This document shows positions 1 through 64,000 of a stretch of 64,000 nucleotides of DNA, piece after piece. The translations under genes were made by a program, and so were the position numbers. Every line of letters starts with the position of its first letter. Within the stretch, counting starts at the first letter, position 1. The DNA is from Frigoribacterium sp. Leaf8 (GTDB lineage: Bacteria > Actinomycetota > Actinomycetes > Actinomycetales > Microbacteriaceae), in assembly GCF_001421165.1 (NCBI RefSeq), contig NZ_LMKB01000005.1, forward strand, positions 879,874 through 943,873, given 5' to 3'. The notes beneath the pieces were generated by a model. That model saw nothing but the letters and a program-made list of their open reading frames with translations. It had not been told where the DNA came from and did no database searches.

Positions 1-84
1 AAGTACGGTCGTAGTCGGCGGAGGCACCGCCCGCGACACCGACCGCCGCACCCGCGACGCCGGTCACCTGGCACGAGAGGCATC

Positions 85-2034
<1,950 letters not shown>

Positions 2035-2089
2035 GGCCGGGCTCCGCGCGCGACGGGGCGCGGCCACGACACCGTGCGACGATGGCCCG

Positions 2090-3124
2090 ATGAGCGATGT
2101 CGCCCCCGCGGTCCTGACCCACGTCGAGCGCGGGGTCGGTGTCGTCACCCTCAACCGCCCGGAGAAGATCAACGCGGTGACGCTCGAGATGCTCGGGCTC
2201 GTCGAGCAGGCGCTCGACGCCTGGGAGGACGATTCGCGGGTCTCGGCGGTGCTGTTGCGGGGCGCCGGGCCACGGGGGTTCTGTGCCGGGGGCGACATCG
2301 CGTGGATCCACGCCGCCGCCACGACGGACCCTCGGCGCAGCGTGGACATGTGGCGGCGCGAGTACCGTGGCACGCTGCGTCTGTCGCGCTGGTCGAAGCC
2401 GATCGTGTCGCTGCTCGACGGCATCGCGATGGGTGCCGGCATCGGACTCGGCGGTCACGTCACGCTCCGCATCGTCACCGAACGCAGCTCGGTGGGCATG
2501 CCGGAGACCCGCATCGGGCTGACACCCGACGCGGGCGGGAGCTTCTTGCTGTCGCGAGCCCCGGGCGAGCTCGGTACCCACCTCGCCCTGACGGGCCGCG
2601 CGATGACGGCTGCCGATGCCCTGCACACGGGCTTCGCCGACCTGTTCGTCCCGTCCTCCGAGCTGACTCGAGTCCTGCCGGCACTGGCCGAGGGCGGCCC
2701 CGACGCCGTGCGGGCGCTGGGCACGACGGCGGGGCCGTCCGAGCTCGCGGATGCCGCCGGGTGGATCGATCGCGCCTATCGCGGCGACGACGCCGGGACG
2801 ATCGTGTCCCGCCTGCACGAGCTCGCCGAGGAAGGTCTCGCCGACGCCGGAGCCGTGGTCGACGACCTCGTGGCGGCGTCGCCCACGTCGGTGGTCCTGA
2901 CCCTCGAAGCCCAGAGGCGGGCGGCCCGACTGCCCGACCTCGAGGCCGTGCTGGGGCAGGAACTCGGCATCGTCACCTCGCTCGCCGCGTCGCCGGATCT
3001 CGTCGAGGGCATCCGGGCTCGCGTGATCGACAAGGACCGCCGGCCCCGGTGGTCACCGTCGACCCTCGCCGAGGTCGACGTCGAGGCGACGCTCGCGACG
3101 GTCGACTGGTCCACGCGGCTCTGA
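2090..3124 (+). CDS. Enoyl-CoA hydratase/isomerase family, 3-hydroxyisobutyryl-CoA hydrolase-like
   Basis: This 344-residue protein belongs to the crotonase superfamily, and its length fits the ECH_2 branch that includes 3-hydroxyisobutyryl-CoA hydrolase of valine breakdown. FCAGGDI at residues 64-70 forms one half of the oxyanion hole. The later segment MPETRIGLTPDAGG carries the Glu and Asp expected for hydrolase activity. An upstream in-frame start exists at 1958, but it overlaps the ABC gene and adds 44 residues of unrelated composition, so ATG 2090 is chosen. There is no Shine-Dalgarno; GACGAT lies six bases before the ATG, a weak leaderless-type signal. A generic enoyl-CoA hydratase is the alternative. 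Confidence 0.85.
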   Translation: MSDVAPAVLTHVERGVGVVTLNRPEKINAVTLEMLGLVEQALDAWEDDSRVSAVLLRGAGPRGFCAGGDIAWIHAAATTDPRRSVDMWRREYRGTLRLSRWSKPIVSLLDGIAMGAGIGLGGHVTLRIVTERSSVGMPETRIGLTPDAGGSFLLSRAPGELGTHLALTGRAMTAADALHTGFADLFVPSSELTRVLPALAEGGPDAVRALGTTAGPSELADAAGWIDRAYRGDDAGTIVSRLHELAEEGLADAGAVVDDLVAASPTSVVLTLEAQRRAARLPDLEAVLGQELGIVTSLAASPDLVEGIRARVIDKDRRPRWSPSTLAEVDVEATLATVDWSTRL

Positions 3125-3193
3125 CCGGGTCGAGTCGACTGCCGCCCCGCTCGCCGCCGACGGGCTGCTCGCCGTTCGCCGCGAGCCACCGGC

Positions 3194-4246
3194 TCAGAGG
3201 CGGACCACGCGTCCCTCCCCCGCGGAACGGCGGGCGGCCTCGATGACCTCGAGTGCCCGGACCGCGTCCCAGGGGTCGACCGGGAGGTCGCCGTCGCCTC
3301 GGAGCGCCCGGGCCAGTCGGGAGTAGAACTCGGGATAGCGCCCCGGATCGGTCGACTCGTCGCGACGCGTGCCGCCCGTGACGACGACACCACGACGATC
3401 GCCCGCGTCGACCCCGTAGGTGGGATCGACCGGCGGCAGTCCGGACGACAGCTGGGCCTCTTGCGGGTCGAGGCCGTGCACCTCGTACGCGCCGGCCGAC
3501 CCCAGCACCCGGAACCTCGGCCCGGGGAGGGCTGCGACGTGGCTCATCGTGAGCCGCGACCGTCGACCCCCGTCGTGCTCGAGCGACAGATGCACGTCGT
3601 CGTCGGCCGAGCCGGTGGGGCGGCGGGTCGCGATCTCGGCATGGACGGACCGGACCGGCCCCAGGAAGCGCATGACCTGGTCGACGAGGTGCGGGCCCAG
3701 GTCGAACAGGATGCCGCCACCGTCGGCGGGTGTGGCCCGACGTTTCCAGCCGACGCGGTTCTCGAGCTTCCACGGCTCGAAACGCGACTCGACCGTGTGC
3801 ACGTCGCCCAGCTCACCCGACCCCGCGAGACGCGTCGCCGTCAGGAAGTCGCCGTCCCACCGCCGGTTCTGGTAGACCGTCAGCGGCCGCCCCAGCGACT
3901 CGGCGAGCCCGACGAGCCCGCGGGCGTCGTCGGCCGAGGTCGCCAGCGGCTTGTCGACCACCACGGCGGCCCCGGCTCGCAGGGCACGCACCGCGGTCTC
4001 GACGTGGGTGTCGTTCGGGGTGGCCACGACGACCAGGTCGAGTTCACGACGCCAGAGCTCGTCGACGTCTGCGACGACCTCGGTACCGGGATGCGCCGCG
4101 ACGGCCTGCCCCGCACGGTCGGGGTCGCGCGTGACGACGGCATCGACCTGCCAGGCCGGGTCCGCCGCCAGGAGCGCGCCGTGGAACACCCGTCCTGCGA
4201 GCCCGTAGCCCACGATGCCGACGCGCAGCGGCTCGAGGGCGCTCAT
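3194..4246 (-). CDS. Gfo/Idh/MocA family oxidoreductase
   Basis: The 350-residue protein is an NAD(P)-dependent sugar or cyclitol dehydrogenase-type oxidoreductase of unknown substrate. The N-terminal Rossmann fold begins VGIVGYGLAGRVFHG. The family lysine motif appears as DKPLA. A C-terminal alpha/beta domain follows with FDLGPHLVDQ, which contains the usual catalytic-region histidine. Its start overlaps the end of the upstream dehydrogenase gene by four bases (ATGA), so the two are translationally coupled. The operon reads nicotinamidase, aldehyde dehydrogenase, this gene. Confidence 0.9.
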   Translation of the reverse strand: MSALEPLRVGIVGYGLAGRVFHGALLAADPAWQVDAVVTRDPDRAGQAVAAHPGTEVVADVDELWRRELDLVVVATPNDTHVETAVRALRAGAAVVVDKPLATSADDARGLVGLAESLGRPLTVYQNRRWDGDFLTATRLAGSGELGDVHTVESRFEPWKLENRVGWKRRATPADGGGILFDLGPHLVDQVMRFLGPVRSVHAEIATRRPTGSADDDVHLSLEHDGGRRSRLTMSHVAALPGPRFRVLGSAGAYEVHGLDPQEAQLSSGLPPVDPTYGVDAGDRRGVVVTGGTRRDESTDPGRYPEFYSRLARALRGDGDLPVDPWDAVRALEVIEAARRSAGEGRVVRL

Positions 4247-5736
4247 GCGGCGGCGAACGGGTCGGGGGTGAGCACGTAGACCGTCTCGAGGTACTCGTGG
4301 ATGCCCTCGGCACCGCCCTCGCGGCCGAGGCCCGACGACTTGACGCCGCCGAACGGGGCCGAGGCGTTCGACACCACGCCGACGTTCAGCCCGAGCATGC
4401 CGGTCTGCAGCCGCTCGGCCAGCCGCTGCCCTCTGGCGAGGTCCCGCGTGAAGGCGTAGGCGACGAGCCCGAACTCGGTGTCGTTCGCGAGGCGGACCCC
4501 CTCGGCCTCGTCCCGGAACGTCGAGACGGCCAGGACGGGGCCGAAGATCTCGGTCGTCAGGATCTCGCTGCCGGGGGCGACGCCCGACACGACGGTCGGC
4601 TCGAAGAACGTGCCCGGACCGTCGACGGGGTGGCCGCCGGTCTCGACCACCGCGCCGTGGGCGACGGCGTCGCGGACCAGGCGGTCGGCCTTGTCGACGG
4701 CCCGGTCGTCGATCAACGGGCCCACGGAGACCCCGTCGTCGGTCCCCGCGCCCACCCGGAGTCCTCGCACGCGCTCGACCACCCGGGCGGTGAACTCGTC
4801 GGCGACCGACTCGTGCACGATGAACCGGTTGGCGGCAGTGCAGGCCTGGCCCACGTTGCGGAACTTCGCCTGCATCGCGCCCTCGACCGCGGCGTCGAGG
4901 TCGGCGTCGTCGAAGACGACGAAGGGCGCGTTGCCCCCGAGTTCCATCGAGGTGCGCAACACCTGCTGGGAGGCCTGCGTCAGCAGCGTCGAACCGACCG
5001 GCGTCGACCCCGTGAAGCTGAGCTTCCGGAGGCGCGGGTCACGGATCAGGGGCTCGCACACGTCGTTCGCCGACAGGGTCGTCACGACGTTCACCACCCC
5101 GTCGGGAACACCCGCCTCGGCGAGCAGGGCGGCGAAGGCGAGCGTGGTGAGCGGGGTCAGCTCGGCGGGCTTGACGACCACCGTGCAGCCGGCGGCGAGG
5201 GCGGGCGCGATCTTGCGGGTCGCCATGGCGAGGGGGAAGTTCCAGGGGGTGATCAGCAGGCAGGGGCCCACCGGGCGGTGCAGCACCGTCGTCCGGCCGG
5301 TGCCCTCGGGGTTGGTGCCGTAGCGACCCGAGACGCGCACGGCCTCTTCGGAGAACCAGCGGAGGAACTCGCCGCCGTAGGTGACCTCGCCGAGCGACTC
5401 GTCCAGCGGCTTGCCCATCTCGAGCGTCATCAGGAGGGCGAAGTCGTCGCGCCGCTGCATCAGCAGGTCGAAGGCGCTACGCAACACCTCGCTGCGGTGG
5501 CGGGGGGACGTGGCCGCCCAGTCCTCTTGCGCGGCGACCGCGGCGTCGAGGGCCCGCAGGCCGTCGGCGGGAGTGGCGTCGGCCACCGCGACCAGGACCT
5601 CGCCCGTGGCCGGGTCGACGACGTCGATCGTCTCGCCGGAGGACGACGGGCCCCACGAGCCCCCCACGAAGAGGCCGGTGGGCACGGCCTCGACCACGCG
5701 ACGACGCTCGGCGGCCGTCACGACCGGGCGGCTCAC
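4243..5736 (-). CDS. gabD: NAD(P)-dependent succinate-semialdehyde dehydrogenase
   Basis: The 497-residue aldehyde dehydrogenase most resembles the succinate-semialdehyde dehydrogenases that feed GABA-derived carbon into the TCA cycle. It contains the cofactor-binding segment FTGSTPVGS, the general-base glutamate in MELGGNAPF, and the nucleophile Cys299 in NVGQACTAANR. C-terminal motifs EIFGPVLAV and PFGGVKSSGLGREGG are intact. It overlaps the downstream oxidoreductase gene by four bases and the upstream nicotinamidase gene by four bases. No GABA transaminase is nearby, so the physiological aldehyde is inferred from family resemblance only. Confidence 0.9.
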   Translation of the reverse strand: MSRPVVTAAERRRVVEAVPTGLFVGGSWGPSSSGETIDVVDPATGEVLVAVADATPADGLRALDAAVAAQEDWAATSPRHRSEVLRSAFDLLMQRRDDFALLMTLEMGKPLDESLGEVTYGGEFLRWFSEEAVRVSGRYGTNPEGTGRTTVLHRPVGPCLLITPWNFPLAMATRKIAPALAAGCTVVVKPAELTPLTTLAFAALLAEAGVPDGVVNVVTTLSANDVCEPLIRDPRLRKLSFTGSTPVGSTLLTQASQQVLRTSMELGGNAPFVVFDDADLDAAVEGAMQAKFRNVGQACTAANRFIVHESVADEFTARVVERVRGLRVGAGTDDGVSVGPLIDDRAVDKADRLVRDAVAHGAVVETGGHPVDGPGTFFEPTVVSGVAPGSEILTTEIFGPVLAVSTFRDEAEGVRLANDTEFGLVAYAFTRDLARGQRLAERLQTGMLGLNVGVVSNASAPFGGVKSSGLGREGGAEGIHEYLETVYVLTPDPFAAA

Positions 5737-6341
5737 GCCGGGACCCCGGTCGAGCCGTCGACGACGTCGGACGACGGGACCGTGCGCACGCCGGCCGCGC
5801 GCAGCTCGGCCAGGGCGGCCTCGCTCGGAGCCGGGGCCACACCCGCCACGAGGTCGGTCAGCACCGTGACCCCGAGCCCGGCGGTGACGGCGTCGAGGGC
5901 CGAGGCCCGGACGCAGTGGTCGGTCGCCAGACCGACGACGTCGACCTCGTCGACGCCCGTCGCGGCGAGGACGTCACCGAACGGTCGCCCGTCGTCGACG
6001 AGCCCGTCGAACAACGAATAGGCCGGCCGACCGTCGCCCTTGAGCACGTGGACGTCGACGAGGGCGGTGTCGAGGTCGGGGTGGTAGTCGGCACCGGTCG
6101 AACCCTTCACGCAGTGGACCGGCCACGAGTCGACGAAGTCGGGCTCGAGGCTGAAGTGGCCGCCGTTGTCGCCGTCGGCCGCGTGCCAGTCGCGGCTGGC
6201 GACGACGAGGTCGTACCGGTCGCGATGGGCGCGGAGGTGGTCGGTGACCGCCTGCGCGACGTGGGCGCCGCCGGTGACCCCGAGCGCGCCTCCTTCGGTG
6301 AAGTCGTTCTGGACGTCGATGACGAAGAGTGCTCTGGTCAT
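5733..6341 (-). CDS. pncA: Nicotinamidase
   Basis: The 202-residue cysteine hydrolase of the isochorismatase superfamily should convert nicotinamide to nicotinate for NAD salvage. The catalytic triad is visible as Asp9 (VIDVQNDF), Lys101 and Cys143 (GLATDHCVRAS). The metal-site residues Asp51, His53 and His62 lie in DWHAADGDNGGH, and these separate nicotinamidase from plain isochorismatase. It is the first gene of a tightly overlapping three-gene operon. The start has no Shine-Dalgarno; GAGAAT sits six bases before the ATG. Confidence 0.93.
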   Translation of the reverse strand: MTRALFVIDVQNDFTEGGALGVTGGAHVAQAVTDHLRAHRDRYDLVVASRDWHAADGDNGGHFSLEPDFVDSWPVHCVKGSTGADYHPDLDTALVDVHVLKGDGRPAYSLFDGLVDDGRPFGDVLAATGVDEVDVVGLATDHCVRASALDAVTAGLGVTVLTDLVAGVAPAPSEAALAELRAAGVRTVPSSDVVDGSTGVPA

Positions 6342-6379
6342 GCCACCATTCTCGCGCGCCGCACCGACAGCGGCACGCC

Positions 6380-7909
6380 TCAGCCGTTGGCCAGGTTGTC
6401 GCCGCAGTTGTAGACGGCCGTCGTCAGGGTGTCGAGGGCGGCCCGCGCGTCGTCCTGCACGGAGCCGATCGCGTAGAAGGCGAAGGTGAGCTTCGTGCCG
6501 TCCGCCGCGTCCACCGTGCCGGCCAGGGTGTAGGCCGTGTCGATCCAGCCGGTCTTGGCGTGCACGGCACCCCGGGCCACGGCGTTCGCGCCCGTGAACC
6601 GGGAGGCGAGCGTGCCCGTCTTGCCCGACACCGGCAGCGCGTCGTAGACGACGCCGAGGCCGTGCTCGCGGTTCAGGACCTGGATCATCAGGCGCGCGAC
6701 GAAGGTCGAGGGCACGGCGTCGTTCTCGCTCAGGCCGGACCCGTCGATGATCGTGAGCGAGGACGTGTCGAGACCATAGGTCGACGAGAGCACGGACTTG
6801 TAGAGGGCGGTGAGCGACGCGGCCGACCCGTCGGCACCGGACGCCTTCGACGAGACGCGAGCGAGCATCTCGGCGAGGGTGTTGTCAGAGGTCGGCAGCA
6901 GCTGCGAGATCAGGCGGCCGACCGGCTGGGACGACACCTGGGCGATCACGGTGCCGCTCGTGGCGGCGCCCTGGGTCATGGTGGCGGAGTCGGCGCCGAC
7001 GACGCCCGCGGCGACGAGCGCGGAGCGGAAGGCGTCGCCGGCACGGGCGACGGGGTCGGTGCTGCGCGGACTCGTCTGGGCCGCAGGGTTCGCCCGGTCG
7101 CCGTCGACCATGAGCGCGGTGACCTCGGAGTGGTACCCGATGGTCTGCTCGGTGCGCTTCCAGGACGGGTCCCACTTGTCGGAGGGGTTCCAGAAGGTGG
7201 CGTCGAGCGTGATCTGCGTGAGGGGCTGCTCGCCGAGCGACGCCTTCACCTGGGTCGCGAGGTCGGCCACCGTGGGGGCCCCGGCGTACACGCTCGAGCC
7301 GGTGGCGCTGAGCGTGGCGTCACCGCCGCCGACCAGGGACACGGCACCCGTCCCGGCGTCGCCGGTCACCCGGGTCGTGAGACGCGCGTCGGGCCCGAGG
7401 ACCGACAGGGCGACCGCGCTCGTCAGGGTCTTCAACACGCTGCCCGTGCGAGCCGGGGTCGAACCGTTGCGGTCGAAGAGGACCTCGCCCGTGGCGGCGT
7501 TGACCACGCTGCCCTCGAACTGGGCGAGACGGGCGTCGGACGCGGCCCCGGTGACCGAGCAGGTCCGGAGGCGCGTGGCACCCGGGATCTCGGCGGGAAC
7601 CGAACGGGCAGGGTCGACCGAGGGGGTCGGGGTCGGGGTCACCGTGACCGCCGGCTCGGGGCTCGACGCGGCGGCCCGTGCCGTCCCGGCGTCGGGCGCG
7701 GTGGCGGCCCCGGCGGCCACGGCGCCGCCGCCGAGCAGCGCGAAGGCGAGGACGCCCGCCGTCACGACGACCCCCCGCGGACGCGAGGAGACCCAACGCC
7801 GCACCGAGGCGCCCGCCCCCGTGGACCGGGCCGCGTCGCCGGAGCCGACGCCGTCGCCCCCCGTGGTCGACTCGGGACGGTCGTGACGTGGCTCACCCTG
7901 ATCGCTCAT
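6380..7909 (-). CDS. dacB: D-alanyl-D-alanine carboxypeptidase/endopeptidase, PBP4 type (S13)
   Basis: This membrane-anchored penicillin-binding protein should trim or cleave peptidoglycan cross-bridges. It has a cytoplasmic N-terminus of about 50 residues, one membrane segment (GVVVTAGVLAFALLGGGAV), and a Ser/Thr/Pro-rich linker before the S13 domain. Active-site motifs are SxxK (Ser157-Lys160 in TGSVLKT), SDN in PTSDNTLAEML and KTG in SGKTGTLA. Open frame continues upstream to a GTG at 7939. ATG 7909 is preferred because a perfect -10 hexamer TATGAT ends seven bases before it, giving a leaderless transcript and a 509-residue product. An ATG at 7921 or 7918 would lie inside that hexamer. Confidence 0.9.
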   Translation of the reverse strand: MSDQGEPRHDRPESTTGGDGVGSGDAARSTGAGASVRRWVSSRPRGVVVTAGVLAFALLGGGAVAAGAATAPDAGTARAAASSPEPAVTVTPTPTPSVDPARSVPAEIPGATRLRTCSVTGAASDARLAQFEGSVVNAATGEVLFDRNGSTPARTGSVLKTLTSAVALSVLGPDARLTTRVTGDAGTGAVSLVGGGDATLSATGSSVYAGAPTVADLATQVKASLGEQPLTQITLDATFWNPSDKWDPSWKRTEQTIGYHSEVTALMVDGDRANPAAQTSPRSTDPVARAGDAFRSALVAAGVVGADSATMTQGAATSGTVIAQVSSQPVGRLISQLLPTSDNTLAEMLARVSSKASGADGSAASLTALYKSVLSSTYGLDTSSLTIIDGSGLSENDAVPSTFVARLMIQVLNREHGLGVVYDALPVSGKTGTLASRFTGANAVARGAVHAKTGWIDTAYTLAGTVDAADGTKLTFAFYAIGSVQDDARAALDTLTTAVYNCGDNLANG

Positions 7910-7916
7910 CGAGGAC

Positions 7917-7922
7917 ATCATA
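7917..7922 (-). promoter_or_regulatory. -10 hexamer of dacB, leaderless
   Basis: TATGAT on the minus strand lies seven bases before the ATG at 7909. This fits a TANNNT promoter whose transcript starts at the start codon. Confidence 0.6.
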
Positions 7923-7940
7923 CGGAGCCTCGCGCCCACG

Positions 7941-8924
7941 TCATCCCTCGGAGGGGTACCGCACGCCGATCTGTCGGCGGACCTCGTCCATGGTGCGCAT
8001 GACGCCCACGACGTCGGCGGCTGTCAGCAGCGGACTCTCTCGCTCGCCCGCCGCCACGACCCGTTCGAGTTCGAGCGCCTGGTGGTGCATGCCCCTCAGC
8101 CCGTTCTCGTCGGCCTCGTAGCGTTCGACCACGGCGTCGTCCTGATCACGCACCGTGAAGCCCCCGGGCGCGTAGAACGTGTCGTCGACGTCGATGCGGC
8201 CGGCGGTGCCGAGCAGCGTCGCCGTGTTGCGCCCCGAGATGTCGAGGGCGGCGTACAGCTGGGCCGTCGCACCCGACTCGTGACCGAGCTGGATCGCGAC
8301 GCGGGCGTCCACGCCCTGGTCGCTCAGCGTGGCGGCGGCCGAGACCGTCGAGGGCGCCCCGAGCAGGTCGTCCGCGAACGACACCGGGTACACCCCGAGG
8401 TCGAGCAGGGCCCCGCCGCCGAGGGCCGGGTCGTTGATGCGGTGGTGGGGATCGGTGGGCAGCGACTGGACGTGCACGGCCGTCAGGAGGCGCACCTCGC
8501 CGATGACCCCGGAGCGCACGACCTCGCGCAGTCGCGCGCTCTGCGGCGTGTACCGCGTCCACATCGCCTCGAGGACGACCACGCCGGCCTCGCGAGCGGC
8601 CGCGTGGACCCGCTCGGCCTCGATGGCGTTCACGGTGAAGGCCTTCTCGACGAGGACGTGCTTGCCGGCAGCGATGGCCAGCAGGGCGTTCTCGGCGTGG
8701 AACGGGTGCGGGGTGGCGACGTAGACCACGTCGACCTCGGGGTCGGCGACCAGGTCGTCGTAGCTGCCGTGAGCCCCCGGGACCCCGGCACGGTCGGCGA
8801 ACTCGCGTGCCTTGGCCAGGTCTCGCGATCCGACGGCGGAGACGGTCGACCCCGCCCCCTGCAGGTCGGACGTGAAGGTGGCGGCGATGCCGCCGGCGCC
8901 GAGGATTCCCCATCGAAGTGTCAT
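7941..8924 (-). CDS. Gfo/Idh/MocA family oxidoreductase
   Basis: This second oxidoreductase of the window (327 residues) is not a close copy of the one at 3194-4246. It opens with the Rossmann motif WGILGAGGIAATF, has VEKAF in place of the usual EKP motif, and carries DLGVYPVSFADDLLGAP, typical of the dihydrodiol/trans-dienelactone dehydrogenase-like branch. The substrate is unknown. The start at 8924 lacks a ribosome site; TAGACA lies six bases before the ATG. The dacB start is 32 bases downstream on the same strand but has its own promoter. Confidence 0.88.
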   Translation of the reverse strand: MTLRWGILGAGGIAATFTSDLQGAGSTVSAVGSRDLAKAREFADRAGVPGAHGSYDDLVADPEVDVVYVATPHPFHAENALLAIAAGKHVLVEKAFTVNAIEAERVHAAAREAGVVVLEAMWTRYTPQSARLREVVRSGVIGEVRLLTAVHVQSLPTDPHHRINDPALGGGALLDLGVYPVSFADDLLGAPSTVSAAATLSDQGVDARVAIQLGHESGATAQLYAALDISGRNTATLLGTAGRIDVDDTFYAPGGFTVRDQDDAVVERYEADENGLRGMHHQALELERVVAAGERESPLLTAADVVGVMRTMDEVRRQIGVRYPSEG

Positions 8925-8992
8925 GCGGACTGTCTACCAGTCACCGCCGACGGGGAGGCCCGCGAGGGTCGAGGCGCCGTCCCGCGGTTCGT

Positions 8993-9721
8993 TCAGCAGG
9001 CGTACCAACGACTGGCCGAACGGACGAAGTCCGGGCTGTCGTCCGGTGCTCCCCCGTGCACGGCGGCGAACCCGACACAGGCGTGCGCGAGGTCTCCGCG
9101 GAAGTCCGGTCGGTAGACGGCGTCGCGGTGCGGGGCCGAGGCCCACCACTTGGCGGCGGCGACGTCGCCCGTGGTCGACGTGCCGCCCGCGAGGTTGCCG
9201 TCGCAGCCGACCGGGGGCACCCCGTCGCTGCGGACCACCTCGCCCTTGTGCCCCCAAGCGCTCAACGGATCGGGGCTCGGGTCGCCGGCGACCCAGAAGA
9301 GGTACTGCTCGAGGCACGCGTCGTACCGCACGTTCGCGGCCGGCAGCAGCCCGAGGCACGCCGCCTGTCGCCGCTCGTCGTACGCCGTCCGGAACGCGTC
9401 GAGGTCGGCGGCGGTCGTGCCCGTGGCGCCGCTCGCCGCGTCGGGGGCACCCGTCGCGCCGCTCCCGGCATCGGCGCCGGGCTGCGCGGGCGAGGGGACG
9501 GAGGCGCCGGTGGCGTCGTCGACGCACCCCGCGCCTCCTGCGTCCTCGGTCGTGGGGCCCGCCTCGGATGCGGGGTCGCCGCTCGCGAGGACCACCGTCG
9601 TCGGTCCGTCGGCCACGCCGGCCGTCGCGAGGGCCGAGGAGTCGCCTCCGGCCCAGACGACGAGGAGGATGCCCGCCAGGACGGCGGCGAGCAGCGCGGT
9701 GCAGATCACTCGGAGAGGCAT
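8993..9721 (-). CDS. Secreted cysteine-rich protein with CAP/SCP-like C-terminus
   Basis: I do not recognise a named family. The 242-residue product begins with a hydrophobic signal or anchor (about residues 3-25), then a low-complexity Ala/Gly/Thr linker, then a compact domain from about residue 105. That domain has six cysteines and the elements NVRYDACLEQY, CDGNLAGG and WWASAPHRDAVY. These resemble the N-R-x-R, E-N-L-A-G-G and W-x-x-S-x-x-H-R landmarks of CAP (SCP/PR-1) proteins. The glutamate of the ENLAGG element is replaced by Asp-Gly, so activity is doubtful. AAGGAG touches the first ATG at 9730 with no spacing but stands nine bases before the ATG at 9721, which is therefore chosen. 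Confidence 0.7.
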   Translation of the reverse strand: MPLRVICTALLAAVLAGILLVVWAGGDSSALATAGVADGPTTVVLASGDPASEAGPTTEDAGGAGCVDDATGASVPSPAQPGADAGSGATGAPDAASGATGTTAADLDAFRTAYDERRQAACLGLLPAANVRYDACLEQYLFWVAGDPSPDPLSAWGHKGEVVRSDGVPPVGCDGNLAGGTSTTGDVAAAKWWASAPHRDAVYRPDFRGDLAHACVGFAAVHGGAPDDSPDFVRSASRWYAC

Positions 9722-9884
9722 GCGGGCCATCTCCTTCCGGCATCAGGTGGTCGTCGCAGATCGACCGTAGGGCGACGGAACGACGCCCGGGGGCCGTTCG
9801 GGGTACAAGTCGACGACGCCCTCACCACTATTGGGGGCGGAGGGACCGGGACCGGGGCCTCGAGAGGCACGCCCTCGGACGAGA

Positions 9885-9915
9885 ACAGCCCCGGGTCGTG
9901 GTGACCCGGGGCTGT
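9885..9915 (-). terminator. Terminator of tRNA-Thr
   Basis: A 13-bp perfect stem (9885-9897 with 9903-9915) and 5-base loop lies six bases beyond the tRNA 3' end. On the minus strand it is followed by GTTCTC. Confidence 0.75.
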
Positions 9916-9920
9916 GGTGG

Positions 9921-9993
9921 AGCCGCTTATCAGAATCGAACTGATGACCTTCTCATTACGAGTGAGACGCTCTACCGACTGAGCTAAAGCGGC
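9921..9993 (-). tRNA. tRNA-Thr (anticodon CGU)
   Basis: The 73-nt gene folds into a complete cloverleaf: 7-bp acceptor GCCGCTT/AAGCGGC, D stem GCTC/GAGC, anticodon stem TCTCA/TGAGA with loop CTCGTAA (anticodon CGT, reading ACG), and T stem ATCAG/CTGAT. CCA is not encoded. It is transcribed away from the TetR gene and ends at a strong hairpin. Confidence 0.97.
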
Positions 9994-10050
9994 GGGGCCG
10001 GCCTCGGCCGGTTGCCCGTGCCTCGCGGCACGATTAGATACTGTACAGGA

Positions 10051-10731
10051 TCAGCGGACCTCACGCGTCACGAGGCGACCGAGCTCGACGAAGCTGGCCT
10101 CCATGCGGGCGCGCAGGCTGTACCGCATGTCGCTGAGGTGGTCCACGTCGTCGTCGTCGATCCACTCGGCCCAGGCATGGCGGAGGGTGGCGATGCTGAC
10201 GAGCGACACCAGGTGCGCGCGGCTGAGCAACGAGGCGTCGACGGCGTCGTCCGCCACCCCCTCGTCGGCCGCCATTCGTTGCGCGACGACGGTCGTCAGT
10301 CGCTCCTCGAAGACGCGCGTCGACGCGATGCGACGGGCCAGCAGGTCGGGGTGGGCCCGCAGCACCCGTCGGCGCAGGACGACCAGTTCGCGATCCACCG
10401 TGGCCGACTCGACGGCGTGCGTCAGCAGCTGGATCAGGCTCGACAGCACGGGCTCGTCGCGTTGGGCCACGAACCGCTCGAGGTCTCGACCGTCCGGCAG
10501 CGCGGGCGGATCACCGACGACGGCTTCTTCCTTGGAGGGGAAGTAGTTGAAGAAGGTGCGCGGCGAGACGTCGGCCCGGCGGCTGACCATGTCGACCGTC
10601 ACCGCGTCGAGCCCGTGTTCGACGATGAGGTCGAGGACGGCGACCTGGATCGCTCGTCGGGTGGCCAGACGTTTGCGCTCGCGCAGACCGGGGGCGGCGT
10701 TCGGGTCGCTCATCAGGCCATCATCGCTCAT
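10051..10731 (-). CDS. TetR/AcrR family transcriptional regulator
   Basis: The 226-residue repressor-type regulator has an N-terminal helix-turn-helix (about residues 28-75) with the family core VSPRTFFNYFPSKEEAV. The C-terminal ligand domain is not identifiable by eye. Two start codons are possible, 10731 and 10713; the second gives MSDPNAAPG and has no worse signal. No efflux pump or enzyme gene is adjacent, so the target is unknown. A short AT-rich patch containing the palindrome CTGTACAG (10041-10048) lies immediately after the stop codon, between this gene and tRNA-Thr. Confidence 0.9.
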   Translation of the reverse strand: MSDDGLMSDPNAAPGLRERKRLATRRAIQVAVLDLIVEHGLDAVTVDMVSRRADVSPRTFFNYFPSKEEAVVGDPPALPDGRDLERFVAQRDEPVLSSLIQLLTHAVESATVDRELVVLRRRVLRAHPDLLARRIASTRVFEERLTTVVAQRMAADEGVADDAVDASLLSRAHLVSLVSIATLRHAWAEWIDDDDVDHLSDMRYSLRARMEASFVELGRLVTREVR

Positions 10732-10778
10732 GCCGCCGGGGAAAGGGGTGGACGCCCCCCCGCCGATCCGGCGCTCGC

Positions 10779-10821
10779 GCCGGTGCCGCCGGGCCGGTGC
10801 CGCCGGCGCCGGTGTCGCCGG
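10779..10821. repeat. Three tandem 14-bp GC-rich repeats
   Basis: Three units close to GCCGGTGCCGCCGG (10779, 10793, 10808) fill the gap between holB and the TetR gene. They contain short self-complementary runs and may form stem-loops after holB. Confidence 0.7.
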
Positions 10822-10827
10822 CGCGGG

Positions 10828-11976
10828 TCAGCGGGTGGCGTGACGGCTGACGACCACCAGCATGGCTTCGAGCGCCATGGCCGGCGACACGTTGGCCTCG
10901 ATGCGGCGGCGGGCCAGGGCGATCGCGTCGAGGACGGCCAGGGTCGCGGCCGGGGTGGAAGCGGTCGCCGCGGCGTCGAGCTGTGCCCGGATGGCCTCGT
11001 TGATGGGCTGCTCGTCGACGCCCAGCTGCAGCAGCAGGACGTCGCGGTACAGCGAGAGGAGGTCGACCATGATGCGATCGATCCCGTCGCGGAGGCTCCG
11101 GGTCGCTCGGCGTTTCTGGTCGTCCTCGAGGGCGCGCAGTTGGCTCCGCAACGCCGGAGGCACGGTGCCACCCGGCTCGACGCCCAGGGAGCGCAGGGCG
11201 CTCGCCCGTTCTTCGGCGTCACGCTCTTCCGTGATCGCCTTGGCGTCGTCGCCCGCCACCGCGAGCAGGGTCGCCGCCGCGATGACGGCGTCCGAGACGC
11301 TGCGGATGCCCAGGGCGGTCTCGAGGGTCTGACGACGTCGCGACCTCGCCGAGGAGTCGAGCGCCAGGCGCCGCGCCATGCCGATGTGGCTCTGGGCCTC
11401 CCGGGCCGCCACGAGGGCGATCTCCGACTCCACCCCGTCGCGGTCCTCGAGGAGCGCGGCGACGTCGGCCACGGCGGGCATGCGGAGGCGCACGCTGCGG
11501 ACGCGGGAGCGGATCGTCGGGATGAGGTCGGCCTCGCTCGGGGCGCACAGCAGCCAGACCGTCCGGGGTGGCGGCTCCTCGAGCGCCTTGAGCAGGAGGT
11601 TCGAGGTCCGCTCGGTCATGCGGTCGGCGTCCTCGATGACGACCACCCGGTAGCGACCCACCGACGGCGAGAACTGGCTCGCCGCGACCAGGGACCGGAC
11701 CTCGTCCATCGTGATGATGATGCGTTCCGTGCTGAGGACCGCGAGGTCGGGATGCGACCTCGCGGCGACCTGCCGGAGGGTCGCCTCCTCGTCGGCCGGC
11801 TCTCGTGAGAGCAACGCGGCCGCGAAGGCGTAGGCGAGGTTGGAGCGACCCGAGCCGGGCGGGCCGGTGATGAGCCACGAATGGGTCATCGAGGCGTTGC
11901 CGGGCTGGGTGGAAGCCGCCGCTGTCAACGCCTCGATGGCGTCGGGCTGACCCGTGAGGTGTTCCCAGAGGGGCAT
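10828..11976 (-). CDS. holB: DNA polymerase III delta-prime subunit
   Basis: This 382-residue AAA+ clamp-loader subunit assembles with DnaX and HolA to load the beta clamp. It starts MPLWEHLTGQ as in actinobacterial HolB. The P-loop at residues 38-45 reads GPPGSGRS, with Arg in place of Lys, consistent with the non-hydrolysing role of delta-prime. The C-terminal oligomerisation domain is present. Two points are unusual. The cysteine cluster of the zinc module, normally right after the first helix, is absent (the segment reads REPADEEATLRQV). Also, no thymidylate kinase gene separates it from topA, from which it is only 40 bases away. Confidence 0.92.
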   Translation of the reverse strand: MPLWEHLTGQPDAIEALTAAASTQPGNASMTHSWLITGPPGSGRSNLAYAFAAALLSREPADEEATLRQVAARSHPDLAVLSTERIIITMDEVRSLVAASQFSPSVGRYRVVVIEDADRMTERTSNLLLKALEEPPPRTVWLLCAPSEADLIPTIRSRVRSVRLRMPAVADVAALLEDRDGVESEIALVAAREAQSHIGMARRLALDSSARSRRRQTLETALGIRSVSDAVIAAATLLAVAGDDAKAITEERDAEERASALRSLGVEPGGTVPPALRSQLRALEDDQKRRATRSLRDGIDRIMVDLLSLYRDVLLLQLGVDEQPINEAIRAQLDAAATASTPAATLAVLDAIALARRRIEANVSPAMALEAMLVVVSRHATR

Positions 11977-12016
11977 GGTCAGCGTGCGCCCTCGACTCGA
12001 GGGCCTACCCCGCCGG

Positions 12017-14944
12017 TCACTCGGCCGCCGGGGCCTTCGGGGCCGGCGTCTTCGCAGCCGGCGCCTTCTTCGCCGCGGTGGTCGTCTTGGCGGTGGCCGT
12101 CTTCGCGGTGGTGGCCTTCTTGGCCGGTGCCTTGGCCGTGGTGGCCTTCTTGGCGGGTGCCTTCTTGGCCGGAGCCTTCTTGGCGGCCGCCTTGGGTTTG
12201 GCCGGACCCTTGGCCCGCTTGTCGGCGAGCAGCTGGACGGCGCGGTCGAAGTCGACCTCTTCCACCGTCTCGCCCCGCGGGATGGTCGCGTTCGTCTCGC
12301 CGTCGGTGACGTACGGGCCGAACCGGCCGTCCTTCACCTTGATGGGCTTGCCGCTCACGGGATCGGCCTCGAACTCCTTCAGGGCGCTGCTGGCCTTGCG
12401 GGCACCGTACTTCGGCTGGGCGTAGAGCTCGAGCGCCCCGGGCAGGTCGATCTCGAAGATCTGGTCCTCGCTCGTCAACGACCGGGTGTCGGTGCCCTTC
12501 TTGAGGTAGGGGCCGTAGCGCCCGTTCTGCGCCTGGATCTCGACGCCGCTCTCGGGGTCGGTGCCGACGGTCCGGGGCAGGTCGAGCAGCCGCAGCGCCG
12601 TGTCGAGGTCGACCGTGTCGACGCCCATGCTCTTGAAGAGCGACGCCGTGCGTTCTTTCGGAGCGGCGGTCTTCTTGGCGGGGGCCTTCTTCGCCGGAGC
12701 CTTCTTGGCCCCGGTCGTGGTCGCGGCGGCGGCGGCGGACGACGGCTCGGTCACCTCTCCCGTCGCCGGGTCGGCCGTGATCTCGTCGGTCGCCGACTCG
12801 GGGGTCCGTTCGGTCACGTACGGGCCGAAGCGGCCGTCCTTCGCGATGACCTCCTTGCCCGTCTCGGGGTTCAGACCCAGTACGCGGTCGCCGACGACGG
12901 GGGCGTCGATGAGCTCGCGTGCCTTCTCGGCCGTCAACTCGTCGGGAGCGAGGTCCTCGGGCACGTTGACCCGACGGGGCGTCTCGGGGTCGTCGCCCGG
13001 CGCCTCGAGGTAGGGGCCGTAGCGACCGATGCGCAGGGTCACGCCGTCGGCGAGCACGATGGAGTTGATGTCGCGCGCGTCGATCTCGCCCAGGTTGTCG
13101 ATGACCTTGCGGAGACCACGGTGCGACTCGTTGCCGAAGTAGAAGCCGTTCAACCAGTCCACGCGGTCGGCGTCACCACCGGCGATGAGGTCGAGGTCGT
13201 CCTCCATGCTGGCCGTGAAGTCGTACTCGACCAGGTCGGCGAAGTAGTCCTCGAGCAGACGGACCACCGAGAAGGCGATCCAGTTCGGGACGAGGGCCGT
13301 TCCGCGAGGGGTGACGTAGCCACGGTCGACGATGGTCGACATGATGGCGGCGTAGGTCGAGGGGCGTCCGATGCCGAGCTCTTCCAGGGTCTTGACGAGG
13401 CTCGCCTCGGTGTAGCGCGGCGGTGCCGACGTGTCGTGGCCCTTCGCCTCGACCTCGTCGAGGCCGAGCGCCTGACCGGCGGTCAGCGGGGGCAGCTTGG
13501 CCTCGGCCGGCTCGGCTGCTCCGTGGCGGTCCTCGTCACGCCCCTCTTCGTAGGCGTTGAGGAACCCGCGGAAGGTGATCACCGTGCCGGACGCGGCGAA
13601 CTCGGCGAGCGTCCCGGCGGCGGCGCGGGGCGCGATGCCCTCGACGAGCCCCGAGGTCGTCGCCGAGACGACGACCGAGGCGGTCGAGCCCTTGGCGTCC
13701 GCCATCTGCGAGGCGACCGTGCGCTTCCAGATGAGGTCGTAGAGCTTCCAGTCGTTGCCCCGCAGGACGTTCTGCATCTCGGACGGCGTCTTGAAGGTGT
13801 CGCCCGACGGACGGATGGCCTCGTGCGCCTCCTGGGCGTTCTTGCTCTTGCCCGTGTACAGCCGGGGCTTGTCGGGGACGGTGTCGGACCCGTAGAGCTT
13901 GGCCGCCTGGCTGCGCGCCGCACCGATCGCCTGCTGCGACAGCGCCGGCGAGTCGGTGCGCATGTAGGTGATGTGGCCGTTCTCGTAGAGCGACTGCGCG
14001 ACGCTCATGGTCTGTCGGGCCGAGAAGCGCAGTTTGCGCGCTGCCTCCTGTTGGAGGGTCGACGTCGTGAAGGGAGCCGCCGGTCGGCGGGTGTAGGGCT
14101 TCGAGTCCACCGAGCCGACGACGATCTCGACGTCCGACGAACCCAGCGCCTCGGCGAGCGCCCGCGAGGCCGCCTCGTCGAGCGCGACGGCATCGTTCTT
14201 CAAGCGGCCCCGGTCGTCGAAGTCGCGCCCCGCGGCCACGCGTCCTCCGTTGACGCGGACGAGGCGTGACCCGAAGGCGACCTTCGACTCCCCCTCGGCC
14301 GCGACGGGCTCGAAGGTCGCGGTGAGGTCCCAGTAGGAGGCGGAGACGAAGGCGAGGCGTTCACGCTCGCGGTCGACGACGAGACGGGTCGCCGCCGACT
14401 GTACGCGCCCGGCCGAGAGACCGGGGCCGACCTTGCGCCACAGCACGGGCGAGACCTCGTAGCCGTAGAGGCGGTCGAGGATGCGACGGGTCTCTTGCGC
14501 ATCGACCAGGGCGGTGTCGAGGTCGCGGGTGTTCTCCTGCGCCTTCTGGATGGCGTCCTTCGTGATCTCGTGGAAGACCATGCGCTTGACCGGCACCTTG
14601 GGCTTGAGCTCTTGCAGGAGGTGCCACGCGATGGCCTCGCCCTCGCGGTCCTCGTCTGTCGCGAGGTAGAGCTCGTCGGCGTTCTTCAGCGCGCGCTTGA
14701 GGTCGGAGACCGTCTTCTTCTTGGCGTCCGAGACGACGTAGTAGGGCTCGAAGCCGTTCTCGACGTCGACGGAGAACTTGCCCATCGACCCCTTCTTCAG
14801 CTCGGCCGGGAGGTTCTTGGGCTCGACGAGGTCGCGGATGTGACCGACGGAGGCCAGCACCTCGTATCCGTCGCCGAGGTACTGCCCGATCGTCTTGGCC
14901 TTGGCGGGCGACTCGACGATGACCAGTTTCTTCGTGCCTGGCAC
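12017..14944 (-). CDS. topA: DNA topoisomerase I
   Basis: The 975-residue type IA topoisomerase relaxes negative supercoils. The Toprim domain covers the N-terminus (LVIVESPAKAKTIG, residues 7-20) with the metal site TDEDREGE at 96-103. The catalytic tyrosine is Tyr327 in HITYMRTDS. Several C-terminal repeats carry the FGPYV motif without zinc-finger cysteines. They end in a tail of about 60 residues rich in AAKKAPAKK repeats that probably binds DNA non-specifically. The frame stays open upstream, but GTG 14944 is chosen because AAGGAG stands seven bases before it and homologues begin with PGTKKLVIVESP. Confidence 0.97.
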   Translation of the reverse strand: MPGTKKLVIVESPAKAKTIGQYLGDGYEVLASVGHIRDLVEPKNLPAELKKGSMGKFSVDVENGFEPYYVVSDAKKKTVSDLKRALKNADELYLATDEDREGEAIAWHLLQELKPKVPVKRMVFHEITKDAIQKAQENTRDLDTALVDAQETRRILDRLYGYEVSPVLWRKVGPGLSAGRVQSAATRLVVDRERERLAFVSASYWDLTATFEPVAAEGESKVAFGSRLVRVNGGRVAAGRDFDDRGRLKNDAVALDEAASRALAEALGSSDVEIVVGSVDSKPYTRRPAAPFTTSTLQQEAARKLRFSARQTMSVAQSLYENGHITYMRTDSPALSQQAIGAARSQAAKLYGSDTVPDKPRLYTGKSKNAQEAHEAIRPSGDTFKTPSEMQNVLRGNDWKLYDLIWKRTVASQMADAKGSTASVVVSATTSGLVEGIAPRAAAGTLAEFAASGTVITFRGFLNAYEEGRDEDRHGAAEPAEAKLPPLTAGQALGLDEVEAKGHDTSAPPRYTEASLVKTLEELGIGRPSTYAAIMSTIVDRGYVTPRGTALVPNWIAFSVVRLLEDYFADLVEYDFTASMEDDLDLIAGGDADRVDWLNGFYFGNESHRGLRKVIDNLGEIDARDINSIVLADGVTLRIGRYGPYLEAPGDDPETPRRVNVPEDLAPDELTAEKARELIDAPVVGDRVLGLNPETGKEVIAKDGRFGPYVTERTPESATDEITADPATGEVTEPSSAAAAATTTGAKKAPAKKAPAKKTAAPKERTASLFKSMGVDTVDLDTALRLLDLPRTVGTDPESGVEIQAQNGRYGPYLKKGTDTRSLTSEDQIFEIDLPGALELYAQPKYGARKASSALKEFEADPVSGKPIKVKDGRFGPYVTDGETNATIPRGETVEEVDFDRAVQLLADKRAKGPAKPKAAAKKAPAKKAPAKKATTAKAPAKKATTAKTATAKTTTAAKKAPAAKTPAPKAPAAE

Positions 14945-15103
14945 GGGACTCCTTGGGTGGTGGTGCGGCGACCCGGTCCGACGGACCGGGCGAGGGGCTG
15001 CAGGGCGAGGACGGGGTGCTCGATCGCTCCCACCGACCCCGAGGAACGTCGGGAGCCGTGCAGCCGACAGCCACACCATACACACCCGACGCCCGGGCCC
15101 CCT

Positions 15104-15484
15104 TCACGGGCCGCCGCCCCGGGACGGGGCCGTCGCGGGCGGCGGACCGGCGGTCGCCCGGGCCCCGACGTCGAGGGGACCGAAGGTCGTCGAGACCTCC
15201 ACCGTGACCTCCGCACCCGCGACGACGCAGGCCGAGAGAGAGACGCCGTTCGCCTCGGCGGTCGCGGCGGCGCGGTCGCAGGCGGCACCGACGACGGCCC
15301 CCGACAGGGCGTCGGCTGCGGCGAGCGCCGACGCGTCGGCCGCCCCGGCCGTGCGCGACCGGACCGCGAGGGCCGAGTGCGATCCGACGAGAGCGACGGC
15401 GAGGACGGTGATCGTCACGAGCCCGCCGGCCGCCAGCACGCTCGAGCTGCCGCGGTCGCTCCCGAGGAGCTGGCGGAGGGTCAT
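15104..15484 (-). CDS. Flp-pilus locus secreted helical protein, Rv3654c-like
   Basis: The 126-residue product resembles Rv3654c-type proteins of actinobacterial Tad loci. An Asp-Arg-Gly-Ser-Ser boundary precedes one hydrophobic helix (VLAAGGLVTITVLAVALVG). An Ala-rich Tad/pseudopilin-like stretch (DASALAAADALSG) follows, then two cysteines that could pair outside the cell. It overlaps the upstream TadE gene by four bases (ATGA), making it the last gene of the Tad operon. Its exact role in pilus assembly is not established. Confidence 0.8.
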   Translation of the reverse strand: MTLRQLLGSDRGSSSVLAAGGLVTITVLAVALVGSHSALAVRSRTAGAADASALAAADALSGAVVGAACDRAAATAEANGVSLSACVVAGAEVTVEVSTTFGPLDVGARATAGPPPATAPSRGGGP

Positions 15485-15864
15485 CCCCCGGCCCGCGGTG
15501 CGCAGCTGCGGGAGGCCAACGCGACCTCGCCGACGAGACCGAGCCGTACCTGCCGGCGGAGGTCGACGCAGACGAGGTCGGCGGTGACGAACTCGGACAC
15601 CGCCGCGCCCGGCGCGAGCCGGGCGACGGTCGAGCCCACCGAACCACGGTCGCCCCGGGCGGTCTGCCGGGCGACCACGGCGGCGGCGTCGGCGAGGCGG
15701 ACCGACTGCGAGGTCACGCCCAGGCTCGCCGCGACGAACGAGACGACCAGGATCAGGGCGGGCATCGTCATCGCGAACTCGACCGTCGCGCTTCCCCTCT
15801 CGTCGTCCACTCGACGGAGGAGACGGACGAGGCGCGCACGGACCCCGGTCGTCACGGCGATCAC
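15481..15864 (-). CDS. TadE family pilus assembly protein
   Basis: This 127-residue minor-pilin-like protein has the TadE signature ERGSATVEFAMTMPALIL, a prepilin-like boundary with glutamate followed by a membrane helix, and then an extracytoplasmic domain with two cysteines. GTG 15864 is chosen because it overlaps the stop of the preceding pilin gene in a GTGA junction. A second GTG nine bases inside is less likely. Confidence 0.85.
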   Translation of the reverse strand: MIAVTTGVRARLVRLLRRVDDERGSATVEFAMTMPALILVVSFVAASLGVTSQSVRLADAAAVVARQTARGDRGSVGSTVARLAPGAAVSEFVTADLVCVDLRRQVRLGLVGEVALASRSCAPRAGG

Positions 15865-16139
15865 CCGACCGACAGGGCGGACCGGACCAGGTCGGAGAGG
15901 ATGCTCCGGACCTCGTCCGACCTCATGATCGTGACGAGCAGGCCGGCGAAGCCCACCGCGGCCATGATCACGATGGCGTACTCGGCCGTGGCGGCACCGT
16001 CGTCGGCCCGGGCGACGCGACGCGCGACCGAGGCGAGGCGGCCGAACGGGGCGAGGCGGCCGGCCGGGGAGGCACGGCGAGCTGGGGACGGAGGGCCTGA
16101 CGTGGGGACGGCGGGCGACGGGGTCTCGGCAACGGTCAT
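15861..16139 (-). CDS. DUF4244 Flp-type pilin
   Basis: The 92-residue small pilin candidate has a positively charged N-terminal leader of about 45 residues. It is followed by DDGAATAEYAIVIM, with the conserved Glu-Tyr near the start of the membrane helix, and a short tail. In actinobacterial Tad loci the DUF4244 gene holds the place of the major Flp subunit. A GAGAGGAAC ribosome site precedes the ATG. A gap of 102 bases separates it from the upstream tad gene, the only real gap in the operon, which could allow separate control of the abundant subunit. No prepilin peptidase gene is in the window. Confidence 0.85.
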   Translation of the reverse strand: MTVAETPSPAVPTSGPPSPARRASPAGRLAPFGRLASVARRVARADDGAATAEYAIVIMAAVGFAGLLVTIMRSDEVRSILSDLVRSALSVG

Positions 16140-16241
16140 GATGTTCCTCTCGTGGGTGTCGGCACCTCATCGGTGACGTTCCGAGCCTGGCGGCATTCCG
16201 CGGACGGCTCGCAGACGTCGCACCGTGCTGGGGACGACCGA

Positions 16242-17294
16242 TCACCAGGAACCCGCTGTGGACGACACGAGCGAGACGACCAGCGGCACGACCCCGATGA
16301 CCAGGAACGCCGGCAGGATGCACACGCCGAGCGGCAGCATCAGGGTGACGCCGAGGCGGCCCGCGGCGGCCTGGGCGGCCGTCCGGGCCTCCAGCCGCAG
16401 CTCGCGGGCCTCGGACCGCAGGAGCAGCCCCGCCGGTGCCCCCGCACGACGGGACAGGTCGAGGACCGCCTCGCACCGACGCCGCTCGACCCGGTCGGCG
16501 GACTCGCCGACCGGGCCCGCGCCTCCTGGTGGCTCGGTGACAGCGGCCTCGATCCCGCACGAGACGATCGCCTCGTCGACGGTGGCGAGGCCCGCCGACC
16601 ACGAGGCTCCCCCGGACAACGCCACGGCGAGGAGTTCGGGGCGCAGGCCCGGCACCCTCGACGACGGGAGGGCGCCGCGCACGAGTCGGGCGTTCCACCG
16701 ACGGGCGACCATCACGAGTCCTCCGGCGACGCCGACGCACGCCCAACCGATCGGGGTGCCGACGAGCACCGCACCGGTGTCGAAGCCCAGCCCCAGGGAG
16801 AAGAGGAGGCCCACCGGCGGGAGGGCGAGGACCACGTTCGCGGTCGCCCGTGGCCCGCTCAGGGCGACCTGGACGTCACGGCGCGCCTCGTCGGCCGCCC
16901 GGAGGGCCGACACGAGGGAGTGGAGGCAATCGGCCATCGGGGCCCCGCTCGTCTCGGCCACGCGCCAGGCGCAGGCGACCTGCCTCCAGGTGCGGTCGTG
17001 CCCGTCGGGGTCCTGGGCGCCCTCGAAGGGGCGGGTGTCGAGCCAGGACACGAGGCTCGTCGACACCGCGACGCCGTCGCCGCCGTCGAGCGCGACCGCC
17101 TCGGCGAGCCGTCGGATCGCGCCCGGGGGTTCGACCGCGCCGACGTGGCCCCAGGCCCTCGCGGGCGCGACCCCTGCACCGATGAGGACGGCGAGGCGTT
17201 CGACCAGGACGGCGGCCGGCGTGAGTCGTGACCGCCGCGTCCTCCGGCGCCCGGGGCCCCGGCCCCCGGGACGACGGCCCGGACCACCGGTCAC
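16242..17294 (-). CDS. Type II secretion F-domain protein, apparently fused TadB and TadC
   Basis: The 350-residue polytopic membrane protein is the platform of the Flp pilus machine. Two successive F-domain-like units can be read. The first (about residues 25-200) has LAVLIGAGVAPARAW and VAETSGAPMADCL before a hydrophobic pair. The second (about 215-350) has LSRRAGAPAGLLLRSEA and ends in membrane segments VTLMLPLGVCILPAFLVIG. Most Tad loci encode these as two genes, tadB and tadC. The GTG start overlaps the tadA stop by four bases (GTGA). Confidence 0.82.
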   Translation of the reverse strand: MTGGPGRRPGGRGPGRRRTRRSRLTPAAVLVERLAVLIGAGVAPARAWGHVGAVEPPGAIRRLAEAVALDGGDGVAVSTSLVSWLDTRPFEGAQDPDGHDRTWRQVACAWRVAETSGAPMADCLHSLVSALRAADEARRDVQVALSGPRATANVVLALPPVGLLFSLGLGFDTGAVLVGTPIGWACVGVAGGLVMVARRWNARLVRGALPSSRVPGLRPELLAVALSGGASWSAGLATVDEAIVSCGIEAAVTEPPGGAGPVGESADRVERRRCEAVLDLSRRAGAPAGLLLRSEARELRLEARTAAQAAAGRLGVTLMLPLGVCILPAFLVIGVVPLVVSLVSSTAGSW

Positions 17295-18373
17295 CCCCGT
17301 GACCCCGTCCGCGCGACCAGGCGCCCCTCGGGCGTCACCGCGAGATGGCCGATCTCGGCGAGCCTCCGACGACCGCCGCGTCGCTCGAGGTGGAACACGG
17401 CGTCGATCGCGCTGACGGCCTGCCGGGCGAGTGCGTCCACCCCGAGCCCGGCGAGTGCTCCGAGCGCCTCGAGTCGTGCGGGGACGTCGTCCAGACCGTT
17501 GGCGTGGACCGTGCCCGCGCCTCCGTCGTGCCCGGTGTTCAGGGCCGAGAGGAGGTCGCGGATCTCCGGCCCGCGGACCTCACCCACGACGAGACGGTCG
17601 GGTCGCATCCGCAGCGCCTCGCGGACGAGACGGGACAGGTCGACTCCACCCGCTCCCTCGAGATTGGGCTGCCGCGTCTCGAGCGCCACGACGTGTGGAT
17701 GGCGTGGCCGCAACTCGGCGACGTCCTCGATGGTCACGATGCGGTCGGAGACGGGAGCCTCGGACAACAGTGCGGCGAGGAACGTGGTCTTCCCGGCCCC
17801 GCCCGACCCGCTGACCAGGACGTTGGCACGGCGCTCCACGCAGCCGGTCACCGCCTCGAGGGCCCCCGCGGGGAAGAACCCCCGACGATCGAGGTCGAGG
17901 AGCGACATCGACTCGACCCGGGGCACCCGGATCGAGATCGCCGTCCCCGCGACCGCCAGCGGAGGCAGGACGACGTGGACCCGGAGACCGTCACCCAGGC
18001 GCACGTCGACGCACGGACTCGATTCGTCGACGTGGCGTCCCCCGAGCGAGACCAGGCGCACCGCGACCTGCCGAGCCGAGGCCTCGGAGAGATGGACGCT
18101 CGTCTCGGGCTCGGCCCCGTCGCCGCGATCGACCCAGACGCCCACGCCGCCGGTCACGAAGACGTCGGTGACGGCCGGATCGTCGAGGAGGCGCCCCAGG
18201 GGCCCGAATGCGGAACGCTCGGGTCGCGCAAGGCGTCCTTGTACCCCGAATCGAGCGTCTGTACCCCGGTCCATGCCGAGCGCCGGAACGGGAGGCAGGG
18301 TGAAGCGGGACGGAGGGTGACGGAGGGTGAGGGACGGGTGACCGGCGGTGTCGAGCTGAGGCGCGGAGAACAT
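17291..18373 (-). CDS. tadA: TadA family pilus assembly ATPase
   Basis: The 360-residue cytoplasmic secretion ATPase (VirB11/PulE family) powers Flp pilus extension. The N-terminal domain holds [18 protein letters not shown]. Walker [10 protein letters not shown] is at residues 189-197, followed by the Asp-box [11 protein letters not shown] and Walker B-region [13 protein letters not shown]. The frame is open further upstream to 18574. ATG 18373 is preferred because the hexamer TACGGT lies seven bases before it, a leaderless arrangement. The septum-site Rv3660c-type gene usually found upstream of tadA is absent, and acs is divergent instead. Confidence 0.9.
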
Positions 18374-18380
18374 GGTCCCG

Positions 18381-18386
18381 ACCGTA
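18381..18386 (-). promoter_or_regulatory. -10 hexamer of the tad operon, leaderless
   Basis: TACGGT on the minus strand lies seven bases before the tadA ATG at 18373. It decides between the several possible tadA starts. Confidence 0.55.
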
Positions 18387-18503
18387 GGGAGCGCCCGGGC
18401 GGCACAGACAGATCGGTAGAGCACCGTGGGGACGGATCGTCGATGAACGCCCTTGGGGACGAGCCGTCCATCCACCCGGGCGACCGCCGGGTTAAAAGAG
18501 AGG

Positions 18504-18535
18504 GGCGGCACCGGTTGGGGGGAACCGGTGCCGCC
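18504..18535. repeat. Perfect inverted repeat with GGGGGG loop
   Basis: A 13-bp stem (GGCGGCACCGGTT, 18504-18516, with 18523-18535) encloses six G residues. On the minus strand it is followed by CCTCTCTTTTAAC, so it could stop antisense transcription from the acs side, or act as an operator. A related dyad, GATTGGGGGGAATC, lies at 18549-18562. Confidence 0.7.
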
Positions 18536-18662
18536 ACGTGCGCCGGGCGATTGGGGGGAATCAGCACGACGCACGTCGGAATTGAATCCGACTCGCCAAG
18601 TGTACCCCAGGTCGGCTCCGGAACACCACGTCGTCCGGCCGCCACGCGCGCGCGGCCCGCCC

Positions 18663-18690
18663 TTGCCCGGTGGGACCTCCGGAGTAAGGT
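18663..18690 (+). promoter_or_regulatory. acs promoter candidate
   Basis: TTGCCC (18663) and TAAGGT (18685) are separated by 16 bases, giving a transcript with a leader of about 45 bases before acs. Confidence 0.45.
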
Positions 18691-18742
18691 CGTCGGCGCG
18701 GCTCCGAGCCGCGGTTCACGCAACGACGCGAGAGGACTTCCG

Positions 18743-20695
<1,953 letters not shown>

Positions 20696-20704
20696 CCCCG
20701 GCGC

Positions 20705-20743
20705 GACGACGGCCCCTCCTCGTCGAGAGGAGGGGCCGTCGTC
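20705..20743. terminator. Bidirectional terminator acs/ridA
   Basis: A perfect 16-bp stem (20705-20720 with 20728-20743) and 7-base loop sits between the convergent genes. It has no U-tract, the I-shaped type common in high-GC actinobacteria. Confidence 0.75.
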
Positions 20744-20764
20744 ACGACCGGACGAGGAGGCGCG

Positions 20765-21235
20765 TCAGCGGACCTCGAGGACGAGTTCGACCTCGACCGG
20801 CGAGTCGAGCGGCAGCACCGCGACCCCGACGGCGCTCCGGGCGTGACGCCCGGCCTCGCCGAAGATCTGGCCCAGGAGGTCGGACGCGCCGTTGATCACC
20901 CCGGGCTGGCCGGAGAAGCCGGGATCGGAGGCGACGAAACCGGTCAGCTTGACGACGCGGAGGACGTCGTCGAGCGAGTCGAGCACCGTCGCCGCGGCGG
21001 CCAGGGCGTTCAGCACGCAGGTCGCGGCCAGCGCCTGCGCGTCGGCGGGCTCGACCAGCCCGTGACCGTCACCCACCTTGCCCGTGGTCGGCAGCCGACC
21101 GTCGACGAACGGCAGCTGCCCCGCCGTGTAGACGAGCGACCCCGTGCGGAGGGCAGGGACGTACGAGCCCGCGGGTGCCGCGACGGGAGGGAGGACGAGA
21201 CCGAGCTCGGCCAGGCGCTCGTCGACCGTCGTCAT
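20765..21235 (-). CDS. RidA/YjgF family enamine/imine deaminase
   Basis: The 156-residue member of the RidA superfamily is expected to hydrolyse reactive enamine/imine intermediates or a related small metabolite. The fold signature is visible in VYTAGQLPFVDGRLP and, near the C-terminus, in a conserved Ala-Val-Leu-Pro-Leu-Asp strand. The usual catalytic arginine segment (C-R-x-x-V/A) is not obvious, as in several RidA-like subgroups. Its ATG shares a base with the stop of the upstream DUF4177 gene (TGATG), so the two are coupled. Confidence 0.87.
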   Translation of the reverse strand: MTTVDERLAELGLVLPPVAAPAGSYVPALRTGSLVYTAGQLPFVDGRLPTTGKVGDGHGLVEPADAQALAATCVLNALAAAATVLDSLDDVLRVVKLTGFVASDPGFSGQPGVINGASDLLGQIFGEAGRHARSAVGVAVLPLDSPVEVELVLEVR

Positions 21236-21393
21236 CAGGCGTCCTGCCGAGGGCGCTTCAGCCACGCGACGGGACCACCCTCGGGCCCCTGGGTCACCTG
21301 GACGAGTTCCCATCCGTCGGAGCCCCAGTTGTTGAGGATCGCCGTGCTGTTGTGCACCAGCAGGGGCGTCGTCGTGTACTCCCAAAGGACCAT
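21235..21393 (-). CDS. Small DUF4177 protein
   Basis: The 52-residue product begins MVLWEYTTTPLLVHN and continues with ILNNWGSDGWELVQV, the hallmark of DUF4177 (a short beta-alpha unit with the G-W-E-L motif), then a tail ending in WLKRPRQ. The function of the family is unknown. It ends in a TGATG junction with ridA and is read from the same 50-base intergenic region as the divergent penicillin-binding protein gene. Confidence 0.85.
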   Translation of the reverse strand: MVLWEYTTTPLLVHNSTAILNNWGSDGWELVQVTQGPEGGPVAWLKRPRQDA

Positions 21394-21431
21394 TTCGGCT
21401 TCCGTTCAGCTTGAAAATCGGCGATGTCGCT

Positions 21432-21437
21432 TACCCT
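21432..21437 (+). promoter_or_regulatory. -10 hexamer of the class A PBP gene, leaderless
   Basis: TACCCT lies six bases before ATG 21444, with TTGAAA (21411-21416) as a possible -35 at a short 15-base spacing. The frame is open to 21411 but that start would precede the promoter. Confidence 0.6.
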
Positions 21438-21443
21438 GATCCT

Positions 21444-24002
21444 ATGTCTGCCCAAAAATCGAAGCCCACGTCAGCCATCGGGGCACTCTTCGGATTCGTC
21501 GGCTTCAGCGTCCTGGCCGGCCTCCTGGTGACCATCGGCGTGACACCGGCCATCGCGGTCGCCGGCATGACGGCCTCGAGTTCGATCGGCGTCTTCGAGT
21601 CGATCCCCGAGTACATCGAGATCGGCAAGCTGCAGCAGCGCAACACGCTGTACGCGACCCAGGGCGGGCAGCAGGTCCCCTTCGCGACCCTCTACAGCGA
21701 GAACCGCGTCGAGCTCTCGTGGGACGAGGTCAGCCCGAACCTCAAGACCGCCGTCGTCGCCGGCGAGGACCGTCGCTTCTACGAGCACGGCGGCGTCGAC
21801 GTCACCTCGCTCGTGCGCGCGGCCGTGGGCTCCGCAGGCGCCGGCGAGTTGGGCGCGAGCGGTGGCGGCTCGACCCTGACGATGCAGCTCGTCCGCAACA
21901 TCCGCATCGCGCAGTCGCAGCAGCTGCCGACGGCGGACGAGCGCGACGCCGCCTACAAGGAGGCGACCACCACGACCCTCGACCGCAAGCTGGAAGAGAT
22001 GAAGTTCGCGATCGGGCTCGAGAAGAAGTACAGCAAGGACGACATCCTCCTGGCGTACCTCAACATCGCGTACTTCGGCGACCAGACCTACGGCGTGCAG
22101 GCCGCCGCCCAGCACTACTACAACAAGAGCGCGGCCGACCTGACGGTCCCCGAGGCCGCGAGCCTCATCGCGATCGTCCAGTACCCGGACTCGCGCAACA
22201 TGTCGACGCCCGAGAAGTACCCGGCCAACAAGGCCCGGCGCGACGTCATCATCAAGTCGATGCTCGCCGAGAAGGACATCGACCAGGCGACGGCCGACGC
22301 CTCTCTGGCCACGCCCGTCGAGAGCTACGTCGTCCTCACGGCGCCCACGCAGGGCTGCGGCGCGGTCACGGTCCCCTCGGCCGCCTACTTCTGCGACTAC
22401 GTGAAGAAGAGCATCAAGGACCTCGCCGTCCTGGGCTCGTCTCCTGAGGAACGCCAGGCCAACTGGAACACCGGTGGTTACGACGTCTACACGACGCTGA
22501 ACCTCGACCTCAACGAGAACGCCAAGGCGCAGGTCGACAAGTACGCTCCGGCCAGCGAGGCCAACTTCCAGCTGGGCAGCGTGGTCGACAGCGTCGAGGC
22601 CGGTACCGGCCGCGTCGTCGTGATGGCACAGAACACCACGTTCTCCGAGACGTCGAGCCCCGACCGCACCCTCACCTCGGTGAACTACAGCACCGACCGG
22701 GACTACGGCGGATCGATCGGCTTCCAGCCCGGTTCGACCTACAAGCCCTTCACCCTCATCGACTGGCTCGAGCAGGGGCACGGCATCTACGAGAGCGTCA
22801 ACGCCAAGCCGCGGACGTTCAACATGACCATCGACGGCAGCCGGGGCAACAAATACGCCCCCAAGAACGACGCGGGCGAGCAGCCCGGCCAGATGAGCGT
22901 CGCGGACGCGACGGCCAAGTCGATGAACACGGCCTACGCGGCCATGGCCGAGAAGCTCGACATCGCCGACATCAACGGCGTCGCGAAGAAGCTCGGCGTT
23001 CACCGTGCCGACGGGGGCGAGATGCACGACTTCGCGTCGTCGATCCTCGGCACCGCCGACGAGATCGCGCCGCTGACCATGGCGACCGCATACGCCGGGA
23101 TCGCCGCGGGCGGCGTCTACTGCTCGCCGATCATCGTGGACAACATCAAGGACGACAAGGGTGTCGACCTCGGCGGCCAGCCGCAGTCGTGCAGCCAGGT
23201 CGTCGACCCCCAGGTCGCCGCGGCCGCCGCGGTGGCCATGCAGGGCCTCTGGCGGAACGGCACCGGCGTCGGCGGCCTCCCGGCGGACGGCTACCCCGAG
23301 ATCGGCAAGACCGGCACCACCGACCTCAAGGACCAGATCTGGATCATCGGCGCGACGTCGAAGATCGCCACGGCCGTGTGGCAGGGCGTCGCGGACGGCC
23401 CCAAGAAGAGCCTCCGCAGCTACAACTCCCCCAACCTGGCCGGCTCGACCAGCTACGCGACGGCCCGCGTGCAGTACTTCAAGGCCGTCCAGAGCGTCAA
23501 CAACACCGTGTACCCGGGAGGCGCGTTCGGCGAGGCCTCGGGCGCGGTGCTCCGCGGTTCGGGCGTCGCCGTGCCCGACATGGCCGGCACGACGCCCTCG
23601 GCCGCCCAGGCGCTGCTGAGGGGCGTCTCCCTGGTCTACGCGGACGGTGGCACCCAGCCGTCGGCCCTGCCCGCGGGTCAGGTCATCGGCTCGGACCCCG
23701 CCGTGGGCAGCGTCGTGTCCAAGGGCACGACCGTGAAGGTCTTCACCAGCGACGGCAGCGGCGCAGCCGCGGTCCCGGACGTGACCCGGCAGAAGGTGGG
23801 CGACGCGGTCAAGTCGATCGGCGGAGCCGGGTTCGACGCGTCCAAGGTGTCCATCGCGGGCTTCACGCCCGGAGACGGGAAGAACGCCTGCCAGGTCGCC
23901 TCGACGAATCCTGCCGCCAACACGTCCGTCGCGAAGGACTCGGCCATCGGGCTGACCGTCTACGGCGACAGGGACGGCAACGACCCGGGCAACTGCGCGT
24001 GA
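21444..24002 (+). CDS. Class A penicillin-binding protein with PASTA domains
   Basis: The 852-residue bifunctional peptidoglycan glycosyltransferase/transpeptidase is of PonA type. It has a short cytoplasmic N-terminus and a membrane anchor (about residues 15-45). In the GT51 domain, Glu108 lies in EDRRFYEHGG and GGGSTLTMQLVRN follows. The transpeptidase domain has SxxK at Ser431 (GSTYKPF), SMN and KTG at 622-624. Two PASTA repeats close the protein, each beginning VPDM/VPDV, and may sense muropeptides. The start at 21444 is fixed by a leaderless -10. The stop overlaps the metallophosphoesterase start (GTGA), so the two are one transcript. Confidence 0.95.
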   Translation: MSAQKSKPTSAIGALFGFVGFSVLAGLLVTIGVTPAIAVAGMTASSSIGVFESIPEYIEIGKLQQRNTLYATQGGQQVPFATLYSENRVELSWDEVSPNLKTAVVAGEDRRFYEHGGVDVTSLVRAAVGSAGAGELGASGGGSTLTMQLVRNIRIAQSQQLPTADERDAAYKEATTTTLDRKLEEMKFAIGLEKKYSKDDILLAYLNIAYFGDQTYGVQAAAQHYYNKSAADLTVPEAASLIAIVQYPDSRNMSTPEKYPANKARRDVIIKSMLAEKDIDQATADASLATPVESYVVLTAPTQGCGAVTVPSAAYFCDYVKKSIKDLAVLGSSPEERQANWNTGGYDVYTTLNLDLNENAKAQVDKYAPASEANFQLGSVVDSVEAGTGRVVVMAQNTTFSETSSPDRTLTSVNYSTDRDYGGSIGFQPGSTYKPFTLIDWLEQGHGIYESVNAKPRTFNMTIDGSRGNKYAPKNDAGEQPGQMSVADATAKSMNTAYAAMAEKLDIADINGVAKKLGVHRADGGEMHDFASSILGTADEIAPLTMATAYAGIAAGGVYCSPIIVDNIKDDKGVDLGGQPQSCSQVVDPQVAAAAAVAMQGLWRNGTGVGGLPADGYPEIGKTGTTDLKDQIWIIGATSKIATAVWQGVADGPKKSLRSYNSPNLAGSTSYATARVQYFKAVQSVNNTVYPGGAFGEASGAVLRGSGVAVPDMAGTTPSAAQALLRGVSLVYADGGTQPSALPAGQVIGSDPAVGSVVSKGTTVKVFTSDGSGAAAVPDVTRQKVGDAVKSIGGAGFDASKVSIAGFTPGDGKNACQVASTNPAANTSVAKDSAIGLTVYGDRDGNDPGNCA

Positions 24003-24967
24003 GCCCACGGAGCACCGGCGGGCCGAGCGCCCTCCAGACGACGGCCGTGACCGCAGCAGCGGGCGCGGCCGTCGGCCTCGGGGCGCTGGCCTGGGGCGTG
24101 TTCGTCGAACGCAACCGGTTCACCGTGCGGCACGAGGTGTTGCCCGTCCTCGAGCCCGGCTCCCGGACGCTGACGATCCTGCACCTGTCCGACCTGCACC
24201 TCGCACCCTGGCAGGCCGAGAAGCAGGAATGGATCCGCGGCCTCGCCGTGCTCGAACCCGATCTCATCGTCAACACGGGCGACAACATCGGCCACGAGGA
24301 CGCCCACACCGCGCTCGAGTACGCCCTCGAGCCCTTCCGAGGCGTCCCCGGGGTCTTCGTCAACGGCTCCAACGACTACTACGGACCCTCTCCCAAGAAC
24401 CCCCTGGCGTACTTCGGCGGCCCGAGCAAGGCCCACCGCACGCCCGTCGACCTCGACGTCGACCGGATGCAGTCGTTCTTCACCGACCAGCTCGGCTGGC
24501 TCGATCTGAACAACAGGGCCCGTGCGCTAGAGATGCGAGGCTCGCGACTCGAACTCTTCGGGGTCAACGACGCCCACCGCGGCTGGGACCGCCTCGACCG
24601 CATCCCCGGTGCCCTCGACGACCTCCGCGAGAACGTGGGCTGGCAGGACGACCACGGTGGGCCCGACCCCATCAGCATCGGCGTCACCCATGCGCCGTAC
24701 CAACGCGTGCTCAACTCGTTCGTCAACAACGGTGCCGACGTCATCTTCGGCGGGCACACCCACGGCGGACAGGTCCAGGTGCCCGGCTACGGTGCCCTCG
24801 TCACCAACTGCGACCTGCCGCGCAGCAAGGTCAGCGGTCTGACGACCTGGAGCCACGCCCGCAAGACCGCACACCTCGAGATCTCGGCCGGTCTGGGCAC
24901 CTCGATCTACGCCCCCGTGCGGTTCTCGTGCCGCCCCGAAGCCGTGATCGTGACCCTGACGGCCTGA
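23999..24967 (+). CDS. Membrane-anchored metallophosphoesterase
   Basis: This 322-residue calcineurin-like phosphoesterase has an N-terminal membrane anchor (AAAGAAVGLGALAWGVF). The metal-site motifs run in order: LSDLHLAPW, NTGDNIGHED, GSNDYY (the GNHD box with Ser in place of the first Asn-flanking residue), THAPYQ and GGHTHGGQ. Similar genes are regularly found directly behind PonA-type genes in actinobacteria, which suggests a cell-wall or lipid-phosphate substrate, but none is proven. GTG 23999 is chosen for its GTGA overlap with the PBP stop. Confidence 0.9.
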   Translation: MSPRSTGGPSALQTTAVTAAAGAAVGLGALAWGVFVERNRFTVRHEVLPVLEPGSRTLTILHLSDLHLAPWQAEKQEWIRGLAVLEPDLIVNTGDNIGHEDAHTALEYALEPFRGVPGVFVNGSNDYYGPSPKNPLAYFGGPSKAHRTPVDLDVDRMQSFFTDQLGWLDLNNRARALEMRGSRLELFGVNDAHRGWDRLDRIPGALDDLRENVGWQDDHGGPDPISIGVTHAPYQRVLNSFVNNGADVIFGGHTHGGQVQVPGYGALVTNCDLPRSKVSGLTTWSHARKTAHLEISAGLGTSIYAPVRFSCRPEAVIVTLTA

Positions 24968-25005
24968 GCACGACCGGAGTGACACGAGCAGGCCCGAACA
25001 TGGGC

Positions 25006-25011
25006 TATTCT
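25006..25011 (+). promoter_or_regulatory. -10 hexamer upstream of tRNA-Pro
   Basis: TATTCT lies 34 bases before the tRNA-Pro gene, in an otherwise GC-rich gap. Confidence 0.5.
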
Positions 25012-25045
25012 TGTCAGGTTGCTTCACGTGAGAACGCGAAGACAT

Positions 25046-25122
25046 CGGGGTGTGGCGCAGCTTGGTAGCGCGCCTCGTTCGGGACGAGGAGGTCGTGGGT
25101 TCGAATCCCGCTACCCCGACCA
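25046..25122 (+). tRNA. tRNA-Pro (anticodon CGG)
   Basis: The 77-nt gene includes an encoded CCA. Acceptor CGGGGTG pairs with TACCCCG, with one G-U pair. The anticodon stem is CCTCG/CGAGG with loop TTCGGGA (anticodon CGG, reading CCG). The T loop TTCGAAT is intact. A strong intrinsic terminator follows at once. Confidence 0.97.
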
Positions 25123-25124
25123 CA

Positions 25125-25163
25125 ACAAATGGCTCCACCTTCGGGTGGAGCCATTTGTTTTTC
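25125..25163 (+). terminator. Intrinsic terminator of tRNA-Pro
   Basis: A 15-bp stem (25125-25139 with 25144-25158) capped by a UUCG tetraloop is followed by a run of T. Confidence 0.92.
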
Positions 25164-25285
25164 TGTGCTCGTTGGTTCGCCCTGCGGGCGACACGAATCG
25201 GCGACACGAATCGGCGCCACCTTCGGGTAGGGCCGGTTTCTTCTCGTGTTCGCCGCTTCGCCGGTTCGCCCTCGGGCGACACCGG
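25135..25285. repeat. Imperfect tandem duplication of the terminator module
   Basis: Two diverged copies begin CACCTTCGGGT (about 25135 and 25217) and each ends in a TTCGCCC...GGGCGACAC hairpin. Between them GCGACACGAATCG occurs twice exactly (25188-25200, 25201-25213). The stretch fills the gap between tRNA-Pro and tdk. Confidence 0.65.
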
Positions 25286-25891
25286 TCAGGCGAGGCGGCC
25301 GCCGGACTCGGCGAGATAGCAGGCGCCGCAGAGCGACTCGTACGTCACCTGCTGACCGTCGATGGCGACCTGGTCGCCGTCGAACACGAAGCGGTCACCG
25401 ACCGTGCGCGCCGTGAAGACCGCCTTGCGACCGCAGCGGCAGATCGTCTTGAGTTCTTCGAGAGAATGGGCCACCTCGAGCAGCCGCCGGCTACCGGGGA
25501 AGGCCACCGTGCGGAAGTCCGTCCGGATGCCGTAGGCCAGCACGGGGACGTCGTCGAGGATCGCGATGCGCAAGAGGTCGTCGATCTGGTGGGGCGCCAG
25601 GAACTGCGCCTCGTCGACGAGCAGACAGGCCAGGCTCGACCCCGTCTCGGCCCGGACCGCGTCACGGCGGGCCGAGAAGACCTGGCGGACCTCGTCGTCG
25701 GGGGCGAAGGTGACGTCCGCGGCCCGGGTCACGCCCAACCGCGAGACGATGGCGTCGTCACCCTTGGTGTCGACGCCCGGCTTGGCGAGCAGGACCCGCT
25801 GACCGCGTTCTTCGTAGTTGTAGGCCGCCTGCAGCAGAGCCGTGCTCTTGCCGCTGTTCATCGCGCCGTAGCGGAAGTAGAGCTTGGCCAC
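25286..25891 (-). CDS. tdk: Thymidine kinase
   Basis: The 201-residue type II thymidine kinase serves pyrimidine salvage. The P-loop GAMNSGKST is at residues 9-17 and the base/Walker B element LLVDEAQFL lies mid-protein. The zinc module is represented by CRCG and, near the C-terminus, CGACYLAES. The GTG start shares one base with the stop of the response-regulator gene (TAGTG), so tdk is the last gene of a signalling operon, an unexpected place for a salvage enzyme. Confidence 0.95.
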   Translation of the reverse strand: MAKLYFRYGAMNSGKSTALLQAAYNYEERGQRVLLAKPGVDTKGDDAIVSRLGVTRAADVTFAPDDEVRQVFSARRDAVRAETGSSLACLLVDEAQFLAPHQIDDLLRIAILDDVPVLAYGIRTDFRTVAFPGSRRLLEVAHSLEELKTICRCGRKAVFTARTVGDRFVFDGDQVAIDGQQVTYESLCGACYLAESGGRLA

Positions 25892-26640
25892 TACTGCAGG
25901 TAACCGTCTTCGGCGGCCCGACGGATGAGCTCGGACTTCTTGCTGGCCGGACGGTTGGCCTTGGCGTACTTCTCGCGGACGCGCCGGAGGAAGGTCTTCG
26001 CCGTCTCGTACTGCACGTTCATCTGCGCGGCGACCTCGTTGGTGCTGAAGCCCGAGACGTACAACCGGAACGCCTCGGCCTCGCCGGCGCTGAGCTTGGG
26101 CCGGGTCTGGTTCGCGGCGCCGGCCGGCAGGGGACGCCAGTCGCGCTGCGGGGAGTTGTCGCGGGCGACGCCCATGACCTGGCGGGCCGCGTCCATCACC
26201 TCGCGCATGGGCAGGGTCTTCGACAGGAACGCCGACGCTCCCGCCTCGAGGGCACGCTCGCGCGACTCGCGGGTGTCGAGACTGGACAGCACGACGACCT
26301 TGGCCCCGGCGGCCCGGCAGGTGCGCACGCGGGCCTCGATCGAGACGGGCTCTTTCAACTGGAAGTCGAGGAAGACGAGGTCGGTCGGGAAGTTGTCGCT
26401 GTGCACCAGCTGCAGCCAGGTGTGCGCCGTCAGGACGAGGTCGAAGTCGTAGGCGTTGACGTTGATCCAGCTGCTGAGGCTGTCGAGGAGCACCTCGTGG
26501 TCGTCGAGGATCGCGAGCCGGACGCGGCGAGCGGGCGGTGCCTCGGAACCCGGGCCGACGGTGGCCCAGGAAGGTGATGCGACGGGCCTCCCGAAGCCCG
26601 GACGGTGGGACGAGCGGCCGCTCGGCTCAGTGCTGGTCAT
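25891..26640 (-). CDS. Response regulator, LuxR/NarL type
   Basis: The 249-residue DNA-binding regulator has a disordered N-terminal extension of about 38 residues. Its receiver domain has the acidic pair Asp46-Asp47, phospho-acceptor Asp92 in VFLDFQL, and Lys141 in AFLSKTLP. The LuxR-type helix-turn-helix reads LSAGEAEAFRLYVSGFSTNEVAAQ and is less canonical than usual: VQYETAKTFLRRVREKY replaces the standard STVKxHxxxIxxKL. It overlaps the preceding membrane-protein gene by 14 bases and the tdk start by one, in an operon with the histidine kinase at 27796-29037. Confidence 0.9.
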   Translation of the reverse strand: MTSTEPSGRSSHRPGFGRPVASPSWATVGPGSEAPPARRVRLAILDDHEVLLDSLSSWINVNAYDFDLVLTAHTWLQLVHSDNFPTDLVFLDFQLKEPVSIEARVRTCRAAGAKVVVLSSLDTRESRERALEAGASAFLSKTLPMREVMDAARQVMGVARDNSPQRDWRPLPAGAANQTRPKLSAGEAEAFRLYVSGFSTNEVAAQMNVQYETAKTFLRRVREKYAKANRPASKKSELIRRAAEDGYLQ

Positions 26641-27799
26641 AAGAAAACCTTAGTGTCAGAAGCGACGGCGCCCGGTCGACCCGCAGGTCGCCCGAGACGA
26701 GGCGCAGCACGGTCAGACAGGGGGCGAGCGACCGTCGTGCGGCGACGGCCGAGCCCCCTGACTCGAGCTCGATTGTGATGCCGACCCGCGCCTCCTCGGC
26801 CTCGAGCACGACCCGGAGCGAGCGGACGTCGGCGGCCTCGACGTCGTCCACCGTCGCGACGAGGGCCCAGAGGGCGGTGCGGTGCTCGGGGCCCAGGAGA
26901 TCGGCGAGCCGATCGGGGTCGACGACCTCGGCGGGCACCCGGCGGCCGGGTGCGGCGAGACGCCGGGCCAGCCACGTCGCGTCGGCGTCGGCCACCAGGG
27001 AGGCGCGCAACGCGTCGGCCACGCGCCGGGCCTCGTCGGCGTCCCCCTCGACGATCCGGCCGGATTCGACGAGCCGTGCGAAGAACGGCACCACCTCGCG
27101 GTTGAGGACCGTGACACGGTCCTGCTGGACCGACCGGGCGAGGGTCACCCTGAGGTCGTCGGTGCTGGCCCTCCGGAATCCCGTTGCCCGCGAGACCCAC
27201 CCCTCGACATGGGCCACGAAGACCCCGGAGAAGGTCGCCGACGCGGCGGTCAGGGCGAGCAACGGGGTGAGGGCGACGACGACGTACGACGCGGTGGGCA
27301 CCGGTGTGACGAAACCCGGCGCCTCGACCAGGACCACGAGGGCGAGGACCACGGCCACGGCGCCTCCGGCGGCGAGGATCTCGCGTGCCGAGCGGTACGG
27401 GGCCACCCCGAGCAGGAGCACCCCGGAGACGATCCCCGCCCAGTCGTCCCGGACGAAGGGATTGCTGCCGGAGGTGGCCAGGGCGGATAGGACACCCGCC
27501 ACCGCACACGTCGCGGCGACGCACCAGAGCGCCCGCGGCCCGAACGGTGCCCGCAAGGGGCCGGCCGACACGACGAGTGCGACGCCACCCGCGGCCACGG
27601 CGACGAGTGCACCGACCGCGGCCCCCGGCGAGGACACGTCGGAGGCCCGCATCAGCGTGCCGACCACGGCGACGAGCAGGGCGGCGAGGGCCGCCCCGAA
27701 GGTGATCGGTCGGGCCGCCAGGGCGCCGAGGGGGTCGACCTGCTGGGGTGATCGATCGGAGGCGCGCCCGAGGGCACGAGGAGGGGCGGGGAAGGTCAC
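26627..27799 (-). CDS. Unrecognised membrane protein between kinase and regulator, possibly a degenerate sensor
   Basis: I do not recognise a named family. The 390-residue protein has about seven hydrophobic segments in residues 30-230, then a soluble region of about 160 residues. That region contains a helical stretch (DRVTVLNREVVPFFARLVESG) and ends in beta-rich sequence, where a histidine kinase would have its dimerisation and ATPase domains. No phospho-acceptor His-Asp pair, N-box or DxGxG box is visible. It may be a non-catalytic sensor partner of the adjacent kinase. GTG 27799 forms a GTGA overlap with the kinase stop; the end overlaps the regulator start by 14 bases. Confidence 0.75.
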   Translation of the reverse strand: MTFPAPPRALGRASDRSPQQVDPLGALAARPITFGAALAALLVAVVGTLMRASDVSSPGAAVGALVAVAAGGVALVVSAGPLRAPFGPRALWCVAATCAVAGVLSALATSGSNPFVRDDWAGIVSGVLLLGVAPYRSAREILAAGGAVAVVLALVVLVEAPGFVTPVPTASYVVVALTPLLALTAASATFSGVFVAHVEGWVSRATGFRRASTDDLRVTLARSVQQDRVTVLNREVVPFFARLVESGRIVEGDADEARRVADALRASLVADADATWLARRLAAPGRRVPAEVVDPDRLADLLGPEHRTALWALVATVDDVEAADVRSLRVVLEAEEARVGITIELESGGSAVAARRSLAPCLTVLRLVSGDLRVDRAPSLLTLRFSYDQH

Positions 27800-29037
27800 G
27801 CGGGCACCCCGTCCTCGGTGGCGACGTCGCCGACCACCGGCGCCCCGGCGGCGAACGGGACCCGCAGGACGATCGACGTCCCGCTGCCGGGGGACGACCA
27901 GACCTGCACGTGACCGTGGACGCGTGCGAGACGGCCCTCGACCGAGGCCGTCAGTCCGAGACGGTCGGGGGCCACCGCCGCCGTGTCGAAGCCGACTCCG
28001 TCGTCGATCACCATCACGGTGAGGTCGGTGCCGTCGCCGAAGACGACGAGCTCGGCCCGGTCGACCCCGCTGTGGCGGCTCACGTTCACGAGGCACTGTG
28101 CGACCGCCAGGCCGAGGGCGTCCCCGGTGACGGGGTCGAGGCGACCGACGGCCGAGACGTCGCCGGTCACGGCCACCTCGAGGCCGCCCGATCGCGACTG
28201 CTCGACGGCCGCGTGCAGTCGGCTGGCCTCCCAGCCGTCGGCGGCCGTCACGGCGGCCTCGGAGGGCACCGACCCCGGTGAGAGCCAGTCGCGCCCCACG
28301 AGGAGCTCGAGATCGGCCGCGATCGACCGCGCGGTGTCGGGCGACAGAGGACCGGGGCGGGCGGTGGCCACGGCCGCGAGATGCCCGAGGATCGTGTCGT
28401 GGACGAGGGCCGCGGCCTGCTGCTCGATGTCGACACGGATGCCCTGCACCTGCTGCTCGAGTGCGGACCGGTGCAGCCGCGGCTGAGCCGACCGCGCGCG
28501 TCCCCGCGACGCCTCGGCGTGACCGGTCACCACCGCGACCAGGACGAAGGCCAGCAGGGCGGTCACGTCGAGCCGCAGGGAGGCCCCCGTGTGCCAGGTC
28601 GCCAGCTGCGTGGCGAGCTCGCCCGCCGCGTAACCCGCCGCAGCCCAGAGGAGACCCCGGCGGGGCCCGACGGCGGTGCTGCCGACCATGATGAGGGCGA
28701 TCTTGGGCAACGAGAGCGAGAACGCGTCCGACGCCTGCACCGCCGCGACCTGCGAGAAGAGGGTGACGGCGTACCAGTAGAGGGCGGCGGTCCCGACGAT
28801 CAGGTAGGCGAGGTGGGCCGTCGTGGACCGCGTGCGCTCGACCACGACGAGCAGGACGACCATCGGGAGGAGCGAGACCAGAGCGGGCCAGAGCAACAGA
28901 TCGGGCGTGGCGGCCTGTTTCGTGAGCAGGAGGGCAGCCGCCGCCGCGAGGACGGTGGCCGCGATCGCGTGGCAGGCCCTCGACACCGAGTCGCCGAGCG
29001 CCGTCGGCGCCAGGTGGGCAGGGAGGCCGAGCAGCAT
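27796..29037 (-). CDS. Membrane sensor histidine kinase, NarX-like subfamily
   Basis: The 413-residue sensor has about five to six membrane segments (residues 20-175) and little extracellular sequence, so the signal is probably sensed in or at the membrane. The dimerisation helix contains LVHDTILGHLA, with His213 as the likely phospho-acceptor. The ATPase domain shows N-box NVSRHS, G1 DDGVGFD and G2 SSPGSGTS. AGGAGG stands seven bases before the ATG. It is the first gene of the operon kinase, membrane partner, LuxR regulator, tdk, joined throughout by overlapping start and stop codons. Confidence 0.9.
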   Translation of the reverse strand: MLLGLPAHLAPTALGDSVSRACHAIAATVLAAAAALLLTKQAATPDLLLWPALVSLLPMVVLLVVVERTRSTTAHLAYLIVGTAALYWYAVTLFSQVAAVQASDAFSLSLPKIALIMVGSTAVGPRRGLLWAAAGYAAGELATQLATWHTGASLRLDVTALLAFVLVAVVTGHAEASRGRARSAQPRLHRSALEQQVQGIRVDIEQQAAALVHDTILGHLAAVATARPGPLSPDTARSIAADLELLVGRDWLSPGSVPSEAAVTAADGWEASRLHAAVEQSRSGGLEVAVTGDVSAVGRLDPVTGDALGLAVAQCLVNVSRHSGVDRAELVVFGDGTDLTVMVIDDGVGFDTAAVAPDRLGLTASVEGRLARVHGHVQVWSSPGSGTSIVLRVPFAAGAPVVGDVATEDGVPA

Positions 29038-29214
29038 GGGGCCTCCTCGGCTCGTTCGTGGTCAGGACAGATCATGACAGAAGCCGGACCTGGGCTGTAC
29101 CCCGACATGTGGGGCCAGTGCGGGTGTCGCGCAGGCAGAGCGCTTCTTCTTGTGCCCCGTTCTGGTCGAGCGGGGCACGACACCCCGTGCCGATGACCTC
29201 TGGTCCTCGGAGGC

Positions 29215-30402
29215 TCAGAACAGTCGCGGCTGTGATCGGGCCCCGCCCGGCAGTTCGTGGGCGATGAGGGCGCGCGGGACCGCGGAGTCACCGGCACCGG
29301 CACCGACGGCCAGGTCGGGGATGTCCGCCAGGCCGCCCGTCCCAGCGGCAGGGGCCGCGCCGGTGCCGTTGAGGCCCATCAGTCGCAGGGAACGCGCGCT
29401 GTCGTCGAGTGCGGCGGAACGCATCGACCCCGTGGCCGGGTCGGCCCGCCCCTTCTCTAGGCCGTACTCGCGCAGCAGGGGCCGAAGCCGTGCGGCCAGC
29501 CAGGAGCGGTACCCCGTCGGGGCGTAGGTGCCCTGGGCGTAGAGCGCACGGTACTTGCCCACGAGTTCGGGGTGCTCACGCTCGAGCCAGGCGAACCACC
29601 ACTCCTTGACCCCGGGCTTGAGGTGCAAGGCGCTGTACATGACGCTCGACGCGCCCGAGTCGCGGACGGCGGCGAGCGCGGCGTGCAGGTGGTCGAGGCC
29701 GTCGGTGAGGTAGGGCAGCACGGGCATCATGAACACCGAGCAGGACAGCCCCAGCTCGCGGGCCGCGGAGACGGTGGCCAGGCGGGCCGCCGTCGTCGGC
29801 GTGCCCGGCTCGACCGACTGCTGCAGGTCGTCGTCGTAGACGGCGATCGACATGGCCAGGTCGACGGGCACGTGCTGCGCCGCCTCGGCGAGCAGGGGCA
29901 GGTCGCGCCGCAACAACGTGCCCTTGGTCAGGATGCTGAAGGGCGTGCCCGAGTCGGCGAGGGCGGCGATGATGCCCGGCATGAGCCGGTACCGCCCCTC
30001 GGCGCGCTGGTAGGGATCGGTGTTCGTGCCGAGCGCGACCGGGTGGTGCTGCCAGGTGGGGCGGTGCAGCTCACGCGCGAGCACCTCGGCGACGTTGACC
30101 TTGACGACGATCTGCCGGTCGAAGTCGTCGCCGCCGTCGAGGTCGAGGTACTCGTGGGTGGGGCGGGCGAAGCAGTACACGCACGCGTGGCTGCAGCCCC
30201 GGTAGGGATTGATCGTCCACCCGAACGGGAGGGCCGAATCGCCACCCGGCACACGGTTGAGGGCACTCTTCGCGACCACCTCGTGGAACGTCACCCCCGC
30301 GAACTCGGGCGTCGTGACGGAGGTGATCAGGTTGTTCAATCGCGCCAGACCGGGCAGCGCCGAGGCGTTCTCGGTGTCGACCGCTTGCTCGGACCATCGC
30401 AT
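29215..30402 (-). CDS. Rv2578c-family radical SAM protein
   Basis: The 395-residue radical SAM enzyme has the [4Fe-4S] ligands Cys70, Cys74 and Cys77 in RGCSHACVYCFARP and the family start MRWSEQ. The reaction is unknown; relatives are sometimes annotated as spore photoproduct lyase-like. An ATG at 30420 lies inside a perfect LexA-type palindrome, so the ATG at 30402 is preferred. The palindrome ends seven bases before it and would cover the -10 region. Family knowledge, from memory: Rv2578c of M. tuberculosis belongs to the LexA regulon, which supports a DNA-damage role here. Confidence 0.9.
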   Translation of the reverse strand: MRWSEQAVDTENASALPGLARLNNLITSVTTPEFAGVTFHEVVAKSALNRVPGGDSALPFGWTINPYRGCSHACVYCFARPTHEYLDLDGGDDFDRQIVVKVNVAEVLARELHRPTWQHHPVALGTNTDPYQRAEGRYRLMPGIIAALADSGTPFSILTKGTLLRRDLPLLAEAAQHVPVDLAMSIAVYDDDLQQSVEPGTPTTAARLATVSAARELGLSCSVFMMPVLPYLTDGLDHLHAALAAVRDSGASSVMYSALHLKPGVKEWWFAWLEREHPELVGKYRALYAQGTYAPTGYRSWLAARLRPLLREYGLEKGRADPATGSMRSAALDDSARSLRLMGLNGTGAAPAAGTGGLADIPDLAVGAGAGDSAVPRALIAHELPGGARSQPRLF

Positions 30403-30409
30403 TCCCCCA

Positions 30410-30427
30410 TTCGAACACATGTTCGAA
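30410..30427 (-). promoter_or_regulatory. LexA/SOS box
   Basis: TTCGAAC-ACAT-GTTCGAA is a perfect 7-bp inverted repeat. It contains CGAAC-N4-GTTCG, the core of the Gram-positive and actinobacterial SOS box. It lies seven bases upstream of the radical SAM start. Confidence 0.85.
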
Positions 30428-30480
30428 CCAGGGTCAACCCGAGGCCCGCAGCACGGGGACGCGAGGCCCGGGGCGAGGCG

Positions 30481-31962
30481 TCAGGCGTGGATGTGCAACA
30501 CCTCGGCGGTCGCCCCGATGGTCGACGCGGCCCGGCATTCGTCGGACGAGAGGTCGTCGCCGTACGTGGGGATCATGGCGTTGAGCCGGGGCTTCCACGC
30601 CGCGATGCGGTCGGGGAAGCACCGCTCGAGCACGCTGAGCATGATCGGCACGGCCGTGGATGCCCCGGGGGACGCACCGAGCAGGCCCGCGATGGTGCCG
30701 TCGCCCGCCGTGATGACCTCGGTGCCGAACTGCAGCACCCCGCCCTTCTTGCGGTCCTTCTTGATGACCTGCACGCGCTGACCGGCCGTGATGCGATACC
30801 AGTCCTTCGGGTCGGCGTCGGGCATGAACTCGCGGAGAGCCTCGAACTTGGTCTGCTTGCTCGCCGCCAGTTGCCCCACGAGGTACTTGACGAGCGAGAG
30901 GTTGGCGAGCCCGGCCCGGATCATCGGGTAGAGGTTGTGGGCACGGATCGACGCGAAGAGGTCGAACATCGAGCCGTGTTTGAGGAACTTCGGGCTGAAA
31001 CCGGCGTAGGGCCCGAACATCAGGCTGGCCTGCCCGTCGACGACGCGCGTGTCGAGGTGCGGCACCGACATCGGGGGCGAGCCGACGGCGGCCTTGCCGT
31101 AGACCTTGGCCTGGTGTTTGCCGACGATCGCGGGATCGTCGCAACGGAGGAACTCGCCGCTGACCGGGAACCCGCCGAAGCCCTTGATCTCGTCGATGCC
31201 CGACTTCTGCAGCAGGTGCAGCGCTCCCCCACCGGCACCGACGAAGACGAAGCGCGCGTCGACGGTCGTCGGCGTGCCACCGACCTGCTTGCGGAGGGCC
31301 ACCCGCCACGTGCCGTCGGCGAGCTTCGTGAGGTTCGTGACGCGGTGGTCGACCTCGAGGATCGCTCCCTCGCCCTGCAGGTAGGTGAGGAGGAGGCGCG
31401 TGAGGGACCCGAAATCGACGTCCGTGCCGGCGGCGATGCGCGTCGCCGCGATCGGCTGCCCCTTCGCCCGTCCCGGGATGAGGACCGGTGCCCACGACCG
31501 GATGACGGACGCGTCGGTGCTGAACTCGAGCCCCTGGAACAGCGGGTGCTCACGCAGGGCCTCGTGGCGCTTGCGGAGGTACTCGACGTTCTTCTCGCCC
31601 CAGACGAAGCTCATGTGCGGGGTCGAGTTGATGAAGGCGTCCGGCTGCGGAAGAGCCCCCTCGGCCACGAGGAACGACCAGAACTGCCGTGACACCTGGA
31701 ATTGCTCGTTGACCTTGACGGCGCTCGACGTGTCGATGGTGCCGTCGGAGCGCTCGGGCGTGTAGTTGAGCTCGCAGAGGGCGGAGTGGCCCGTGCCCGC
31801 GTTGTTCCAGGGGTTGCTCGACTCGAGGGCGACGTCGCCCAGCGCCTCGTAGATCTGGATCGTCCAACTCGGCTCGAGCTGCTTGATCATGGCACCGAGG
31901 GTGGCACTCATGATGCCTGCCCCGATGAGGGCTACGTCGACGGGCTTCTTCGCATCGGTCAC
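30481..31962 (-). CDS. mqo: Malate:quinone oxidoreductase
   Basis: The 493-residue FAD enzyme is a peripheral membrane protein that oxidises malate to oxaloacetate and passes electrons to the quinone pool. The dinucleotide-binding motif VALIGAGIMSATLG is near the N-terminus. Family blocks NPWNNAGTGHSALCELNYTP, FVGAGGGALHLLQKSGI and LLGASPGASTAVPIM are intact. The GTG start at 31962 has no ribosome site; TAGACT lies six bases before it. It sits between the radical SAM gene and asd and appears to be its own transcription unit. Confidence 0.96.
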   Translation of the reverse strand: MTDAKKPVDVALIGAGIMSATLGAMIKQLEPSWTIQIYEALGDVALESSNPWNNAGTGHSALCELNYTPERSDGTIDTSSAVKVNEQFQVSRQFWSFLVAEGALPQPDAFINSTPHMSFVWGEKNVEYLRKRHEALREHPLFQGLEFSTDASVIRSWAPVLIPGRAKGQPIAATRIAAGTDVDFGSLTRLLLTYLQGEGAILEVDHRVTNLTKLADGTWRVALRKQVGGTPTTVDARFVFVGAGGGALHLLQKSGIDEIKGFGGFPVSGEFLRCDDPAIVGKHQAKVYGKAAVGSPPMSVPHLDTRVVDGQASLMFGPYAGFSPKFLKHGSMFDLFASIRAHNLYPMIRAGLANLSLVKYLVGQLAASKQTKFEALREFMPDADPKDWYRITAGQRVQVIKKDRKKGGVLQFGTEVITAGDGTIAGLLGASPGASTAVPIMLSVLERCFPDRIAAWKPRLNAMIPTYGDDLSSDECRAASTIGATAEVLHIHA

Positions 31963-31968
31963 GACGTC

Positions 31969-31974
31969 AGTCTA
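31969..31974 (-). promoter_or_regulatory. -10 hexamer of mqo, leaderless
   Basis: TAGACT on the minus strand lies six bases before the GTG at 31962. Confidence 0.55.
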
Positions 31975-32017
31975 GGCCCGGCCCCCTCGGCGACCCCGGG
32001 TGGCCGCCGGAGCACGA

Positions 32018-32051
32018 CACCCCGGTGTCTCGATGTCGAGAGACCGGGGTG
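32018..32051 (-). terminator. Terminator after asd
   Basis: A 16-bp stem with one mismatch (32018-32033 with 32036-32051) and a 2-base tip lies 41 bases after the asd stop and before the mqo promoter. Confidence 0.7.
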
Positions 32052-32091
32052 CGACGCGTCGCCGGCCCCTCGGGCGACCGGCGTCGACGGA

Positions 32092-34528
<2,437 letters not shown>

Positions 34529-34588
34529 GGTGACTCCTGAGAAGGGGGACTGGGCGCGCCGGAGGACGGCTCACGCCTGCGTCCGGCG

Positions 34589-34594
34589 ATTCTA
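34589..34594 (-). promoter_or_regulatory. -10 hexamer of lysC
   Basis: TAGAAT on the minus strand lies about 60 bases before lysC, giving an mRNA with a normal leader. I see no lysine-riboswitch fold in that leader. Confidence 0.5.
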
Positions 34595-34653
34595 TTCGGT
34601 GTCGAGAGCGTGTGACGTACGTCGGTCGCGGGGCGTCATCGGCGCCTCTCCCC

Positions 34654-34659
34654 TACGGT
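34654..34659 (+). promoter_or_regulatory. -10 hexamer of the DUF1206 gene, leaderless
   Basis: TACGGT lies six bases before ATG 34666. Confidence 0.55.
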
Positions 34660-34665
34660 GGACCG

Positions 34666-35475
34666 ATGCCCGACACCACCGACCAGGCCCGCGGCGCCGC
34701 CAGCCGCCTCCAGGACAGCCGCGCCCTCCGGACCGCCGCCCGCGTCGGCTTCGCCATGAACGGCCTGCTCCACGTCGTGATCGGCGTGATCGCCCTCGGC
34801 GTCGCGTTCGGAGGTGGAGGCGAGGCCGACCAGGGCGGTGCCCTCGGGCAATTCGCGTCCCGCCCGGGCGGGGTCTTCCTCCTCTGGCTGATCGTCGTCG
34901 GGCTCTGGGGCCTCGGCCTCTTCCAGCTGCTCGAGGCCGCTCTCGTCCGCGGGACGGACAAGGACGCCTGGGCCGAGCGCGCGAAGGAGGGCGGCAAGGG
35001 CATCGCCTACCTCGCCGTCGGGTTCACGGCCTTCACCTTCGCCCGGGGCTCGTCGTCGGACAGCTCGGGGCAGACCCAGACGCTCAGCGCCCGGCTGCTC
35101 TCCGCACCCGGGGGCGTCGTGCTGCTCGTCGTCGTCGCGCTCGCCATCGTGGCGATCGGGGGCTACTTCGTCGTGAAGGGCGTGAAGCAGAAGTTCCGCG
35201 AGGACCTCACGCTGCCGGGCGGTGCGGCGGGACGGGGCACGGTCGCCCTCGGCGTCACGGGTTACGTGGCCAAGGGGATCGCCCTGGGCGTGGTGGGGGT
35301 GCTGTTCGCGGTCGCGGCCGTCACCTCCGACCCGAGCGAGGCCACGGGGCTCGACGGCGCGCTGAAGGCCCTCGCGGCCCTCCCGTTCGGCGTGGTGGTG
35401 CTCACGGCCGTCGCCCTGGGGCTCATGGCCTACGGTGCGTACTGCGCCGTGCGGGCACGGCGCGCCCGCCTCTGA
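34666..35475 (+). CDS. DUF1206 membrane protein
   Basis: The 269-residue integral membrane protein is built of three successive two-helix units, as in DUF1206. The units begin near residues 20, 110 and 190 and each opens with a similar amphipathic segment (ARVGFAMNGLLHVVIG, GKGIAYLAVGFTAFTF, GYVAKGIALGVVG). The function is unknown. It has no ribosome site but a -10 six bases upstream of the ATG, which rules out the in-frame ATG at 34612. It converges on recR. Confidence 0.88.
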   Translation: MPDTTDQARGAASRLQDSRALRTAARVGFAMNGLLHVVIGVIALGVAFGGGGEADQGGALGQFASRPGGVFLLWLIVVGLWGLGLFQLLEAALVRGTDKDAWAERAKEGGKGIAYLAVGFTAFTFARGSSSDSSGQTQTLSARLLSAPGGVVLLVVVALAIVAIGGYFVVKGVKQKFREDLTLPGGAAGRGTVALGVTGYVAKGIALGVVGVLFAVAAVTSDPSEATGLDGALKALAALPFGVVVLTAVALGLMAYGAYCAVRARRARL

Positions 35476-35516
35476 CGGGCAGGCGCGCGCCGGACGGGTT
35501 CAGGAGGCGCGGGTCG

Positions 35517-36116
35517 TCATTCGGAGACGAGCCGGCGGCCCTCGAAGGCGCGGCCGAGCGTGACCTCGTCGGCGTACTCGAGGTCGCCGCCCACGGGCAA
35601 CCCCGAGGCCAGTCGCGTCACCCGGAGACCGAAGGGCGCGAGCATCCGGGAGAGGTACGTCGCGGTCGCCTCGCCCTCGAGGTTGGGATCGGTGGCGATG
35701 ATGACCTCTTGCACGGTGTCGTCGGCGAGACGCTGCACCAACTGGCGGATGCGCAGATCGTCGGGACCGATGCCGTCGATGGGACTGATCGCCCCGCCGA
35801 GCACGTGGTACAGACCGCGGAACTCGCGGGTGCGCTCGATGGCCTGGACGTCCTTGGCCTCTTCGACGACGCAGATCGTGGCGGGCGAGCGACGCGGGTC
35901 ACGGCAGATGTTGCACGTCTCTTGTTCGCTGACGTTGCCGCAGATCTCGCAGAAACGCACCTTGGTCTTGACGTCGACGAGCAGCTCGGCGAGGCGTGAC
36001 GTGTCGAAGGACTCGTTCTGCACGATGTGGAACGCGATGCGCTGCGCCGACTTGGGCCCGATGCCGGGGAGGCGACCGAATTCGTCGATCAGCTCTTGGA
36101 CGATGCCTTCGTACAC
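35517..36116 (-). CDS. recR: Recombination protein RecR
   Basis: The 199-residue DNA-binding ring protein acts with RecF and RecO in gap repair. The helix-hairpin-helix is at the N-terminus ([17 protein letters not shown]). The zinc finger is formed by Cys56, Cys59, Cys68 and Cys71, and the Toprim domain begins [14 protein letters not shown]. Its GTG start lies three bases after the dnaX stop, the conserved dnaX-recR pairing. No ybaB/ebfC-type gene is present between them. Confidence 0.96.
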
Positions 36117-36119
36117 GCG

Positions 36120-38687
36120 CTACTCGCTTCTCTGAGGCGTGACCCGGGGGGCGATCGTCTCTTCTTCGATGAACTGGGCCCCGAGGATCTCGCGCACGAC
36201 GGCCTCGCCGTAGCGCGACCCGGTGGGGATGCCCCGGCGCGGGTCACCGGTCGCCGCGCGACGCTCGGCCACCGACGGACCCGCACCGGCGGAGGCGGTC
36301 GGTGTGCTGGTGGCCGCTGTGGAGGGCGACGGGGCGGCGGCGGCGGGGCGAGCCGGGGGCACGTCGACCTCGGGCGGAGGAGGCGCGGCGTCGACCGTCG
36401 GGACGCCGCCGGGCGGTTCTTCGGTGATGTGCTCGGGTTCGTCGGGCTCGGGGGGCGGGGTCTGCGGGATGGGGGCGACGTCCCACCCGGTGACGGGGGT
36501 CGAGCCGCCGGACCGCCCGGCGGACGCGGACGCCGGAGCGCCGGACCGCCCCGCCGACGCGGGCGCCGGGGCGCCGGACCGCGCGGCGGCCTCGGGCGCC
36601 GCAGCCGGCGCGGGAGCCAGGGACGGGCTCGGCGCCGGCGACGCGGAGGCCTCGGGCGTCGACGACGTCGCGGCGGGGGCCGTGGCCCGGCCCGTCTCGG
36701 ACGGCGCCGACCCCGGAGACGCGGGCCCGGACGGCTGGCGTCCGGCCTCGGGCGCCGGTGTGGTCGACCGGCCGGTCTCTCGCGGCGCACCCGACGTGGC
36801 GGGAGGGGCGACGGCGTCGACGGGTGCACCCGTGGGGGTCGGGCCCGCGGGCCCGTCGCCCTCGACGCGGGCGATGTACTTCACCTTGACGCCGAGGACG
36901 TCGACGATCGCGCGTCGCAGGTACTCGCTGACGCCCTCGGCCGCGCCCTGCGGCCGCTTGAAGCTCTCGACGTCGTTGGCGCTGGGGAAGGCCAGCGTCA
37001 GCACGTCGTCGACGAAGTCGACGACGGTGGCCGTGACGACGACCATCCAGGCCGTGCGCCGCGCCTTCTGGACGACCTCGACGATCTCGGGCCAGCTGTC
37101 ACGCAACTGCTGGAGCGTGACGGGAGCCGCGCCGCTCCCGGACGCCTGGCCGGTGTCGGGGGTCTGTGCCCACGCGGCCGAGTGCGGTGCGGACGGAGGC
37201 GCGGGTTCGGTCGGCGTCGCGGAGTCGGCCTGGTCGGCCCGGGTGGCAGAGGTCGACGGAGCGGCCGTCGCCCAGGACGCCGTCGCACTCTCGACGGCCG
37301 ACGGGCCACCGGCCGCCTCGGTCGACGGCGTGGCCTCGACGGGCGAGGCGGGCGGGGCCGACGCGGACGGGGCCGACGCGGACGGGGCCGACGCGGACGG
37401 GGCCGACGCGGCGACGGGAGGCGTCGATCGACCCGCCGTCCGGACCTCGGCCGGCCGGGCAGCCGCCTGCGTCGACGGGGCAGCGGACGGACCGGGCACG
37501 GCGGACGGACCGGAGCCTGAGCCCTCGACCCCGACGCGTCGTTCGAGGCGCTCGACCCGGGCGAGGGCGCCCCGGCCGGTCTGGTCGCTCTCGGGGACGA
37601 GGACGCGCGCGATCATCAGTTCGAGGTGCAGCCGCGGCGAGGTGGCCCCGGTCATGTCGGTGAGAGCGCGGTTCACGACGTCGGCCGAGCGCGACAGCTC
37701 CGCGGCGCCGAAGGCGTGCGACTGGTGCACGAGACGGTCGAGCTCGTCAGCCGTGACGCCCCGCAACACGGCCGAGGCACCCTCGACGGTCGCTCCGACG
37801 ACGATGAGGTCGCGCAGGCGTTCGAGCAGGTCTTCGACGAACCGCCGAGGGTCTTGCCCGGTCTGGACGACGCGGTCGACCGCAGCGAACGCCGCGGCGC
37901 CGTCACGGGCGCCCAGCGCCTCGACGACGTCGTCGAGCAGCGATGCATGGGTGTACCCGAGCAGCGCGACGGCGCGCTCGTACTGGATGGCGCCGTCCTC
38001 ACTGCCGGCCATCAGCTGGTCGAGGAGCGAAAGGGTGTCGCGCACCGACCCGCCGCCGGCACGGACCACGAGCGGGAGCACGCCCGGGGCGGCCTCGACC
38101 GACTCGCTCTCGCAGAGTTCGTGGACGTACTCGAGCATCTGGGCCGGGGGCACGAGGCGGAACGGATAGTGGTGGGTGCGCGACCGGATGGTGCCGATCA
38201 CCTTGTCGGGCTCGGTGGTCGCGAAGATGAACTTGACGTGCTCGGGCGGTTCTTCGACGACCTTCAGCAGGGCGTTGAAGCCCTGCGGGGTGACCATGTG
38301 GGCCTCGTCGAGGATGAAGATCTTGAAGCGGTCGCGAGCCGGGGCGAACACGGCCCGGTCACGGATGTCGCGGGCGTCGTCGACGCCGTTGTGGCTGGCC
38401 GCGTCGATCTCGATGACGTCGAGCGAGCCGCCGCCGTCGCGTGAGAGCTCGACGCACGACGCACAGACGCCGCACGGGGTGTCGGTCGGGCCCTGGGCAC
38501 AGTTGAGGCAGCGGGCCAGGATGCGCGCGGACGTCGTCTTGCCGCAACCGCGCGGCCCGCTGAAGAGGTAGGCGTGGTTGACGCGGTTGGTGCGGAGTGC
38601 CGTGCGGAGCGGATCGGTCACCTGCGTCTGCCCGATGAGCTCGGCGAAGTTCTCTGGCCGGTAACGGCGATACAGGGCGGTGACCAC
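36120..38687 (-). CDS. dnaX: DNA polymerase III subunits gamma and tau
   Basis: The 855-residue clamp-loader ATPase has Walker A GPRGCGKT at residues 44-51 and a four-cysteine zinc module at Cys63, Cys72, Cys75 and Cys78. Walker B ILDEAH and the sensor FATTEPDKV follow. The C-terminal half is a long Pro/Ala/Ser/Thr-rich region with an APSAS repeat, interrupted by a conserved block near residues 520-600 (LRDSWPEIVEVVQKARR). No A-rich slippery site for gamma production is visible. The GTG start lacks a ribosome site; TACTCT stands six bases before it. Confidence 0.95.
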   Translation of the reverse strand: MVTALYRRYRPENFAELIGQTQVTDPLRTALRTNRVNHAYLFSGPRGCGKTTSARILARCLNCAQGPTDTPCGVCASCVELSRDGGGSLDVIEIDAASHNGVDDARDIRDRAVFAPARDRFKIFILDEAHMVTPQGFNALLKVVEEPPEHVKFIFATTEPDKVIGTIRSRTHHYPFRLVPPAQMLEYVHELCESESVEAAPGVLPLVVRAGGGSVRDTLSLLDQLMAGSEDGAIQYERAVALLGYTHASLLDDVVEALGARDGAAAFAAVDRVVQTGQDPRRFVEDLLERLRDLIVVGATVEGASAVLRGVTADELDRLVHQSHAFGAAELSRSADVVNRALTDMTGATSPRLHLELMIARVLVPESDQTGRGALARVERLERRVGVEGSGSGPSAVPGPSAAPSTQAAARPAEVRTAGRSTPPVAASAPSASAPSASAPSASAPPASPVEATPSTEAAGGPSAVESATASWATAAPSTSATRADQADSATPTEPAPPSAPHSAAWAQTPDTGQASGSGAAPVTLQQLRDSWPEIVEVVQKARRTAWMVVVTATVVDFVDDVLTLAFPSANDVESFKRPQGAAEGVSEYLRRAIVDVLGVKVKYIARVEGDGPAGPTPTGAPVDAVAPPATSGAPRETGRSTTPAPEAGRQPSGPASPGSAPSETGRATAPAATSSTPEASASPAPSPSLAPAPAAAPEAAARSGAPAPASAGRSGAPASASAGRSGGSTPVTGWDVAPIPQTPPPEPDEPEHITEEPPGGVPTVDAAPPPPEVDVPPARPAAAAPSPSTAATSTPTASAGAGPSVAERRAATGDPRRGIPTGSRYGEAVVREILGAQFIEEETIAPRVTPQRSE
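37354..37412. repeat. In-frame 15-bp tandem repeat in dnaX
   Basis: Four copies of GGGGCCGACGCGGAC, the last one incomplete, encode a five-residue Ala-Pro-Ser-Ala-Ser repeat in the disordered linker of DnaX. Copy number could vary without breaking the frame. Confidence 0.85.
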
Positions 38688-38693
38688 AGAGCA

Positions 38694-38699
38694 AGAGTA
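38694..38699 (-). promoter_or_regulatory. -10 hexamer of dnaX, leaderless
   Basis: TACTCT on the minus strand lies six bases before the GTG at 38687. Confidence 0.55.
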
Positions 38700-38771
38700 G
38701 TCGGGGCTACCGACAACGGTCGACGGCGGGAGTCGCCGTCGAGGGCCCCTCGCGGCGCCCCGGGCGCACGA

Positions 38772-38798
38772 GAGGGCCCGTCGTGTCGACGGGCCCTC
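38772..38798 (-). terminator. Terminator of the giant surface-protein gene
   Basis: A perfect 12-bp stem (38772-38783 with 38787-38798) and 3-base loop lies 25 bases after the stop codon and before the dnaX promoter. Confidence 0.75.
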
Positions 38799-38823
38799 GG
38801 GTGCGGCTCCCGGCCGGGGTGGA

Positions 38824-41800
38824 CTACTCGGCGGACCCCCTCGCGCGACGGCGGACCCTGGTCGCCGACACGAGGCCGAGGCCGATCAGCAAGGCGAAGG
38901 CCGCGAGCGAGAACCAGCCGAGGGCGTCCGACCCCGTGTACGCCAGGCCCGAGACGGAGCCGGTCGGGACCGCTCCCCCACCGGTGCCGGTGCCGTTACC
39001 GGTGCCGGTGCCGGTGCCGCCACCCGATCCGGGCAGACCCGGGAAGCCGGGGGTGCCAGGGGTCCCCGGGGTCCCGGGCGTCCCGGGAGTTCCCGGGTCG
39101 CCCGGCGTGCCCGGGGTCCCGCTGGCCGCCGCGACGGTGAACCCGGTGGTGACCGGGGCCGACGTGGCGCCCGCGATCGTCTCGGTCGCGGCGACCACGT
39201 GGGGTCCGACGGCGACGCCCGCGAGGACGACCGTCCAGCTCCCCGTCCCGGGGTCGGCCTGGACGACCTGCGCGGTGCCGTCGTCGAGCTGCACCGTCAC
39301 CGTGGCACCGGGTTCCGCCGTCCCGACGACCGTCACGGGCGTCGTGCCGCCGGTTCCGGCCTGCAGGACCGAGCCGGCCACCGGGCTGGTGATCACCACG
39401 GGGTCGACCGAGGCGATCAGGAGGTCCTGGCTCACCGTGGTCGTGCCCGCGTCCGCGGTCTGCGTCGCCGTGACGACGTAGGCGCCGACCGGGACGTCCG
39501 TGAAGTCGACCGCCCAGGTGCCGTCGGCCCCGACCGTCGCCGACTGCGTCGGCCCGCCGCCGAGATCCACCGTGACGAGCGCACCGGGTGTGCCGGTGCC
39601 CGTCACCGTGACGTCCTCGAGGCCGTTCCCGTCGACGTCGGCGATCAACGCGCCGGGTGCCGGCGAGGTGATGACGACGGCGTCGGTGCTCGCGGCCGGC
39701 GAGACCGTGAACACGACGGTCTCGGGGGCCGACACCGCGCCTCCCACGGTCTGGGTCACGGACAGGGTGTGCTGCCCCTGTTCGACCCCCACCAGGGTGG
39801 TGGACCAGGCGCCGTCGGCGTCCACGTCGACCACGACCGGGAGGCCGCCGTCGATGCTGACGGCCACCGAGGCGTTCGGCTGGGCCGAACCGCCGACCAG
39901 GACGTCCGCCGTCCCCGCCGTGCCCGCCGGCAGGATCGAGCCCTGTTCGGGCGAGGTGACCACGAGCGGCGCGACCTCGGCCGCGGGGGCGAGGGTGACG
40001 TCGACCGACGCGCTGCCGGTGACGACGCCGCCGACCGTCTGTTCGACGATCACGGTGCGGGTGCCGACCGGGACCGCCGGCAGGGTCACCGACCAGGTGC
40101 CCCCGTCGGTGACGGTGGCCGTCTGCGTGATGCCGCCGACGGAGACGGTGACGGTCGCTCCGGGCTCGCCCGTTCCGGTGACCGGCAGGTCGACGAAGCC
40201 GTCACCGTCGGTGTCGACGACGAGCTGTCCGTCGGCCGGCGAGGTGATGGTGGGCGCGGCGGCGGGGTCGGCCGGGACGGGCACGACGACCACCGAGACC
40301 TCGACGGGAGCGCTCGTGGCGCCTCCGATGGTCTGCACGGCCGAGACCGTGTGCGTCCCGGTGCCGAGCACGACCGGCACCTGCCACGAGCCCGAGGCGT
40401 CGACCGTCGTGGTGACGGGGTCTCCCCCGTCGACCGTGACGGCGACGGGTGCGCCCGGCTGCCCCTGGCCACGGACGACGACCGGCGCGGTGCCGGCGTC
40501 GCCCGCCTGGTACTGCTGGCCGTCGGTCGGTGCCGTGATCGTGAGCGTCGCGGCGGCCTCGACCACGACCGTGGTCGTGACCGGAGCCGACTCGACCCCG
40601 CCGACGGTCTGCGTCGCGGACACCACGTGCTCGCCCACGCCGACCCCCGCGAAGGTGGTCGACCAGTCGCCGTCGTCGTCCACGTCGACCGTGACGGCCG
40701 TGCCGTCGTCGAGCGTCACCGCGACGGTCGCGCCGGCCTGGGCCGAACCGGACACCGGCAGGTCCACCGTCGAGGCGGCGGACGGCACGAGGAGGCGCGT
40801 GCCCGTCGCCGGGTCGGTGATCCGGATCGGGTCTGCCGCGACCACCGCGAACGGCTGGGTCACGGGGACCGTCGTGACGGTGCCGTACTGCTGCACCACC
40901 GAGATCGGTCCGGCACCCACCGGCACCGCGTCGAAGGTCGTGGTCCACGCCCCCGTCGTCGGGTCGGCCGTGACGGCCTGGGTCAGGTCGCCACCGAGCG
41001 AGACCGTGACGGTCGCGCCGGGCTGGGCGGTGCCCGACACCGTGACCGGCGTCGTCCGGCCGTCGAGGACGACGACCGTGGCACCCGGGGCGGGCTCGGT
41101 GATGGTGACCGGGGTGCCGACCACCACGTCGAGCTGTTGGGTGGCGGGAGTCGTCGAACCGGCCGGCACCGTCTGCGTCACGACGACCGGGTACGAGCCG
41201 ACGGGCACGTCGCCCACCGTGACGGTCCAGGTGCCCTCGGGGGTCACCGTCGTCGTCTCGGAGAGGTCGTCGCCCACCGCGACCACGACCGTGGCGCCGG
41301 GCTGACCCGTGCCGGTGACCGTGACGTCGGTGGCGTCGTCGGCGTCACGGACGACGATCGACGACCCGGCGGGCGGCGAGGTGATCGTCACCGGGGCGGC
41401 CACGACGACCGACACGTCCCGCGTGATCGGGGTCGACACGACGCCGTCGACGGTCTGGGTGACCGAGGCGGTGCGGCCGCCGACCGGGACGCCGTCGACC
41501 GTGACGCTCCAGGCGCCGGTCGTCGGGTCGGCCACGACGGTCCCGACCAGGCCGTCACCGAGGTCGACCGTGACGGTCGCTCCGGGCTGGGCCGTGCCGG
41601 ACGCGACCACCGGGGCGGTGTCGCCCGCGGCGAGCACGACGACCGTCGTGCCGTCGGTGGGCCGGTCGACGACGAGACCCGCTGCCGCCGCGACCGTGAA
41701 CGGTTGCGTCGCCGCGGCCGAGGTCGCGCCTCGGATCGTCTGCGTGGCGGTCAGGGTGTAGTCGCCGACGGGGACTCCGTCGACGGTCGTCTGCCAGTCA

Positions 41801-44800
41801 CCCTCGGGCCCGACGGTGGCGCCGGCCGTGAGGCCCGTGCCGAGCGAGACGGCGATGGTGGCGCCGGGCTCACCGGTGCCCGAGACGACGACCGACGTGG
41901 TGCCGGCCGGGTCGAGCAGGGAGACCGTCGCACCGGGGGTGGGGGTGACGATCGCGGGCGCGGCGGGGGCCACGACGATCGACACGTCCCGCGTGACCGG
42001 GGTCGAGGTCGAGCCGTCGACGGTCTGCGTGACCGCGATGGTGCGGTCGCCGACCGGGACGCCCGGCACGGTGACGCTCCACGCGCCGGTCGTGCCGTCG
42101 GCCGTGACCGTGCCGGTCAGGTCGTCGCCGAGGTCGACGGCGATCGAGGCGCCCGGCTCGGCCGTGCCCGACACGACCAGGTCGGTCGTCGCGTCCGGCG
42201 TCGCCACCGCCACGACGGTCCCGACGGCCGGGGCCTCGATGACGACCGCGGCGGCGGAGACCACCGAGAGGGGTTGGGTGACGGCGGGCGACACCGAGGT
42301 GCCGAGCGCCTGGGTGGCGGTGAGCGTGCGCTCGCCGACCGTGACGCCGGCCACGACGACGCTCCAGGCGCCGGTGGTCGGGTCGGCGATCGTCGAGGCC
42401 ACGAGGTCGTCGCCGAGGTCGACGCGGACGGTCGCCCCGGGTGCGGCCGTGCCGCTGACCGTGACGGCCGTCGAGGCGGTCGCGTCGGCGACGGTCACGA
42501 CGTCACCGGGCTCGGGCTGCAGGACCTCCAACCCGGGACCGACCACGATCCGGAACCCGGCCGCGACGGGGGTCGAGGTCGTGCCGGCCACGGTCTGCGA
42601 CGCCGTCACCTGGTAGACGGCGGTCGGCAGGTCGGCGAAGAGGACGGACCAGTCGCCGGACGTCGGGTCGGCGGTCGTGGTGACGGCCGCTCCCCCGTTC
42701 AGTCGGACCGAGACCGGGGCGCCCGGGGACGCCGTGCCCGAGACGGGGACGTCCACGGTGCCGGCCGGGTCGAGCACCGTGAACACGGTGTCGTCCGGGT
42801 CGACGATGACGACCGGGGCGGCCGCGCGGATCTCGAACGAGCTCTCCTGCGCCGGGGAGGTGGTGCCGCCGATGCTCTGCGTCACCGACAGGTCGGCCGC
42901 GCCCACGGGCACGCCCGGGACGTCCACGGACCACCGGCCCGTGGCCGCGTCGGCCGTCGTCGTGGCGGCGAGGTCGGCGCCCGTCGCGGGATCGAGGACC
43001 ACGTCGACCGTGGCTCCCGCCGCGGCGGTGCCGGAGACGGTCACCGTGGTCACGACCTCGGGCCCGGCCACGTCGACGACGGAACCGTCGGCGGGGGTCA
43101 GGACGACGAGCGGGTCGCCGGCGAGGATGCGGACCACTCGGGTCTCGGGAGCCGAGACCGAGGTGCCCACGGTCTGGGTGGCGGTGACGGTCCGCGTGCC
43201 CACGGGCACCCCGGCGAAGGACACCGTCCAGGCACCCGTCGTGGTGCCGGAAGTGACCGTGTCGGTGAAGCCGTCGCCGAGGTCGACGCGGACGACCGCG
43301 CCCGGCTCGGCCTGGCCCGACACGACGAGCGTCGTGGTCGAGGACGGGTCGGCGAGGACGATCGGGACGCCGTCGGCCGGGGCGACGATGGTCAGCGGGG
43401 CGGCCGGGTCGATCGTCACGACGCGCGTGTCGGCCTGCTGGACGGTGTCCCGCACCGCCTGTGAGGCCCCGAGGACGCGCTCTCCGACGCCGACGCCGAC
43501 GAGCGTGACCGCCCAGGCCCCGGTGACGGGGTCGGCGAGGGTGCTGCCGACCTCGGCGCCGTCGAGGGTCACGGTGATCCGTGCGCCCGGCTGGGCGGTG
43601 CCGGCGACCGGGACGTCCTGCGTGGCCGCGGGCGAGGCGACGACGTAGCGGATGTCGGCGGCGGGCGTCGTGATGACCACGTCGGCCCCGGAGACGATCT
43701 CGAAGGCCCGGGTGACGGGCTCGGTGGTCGTCGTGCCACCGACCGTCTGGGTCGCGGAGGCGACCTGGTCACCCACGGGGACGCCCGGGACCGTGACGGA
43801 CCAGAGCCCGTCGGGCCCGGCGGTCGTCGGGACCACCACGCCGGCCAGGGTGACCTCGACGGACGCACCGGGGTAGGCCGTCCCGGTCACGACGACGGCG
43901 GTGGTGCTGTCGGCGCCGGCGACCGTGACGACGTCGCCGTCACCGGGTGCGGTGATGGAGAGGTCGGCCTCGGCCGAGACCACCGAGAAGTCCGTCGGCT
44001 CGGCCTCGAGGAGGTCGGGGCCCTGCTGCTGGCTCGCGCCCACGACGTGGTCGCCGACGGCGACCCCGGTCAGGACGAGGGACCAGGCACCCTGCGCGTT
44101 CGTGGCGACCGGGGCCCGGCCGACGCCGTCCACCGTGACGGTGACGGGCAGACCCGCCACGCCGGTGCCCGCGATGGTGACCGGTGCGGTCCCCTGGTCG
44201 TCGGCGACGACCAGACGGGTGCCGGGGACGGGCGCCGTGATGACGACGTCGCCGCCGACGCTGACCAGGACGTCCCGCGTGTCGGCGTCCGAGGTGGAGC
44301 CGTTGATGCTCTGGGTCACCGAGACCGTGTGCGGACCGACCGGGACGCCGTCGACCGTGACGGACCACTGGCCCGAGACCGGGACGACCACCTGGCCGAC
44401 GAGGCCGTCGCCGAGGTCGACCTCGACGGTCGCCCCGACCTGGCCCGTGCCCGAGACGACGACGGGCGTCGTGTCCTGCGGTCCCGGGACGAAGTACTCG
44501 GCGCCGTCGAGCGGTGCCGTGACGGCCAGGGGCGTGCCCTGCGCGATCGTCAGCGGCTGGGTCACCGGTGCCGAGGTGGTCCCGCCGAGGGTCTGAGTCG
44601 CACCGAGCGTGCGGACACCGGCGGGGACGTCGGGGATGACGGCGGTCCAGGCGCCCGTGGCGGGGTCGACCGTGGCAGGCACCTCGAAGCCGGCACCGAG
44701 GCCGACCGTGACGGTCGCCCCCGGGTCGGCCGTGCCGGTGACGGTCACGTCGGCCGTGGTGCCGCCGACGATCGGGATCGTGGCCCCGGGGGCCGGCGTC

Positions 44801-47784
44801 GAGATGGCGACCGGGGTCCCGGCGACGATCGTCACGACGCGCGTCTGCGCAGGCGACACGGTGCCGCCGACGGTCTGCGTCGCCGAGATCGTGCGCTGAC
44901 CGACGGGCACGCCGGCGACGTCCACCGACCAGGCGCCGGTCGTGGCGTCCGCCGTGACCCGGCCGGTGAGGCCGTCACCGAGGTCGACGCGGACGTCGGC
45001 GCCGACCTGGGCGGTGCCCGAGACGGTCAGCGTGGACAAGGAGGCGCTGTCGGCGACGCGCACCGTGGTGCCCTCGGCCGGGGCGAGGATGTCGAGCGGC
45101 GCACCGGCGGCGACCGTCAGCGGCTGCGTGACCGGCACCGAGACCACGCCCGCGACCGTCTGCGTGACGCTGATCGTCCGGGGCCCGACGGGCACGGACG
45201 ACACGGTGGCCGACCAGGCGCCCGTGGCGTCGGCCGTGGTCGTGGCCACGTAGCCGTCGCCCAGGTCCACGCGGACGGGGGCGTTCGGCTCGGCGGCTCC
45301 CGTCACCGTGACCGGGGTGGTCGAGGTGGCGTCGGCGACCGTGAGGGTCGCACCGGGCGCCGGCGTCGAGATCGTCACGCCGGTCGCGGCCAGGAGGGTG
45401 AAGTCGGTGGTCTGCGGGGCGGACACCGCGCCTCCCACCGTCTGCGTCGCGGTGGCCGTGTAGGTGGCGACCGGCAGGGCCGGGAAGGTCACGGACCAGG
45501 TGCCGTTGGGGGCGACCGTCGTGGTGAGGTCGCGGCCGCCGCCGAGGGTGACGGCGACCGGGGCCCCGGCCTGCCCGGCACCCGAGACGGTGACGTCACG
45601 CGTGGAGTCGGCTCCGGGCAGACGGTACTGCGTGCCGGAGGTCGGGCTCGTGATGGTCAGGCCCGTGCCGGCGACGACGCTGAAGGCGCGCGTCACGGCG
45701 GCGGAGACGTCTCCACCGAGGGCTTGGGTCACCGACGCGGTGTAGCCGCCGACGGGCACGCCCGGGACGGTCGTCGACCAGGTGCCGTCCGCGGCGACGA
45801 GGGCCGTGGCCGTGCGGCCGCCGCCCAGGTCGACGGCGACGGTGGCCGTGGGGGTCGCGGTGCCCGAGACGATCACGGGCGTCGTGGAGTCGGCGTCGAG
45901 GACCGTGAAGACGCGTCCGGCGGTGGGCGTGGTGACGACGAGCGGCTGCTGCGCGACGACGGTGAAGTCCCGCGTGACCGGGCCGGTGGTCGCGGTGCCG
46001 AGGGCCTGGGTCACGGAGGCGCTGTAGGCCCCTGCGGGCACGTTCGCGACGGTCACGCTCCAGCTGCCGTCCGCGGCGACCGTGCCGGTGCCCGTGAGAC
46101 CGGCACCGAGGTCGACCGTGACGGTGGCGCCGGGCTCGCCGGCACCGGTCAGCACGACGCTGCGCGTGGCGCCCGGGGAGGCCGGGACGACGAACACCTG
46201 CCCGGCGGTGGGCGTGGCGATGCTGAGGGGGGCGAGGGCCGCGGCGCGGACGGTGGAGGTCGCGAGGTCGACCCGGGACGCGTTCACCAGCGGGAGGACC
46301 GAGAGGCTGACCGCGTGGACGGAGCTCGAGCCGGCGTCGGTGCCTCGGCCGTCGCGGAAGCCCGCGCCGTCCTGGGCGTTGATCGTGACGCGGACGAGCT
46401 GGTTGAGCAGCGTCGTGAGAGGCGCGAGGGTCGTGACGACCGCGGCGGTCGTGGTGCGCAGGCTGGTCGTCGTGGCGGCGAGCGCCGTGCCGTTCACCAG
46501 GGGCGAGTAGAGGCCGCCCACGGTCGGCAGGAGGGACGTGGTGACGAGGGTCGTGACCGCTCCCGTCAGCACGCCCAGGCCGAGGGGTGCGGTGACGACC
46601 GTGGCGGCGGCCGGGGTCGTGCCGTCGATGAGCTGACCGACCGTCGTCGTCGTGGTGGCCCCGAGCGTCAGGTTCGCCCCCGCGAGACGCACGGGGACCT
46701 GCAGGTCGACGGTCAGCGCGGTCGACCGGATGGCGGCGTTCGCCGCGGCGACGAGGTTCGTCGGGAGCTGGTTCTGCAGGATGTCGGTCAGGCCGGCCGT
46801 CACGGCCGTGAGCGTGGCCGGGCTGAGCAGGTCGCTGTTCGCCGGCAGCCCGTTCAGTGCCTGCAGGTCGATGACGATCTCCCCGGTCGACGGGGTGAGG
46901 GTCACGATGCCCGAGGTGAGCGGACGCGCCAACTCGGTGTCGAGGGTCGACGTCAGGTCGACCCCGCCGCGGACGACGACGGTGGGCTGGCCGGCACTGG
47001 CGAGGGGGAGTGCGTTGACGAGGCCGACGAGCGGTGCGGTGACGGGGGCCACGGCGTTCGTCAGCGCGGCGGAACCGCCGACCGCGTCGACCGTCGACCC
47101 GAGACCGGTCACCGTGGTGCGGAGCGAGGAGGTGACGCCCGCGACCGCGGGGCTCGTGAGGGTGTAGCGGGCACCGGCGACCTGGTAGGCCGTCGTGGGC
47201 GTGGTGGCGGTGGCGCCCCGCTGCTGGGTGATCTGCGACGAGAGCGCGCCGAGCTGCAGGGTCACGTCGCTGAGGACGCCCTGCGTGGCGGGCACCTGGG
47301 CGAGCAGCGGCTGGAGACGGAGGGTGGTCTGCTGGGCCGGGCTGCCGTCGCCGACGGCGATCGAGCCGTCCTGGGCGATGAGACCGGCCGAGGCGGTGGC
47401 GCCGGTCGCGGTGGCGTTCGCGTACTGACCGTCGACGCCGAGGGTGAGCAGCCCGTTGCCCCCGAGGAGGCGGATGCCGTTGCCCAGACCGACCGTGAGC
47501 GCGTTGACGGCGGTGAGGTTCAGCGGGTTGCGCGACGTCGGCGGGTTCTGCGTGGTGCCGAAGGCCGAGTAGGCCCCGCCGAGTGCGGCGACCTGGTCGA
47601 GCGCGACGATGCCCGTTCCGCCGACGAGCGACGCCTCGGCCTCGCTGCGGTCGGTCGTGGCCGCCTGCGCGGGGACGACGACGACGAGCGCGCCGACGAC
47701 CGCCGCGACGACGGCGGCCGCCGTCGCCTTCAGTGCGCGGGACGCGTGGGAGCGCCGGGGACGCTCGATCGTCTGGCTTCGCAT
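38824..47784 (-). CDS. Giant cell-wall-anchored protein with 25 Ig-like repeats
   Basis: The 2986-residue secreted surface protein may be an adhesin or stalk. The signal peptide is residues 1-41 (ends VPAQA). Residues 45-518 resemble the choice-of-anchor G N-terminal domain of actinobacterial surface proteins. Residues 519-2888 form 25 tandem units of about 94 residues, each with GT-pattern strands, a PGATVTVDLG core, GAWSV and T-x-T-Q-T-V-G-G. A collagen-like run (2889-2919), Gly/Thr linker, LAYTG sorting signal (2947-2951), membrane helix and Arg-rich tail follow. LAxTG fits class E sortases. AGGAAGAGG precedes the ATG. Ligand and partner are unknown. The gene lies between dnaX and the SRP RNA gene. 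Confidence 0.9.
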   Translation of the reverse strand: MRSQTIERPRRSHASRALKATAAAVVAAVVGALVVVVPAQAATTDRSEAEASLVGGTGIVALDQVAALGGAYSAFGTTQNPPTSRNPLNLTAVNALTVGLGNGIRLLGGNGLLTLGVDGQYANATATGATASAGLIAQDGSIAVGDGSPAQQTTLRLQPLLAQVPATQGVLSDVTLQLGALSSQITQQRGATATTPTTAYQVAGARYTLTSPAVAGVTSSLRTTVTGLGSTVDAVGGSAALTNAVAPVTAPLVGLVNALPLASAGQPTVVVRGGVDLTSTLDTELARPLTSGIVTLTPSTGEIVIDLQALNGLPANSDLLSPATLTAVTAGLTDILQNQLPTNLVAAANAAIRSTALTVDLQVPVRLAGANLTLGATTTTTVGQLIDGTTPAAATVVTAPLGLGVLTGAVTTLVTTSLLPTVGGLYSPLVNGTALAATTTSLRTTTAAVVTTLAPLTTLLNQLVRVTINAQDGAGFRDGRGTDAGSSSVHAVSLSVLPLVNASRVDLATSTVRAAALAPLSIATPTAGQVFVVPASPGATRSVVLTGAGEPGATVTVDLGAGLTGTGTVAADGSWSVTVANVPAGAYSASVTQALGTATTGPVTRDFTVVAQQPLVVTTPTAGRVFTVLDADSTTPVIVSGTATPTATVAVDLGGGRTATALVAADGTWSTTVPGVPVGGYTASVTQALGGDVSAAVTRAFSVVAGTGLTITSPTSGTQYRLPGADSTRDVTVSGAGQAGAPVAVTLGGGRDLTTTVAPNGTWSVTFPALPVATYTATATQTVGGAVSAPQTTDFTLLAATGVTISTPAPGATLTVADATSTTPVTVTGAAEPNAPVRVDLGDGYVATTTADATGAWSATVSSVPVGPRTISVTQTVAGVVSVPVTQPLTVAAGAPLDILAPAEGTTVRVADSASLSTLTVSGTAQVGADVRVDLGDGLTGRVTADATTGAWSVDVAGVPVGQRTISATQTVGGTVSPAQTRVVTIVAGTPVAISTPAPGATIPIVGGTTADVTVTGTADPGATVTVGLGAGFEVPATVDPATGAWTAVIPDVPAGVRTLGATQTLGGTTSAPVTQPLTIAQGTPLAVTAPLDGAEYFVPGPQDTTPVVVSGTGQVGATVEVDLGDGLVGQVVVPVSGQWSVTVDGVPVGPHTVSVTQSINGSTSDADTRDVLVSVGGDVVITAPVPGTRLVVADDQGTAPVTIAGTGVAGLPVTVTVDGVGRAPVATNAQGAWSLVLTGVAVGDHVVGASQQQGPDLLEAEPTDFSVVSAEADLSITAPGDGDVVTVAGADSTTAVVVTGTAYPGASVEVTLAGVVVPTTAGPDGLWSVTVPGVPVGDQVASATQTVGGTTTTEPVTRAFEIVSGADVVITTPAADIRYVVASPAATQDVPVAGTAQPGARITVTLDGAEVGSTLADPVTGAWAVTLVGVGVGERVLGASQAVRDTVQQADTRVVTIDPAAPLTIVAPADGVPIVLADPSSTTTLVVSGQAEPGAVVRVDLGDGFTDTVTSGTTTGAWTVSFAGVPVGTRTVTATQTVGTSVSAPETRVVRILAGDPLVVLTPADGSVVDVAGPEVVTTVTVSGTAAAGATVDVVLDPATGADLAATTTADAATGRWSVDVPGVPVGAADLSVTQSIGGTTSPAQESSFEIRAAAPVVIVDPDDTVFTVLDPAGTVDVPVSGTASPGAPVSVRLNGGAAVTTTADPTSGDWSVLFADLPTAVYQVTASQTVAGTTSTPVAAGFRIVVGPGLEVLQPEPGDVVTVADATASTAVTVSGTAAPGATVRVDLGDDLVASTIADPTTGAWSVVVAGVTVGERTLTATQALGTSVSPAVTQPLSVVSAAAVVIEAPAVGTVVAVATPDATTDLVVSGTAEPGASIAVDLGDDLTGTVTADGTTGAWSVTVPGVPVGDRTIAVTQTVDGSTSTPVTRDVSIVVAPAAPAIVTPTPGATVSLLDPAGTTSVVVSGTGEPGATIAVSLGTGLTAGATVGPEGDWQTTVDGVPVGDYTLTATQTIRGATSAAATQPFTVAAAAGLVVDRPTDGTTVVVLAAGDTAPVVASGTAQPGATVTVDLGDGLVGTVVADPTTGAWSVTVDGVPVGGRTASVTQTVDGVVSTPITRDVSVVVAAPVTITSPPAGSSIVVRDADDATDVTVTGTGQPGATVVVAVGDDLSETTTVTPEGTWTVTVGDVPVGSYPVVVTQTVPAGSTTPATQQLDVVVGTPVTITEPAPGATVVVLDGRTTPVTVSGTAQPGATVTVSLGGDLTQAVTADPTTGAWTTTFDAVPVGAGPISVVQQYGTVTTVPVTQPFAVVAADPIRITDPATGTRLLVPSAASTVDLPVSGSAQAGATVAVTLDDGTAVTVDVDDDGDWSTTFAGVGVGEHVVSATQTVGGVESAPVTTTVVVEAAATLTITAPTDGQQYQAGDAGTAPVVVRGQGQPGAPVAVTVDGGDPVTTTVDASGSWQVPVVLGTGTHTVSAVQTIGGATSAPVEVSVVVVPVPADPAAAPTITSPADGQLVVDTDGDGFVDLPVTGTGEPGATVTVSVGGITQTATVTDGGTWSVTLPAVPVGTRTVIVEQTVGGVVTGSASVDVTLAPAAEVAPLVVTSPEQGSILPAGTAGTADVLVGGSAQPNASVAVSIDGGLPVVVDVDADGAWSTTLVGVEQGQHTLSVTQTVGGAVSAPETVVFTVSPAASTDAVVITSPAPGALIADVDGNGLEDVTVTGTGTPGALVTVDLGGGPTQSATVGADGTWAVDFTDVPVGAYVVTATQTADAGTTTVSQDLLIASVDPVVITSPVAGSVLQAGTGGTTPVTVVGTAEPGATVTVQLDDGTAQVVQADPGTGSWTVVLAGVAVGPHVVAATETIAGATSAPVTTGFTVAAASGTPGTPGDPGTPGTPGTPGTPGTPGFPGLPGSGGGTGTGTGNGTGTGGGAVPTGSVSGLAYTGSDALGWFSLAAFALLIGLGLVSATRVRRRARGSAE
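39028..39120 (-). other. Collagen-like Gly-X-Pro segment
   Basis: Ten consecutive Gly-X-Pro triplets, mostly Gly-Thr-Pro, lie between the last Ig-like unit and the Gly/Thr wall-spanning linker of the giant protein. Confidence 0.85.
39121..46230 (-). repeat. Array of 25 coding repeats of about 284 bp
   Basis: Residues 519-2888 are 25 units of 92-99 residues. No two neighbouring units are identical, so the array is old and diverged. The last five (39121-40548) differ from the first twenty and alternate two forms of the second strand. Confidence 0.9.
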
Positions 47785-48191
47785 GGGTGTGCCTCTTCCT
47801 GACGGGACGAGCCCGCCGCCTGATCCGAAGAACTCCCGCTGGTGAGGCGGGAGGTGCTGCTGTTCTGTTGTGTCGTCGCCGCGTCGCCGCCCGGGGACGA
47901 CGGCGAGGCGAACGGGACTACCGCGCGGTGCGCGGGCTCGTTCGCCTGGTGCGGGTGCTGCTGACGTGCCGTGGTGAGGGGCTCATCGGTCCTGATCCTG
48001 ATCGTGTGGTGCGGGTGCGACGGCGCCGTCGCGCGTGGTCGCACCGTGGTGAGGGGTGCGGCCGGAGCGGTGGTTGATCGCTCCCGACGAGCTGGTTCGG
48101 TCTCGTCGTGATGCCGAGCATAGGGGGCATCGCGCGGATCGCGCACCCCACGAAGGGGGGCCACGGGGCCTTCGGCCCCCAAAAGAGAAAT
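47785..48191. other. Leader/upstream region of the giant gene
   Basis: No gene is supported in these 407 bases. They hold the ribosome site, a 7-bp hairpin in the leader (47833-47839 with 47847-47853), an imperfect duplication at 47947-48056, and G/C-rich hairpins next to the SRP RNA 3' end (around 48147-48180). I could not place a promoter for the giant gene with confidence. Confidence 0.7.
47947..48056. repeat. Imperfect direct repeats upstream of the giant gene
   Basis: TGGTGCGGGTGC occurs at 47947 and 48007, and CCGTGGTGAGGGG at 47969 and 48044, giving two diverged copies of one segment. Confidence 0.6.
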
Positions 48192-48279
48192 GACCCCTCA
48201 CGCACCCGTCAGAGCCCGGTTACCCTTGCTGCATTTCTGCCCTGGGGGAATTGGCCTGGATGACGCCACGTGAGGAGCC
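48192..48279 (-). ncRNA. ffs: Signal recognition particle RNA, small bacterial type
   Basis: The 88-nt RNA pairs its ends (GGCUCCUCACG with CGUGAGGGGUC). Its apex is the SRP domain IV hairpin: CCAGGGCA, a GAAA tetraloop, then UGCAGCAAGGG. This preserves the symmetric-loop bases CAG and AGCA that bind Ffh. TAAACT (48286-48291) lies six bases before the 5' end. The closing helix followed by ATTTCTCTTTT can serve as its own terminator. In B. subtilis the homologous gene lies directly upstream of dnaX; here the giant surface-protein gene separates them. Confidence 0.9.
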
Positions 48280-48285
48280 TCGACG

Positions 48286-48291
48286 AGTTTA
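48286..48291 (-). promoter_or_regulatory. -10 hexamer of the SRP RNA gene
   Basis: TAAACT on the minus strand lies six bases before the inferred first base of the RNA. Confidence 0.7.
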
Positions 48292-48336
48292 GCGGCAACT
48301 GAGTGGTCGCCGCGACCCGGGGTGTTGCCTGGGGGC

Positions 48337-49017
48337 ATGAGAATCGTCATCGCCGGAGGACACGGCAAGATCGCCCAGCTCCTCGAACGCCGACTCGCCG
48401 ACGCCGGGCACGACCCCGTCGGCATCGTCCGCAACCCCGACCACACCGCCGACCTCGAGGCCGCGGGGGCCCGTGCCCTCGTCCTCGACCTCGAACGGAC
48501 CGACGTCGACACGCTCGCCGGCCACCTCGACGGGGCCGACGCCGTCGTGTTCGCCGCGGGCGGCGGCGGCAGCAGCGGCGCCGAGCGCAAGCTGACCATC
48601 GACCGCGACGGGGCCGTCCTCCTGGCCGACGCCGCCGAGAAGGCGGGCGTCACGCGCTACGTCATGGTCTCGGCCATCGGCACGGACGACTTCGACCCGG
48701 CGCGGGCCGAGCTGCCCGCCGCGAACGACGACGACGTGTACCAGGTGTACATGCGTGCGAAGAGCGAGGCCGACGCCGACCTCCGCCGTCGCGAGGGTCT
48801 GGACTGGACGATCGTCCGTCCCGGTGGCCTGACCGACGACGCCGGCACCGGCCAGGTCACGGTCGGCACGACCGTCGAGCGCGGCAGCATCCCCCGCGCG
48901 GACGTGGCCGAGATCATCGCCACCGCGCTGATCGAGGGCACCGCCGTCAAGACGCAGTTCGAGGCCGTCTCGGGCGACGTCACCGTCTCGGACGCGCTGG
49001 CGACCATCAAGTACTGA
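48337..49017 (+). CDS. NAD(P)-binding SDR-like protein
   Basis: The 226-residue atypical short-chain dehydrogenase-like protein belongs to the NmrA/NAD(P)H-binding group. It has the nucleotide motif RIVIAGGHGKIAQLLERRL, the strand VVFAAGGGGSSGAE, and a VMVSAIGTDD segment without the classical Tyr-x-x-x-Lys pair. Relatives include flavin-reductase-like proteins and redox sensors; the substrate is unknown. ATG 48337 is chosen over an upstream TTG (48322). It ends at a hairpin shared with ackA. Confidence 0.85.
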   Translation: MRIVIAGGHGKIAQLLERRLADAGHDPVGIVRNPDHTADLEAAGARALVLDLERTDVDTLAGHLDGADAVVFAAGGGGSSGAERKLTIDRDGAVLLADAAEKAGVTRYVMVSAIGTDDFDPARAELPAANDDDVYQVYMRAKSEADADLRRREGLDWTIVRPGGLTDDAGTGQVTVGTTVERGSIPRADVAEIIATALIEGTAVKTQFEAVSGDVTVSDALATIKY

Positions 49018-49058
49018 CCCGCGCCTCCTGGTCGTCCCCCGACCACGGAGTGACGGAC

Positions 49059-49096
49059 GAGAGCCCCGGAGGCGCGACCAGCGCACCGGGGCTCTC
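49059..49096. terminator. Bidirectional terminator between SDR gene and ackA
   Basis: A perfect 11-bp stem GAGAGCCCCGG/CCGGGGCTCTC with a 16-base loop lies between two convergent genes. Confidence 0.7.
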
Positions 49097-49137
49097 CCAC
49101 GTCTGAGGGTCGGTCGGGTCGTGCACCCGCAGACGCC

Positions 49138-50331
49138 TCAGCTGAGGGCGGCGGCCTGTCGCGCGATCTCGAGTTCTTCGTTCGTGGGGACGACGAGGAC
49201 GGACACCCTCGACCCCTCGGGCGAGATGTACCGCGCCTCGCGGGACGCGAGTTCGTTGCGGTCGTCGTCGACGTGGATGCCGAAGAACTCCAGGCCCAGG
49301 AGCGTCCGACGACGCAGCAGGGCGTTGTTCTCGCCGACCCCTGCCGTGAAGACGACGGCGTCGAGTCCCCCGAGCTGGGCGACGTAGGCACCGATGTAGT
49401 GCCGCAGGCGGTGCCGGTAGACGGCCAGCGCCGCCTCGGACACGGCGTCGCCCCGGGACGCGCTGTCCTGCACGTCGCGCATGTCGCCGCTGCCGGTGAG
49501 GCCGAGCAGCCCGCTGCCCTTGTTGAGCAACGTCTCGAGCTCGGCGAAGTCGAGTCCCGCCTCACGGTGGAGGTGGAACACGGCGGCGGGATCGATGTCG
49601 CCCGAGCGCGTGCCCATGACGAGCCCCTCGAGGGGCGTCATGCCCATGCTCGTGTCGATGGACCGTCCGCCGTCGATCGCGGCGGCCGACGCGCCGTTGC
49701 CGAGGTGCAGCACGATGGTCTTCAGCTCGGCCAGGGGGCGACCGAGGAACTCGGCGGTCTTCTCGCTCACGTACTTGTGCGACGTGCCGTGGAAGCCGAA
49801 GCGACGAACGTGGTGCTTCTTCGCCAGCTCGGCGTCGATCGCGTAGGTGTAGGCGGCGGGGGCGAGCGTCTGGTGGAACGCCGTGTCGAAGACCGCGACG
49901 TGGGGGACGTCGGGGAAGGCCTCCCGGGCCGCGCGGATGCCCTGCAGGTTGGCCGGGTTGTGCAGCGGGGCGAGGGCCGACAGGCGGTCGATCGCCTTCT
50001 CGACGTCGGGCGTGACGACCGTCGCGCGGTCGAACTCCTCTCCGCCGTGGACGACGCGGTGGCCCACCGCGACCGGCGGGTACTCGGCGAAGGACGGGCC
50101 GTGCGCCTCGAAGGCGGTCAGCATCGCGGCGAAGCCGGCGGCGTGGTCGGCGATCGGCTGGGTGTCGTTGCGGGTCTCGTCGCCCGTGACCTCGTTGCGG
50201 TGACGGGTCGACCCGACGTCCTCGCCGATGCGCTCGACGAGACCGCTCGCGAGCGTGCGCTCGCCCTCGAGCTCGATCAGCTGGTACTTGAACGACGACG
50301 AGCCGGAGTTGACGACGAGGACGGTGCTCAC
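49138..50331 (-). CDS. ackA: Acetate kinase
   Basis: The 397-residue enzyme interconverts acetyl phosphate and acetate with ATP formation. The acetokinase motif VNSGSSSFKYQLIE begins the protein. VGHRVVHGG and the C-terminal ATPase-fold blocks (HLGNGASAAAIDGG, GVGENNALLR) are intact. The GTG start forms a GTGA overlap with the pta stop, so the two enzymes are translationally coupled. The frame is open further upstream, but that sequence is pta read out of frame. Confidence 0.96.
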   Translation of the reverse strand: MSTVLVVNSGSSSFKYQLIELEGERTLASGLVERIGEDVGSTRHRNEVTGDETRNDTQPIADHAAGFAAMLTAFEAHGPSFAEYPPVAVGHRVVHGGEEFDRATVVTPDVEKAIDRLSALAPLHNPANLQGIRAAREAFPDVPHVAVFDTAFHQTLAPAAYTYAIDAELAKKHHVRRFGFHGTSHKYVSEKTAEFLGRPLAELKTIVLHLGNGASAAAIDGGRSIDTSMGMTPLEGLVMGTRSGDIDPAAVFHLHREAGLDFAELETLLNKGSGLLGLTGSGDMRDVQDSASRGDAVSEAALAVYRHRLRHYIGAYVAQLGGLDAVVFTAGVGENNALLRRRTLLGLEFFGIHVDDDRNELASREARYISPEGSRVSVLVVPTNEELEIARQAAALS

Positions 50332-52475
50332 GAGGAGGCTCCTTCGGTGCTGGTGACGGTGCCGGCGGCGGCTGCGGCCTGCGTGCCGGCCTGGATGGCC
50401 GTGATGGCGACGGTGTTGACGATGTCGCCGACGAGAGCCCCGCGGGACAGGTCGTTGATCGGCTTGCGGAGGCCCTGCAGGATGGGGCCGATCGCGACCG
50501 CACCCGCACTGCGCTGCACGGCCTTGTAGGTGTTGTTGCCCGTGTTGAGGTCGGGGAAGATGAACACCGTCGCCCGACCGGCGACCTCGGACTCCGGCAT
50601 CTTGGCGGCGGCCACCGTCGGGTCGGCCGCGGCGTCGTACTGGATCGGCCCCTCGACGAGCAGGTCGGGTCGGCGTTCGCGGACGAGTACCGTGGCGGCG
50701 CGGACCTTCTCGACGTCCGCACCCGAGCCGCTGTCGCCCGTGCTGTAGCTCAACATGGCGACGCGGGGCTCGATGCCGAACTGCTGTGCGGTCTGCGCCG
50801 ACGAGATCGCGATGTCGGCGAGTTGCTCGGCGGTCGGGTCGGGGATGACGGCGCAGTCGCCGTAGACCAGCACCCGGTCGGCGAGCGCCATGAGGAACAC
50901 GCTCGACACGACGCCGACGTCGGGCAGCGTCTTGATGACCTCGAAGGCGGGCCGGATGGTGTGCGCCGTGGTGTGCTTGGCGCCCGACACCATGCCGTCG
51001 GCGAGGCCGAGCTTCACCATCATCGTGCCGAAGTACGAGACGTCGGTCACGGTGTCCATCGCCTGGGAGACCGCGATGCCCTTGTGGGCCCGCAGCTTGG
51101 CGTACTCGGTCGCGAAGAGCACTTGCAGGCTGGGGTCGAACGGGTCGAGCACGCGGGCGGTGGCGAGGTCGAGACCGAGCTCGGCGCCCCGGGCGCGGAT
51201 GGCCGTCTCGTCGCCGAGCAACGTGATGGCGGCGACGCCGCGCTGCAACAGGGTGGACGCGGCCCGCAGCACCCGGTCGTCGTCGCCCTCGGGCATGACG
51301 ATGTGCTTCTGCGCGCCCCGCGCCCGCTCGAGCAGCTGGTACTCGAACATCAGGGGCGTCACCACCCCGGACGGGCTGACCTGCAGGAGGCGCAACAGCT
51401 CGGCCCCGTCGACGTGCGTCTCGAAGAGGGCCAGGGCGAGGTCGTACTTGCGCGGCGAGTCGGCGGCGAGGCGCCCGCGGGTCTGGGTGATGGCGAGGGC
51501 CGTGTCGTAGGTGCCGGTGCTCGTGGTCGCGATCGGCAGCGGGCTGTCGAGCCCTTCGAGCAGGCGCTCGACCTGCGGGGCGAGGGCGAACCCGCCGTTG
51601 AGCACGATGCCGGCGAGCGACGGGAAGGTCTCGGAGGCGTGGGCGAGCACCGTCGCGACGAGCACGTCCGAGCGGTCGCCCGGCACCACGACGACGGCAC
51701 CCTCGGTGAGTCGCGGCAGCACGTTCTCCATCGACATGGCTGCCACGACGACGCCGAGCGCCTCGCGGTCGAGCAGGGCGTCGTCGCCGCGCAGCAGGGT
51801 CGCACCGGTGGCCTGCAGCACGGCGCGCATCGTCGGAGCGACGAGGACGCGATCTTCCGGCAGCGTCCAGATCGGGACCCGCCCGGTGGGTGACGCCTCG
51901 AGGGCGTGGCCGATGCCGTCGACGACCTCGTCGAGGTGGTCGGGGTCGACCCGGTTGGCGACGACCGCCAGCAGGCTCGCGTGCTCGGAACGCAGCTCGG
52001 CGGTGGTCAGTTCGGCGACCTGGCGCATGTCGGCGCCCGAGCGCCGCGTCTGGCCGTCGGCGCTGCGGCCGCCGAGCACCAGCAGCACGGGCGCGCCGAG
52101 GTTGGCCGCGATGCGGGCGTTGTACGACAGCTCGGTGGGGCTGCCGACGTCGGTGTAGTCGGAACCGATCACCACGACCGCGTCGCACTGCCGCTCGACG
52201 GCGGCGAAGCGGCTCACGATGGTGGCGAGGGCGGCATCGGGATCGGCGTGCACCGCGTCGTAGCTGACGCCGACGCACTCGTCGTAGGCCAGGTCGACGC
52301 TGTCGTGCGACAGCAGGAGTTCGAGCACGTAGTCGCGCTCGTCGGTCGAGCGGGCGACGGGTCGGAACACCCCCACCCGGCCCACCTCGTGACTGAGCGT
52401 GTCGAGCACGCCCAGGGCGATCGTGGACTTGCCCGTGTGGCCTTCGGCAGAGGTGATGTAGATGCGTGTCGACAC
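50328..52475 (-). CDS. pta: Phosphate acetyltransferase, long form
   Basis: The 715-residue enzyme converts acetyl-CoA to acetyl phosphate. It is the long, three-domain type: a BioD-like P-loop domain (AEGHTGKSTIALGVL near residue 10), a middle DRTGG-type domain, and the C-terminal catalytic PTA domain (about residues 390-710, with VMPEGDDDRVLRAA and NTGNNTYKAVQRS). The N-terminal domains regulate the enzyme in other bacteria. GTG 52475 is supported by TAGGCT seven bases upstream. The divergent acetyltransferase gene starts 86 bases away. Confidence 0.95.
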   Translation of the reverse strand: MSTRIYITSAEGHTGKSTIALGVLDTLSHEVGRVGVFRPVARSTDERDYVLELLLSHDSVDLAYDECVGVSYDAVHADPDAALATIVSRFAAVERQCDAVVVIGSDYTDVGSPTELSYNARIAANLGAPVLLVLGGRSADGQTRRSGADMRQVAELTTAELRSEHASLLAVVANRVDPDHLDEVVDGIGHALEASPTGRVPIWTLPEDRVLVAPTMRAVLQATGATLLRGDDALLDREALGVVVAAMSMENVLPRLTEGAVVVVPGDRSDVLVATVLAHASETFPSLAGIVLNGGFALAPQVERLLEGLDSPLPIATTSTGTYDTALAITQTRGRLAADSPRKYDLALALFETHVDGAELLRLLQVSPSGVVTPLMFEYQLLERARGAQKHIVMPEGDDDRVLRAASTLLQRGVAAITLLGDETAIRARGAELGLDLATARVLDPFDPSLQVLFATEYAKLRAHKGIAVSQAMDTVTDVSYFGTMMVKLGLADGMVSGAKHTTAHTIRPAFEVIKTLPDVGVVSSVFLMALADRVLVYGDCAVIPDPTAEQLADIAISSAQTAQQFGIEPRVAMLSYSTGDSGSGADVEKVRAATVLVRERRPDLLVEGPIQYDAAADPTVAAAKMPESEVAGRATVFIFPDLNTGNNTYKAVQRSAGAVAIGPILQGLRKPINDLSRGALVGDIVNTVAITAIQAGTQAAAAAGTVTSTEGASS

Positions 52476-52482
52476 GGTCGCC

Positions 52483-52488
52483 AGCCTA
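52483..52488 (-). promoter_or_regulatory. -10 hexamer of pta-ackA, leaderless
   Basis: TAGGCT on the minus strand lies seven bases before the pta GTG. The divergent GNAT gene uses the same hexamer. Confidence 0.55.
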
Positions 52489-52547
52489 CGGGCGGCAGCC
52501 TTCGAGCCGCCGGGGAAGCGTGCTGGCGGAGGCCGCGAGACACCTCC

Positions 52548-52553
52548 TAGGCT
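52548..52553 (+). promoter_or_regulatory. -10 hexamer of the GNAT gene, leaderless
   Basis: TAGGCT lies seven bases before ATG 52561. Confidence 0.55.
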
Positions 52554-52560
52554 CGTCGGC

Positions 52561-53052
52561 ATGCAGATCCGCACCGCGACCGAGACCGACCTGCCCGGCG
52601 TCCTCGAGATCCACGCCGACGCCGTGGCGCACTCCCGGGCCATCTGGACCGACGTCACGCCGACCCTCGAGGGTCGGCGCGAGTGGCTGACCAGCCATCA
52701 GGAGGCGCGGCGCAGCGCGATCGTCGCGGTGGACGGCGACGAGGTGCTCGGCTACGGCAGCTACGGGCCGTTCCATGCCAAGGACGGCTACCGGCACACC
52801 TGCGAGAACTCGGTCTACGTGCGTCCGGGGCAACAGGGCAAGGGACTCGGACGAGCGCTGATGGCCGAACTCGTCGAGCGGGCCTCGCGGGACGAGCTGC
52901 ACGTCATGGTGGCGCTGATCGAGGCGGGCAACGAGGCGTCGGTGCGGCTGCACGCGTCGCTCGGCTTCGAGGACGCCGGCGTGCTGCGCGAGGTCGGCAC
53001 GAAGTTCGGCGAGTGGCTCGACCTCCGGTACATGATCCGCCGACTGGCCTGA
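52561..53052 (+). CDS. GNAT N-acetyltransferase, phosphinothricin acetyltransferase-like
   Basis: The 163-residue acetyltransferase starts MQIRTATETDLPGVLEIH. The acetyl-CoA-binding motif A is VYVRPGQQGKGLGRALM, and motif B includes GNEASVRLHASLGFEDAG. This layout is that of the PAT/Bar and MddA-like methionine derivative acetyltransferases. The true substrate is unknown. Frames open upstream are excluded by a leaderless -10. It converges on the BCCT gene across a hairpin. Confidence 0.88.
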   Translation: MQIRTATETDLPGVLEIHADAVAHSRAIWTDVTPTLEGRREWLTSHQEARRSAIVAVDGDEVLGYGSYGPFHAKDGYRHTCENSVYVRPGQQGKGLGRALMAELVERASRDELHVMVALIEAGNEASVRLHASLGFEDAGVLREVGTKFGEWLDLRYMIRRLA

Positions 53053-53087
53053 CCCGGGCGCGACGGGACCGACGAGGCGCCGGGACG

Positions 53088-53125
53088 ACGACGGGCGGCG
53101 CCTCCGAGGAGACGACGCCCGTCGT
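53088..53125. terminator. Bidirectional terminator GNAT/BCCT
   Basis: ACGACGGGC (53088-53096) pairs with GCCCGTCGT (53117-53125). The loop contains further complementary GGCGCCTCC/GGAG sequence. Confidence 0.6.
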
Positions 53126-53141
53126 GGGTGGAGCGGCGGGG

Positions 53142-55001
53142 TCAGCGTCCGGTCGAGCCGTCCTGTCCGGTGTCGCCGGGCGTGTCGAGCCGACCGTCGA
53201 TGGCCGGGTCGGGCGACACGACGTCGACCTGGAGCGGAGGCTCGGCGACGACGGCCGAGGCGGACGTCGCCCGGCTCGCCGGGGAACCGTCACGGCCACC
53301 CCGGACCCGGCGTCTGACCGCCTCCCAGGGGCGGGCGAGTCGTGTGCCACCGGCCTGGGTCGGGGCGTCGACCTCGAGACCGTAGTACGCGCCGACGTGC
53401 TCCAGGAGGACGTCGCGCTCGGCCTTGTCGTACGCACGACGTTCGCGGGTGAAGGCGATGATCGTCGACCAACAGGTCAACAGCAGCACGATGCTGAACG
53501 GCAGCGCCGTCGTGATCGCCGCGGTCTTCAGGGCGTCCAGACCGCCGGTCAGGAGGAGCGCGACGGCGAGCAGGGCGGCCACCAGGGCGAAGAACACCCG
53601 GAGCCAGTTCTTCGGCTCGATGTCGCCGCCCGACGCGATCATCGCCATGACGAGCGATCCGGAGTCCGACGAGGTGACGAAGAACACGCCGATGAGCAGG
53701 ATCGCGCCGAACGTCAGGACCGTCCCGGCGGGCAGGCCGCCGAGCAGGGCGAAGAGCGACCCCTCGACGTCGACCGAGCCGTCGGCTCCGACGAGGCCGC
53801 CCGAGCCGTCGGTCTGCTGGTGGATGGCCGCACCACCGAGGACGGCGAACCACAGGAAGGTGAGGGCGGTCGGGACGAGCAGCACGCCGAAGACGAACTG
53901 GCGGACCGTGCGGCCCTTCGAGATGCGGGCGATGAAGATGCCGACGAAGGGCGCCCACGACATCCACCACCCCCAGTAGAACGTGGTCCAGGCGCCCTGC
54001 CACTCCTCGCCGGCCGCGCCCTGCTGGGCGGTCACGTTGAAGGACAGGCCGACGACGTTCTGCAGGTAGGCGCCGATGGACTGCACGAAGTCGCGCAACA
54101 GGAACTGCGTGGGTCCGACGATCAGGATGAACAGCAGCAGGGCGGCCGCGAGGATGAGGTTGAAGTTCGAGAGGATCTTCATGCCCTTGGTCACACCGGT
54201 GACGAGCGACACGATGGTGACCGCCGTGATGACGGCGATGATCGCGATCTGGCTCACGATGCTGCTGTCGGCGATGCCCGCGGCCTCGAGGCCGGCGCCG
54301 ATCTGGATGACGCCGAGCCCGAGCGAGGTCGCGACGCCGAACAGCGTGCCGACGAGGGCGATGACGTCGATCAGGTTGCCCCAGCCCCCGCGGACGCGGT
54401 TGCCGAGGAGGGGCTCGAGGGCCCAGCGGATGGAGACGGGACGACCCCTCCGGTGGATCGCGTAGGCGAGGGCGAGTCCGAGGACGACGTAGATGGCCCA
54501 GGCGTGCAGCCCCCAGTGGAGGAAGGTCTGGGTCAGGGCCTGCTGCGCGAGCTGGTCCTCGGTGCCGGTGACGCCCGGTCGTGGCGAGGCGAAGTGGCTG
54601 AGGGGCTCGGAGACGCCGTAGAAGACGAGGCCGATGCCCATGCCCGCGGCGAAGAGGAGCGCGAACCACGAGCCGGTCGAGAACTCGGGCTCGTCCTTGT
54701 CCTTGCCCAGCTTGATGCCACCGAACCTGCTGAACCCGAGGAACAGGCTGAAGCCGACGAAGAAGGCGGCGATCAGGACGTAGTACCAGCTGAAGTTGCG
54801 GACGATGCCGCTCTGCAGGCCAAGGAACAGCGCCTCGGCCGAGGCGGGCGCGATCAGGGTGTAGGCGACGAAGCCGAGGACGACGACGGCGGCTGGCCAG
54901 AAGACCCAGCGGCGCAGTTGAGGGGTGGTCGAGACGGTCTCCGTCAGGGAAGCGGGATGGTCGGCGGGGGGCCCGGAAGGGGGCGGAGTTGTCGTGGCCA
55001 T
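53142..55001 (-). CDS. BCCT family betaine/choline/carnitine transporter
   Basis: The 619-residue secondary transporter has twelve membrane segments. It would import a trimethylammonium osmolyte with Na+ or H+. It carries the substrate-site block GMGIGLVFYGVSEPLSHF and the family signature FYWGWWMSWAPFVGIFIARISKG. A cytoplasmic tail of about 90 charged residues follows the last helix; in BetP-type carriers such tails sense osmotic stress. The start has no clear ribosome site at proper spacing; CACCAT lies six bases before the ATG. nhaA is the next gene upstream on the same strand. Confidence 0.95.
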   Translation of the reverse strand: MATTTPPPSGPPADHPASLTETVSTTPQLRRWVFWPAAVVVLGFVAYTLIAPASAEALFLGLQSGIVRNFSWYYVLIAAFFVGFSLFLGFSRFGGIKLGKDKDEPEFSTGSWFALLFAAGMGIGLVFYGVSEPLSHFASPRPGVTGTEDQLAQQALTQTFLHWGLHAWAIYVVLGLALAYAIHRRGRPVSIRWALEPLLGNRVRGGWGNLIDVIALVGTLFGVATSLGLGVIQIGAGLEAAGIADSSIVSQIAIIAVITAVTIVSLVTGVTKGMKILSNFNLILAAALLLFILIVGPTQFLLRDFVQSIGAYLQNVVGLSFNVTAQQGAAGEEWQGAWTTFYWGWWMSWAPFVGIFIARISKGRTVRQFVFGVLLVPTALTFLWFAVLGGAAIHQQTDGSGGLVGADGSVDVEGSLFALLGGLPAGTVLTFGAILLIGVFFVTSSDSGSLVMAMIASGGDIEPKNWLRVFFALVAALLAVALLLTGGLDALKTAAITTALPFSIVLLLTCWSTIIAFTRERRAYDKAERDVLLEHVGAYYGLEVDAPTQAGGTRLARPWEAVRRRVRGGRDGSPASRATSASAVVAEPPLQVDVVSPDPAIDGRLDTPGDTGQDGSTGR

Positions 55002-55055
55002 GCCTCCATGGTGACGGTTGAGGGGCCCGCCGTCCCAATCACGACGCCGTCCGGG

Positions 55056-56351
55056 TCACCGATCCTGGTGACGGTAGTACCGGTTGCGGGGTCGCAGGAC
55101 GGCCGTCGCGAGGACGGCGGCGAGCACCGACGCGACGAGGATGGCCACCTTGGCGTCGTCGTCGTGAGCGCTGCCGAGCCCGTAGCTCAGTTCGGCGACG
55201 AGCAGGGACACGGTGAAGCCGATGCCCCCGAGGAGGGCGACGCCGGTGAGGTCCACCCACTTGATGCTCCGGTCGAGTTCTGCCCGGGTGATCCTGGTCG
55301 TGATCCACGTCGTCGCGAGGATGCCGACGGGTTTTCCGAGGACGAGGGCGGCGATGATGCCGATCGTGACCGGACTGGAGAGAGCCGTCCTGAGGCCGTC
55401 GAGGCCACCGAAGGCGACGCCTGCGGAGAAGAACGCGAACACGGGGACGGCGAAACCGGTGGAGATGGGCCGGAAGCGGTGCTCGAAGACCTCGGAGAGC
55501 CCCGGTCCCGCATCCGGGCCGCCACTGGCCTGGCTCCGGATGACGGGGACGGCGAAACCGAGGAGGACGCCGGCGACGGTGGCGTGGACCCCGGAGGCGT
55601 GGATGAGGCCCCACACCAGGACGGCGACCGGCAGGAGGATGAACCAGTTCGCGGCGGGGTGCAGGCCGAAGAACCGTCGGAACCTCTGGGTGAGGAACAC
55701 GTACGCCGCGAGCGGCACGATGGCGAGTGCCAACGGGACGACCTCGATCGCGCTGGTGTAGACGAACGCGATGATGCCGATGGCGATGAGGTCGTCCACG
55801 ACGGCGAGGGTCAGCAGGAAGATGCGCAGCGCGCTGGGCAACCTCGAGCCCACGATGGCGAGGACCGCGACGGCGAAGGCGATGTCGGTCGCGGTGGGGA
55901 TGGCCCACCCCCGCACCGCCTCCGGGTCGGAGGCGTTGACGGCGGTGAAGATCAGGGCGGGGACGAGGACTCCGCCGAACGCGGCGGCCACCGGCACGAT
56001 CGCCTTGCTGACCTTCCGCAGCTCTCCGGCGACGAACTCCCGTTTGAGCTCCAGCCCGACGAGGAAGAAGAAGATCGCCAGGAGCCCGTCCGCGGCCCAC
56101 TCCCCCACGCTCAGGTGCAGCCCGAGACCCTCCGGGCCGAACTCGAAGTCCCGGAGTGCGAAGTACGCCCCCGAGAGCGGTGAGTTCGCCCACACGACCG
56201 CCAGGACGGCGGCGACGACGAGGACGACCCCACCCACGGTCTCCTTCCGGAGGATCTCGCCGAGGCGGGTGGACTCCGAGGTCGTCTCTTCGGCGAAGAG
56301 TCCGGGAGCGACGGCGGGAGGCGGGGAAGAGGGCAGGTCGTCGTGTGGCAT
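55056..56351 (-). CDS. nhaA: Na+/H+ antiporter NhaA
   Basis: The 431-residue membrane antiporter exchanges internal Na+ for external protons. The ion-site aspartates are Asp186-Asp187 in [12 protein letters not shown]. Family blocks [15 protein letters not shown] and [17 protein letters not shown] are intact. It is longer than E. coli NhaA because of a 30-residue N-terminal extension. AGGACGACG precedes the ATG. With the BCCT carrier downstream and a SpoIIE phosphatase upstream on the same strand it makes a salt-stress neighbourhood. Confidence 0.96.
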
Positions 56352-56410
56352 CGTCGTCCTGTCTTACCAGACGACGCCGGGGCGGGCACGGGACGAGGCG
56401 ACGGCGCCCG

Positions 56411-57724
56411 TCACGCCCGTGTCAGAGCCGGGGCGAACGTCGCCGCGACGACGGTGACGTCGTCGGCCTGCTCGTCTTCGCCGACCAGCTCGGCGACCTT
56501 CTGCACGATGTCGCTCGGGTCACCGGACGAGATGAGCAGCAGTTGGAACTGGCTGAAGGCGTGCAGTTCGTCCGGGAAGAGGTCGAGGACCCCGTCGCTG
56601 ATGCAGACGATCGTGTCGCCTGGGTGCAATTGGTCGGCGTAGGACGTCCAGCGGTCCCCGAGGCCGATGGGGAGGTCGGACGACTGCAGCCGCTCCACGA
56701 GACCGGTGGCGCGCCGGATGAGCGCCAGCCCGTGTCCGCCGTCGGCCCAACGGATCTCGCCCGACGGCGTGATGCGGGCGTGGAAGCACGTGGTGAACTG
56801 GACGTCGCCGTCACCGCTCGCGAGGCCCGTCGTCGCACGACGCAGGGCCACGGCGGGGTCGAGATCGTCCGACGAACTGCGGATGACGGAACGCACGGCG
56901 GCGGCGATCATCCCCGCTCCGACGCCTTTGCCCATGACGTCCCCCACGGTCAGGGCGATGCCGTCCGGGGTGGGATACCAGTCGTAGAAGTCGCCCCCGA
57001 CGGCGCGGGCGGGGATGCACCTCCCCCGGACGGCGAACATCTCGGGAAGGAGGCTCGTCTTCGGTGGGAGGAGCGACTGCTGGATGGTCGCGGCCCGGTC
57101 GAGCTCCCGTTCGACCGCGTGCTGCTGCGCTCGGGACAGCTCCACCTTGCGGCTCGCCTGCCGGGCGAGCTCGTTGATGGCGAGGCCGATGGTGGCGTAG
57201 ATGGCCAGGGAGAAGGCGATGCGGATGAACTCGCTGGGCGCGCGTCCGCTCGGCTCGATCACGAACGGCAGCATGAAGGTGACCGCCGATCCGATCAGCA
57301 ACCACACGATGCTGAGCCGCCCCGGCCACACGGCGATCCAGACGATCGGCAGCAGGATGATGGGGATGAAGACGGACCCGCTGTCACCCGTTCCGTAGCG
57401 GAGCAGGCCCACCGCGACGAAGTCGGCGGCGGGGATGACGATCTCCCAGGTGAGCAGGCGGGGACGCCGGGAGACCACCGAGGCGAAGACGACGCCGCAG
57501 AACGCGGCGAAGACGCCGGCCCACATGCTCGGTGCATCGCTGACGGGCAACCACGGGATGAGCGTGCTCACGACCGCGGCGAGCAACACGAAGAGGAAGA
57601 CGAAGCCCTGCTTGAGCAGGGCGACGTGACGTCGCGAGCCGGCCGACATGACCCGCGCGAGGAGGCCGGAGTCGCCCCAGACGCTGGGGCGCAGGGTGTC
57701 GTTGCCCAACTGACTGACGCTCAT
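56411..57724 (-). CDS. Membrane SpoIIE/PP2C-type serine phosphatase
   Basis: The 437-residue protein has about seven membrane segments in residues 30-190, a short coiled linker (about 195-230), and a C-terminal PPM/SpoIIE phosphatase domain. The metal-site motifs are visible: AVGGDFYDW, TVGDVMGKG, WADGGHGLAL and CISDGVLDLF. Such proteins usually act in partner-switching control of sigma factors. No anti-sigma or antagonist gene is adjacent, so the target is elsewhere. TAGCCT lies six bases before the ATG. Confidence 0.92.
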   Translation of the reverse strand: MSVSQLGNDTLRPSVWGDSGLLARVMSAGSRRHVALLKQGFVFLFVLLAAVVSTLIPWLPVSDAPSMWAGVFAAFCGVVFASVVSRRPRLLTWEIVIPAADFVAVGLLRYGTGDSGSVFIPIILLPIVWIAVWPGRLSIVWLLIGSAVTFMLPFVIEPSGRAPSEFIRIAFSLAIYATIGLAINELARQASRKVELSRAQQHAVERELDRAATIQQSLLPPKTSLLPEMFAVRGRCIPARAVGGDFYDWYPTPDGIALTVGDVMGKGVGAGMIAAAVRSVIRSSSDDLDPAVALRRATTGLASGDGDVQFTTCFHARITPSGEIRWADGGHGLALIRRATGLVERLQSSDLPIGLGDRWTSYADQLHPGDTIVCISDGVLDLFPDELHAFSQFQLLLISSGDPSDIVQKVAELVGEDEQADDVTVVAATFAPALTRA

Positions 57725-57730
57725 GACCCA

Positions 57731-57736
57731 AGGCTA
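57731..57736 (-). promoter_or_regulatory. -10 hexamer of the phosphatase gene, leaderless
   Basis: TAGCCT on the minus strand lies six bases before the ATG at 57724. Confidence 0.55.
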
Positions 57737-57797
57737 GGGCGACCGGGCCTCCATCGGGGAGAAGGCGATGCCCCAGAACGTGGGGCGAGGACGAGAA

Positions 57798-57826
57798 ACG
57801 GCCCCTCCCGGGGAGGGAAGAGCCGT
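57798..57826 (-). terminator. Terminator of tRNA-Ser
   Basis: A stem of CCCTCCC/GGGAGGG extended by ACGGC/GCCGT, with a small bulge, lies directly after the tRNA and is followed on the minus strand by TTTCTCG. Confidence 0.75.
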
Positions 57827-57833
57827 CTCGATG

Positions 57834-57918
57834 CGGAGGATAGGGGATTCGAACCCCTGAGGGCTTGCACCCAACACGCTTTCCAAGCGTGCGCCATAGG
57901 CCACTAGGCGAATCCTCC
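57834..57918 (-). tRNA. tRNA-Ser (anticodon GGA)
   Basis: The 85-nt class II tRNA has acceptor GGAGGAT, anticodon stem CACGC/GCGTG with loop TTGGAAA (anticodon GGA, reading UCC/UCU), a long variable arm, and T loop TTCGAAT. CCA is not encoded. Confidence 0.96.
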
Positions 57919-58026
57919 AGGGCGGGCACACGGTGAACCGGCGCACGACCGAGACCAGCGTACCGGACTCCGCGGGGCCCGGGGGACGCCCCCGTGTCGC
58001 TGCTGACCTTGAGGCTCCCTCATGGC

Positions 58027-58032
58027 TACCGT
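58027..58032 (+). promoter_or_regulatory. -10 hexamer of the YbaK-like gene, leaderless
   Basis: TACCGT lies six bases before ATG 58039. Confidence 0.55.
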
Positions 58033-58038
58033 CGGGGC

Positions 58039-58560
58039 ATGACCGACGCGCACCGCCCCTCCTCGGAGCACCTCGACGCCGCCCTGCCGCCGCGGGCCCG
58101 CGCCGTCGTCGCCGCCCTCCGTGCCGCCGGAGCCGAGGGCGAGGTCCGCGAGTTCGACGAGTCGACGCACACGGCCGCACAGGCCGCCGCCGCCCTCGGC
58201 TGCGAGGTGGGCGCCATCGCCAGCAGCCTGGTGTTCCACTCCGGCGGGGAGGCCCTGCTCGTGCTCACCAGCGGCGCCCACCGGGTCGACACCGACCTGG
58301 TGGCGTCGACTCTCGGCCGGGGCCCGATCATGCGGGCGAACGCCGACCAGGTGAAGCGCGCGACCGGCCAGGCCATCGGCGGCGTGGCCCCGGTCGGCCA
58401 CCCCAGCCCGGTGCGGACGCTCGTCGACACCGCGCTCGAGACCCACGACGTGCTCTGGGCGAGCGCCGGCACCGCGAACACCGTCTTCGCCACGACGTTC
58501 GCCGAGCTGGTGCGCGTGACCGGGGGCACCCCGGCGCGCGTCGCCTCCGACGACCTCTGA
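58039..58560 (+). CDS. YbaK/EbsC family aminoacyl-tRNA deacylase-like protein
   Basis: The 173-residue protein of the INS/YbaK editing-domain superfamily probably hydrolyses mischarged tRNA. Family features are HTAAQAAAALGCEVGAIASSLVF, the Lys/Arg-rich RANADQVKRATGQAIGGVAPVGHP and the C-terminal GTANTVFATTFAEL. The exact tRNA substrate cannot be read from sequence. The start is fixed by a leaderless -10; an ATG at 57994 precedes it. It is followed by an S4 RNA-binding gene with its own -10. Confidence 0.9.
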   Translation: MTDAHRPSSEHLDAALPPRARAVVAALRAAGAEGEVREFDESTHTAAQAAAALGCEVGAIASSLVFHSGGEALLVLTSGAHRVDTDLVASTLGRGPIMRANADQVKRATGQAIGGVAPVGHPSPVRTLVDTALETHDVLWASAGTANTVFATTFAELVRVTGGTPARVASDDL

Positions 58561-58598
58561 GACCGGCCTCGTCGGTCCTCGACGTCGGCGGCCACCCG

Positions 58599-58604
58599 TA
58601 GCAT
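58599..58604 (+). promoter_or_regulatory. -10 hexamer of the S4-domain gene, leaderless
   Basis: TAGCAT lies six bases before ATG 58611. Confidence 0.6.
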
Positions 58605-58610
58605 TTCCCC

Positions 58611-58991
58611 ATGCCGCCCCTCACGTCCGCCCGCGTCGACGCCTGGCTCTGGGCCGTCCGGCTCTACAAGACCCGCTCGGCCGCCAACGCCGCCTGCCGG
58701 GCCGGTCACGTGCGGGTGAACGGCGAGCGCGTCAAGGCCGCCCAGGCCGTCCGTCCCGGCGACGAGGTCCGGGCGCGCATCGCAGGCTTCGAGCGGATCG
58801 TCGTCGTCAAGACCTGCCTCGTGAAGCGCGTCGGTGCTCCGGCCGCGGCCGAGGCGATGACCGACCTCACTCCCCCGCCACCGCCGCGCGAAGAGGTCGC
58901 CGCCGTACCGGTCCGCGACCGAGGCGCGGGCCGCCCGACCAAGCGCGACCGTCGCGAGATCGAGCGCCTCCGGGACCGCGCAGAGAGCTGA
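58611..58991 (+). CDS. S4-domain RNA-binding protein, Hsp15-like
   Basis: The 126-residue protein has an N-terminal S4 domain (RVDAWLWAVRLYKTRSAAN, then AGHVRVNGERVKAAQAVRPGD) and a basic C-terminal tail (GRPTKRDRREIERLR). This is the Hsp15/RqcH-pathway-like layout, a factor that binds stalled 50S subunits with nascent chains in other bacteria. It has no ribosome site, and TAGCAT stands six bases before the ATG. Confidence 0.92.
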   Translation: MPPLTSARVDAWLWAVRLYKTRSAANAACRAGHVRVNGERVKAAQAVRPGDEVRARIAGFERIVVVKTCLVKRVGAPAAAEAMTDLTPPPPPREEVAAVPVRDRGAGRPTKRDRREIERLRDRAES

Positions 58992-59149
58992 CACTCGCTC
59001 GACTCCCCCGATCGCGGGCTCCCCGCACTGGGGTGGGACGCCCCGGTATCTGTGCGAACGCATCGTCTACGCTGAGGGCACGGCGCTGCCCCGACAGCAG
59101 CAGCCTCGGGTCGGGGGACTCGGGGTCACGCCGACCCCGGGGGGACGAC

Positions 59150-59788
59150 ATGAACACGACCGACGCGGCGATGCCGACCGAGCGCGGCACCGTGACGGTG
59201 CGGCCACGGCGCGAACTCGCCCGGAGCGCCACGCTCACCGGCGTCTTCAGCCTGTCCCCCGTGCTGATCGCGGTGCTGTGGCTGACCCTGCCGAGCGGTC
59301 ACCAGAGCGGCGTGCTGGCCGTCACCTGCGGCGTCGTGGTCATGGGACTGCTCATGTACTGGCGCTACCGCCTCTCGTACGCGGCCGTCACGCGCAACGA
59401 GTTCGTCAAGCGGGGGTGGTTGCCCGGGTTCGTCCGGCTGCGGCGCGACGAGGTCGACTCCCTCGTGCTCGTCCGCACCTACCGGGACCACTCGACCGAG
59501 ACCGTCACGCAGCTGCTCGCCCTCGACGACGAGGGGCGACGCCTGTTCCGGATGCGGGGCACGTACTGGTCGGAGGCGTCCGTACACGCCGTCGTCGACG
59601 CACTCGGCATCCCGACGACCGTCCTGCCCCGGGCCCTCACCCGCCGCGAGTTCTTCGCGGCCTACCCCGACAGCCCCTACTGGTACGAGAGCCGCCCGTG
59701 GATCGGGGTCACCATCGCCTGCGGCCTGTTCGCCCTGGCGACCGGCACGCTCGTGGTGCTCTTCCAGGCGTTCGGCAACCCCGCCTGA
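59150..59788 (+). CDS. Membrane protein with PH-like domain
   Basis: I recognise only the general layout. The 212-residue protein has two adjacent membrane helices (about residues 28-68), a soluble domain resembling bacterial PH/DUF2244-type folds (YAAVTRNEFVKRGWLPGFVRLRRDEV), and a last membrane helix near the C-terminus (about 185-205). GGGGGGACGAC precedes the ATG. An ATG at 59033 is in frame but precedes a plausible TACGCT -10 near 59069. It converges on the HerA-like gene. Confidence 0.75.
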   Translation: MNTTDAAMPTERGTVTVRPRRELARSATLTGVFSLSPVLIAVLWLTLPSGHQSGVLAVTCGVVVMGLLMYWRYRLSYAAVTRNEFVKRGWLPGFVRLRRDEVDSLVLVRTYRDHSTETVTQLLALDDEGRRLFRMRGTYWSEASVHAVVDALGIPTTVLPRALTRREFFAAYPDSPYWYESRPWIGVTIACGLFALATGTLVVLFQAFGNPA

Positions 59789-59810
59789 GGACGTGCCCGC
59801 GGGCCCGGGC

Positions 59811-59872
59811 CTGCACCGCCTCGGGCTGCACCGCCTCGGGGATGCACCACCTCGGGGCTGCACCGACCCGGG
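59811..59872. repeat. Four tandem 15-16-bp repeats
   Basis: Units close to CTGCACCGCCTCGGG fill the gap between the two convergent genes: two exact 15-bp copies, then two diverged 16-bp copies. Confidence 0.85.
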
Positions 59873-59874
59873 GC

Positions 59875-61797
59875 TCAGCGGCGACGCAGCGTGCCGAAGA
59901 TGCCCTTGACGACCTCGCGCACGACCGCCTTGCCGGCACTCGACCCGAGGACCTCGCCGAGCAAGCCGCCGGTCGATCCGGACCCCGACGAACGGGACCC
60001 CGAGGAGGCGCGGGTCGTCGTCCCGCGTCCGGCACGCGCCTTCGCGGCCGCCCGTTCGGCTCGCTCGAACTCCTTCTGCTGACGTTCGTACTCGGCCTGG
60101 GCGGCCCTCCGCTCGCGCTCGGCGGCGGTGACCGCCCGGGCGTCCGCCTTCTCGCGGGCCGCGGCCTCCTTCAGCTGGGCGTCGATCGTCGCCTGACGTG
60201 CCGCGGCGTCGGTCCGTTCGCGCTGGTCGAGCGCGGCGGCCTCGAGCTTGCGGGCGAGGATCTCCCGGGCCGAGTCGCGGTCGATCGACGCCCCGTAGGC
60301 GGCGGTCAACGGCGACGCCGCGACCGCCGCGGTCATGACGTCGGCAGGGGTCGGCGACATCGAACCGCGCGGGGCACGGAGGCGCGTCCACGCGACCGGG
60401 CTGGGAGCCCCCTTCTCGTTCATGACCGTCACCACCGCCTCCCCGGTGGCGAGGCCGGTGAGCACCGCGGCGAGGTCGTAGTCGCTCGTCGGGTACGTCG
60501 ACACCGTCGCCCGCAGGGCCTTCGCGTCGTCGGGCGTGAAGGCGCGGAGCTGGTGCTGGACGCGCGAGCCGAGCTGGGCGAGCACCTCGCCCGGGACGTC
60601 CTTCGGGGTCTGGGTGACGAAGACGATGCCCACGCCCTTGGACCGGATGAGCCGGACGGTCTGCGTGATCTGCGCCAGGAACTCCTTCGAGGCGTCGGCG
60701 AACAGCAGGTGCGCCTCGTCGAAGAAGAAGACGAGCTTCGGCTTGTCGAGGTCGCCCACCTCGGGCAGGTCGTTGTAGAGGTCGGCGAGCAGCCACATCA
60801 GGAAGGTCGAGAACAGCGCCGGCTGGTCGTGCACGCCGGGCACCTCGAGCAGGCTGACGACGCCACGACCGTCCTCGGCCGTGCGGAGGAACTCGGCGGT
60901 GTCGATCTCGGGCTCGCCGAAGAACGCGTCGGCCCCCCGGTCGGCGAACGTGATCAGCTCGCGGAGGATCACCCCGACGGTCTGTCTGCTCAGCCCGCCC
61001 AGCCCCTCGAGTTCGCCCTTGCCCTCGTCGCTCGTCAGCCAGGTCAGCACGGCCCGCAGGTCGGACAGGTCGAGCAGCGGCAGCCCGGCCTGCGCGGCGT
61101 AGTGGAACACCAGGCCGAGGCTGCTCTCCTGCGTGTCGTTGAGGCCGAGCACCTTGCTGAGCAGCAGCGACCCGAAACCGCTGACCGTCGCGCGGACCGG
61201 CACGCCGGTGCCCTTGCCGCCGAGGGCGAAGTACTCGGTCGGTGCCGCCTGCGGCGACCAGTCCTGGCCGATCCCCCGCGTGCGGGCCAGCAGCTTCTCG
61301 TTCGCCTCGCCCGGCGTCGCGATGCCCGACAGGTCGCCTTTCACGTCGGCCGCGAAGACCGGGACCCCGGCCGCCGAGAGCTGCTCGGCGAGCACCTGCA
61401 GGGTCTTGGTCTTGCCCGTGCCGGTCGCACCGGCCACGAGCCCGTGCCGGTTGAGCATCGCGAGCGGGATGCGCACGGGCACGTCGACCCGGGCATCGCC
61501 GTTCACGAGGGCGCCGAGCTCGAGGGCGGGACCGTCGAAACCGTAGCCCGCGCGGACGAGGTCGACCGCCGACTCGTCGAGCGGCCCGCCGGGCGGGACG
61601 GGCAGGCCGTCGACCGGGGTGCCGGCGACCGGCTCGGGTTCGGTCAGCCCGGCGTCCGCCGCGGCGTCGGCGACGTCCGCCTCGGCCGCGAGCCGCTCGG
61701 CCCGCGCGAGTGCCGCCTCCGCGTCCTGCTTCGCCTTCTCGGCGGCGGCGACCGCTGCGGCGGCCTCCGCCCTGGCCTGCTCGAGCGCGTCCGTCAT
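59875..61797 (-). CDS. HerA-like helicase/ATPase, DUF853 family
   Basis: The 640-residue P-loop ATPase of the HerA/FtsK superfamily has Walker A GATGTGKTKT near residue 122 and Walker B VFFFDEAHLLF near 360, with an arginine-finger region later. An N-terminal helical stretch (EQARAEAAAAVAAAEKAKQDAE) and a second one near residues 520-600 are strong coiled-coil candidates. The tail is Ser/Gly-rich, then basic. The cellular role of DUF853 proteins is not established. No NurA-like nuclease is adjacent. TAGGCT lies six bases before the ATG. Confidence 0.9.
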   Translation of the reverse strand: MTDALEQARAEAAAAVAAAEKAKQDAEAALARAERLAAEADVADAAADAGLTEPEPVAGTPVDGLPVPPGGPLDESAVDLVRAGYGFDGPALELGALVNGDARVDVPVRIPLAMLNRHGLVAGATGTGKTKTLQVLAEQLSAAGVPVFAADVKGDLSGIATPGEANEKLLARTRGIGQDWSPQAAPTEYFALGGKGTGVPVRATVSGFGSLLLSKVLGLNDTQESSLGLVFHYAAQAGLPLLDLSDLRAVLTWLTSDEGKGELEGLGGLSRQTVGVILRELITFADRGADAFFGEPEIDTAEFLRTAEDGRGVVSLLEVPGVHDQPALFSTFLMWLLADLYNDLPEVGDLDKPKLVFFFDEAHLLFADASKEFLAQITQTVRLIRSKGVGIVFVTQTPKDVPGEVLAQLGSRVQHQLRAFTPDDAKALRATVSTYPTSDYDLAAVLTGLATGEAVVTVMNEKGAPSPVAWTRLRAPRGSMSPTPADVMTAAVAASPLTAAYGASIDRDSAREILARKLEAAALDQRERTDAAARQATIDAQLKEAAAREKADARAVTAAERERRAAQAEYERQQKEFERAERAAAKARAGRGTTTRASSGSRSSGSGSTGGLLGEVLGSSAGKAVVREVVKGIFGTLRRR

Positions 61798-61803
61798 GCG
61801 GCC

Positions 61804-61809
61804 AGCCTA
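61804..61809 (-). promoter_or_regulatory. -10 hexamer of the HerA-like gene, leaderless
   Basis: TAGGCT on the minus strand lies six bases before the ATG at 61797. Confidence 0.6.
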
Positions 61810-61890
61810 GGCACCCTGCGCACCGCGGTCCGGGCGAGTTCGGACACACCGGGCGACGCCGCACGCCGGCCTCGTCCGGACCCGCCCGTG

Positions 61891-61962
61891 ATCGACCCCG
61901 CGAGTGCCCCCGTCATCGACCCCGCGAGCGGCACCGTCGTCGACCCCGCGAGCGGCACCGTC
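61891..61962. repeat. Three tandem 24-bp repeats at the PAP2 gene end
   Basis: Units ATCGACCCCGCGAGCGGCAC plus CGTC (first copy with three changes, third with one) run to 61962 and take in the first two bases of the PAP2 stop codon. Confidence 0.9.
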
Positions 61963-62671
61963 AGGCGCGACGCCCCTGCCAGATCCAGCCGCGACCCCGC
62001 ACGCGCTCCTGCTCGTCGAGCAGCCGGTGCGCGACCGGGGCCCAGAGGACGACCGCGACCCCGGCACCGATCAGCAGCCCTCCGATCGTGTCGGTCAGCC
62101 AGTGCGCCCCGAGGTAGGTGCGGCTGAGCAGCATCAGCACCGTGTAGGCCGCGCCTGCGACCCACACCCAGACGCGTCGCAGGATCACCCCGAGCACGAC
62201 GGCCAGCGTCGCGGCGTTGGACGTGTGGCCCGAGGGGAACGAGCCGTAGTCGCTCACCACGAGGATGTCCTCGGGACGGGCCCGGCCGAACGTGTGCTTG
62301 ACGACCTGGACCACGCCCGCGCTGAGCGCGCAGGCGGCGATCCAGTAGAGCGCGGCCCAGGGGCGACGGCGCAGCAGGAAGAGCGCGGCGACGCCCAGCG
62401 GGACGACGAAGACGCCGACCACGCCCGCGCCGATCGAGTTGAAGATCAACGAGGGGACGTCCCAGAACGGGCTGCGGTGCTCGACCAGTTCGCCCATGAA
62501 CCGCTCGTCGACGCCGATCACCCCCGACCGGGCCGTGATCACGACGCCGAGCAGCAGCACGACGCCGATGGCGCCGAGCGCGCTGAACACCCACCAGCGG
62601 CGCTGCACGCGGCGGGCCACCCGTTCTTCGGACGGCGAGGCGGGCTTCGGGGCGAGCGGGTCGGTGCGCAT
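61961..62671 (-). CDS. PAP2 family membrane phosphatase
   Basis: The 236-residue integral membrane phosphatase probably acts on a lipid phosphate such as undecaprenyl pyrophosphate or phosphatidic acid. The three PAP2 signature motifs are present: KHTFGRARP, FPSGHTSNAA and SRTYLGAHWLTDTIGG. About six membrane segments are seen. TACCGT lies six bases before the ATG at 62671. Confidence 0.93.
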   Translation of the reverse strand: MRTDPLAPKPASPSEERVARRVQRRWWVFSALGAIGVVLLLGVVITARSGVIGVDERFMGELVEHRSPFWDVPSLIFNSIGAGVVGVFVVPLGVAALFLLRRRPWAALYWIAACALSAGVVQVVKHTFGRARPEDILVVSDYGSFPSGHTSNAATLAVVLGVILRRVWVWVAGAAYTVLMLLSRTYLGAHWLTDTIGGLLIGAGVAVVLWAPVAHRLLDEQERVRGRGWIWQGRRA

Positions 62672-62677
62672 CCCCAG

Positions 62678-62683
62678 ACGGTA
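62678..62683 (-). promoter_or_regulatory. -10 hexamer of the PAP2 gene, leaderless
   Basis: TACCGT on the minus strand lies six bases before the ATG at 62671. Confidence 0.55.
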
Positions 62684-62686
62684 CCG

Positions 62687-62758
62687 GGAGGCGCGGGTCG
62701 GCGACCGGGAGGCGCCGGTCGTCGACGCTCGACGACGGACGACCGGGAGGCGCGGGTC
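62687..62758. repeat. Three copies of a GGAGGCGCGGGTC element
   Basis: Copies at 62687-62699, 62708-62720 (one change) and 62746-62758 fill the gap between the efflux gene stop and the PAP2 promoter. The last copy overlaps the stop codon. Further copies lie at 35503-35515 and, inverted, at 49016-49028. Confidence 0.8.
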
Positions 62759-63986
62759 AGCGACCCAGCGCCGGCACCGTCCGCGGGCGCACCAGCAGCC
62801 ACAGGCTCGCGATGGCCACGCACGAGGTGGCGACCATGACGCTGCCCATCGGCACGGCGGACCCGATGCCGAGGAACCCGACCACCGGCGAGATGAGCCC
62901 CGCCAGGCCGAAGTTCAGCGCGCCGAGCAACGACGCCGCCGTCCCTGCCTCCTTGCCGTGGTTGGCGAGCCCGAGCACCTGGACCTGCGGGAACGAGAAG
63001 CCGCAGGCCGCGATGAAGAACCACAGCGGCACGAGGATGCCCACGAGCCCGGCACCGAGCGAGTCGAGCACGACGATCGACGCGGCGGCGAGCAGCAGGA
63101 CGATCGTCGAGCAGGCGAGGATCCACTGCGGCCCGACCCGCCGGGCCAGCCGCGAGCTGATCTGGACGCCGGCGACGATCCCGAGCGAGTTGATCGCGAA
63201 CAGGTAGCCGTACTGCTGGGCGTTCAGGCCGTAGACCTCCTGGAAGAGGAACGACGAGGCCGAGAGGTACGAGAACAGGCCCGAGAAGACCATCGCCCCG
63301 ATCAGGGCGACGCCGACGAAGATCCGGTCGCTGAAGAGCACCTTGTAGCGCTGTCCGAGCGTCGTGTGCCCGGCCTCGTGCCGCCGGGCGGGCGGCAGGG
63401 TCTCGACGATCAGGAAGATCGCGGCGATGATCACGAACGCGCCGTAGGCCACGAGGAACACGAAGATGCCGCGCCAGCTGGTGAAGGCCAGCAGCTGCGA
63501 GCCGATCACGGGCGCGACGATGGGGGCGAGCCCGTTCACCAGGGCGAGACGCGACAGCATGCGCACGAGCGGCAGCCCACCGAACAGGTCGCGCACCGTC
63601 GCCATGGCGACGACGCCCCCGGCGGCGGCACCCATGCCCTGCAGCACCCGGAACACGGCGAGCAGCTCGATGGTCGGCGCGCTGGCGGCGCCGATGCTGG
63701 CGAGGATGTGCACGGCGGTCGCGACGATCAGCGGCGTGCGACGGCCGACCTTGTCGCTCCACGGCCCGACCAGCAGCTGCCCCACCCCGAAGCCGATCGT
63801 CGTCGCCGTCAGCGTCAGCTGGATGACGCCGCTGTCGACGGAGAAGTCCCGGCTGAGTTCGGGGAACGCCGGCAGGTAGAGGTCGATCGTGAACGGCCCG
63901 AGCGCGGTGAGCGCGCCGAGCACGACGACGTAGACGAGCCGCTGGCGGCGGGTCAGGGAGTCACCCGGGTGGACGACGGTGGTCAC
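62757..63986 (-). CDS. MFS multidrug efflux transporter, Bcr/CflA family
   Basis: The 409-residue proton-driven exporter has twelve membrane helices. It has the DHA1 loop motif GPWSDKVGRRTPLI between helices 2 and 3 and the Bcr/CflA-type opening FTIDLYLPAFPELSRDF and APIVAPVIGSQLL. The substrate is not predictable; relatives export bicyclomycin, chloramphenicol or other drugs and sulfonamide-like compounds. It starts at GTG 63986 with no strong ribosome site. The window ends 14 bases upstream, so the promoter is not seen. Confidence 0.93.
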   Translation of the reverse strand: MTTVVHPGDSLTRRQRLVYVVVLGALTALGPFTIDLYLPAFPELSRDFSVDSGVIQLTLTATTIGFGVGQLLVGPWSDKVGRRTPLIVATAVHILASIGAASAPTIELLAVFRVLQGMGAAAGGVVAMATVRDLFGGLPLVRMLSRLALVNGLAPIVAPVIGSQLLAFTSWRGIFVFLVAYGAFVIIAAIFLIVETLPPARRHEAGHTTLGQRYKVLFSDRIFVGVALIGAMVFSGLFSYLSASSFLFQEVYGLNAQQYGYLFAINSLGIVAGVQISSRLARRVGPQWILACSTIVLLLAAASIVVLDSLGAGLVGILVPLWFFIAACGFSFPQVQVLGLANHGKEAGTAASLLGALNFGLAGLISPVVGFLGIGSAVPMGSVMVATSCVAIASLWLLVRPRTVPALGR

Positions 63987-64000
63987 GAGGCAGGTCCTGT

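Follow-up and report, generated by a model that had tools for sequence, protein, structure and literature searches.

A giant LAYTG-bearing protein of Frigoribacterium sp. Leaf8 with a block-wise variable head: a candidate wall-anchored recognition fibre

What use might Frigoribacterium sp. Leaf8 have for a surface protein of 2,986 residues, and what would such a protein hold at its far end? The question is raised by one gene in the window (the whole 64,000-nucleotide stretch of contig NZ_LMKB01000005.1 that we analysed). A first-pass annotation, made from the letters alone, had read it as a single frame for a sorted surface protein: a choice-of-anchor G-like head of about 470 residues, 25 diverged Ig-like units, a collagen-like stalk and an LAYTG sorting signal. 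The answer we favour, with a probability of roughly 0.6, is a fibre for recognition that would be anchored to the wall and whose tip recombines. Three observations go beyond the first description: the interchange of stalks beneath the head, a variable block within the head, and an unanchored second copy of the head beside a SipW-like peptidase.

From signal peptide to sorting signal

The frame begins with ATG and has no internal stop, and its coordinates and counts are those first given for it. Its parts, and the neighbours that serve as syntenic markers, are as follows (positions are those of the window).

38824..47784, minus strand: whole gene, 2,986 amino acids, stop included in the span
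47662..47784, minus strand: signal peptide, residues 1-41, with an AxA-type end (AQA); cleavage judged by eye, with no prediction program
46249..47661, minus strand: choice-of-anchor G head, residues 42-512; NF033766 matches residues 45-319 at E 2.8e-55, the full extent being taken from relatives
46523..47170, minus strand: head residues 205-421, the variable block; protein identity 62% in the conspecific comparison, against 100% for the other head residues
39121..46230, minus strand: 25 Ig-like units (Big_6 / Ca_tandemer type), residues 519-2888; from profile, Pfam, NCBIfam and model
40198..40215, minus strand: DxDGDG loop of unit 22 (DTDGDG, residues 2524-2529)
39622..39639, minus strand: DxDGNG loop of unit 24 (DVDGNG, residues 2716-2721)
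39022..39120, minus strand: short collagen-like linker of 11 G-X-Y triplets, residues 2889-2921
38932..38946, minus strand: LAYTG sorting motif, residues 2947-2951
38827..38931, minus strand: remainder of the sorting signal (hydrophobic part, basic tail)
48322..49017, plus strand: upstream neighbour of SDR/NAD(P)-binding type, syntenic marker, named by eye
36120..38687, minus strand: downstream neighbour DnaX, syntenic marker, named by eye
35517-36116: RecR, after DnaX, syntenic marker, named by eye

The signal peptide and the complete sorting signal are present, as the first-pass annotation had them. The collagen-like stalk is there too, but it is short, and a Gly/Thr-rich linker follows it to about residue 2945. 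Frame length by itself is weak evidence for a gene in GC-rich DNA, where antisense frames also run long: two lie over this gene (39199-43464, plus strand, 1,421 aa; 44047-47802, plus strand, 1,251 aa), and at L034 an antisense frame of 4,163 codons exceeds the length of the gene itself. They have the look of side effects of GC-rich codons, and an annotation could take them for genes. That the gene is real is shown by what its domains match and by six further genomes of the genus, which carry the same frame with 25 units. Scanning the gene region gave no promoter site and one terminator-like site (plus strand), and a tRNA search of 33000-52000 found none.

At the C terminus, LAYTG, hydrophobic stretch and basic tail make up the signal pattern of a class E sortase substrate. 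The genome encodes three sortases: one of class E (L001; NF033747, 232.8 bits, cut-off 160) and two that are class F-like, at 159.8 bits (just below) and 173.8 bits (above) against the class F cut-off of 166. Each of the 16 genomes of the genus has exactly one class E match above cut-off. A profile built from 14 sorting signals finds 24 matches in the genome at E 10; among the best 20 of these 24 loci, 18 read LA[FYW]TG followed by a hydrophobic stretch and basic tail, this gene included, and none reads LPxTG. The HRTTYG of L001 aligns with HRRTYG of 5go5; the aligned partner is 5go5 and not SrtE1 (5cuw), whose Tyr229 is proposed in PMC5148588 to favour LAXTG. The same paper states that class E sortases prefer LAXTG, and PMC8603203 reports that adhesion of Bifidobacterium bifidum requires a class E sortase. 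The expectation of such an enzyme, first drawn from the motif, was borne out by the genome, and we infer that the single class E sortase would link the protein to the wall. At L002 (363-1923, plus strand) the gene for a small secreted protein that ends in a hydrophobic stretch and basic tail without LAxTG directly precedes the gene of a class F-like sortase, and its product is a possible substrate of that enzyme. Known class E substrates have the LAXTG signal and the enzyme in common with our protein. They include the chaplins, which promote aerial hyphae (PMC5148588), and CwpA/CwpB of Actinoplanes, described in PMC13251363 as hydrophobic wall proteins. The present protein differs from both as a long multi-domain fibre, by prediction.

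A long thin surface structure is also what one expects of sortase-polymerised pili. We reject that alternative here: the protein is a single chain, lysine is absent from all 2,945 mature residues, and none of the three sortases passes the cut-off of the class C model (44.5 bits against 160). The mature protein has no cysteine either, and the lack of both residues argues against Lys-based pilin polymerisation, isopeptide bonds and disulphides. Six other 25-unit orthologues are likewise free of lysine, and two 32-unit orthologues have 6 and 4. As a special trait the Lys-free composition counts for little, being common among the genome's sorted proteins: 11 of the 17 other LAxTG proteins (L112-L128) also lack it over the residues, 300 at most, that lead up to the motif.

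A spacer-like array and interchangeable stalks

Between head and linker, an iterated profile search of the protein places 25 units of 92-99 residues, the number first read from the sequence. They are diverged, as the first reading also had it, with a mean pairwise identity of 41% (27-63%). NCBIfam's NF033510 (Ca_tandemer) likewise marks 25 stretches (392.4 bits, cut-off 50), Pfam's PF17936 (Big_6) marks 13 (191.5 bits, cut-off 27.6), and BiPBP_C in Pfam matches one. A model of adjacent units, 17-19, is all-beta with a pLDDT of 97.4. Foldseek ranks animal FN3 and Ig tandems first for these three units (E 2.1e-10, top-row TM about 0.3), which we read as a general Ig-like fold and not as close kinship.

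Is this an array in motion, expanding and homogenising as repeats may? Comparison among genomes argues otherwise. The unit number is again 25 in six other genomes of the genus (the profile counts 25 in five, and 26 in G004, where it splits the last unit). In five of the six, unit i best matches unit i at all 25 places, and in G004 at 24 of 25. Per-unit identity in register is 70-100%; inside our own protein a unit's best match to another averages 54%. Two other species have 32 units, of which the first four and last five pair in order with our units 1-4 and 21-25. On these alignments the order of the array is fixed and is not being homogenised, and a phase-variable or homogenising array is ruled out by units that hold their place across genomes at so low a mutual identity.

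The repeats have relatives among Ca2+-stabilised tandem adhesin repeats. Besides the NF033510 match, the closest solved sequences are the MpAFP RII tetra-tandemer (4p99, E 2.8e-12) and a biofilm-associated surface protein (7dm0). Here, however, the best acidic column is filled in 14 of 25 units, and Asp or Glu falls in the seven residues preceding a unit in 12 of 25 linkers, at no constant position. Only near the wall are DxDxDG-type loops constant: that of unit 24 in 9/9 orthologues and that of unit 22 in 8/9, both located by distance from the C terminus. As far as sequence can tell, no set of calcium ligands is kept throughout the array; calcium stabilisation is not supported for its whole length and may concern the units near the wall. 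Export differs as well. MpAFP leaves the cell by type I secretion, whereas this protein has a signal peptide and a sortase signal.

What the array does is best judged from what replaces it. The gene is flanked by the SDR-type gene on one side, with AckA beyond, and by DnaX/RecR on the other. Across 16 loci of the genus (L027-L042, from 15 genomes besides our own), SDR and AckA are present in 11, and DnaX too in ten of those 11; the L041 locus is cut by a contig end. Five loci with IPT-looking stalks (L035-L038 and L042) have none of the SDR, AckA and DnaX neighbours. What these five Frigoribacterium genomes encode amounts to a separate line of head proteins, in which stalks of IPT/TIG look end in LAFTG or LAYTG, and one genome (G009) carries both types. 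In Curtobacterium, three loci (L082, L083, L085) have all four neighbours, one (L087) has SDR and AckA, and L084 has none of the four. Locus L088 has none of them either.

The stalks that relatives have at the AckA-SDR-gene-DnaX site consist of 20, 25 or 32 Ig units, or of GTDVTG-type repeats. In three Frigoribacterium genomes an orthologous head at this same site leads into two Ig units, which give way to GTDVTG-like repeats. One of these (L039/L089) is intact with LAYTG in frame; in another (L040/L090) the head's frame stops before the signal and LAYTG lies further on in another frame, at a locus that has unread bases; the third (L041/L086) is F. faeni. Further afield, 20 giant proteins hand-chosen from 20 other genera of the family, one per genus, follow the head with Ig, IPT/TIG-looking (by eye), Ala-rich low-complexity, TTTPG or GTDAAG stalks, and 15 of them have an LAxTG or LPxTG signal in frame while five do not. 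What the stalk types have in common is a head and a distance, so the array is best read as a spacer, and from sequence it looks like one. If an Ig-like unit spans about 4 nm, twenty-five of them in extended form would make a spacer of fixed length, roughly 100 nm, that keeps the head off the wall.

The head and its variable block

The head was assigned correctly at first pass: NF033766, the choice-of-anchor G model, matches over its full length (1-283 of 283) with 188.3 bits against a cut-off of 45. The family's name implies varied C-terminal anchoring. Its model covers only residues 45-319 of our head, and neither the allelic block described below nor the copy beside a SipW-like peptidase is part of what the name conveys. 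Matches above cut-off occur in 16/16 genomes of the genus (ours included), in 97 of 249 genomes and 44 of 85 genera of the family, and in 5 of 396 genomes sampled across the phylum, a count that rises to 6 at E 0.001, with three of the six lying within the family. The head sits in an open frame of at least 2,000 codons, stop to stop, in 24 of the 249 family genomes, and a pattern scan of species genomes gave 54 matches, 15 of which encode relatives (nine Frigoribacterium, five Curtobacterium and one Microbacteriaceae bacterium). Such an architecture is ordinary for the family and no rarity. The frame is unbroken in the strain and relatives carry it; neither of the two checks set at first pass, on the frame and on a sortase in the genome, went against the first reading. 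Calling the fibre undescribed was right in one sense. The open-licence literature searched has no paper that names choice-of-anchor G, or choice-of-anchor with sortase in Actinobacteria (which does not prove absence), nothing on a giant adhesin in Microbacteriaceae, and no title on such a fibre under Curtobacterium sortase or phage receptor, Frigoribacterium adhesin or actinobacterial SipW/TasA. As a statement of rarity it fails, given those 24 long frames and the NCBIfam models that exist for head and repeats.

Where the head becomes informative is in a comparison of our genome with a conspecific one, G005. In 150-bp steps the locus is 95-100% identical, except for five steps from 47,250 to 46,650 at 61-87%. 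Of 270 differing columns (gaps counted), 220 fall in 46523-47170, none in the rest of the head and 50 in the rest of the gene; the block is 648 of 8,961 bp, which puts log10 P at about -198. Block dS is 0.73 and dN 0.34, both being 0 in the remaining head. With dN below dS, amino-acid changes as such are not in excess. The two genomes are the one conspecific pair in our set for this comparison, and the alleles they carry have different relatives: our block shares 90-91% identity with the G013 and G010 alleles, and that of G005 shares 79-80% with the alleles of G007, G004 and G008. An AU test on the block tree rejects a clade of the two conspecific alleles (p 2e-11). In the tree of the remaining head our sequence equals that of G005 and groups with G013 and G010, which makes G005 the likelier recipient of a foreign block; our own allele may be the older one. 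The alignments and trees bear the mark of recombination in which a diverged allele replaced the block, and not of rapid point mutation. Among the parts of the head, the block is one of the best modelled (pLDDT 78-94 in 10-residue steps), and it is probably folded, not disordered. Its middle (about residues 281-350), both within 46523-47170 and at L075, is more conserved than the flanking halves.

How general is the block? In one species of another genus, g50, eight 100-column steps at 50-65% (one at 84%) lie at the same block, between steps of 85-100% DNA identity. The block is less conserved than other head parts in 55/55 pairs of Frigoribacterium, 15/15 of Curtobacterium/PS02332 and 2/3 of g50. 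A test of six genera with preset boundaries, g50 being included again, found it less conserved in 23 of 31 within-genus pairs. The gap reached at least 20 points in only three of these, all from g50, all sharing L075 and two already in the earlier tally, and in the other eight pairs the block was not less conserved; in g82 it was the better conserved part. The head-only second copy, described below, shows a similar block between species groups, and none in the conspecific pair. Strong allelic blocks are a finding for two genera, not for the family.

We take the head for a recognition domain on three grounds: it is placed at the tip, it stays constant while stalks change, and it has an allelic block. 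That two conspecific genomes should differ so sharply in this block, and be near-identical elsewhere in the gene, suggests from sequence that the tip recognises something.

A second head, and what the fibre may do

The genome encodes a second choice-of-anchor G protein, which ends eight residues after its head and has no anchor. Its locus (L043, 4294-8664, minus strand; G000 C5 near 652465) encodes a SipW-like peptidase, two proteins with AAWTDSE, one with LAFTG, and the unanchored head, ordered on one strand as AAWTDSE ORF, signal peptidase I, LAFTG protein, head-only copy. The N terminus of the head-only copy reads AAWTDSE, like that of the upstream ORF, and AxWTDxE is a mark of SipW substrates, a role that no model confirmed here. 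By its match to TIGR02228 (53.2 bits, cut-off 51.85) the peptidase is an archaeal-type signal peptidase I. A SipW-like peptidase is found on the same strand at 17 of 20 loci picked as head-only, four of them in the genus and 16 elsewhere in the family. Two of the three loci that lack it have tails of 192 and 229 residues; the third, L146, is truly head-only.

This locus suggests a different role, in which the head would build matrix or join fibres, anchored giants would tie cells into a biofilm matrix, and other parts, the unanchored copy among them, would be exported through the SipW-like locus. The company that our head-only copy keeps (AAWTDSE ORF, SipW-like peptidase, LAFTG protein) speaks for such a role, as does the lack of the peptidase at all 35 stalked loci, read with the caution that 20 of these 35 controls had only 0.9-1.8 kb of upstream sequence, in which the peptidase would hardly be visible, so that 15 make a fair control, and that five of the 35 have no sorting signal seen in frame. 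Yet TasA and CalY models do not match the AAWTDSE ORF, the peptidase scores far under the SipW equivalog cut-off (30.3 of 190 bits), and a passive part of a matrix has no need of block-wise variation. We consider the matrix role unlikely, though one to be taken seriously.

Sharp allelic replacement in a presumably exposed tip is also a mark of receptors under balancing selection. The head might then be mainly a target of phages, predators or competitors, the block an escape from them, and its ancestral task adhesion or none. None of 50,697 phage records searched holds a relative of the head, which leaves no decoy in view (plasmids gave no match either), and we know of no phage or rival that uses a choice-of-anchor G head. 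The untethered head-only copy, moreover, shows a similar block between species: two congeners are 65-66% identical to four other genomes within the block and 89-91% elsewhere, a split that agrees with the species split of DnaX. Between our genome and G005 that copy has no block (94-100% per 300 columns). Pairwise, its block is less conserved in 12 of 15 Frigoribacterium pairs (not lower in three) and in one of two others, the g32 pair being reversed. Escape as the main explanation strikes us as improbable.

Might the head on its stalk instead act as an enzyme, or carry lipids? The structure prediction of the head called for at first pass yields an uneven model (AlphaFold, 16 sequences, mean pLDDT 71.9, model residues 1-84 and 435-444 below 50), in which long helices lie next to hairpins, and SPLUNC1, a BPI-fold lipid binder, occurs among the PDB matches (ranks 13, 15 and 26) with probabilities of at most 0.13. 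Foldseek of the head against the PDB and viral models gives nothing at E 0.001 (best PDB E 0.1), and hence no significant fold match; cysteine is lacking; and of the 14 residues invariant over 20 diverse heads, ten are Gly, Leu, Ala or Pro, the rest being one each of Tyr, Ser, Asp and Asn, with no evident catalytic set. We give this possibility very little credence. A profile of the head does find 18 chains among PDB sequences. Designed Cake proteins lead the list, with E 1.3e-9 over 24 positions and no single stretch passing, and the cavin chains start at E 0.026; we put both down to chance resemblance of repeats and low-complexity sequence. Least likely of all is an ice-binding, cold-adapted adhesin in the manner of MpAFP: the genus name hints at cold habitats and the solved repeat closest in sequence is from MpAFP, but that match is confined to the stalk repeats and neither Pfam nor NCBIfam shows an ice-binding domain.

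That leaves the recognition fibre as the reading we prefer. The signal peptide would direct secretion, the single class E sortase would join the protein to the wall at LAYTG, the array would hold the head at its distance, and the head, a putative recognition or binding domain, would be the working part, with its central 217 residues swappable as a block. The block probably swaps because the head meets something variable, perhaps the surface of a plant or microbe, perhaps another cell, perhaps a phage.

A wider proposal is possible, with the odds against it: choice-of-anchor G heads might form a modular recognition system of the Microbacteriaceae, with a recombining block of about 217 residues, set on interchangeable long stalks sorted by class E enzymes or left unanchored through a SipW-like locus, such that one bacterium presents two heads displayed in different ways. 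Sortase display and SipW-like export would be linked by a common head domain.

For the organism, a family known by its database name becomes a surface system that can be tested, with a candidate binding region (residues 205-421), a spacer-like part and an informative pair of genomes. Bacteria of the Frigoribacterium type live on leaves and in air. If the block does set partner specificity, it would offer a genetic handle on strain-level recognition in such leaf- and air-associated bacteria; and if the modular system is real, its polymorphism would set the strain-specific partners of each bacterium, be they host surface, kin or phage.
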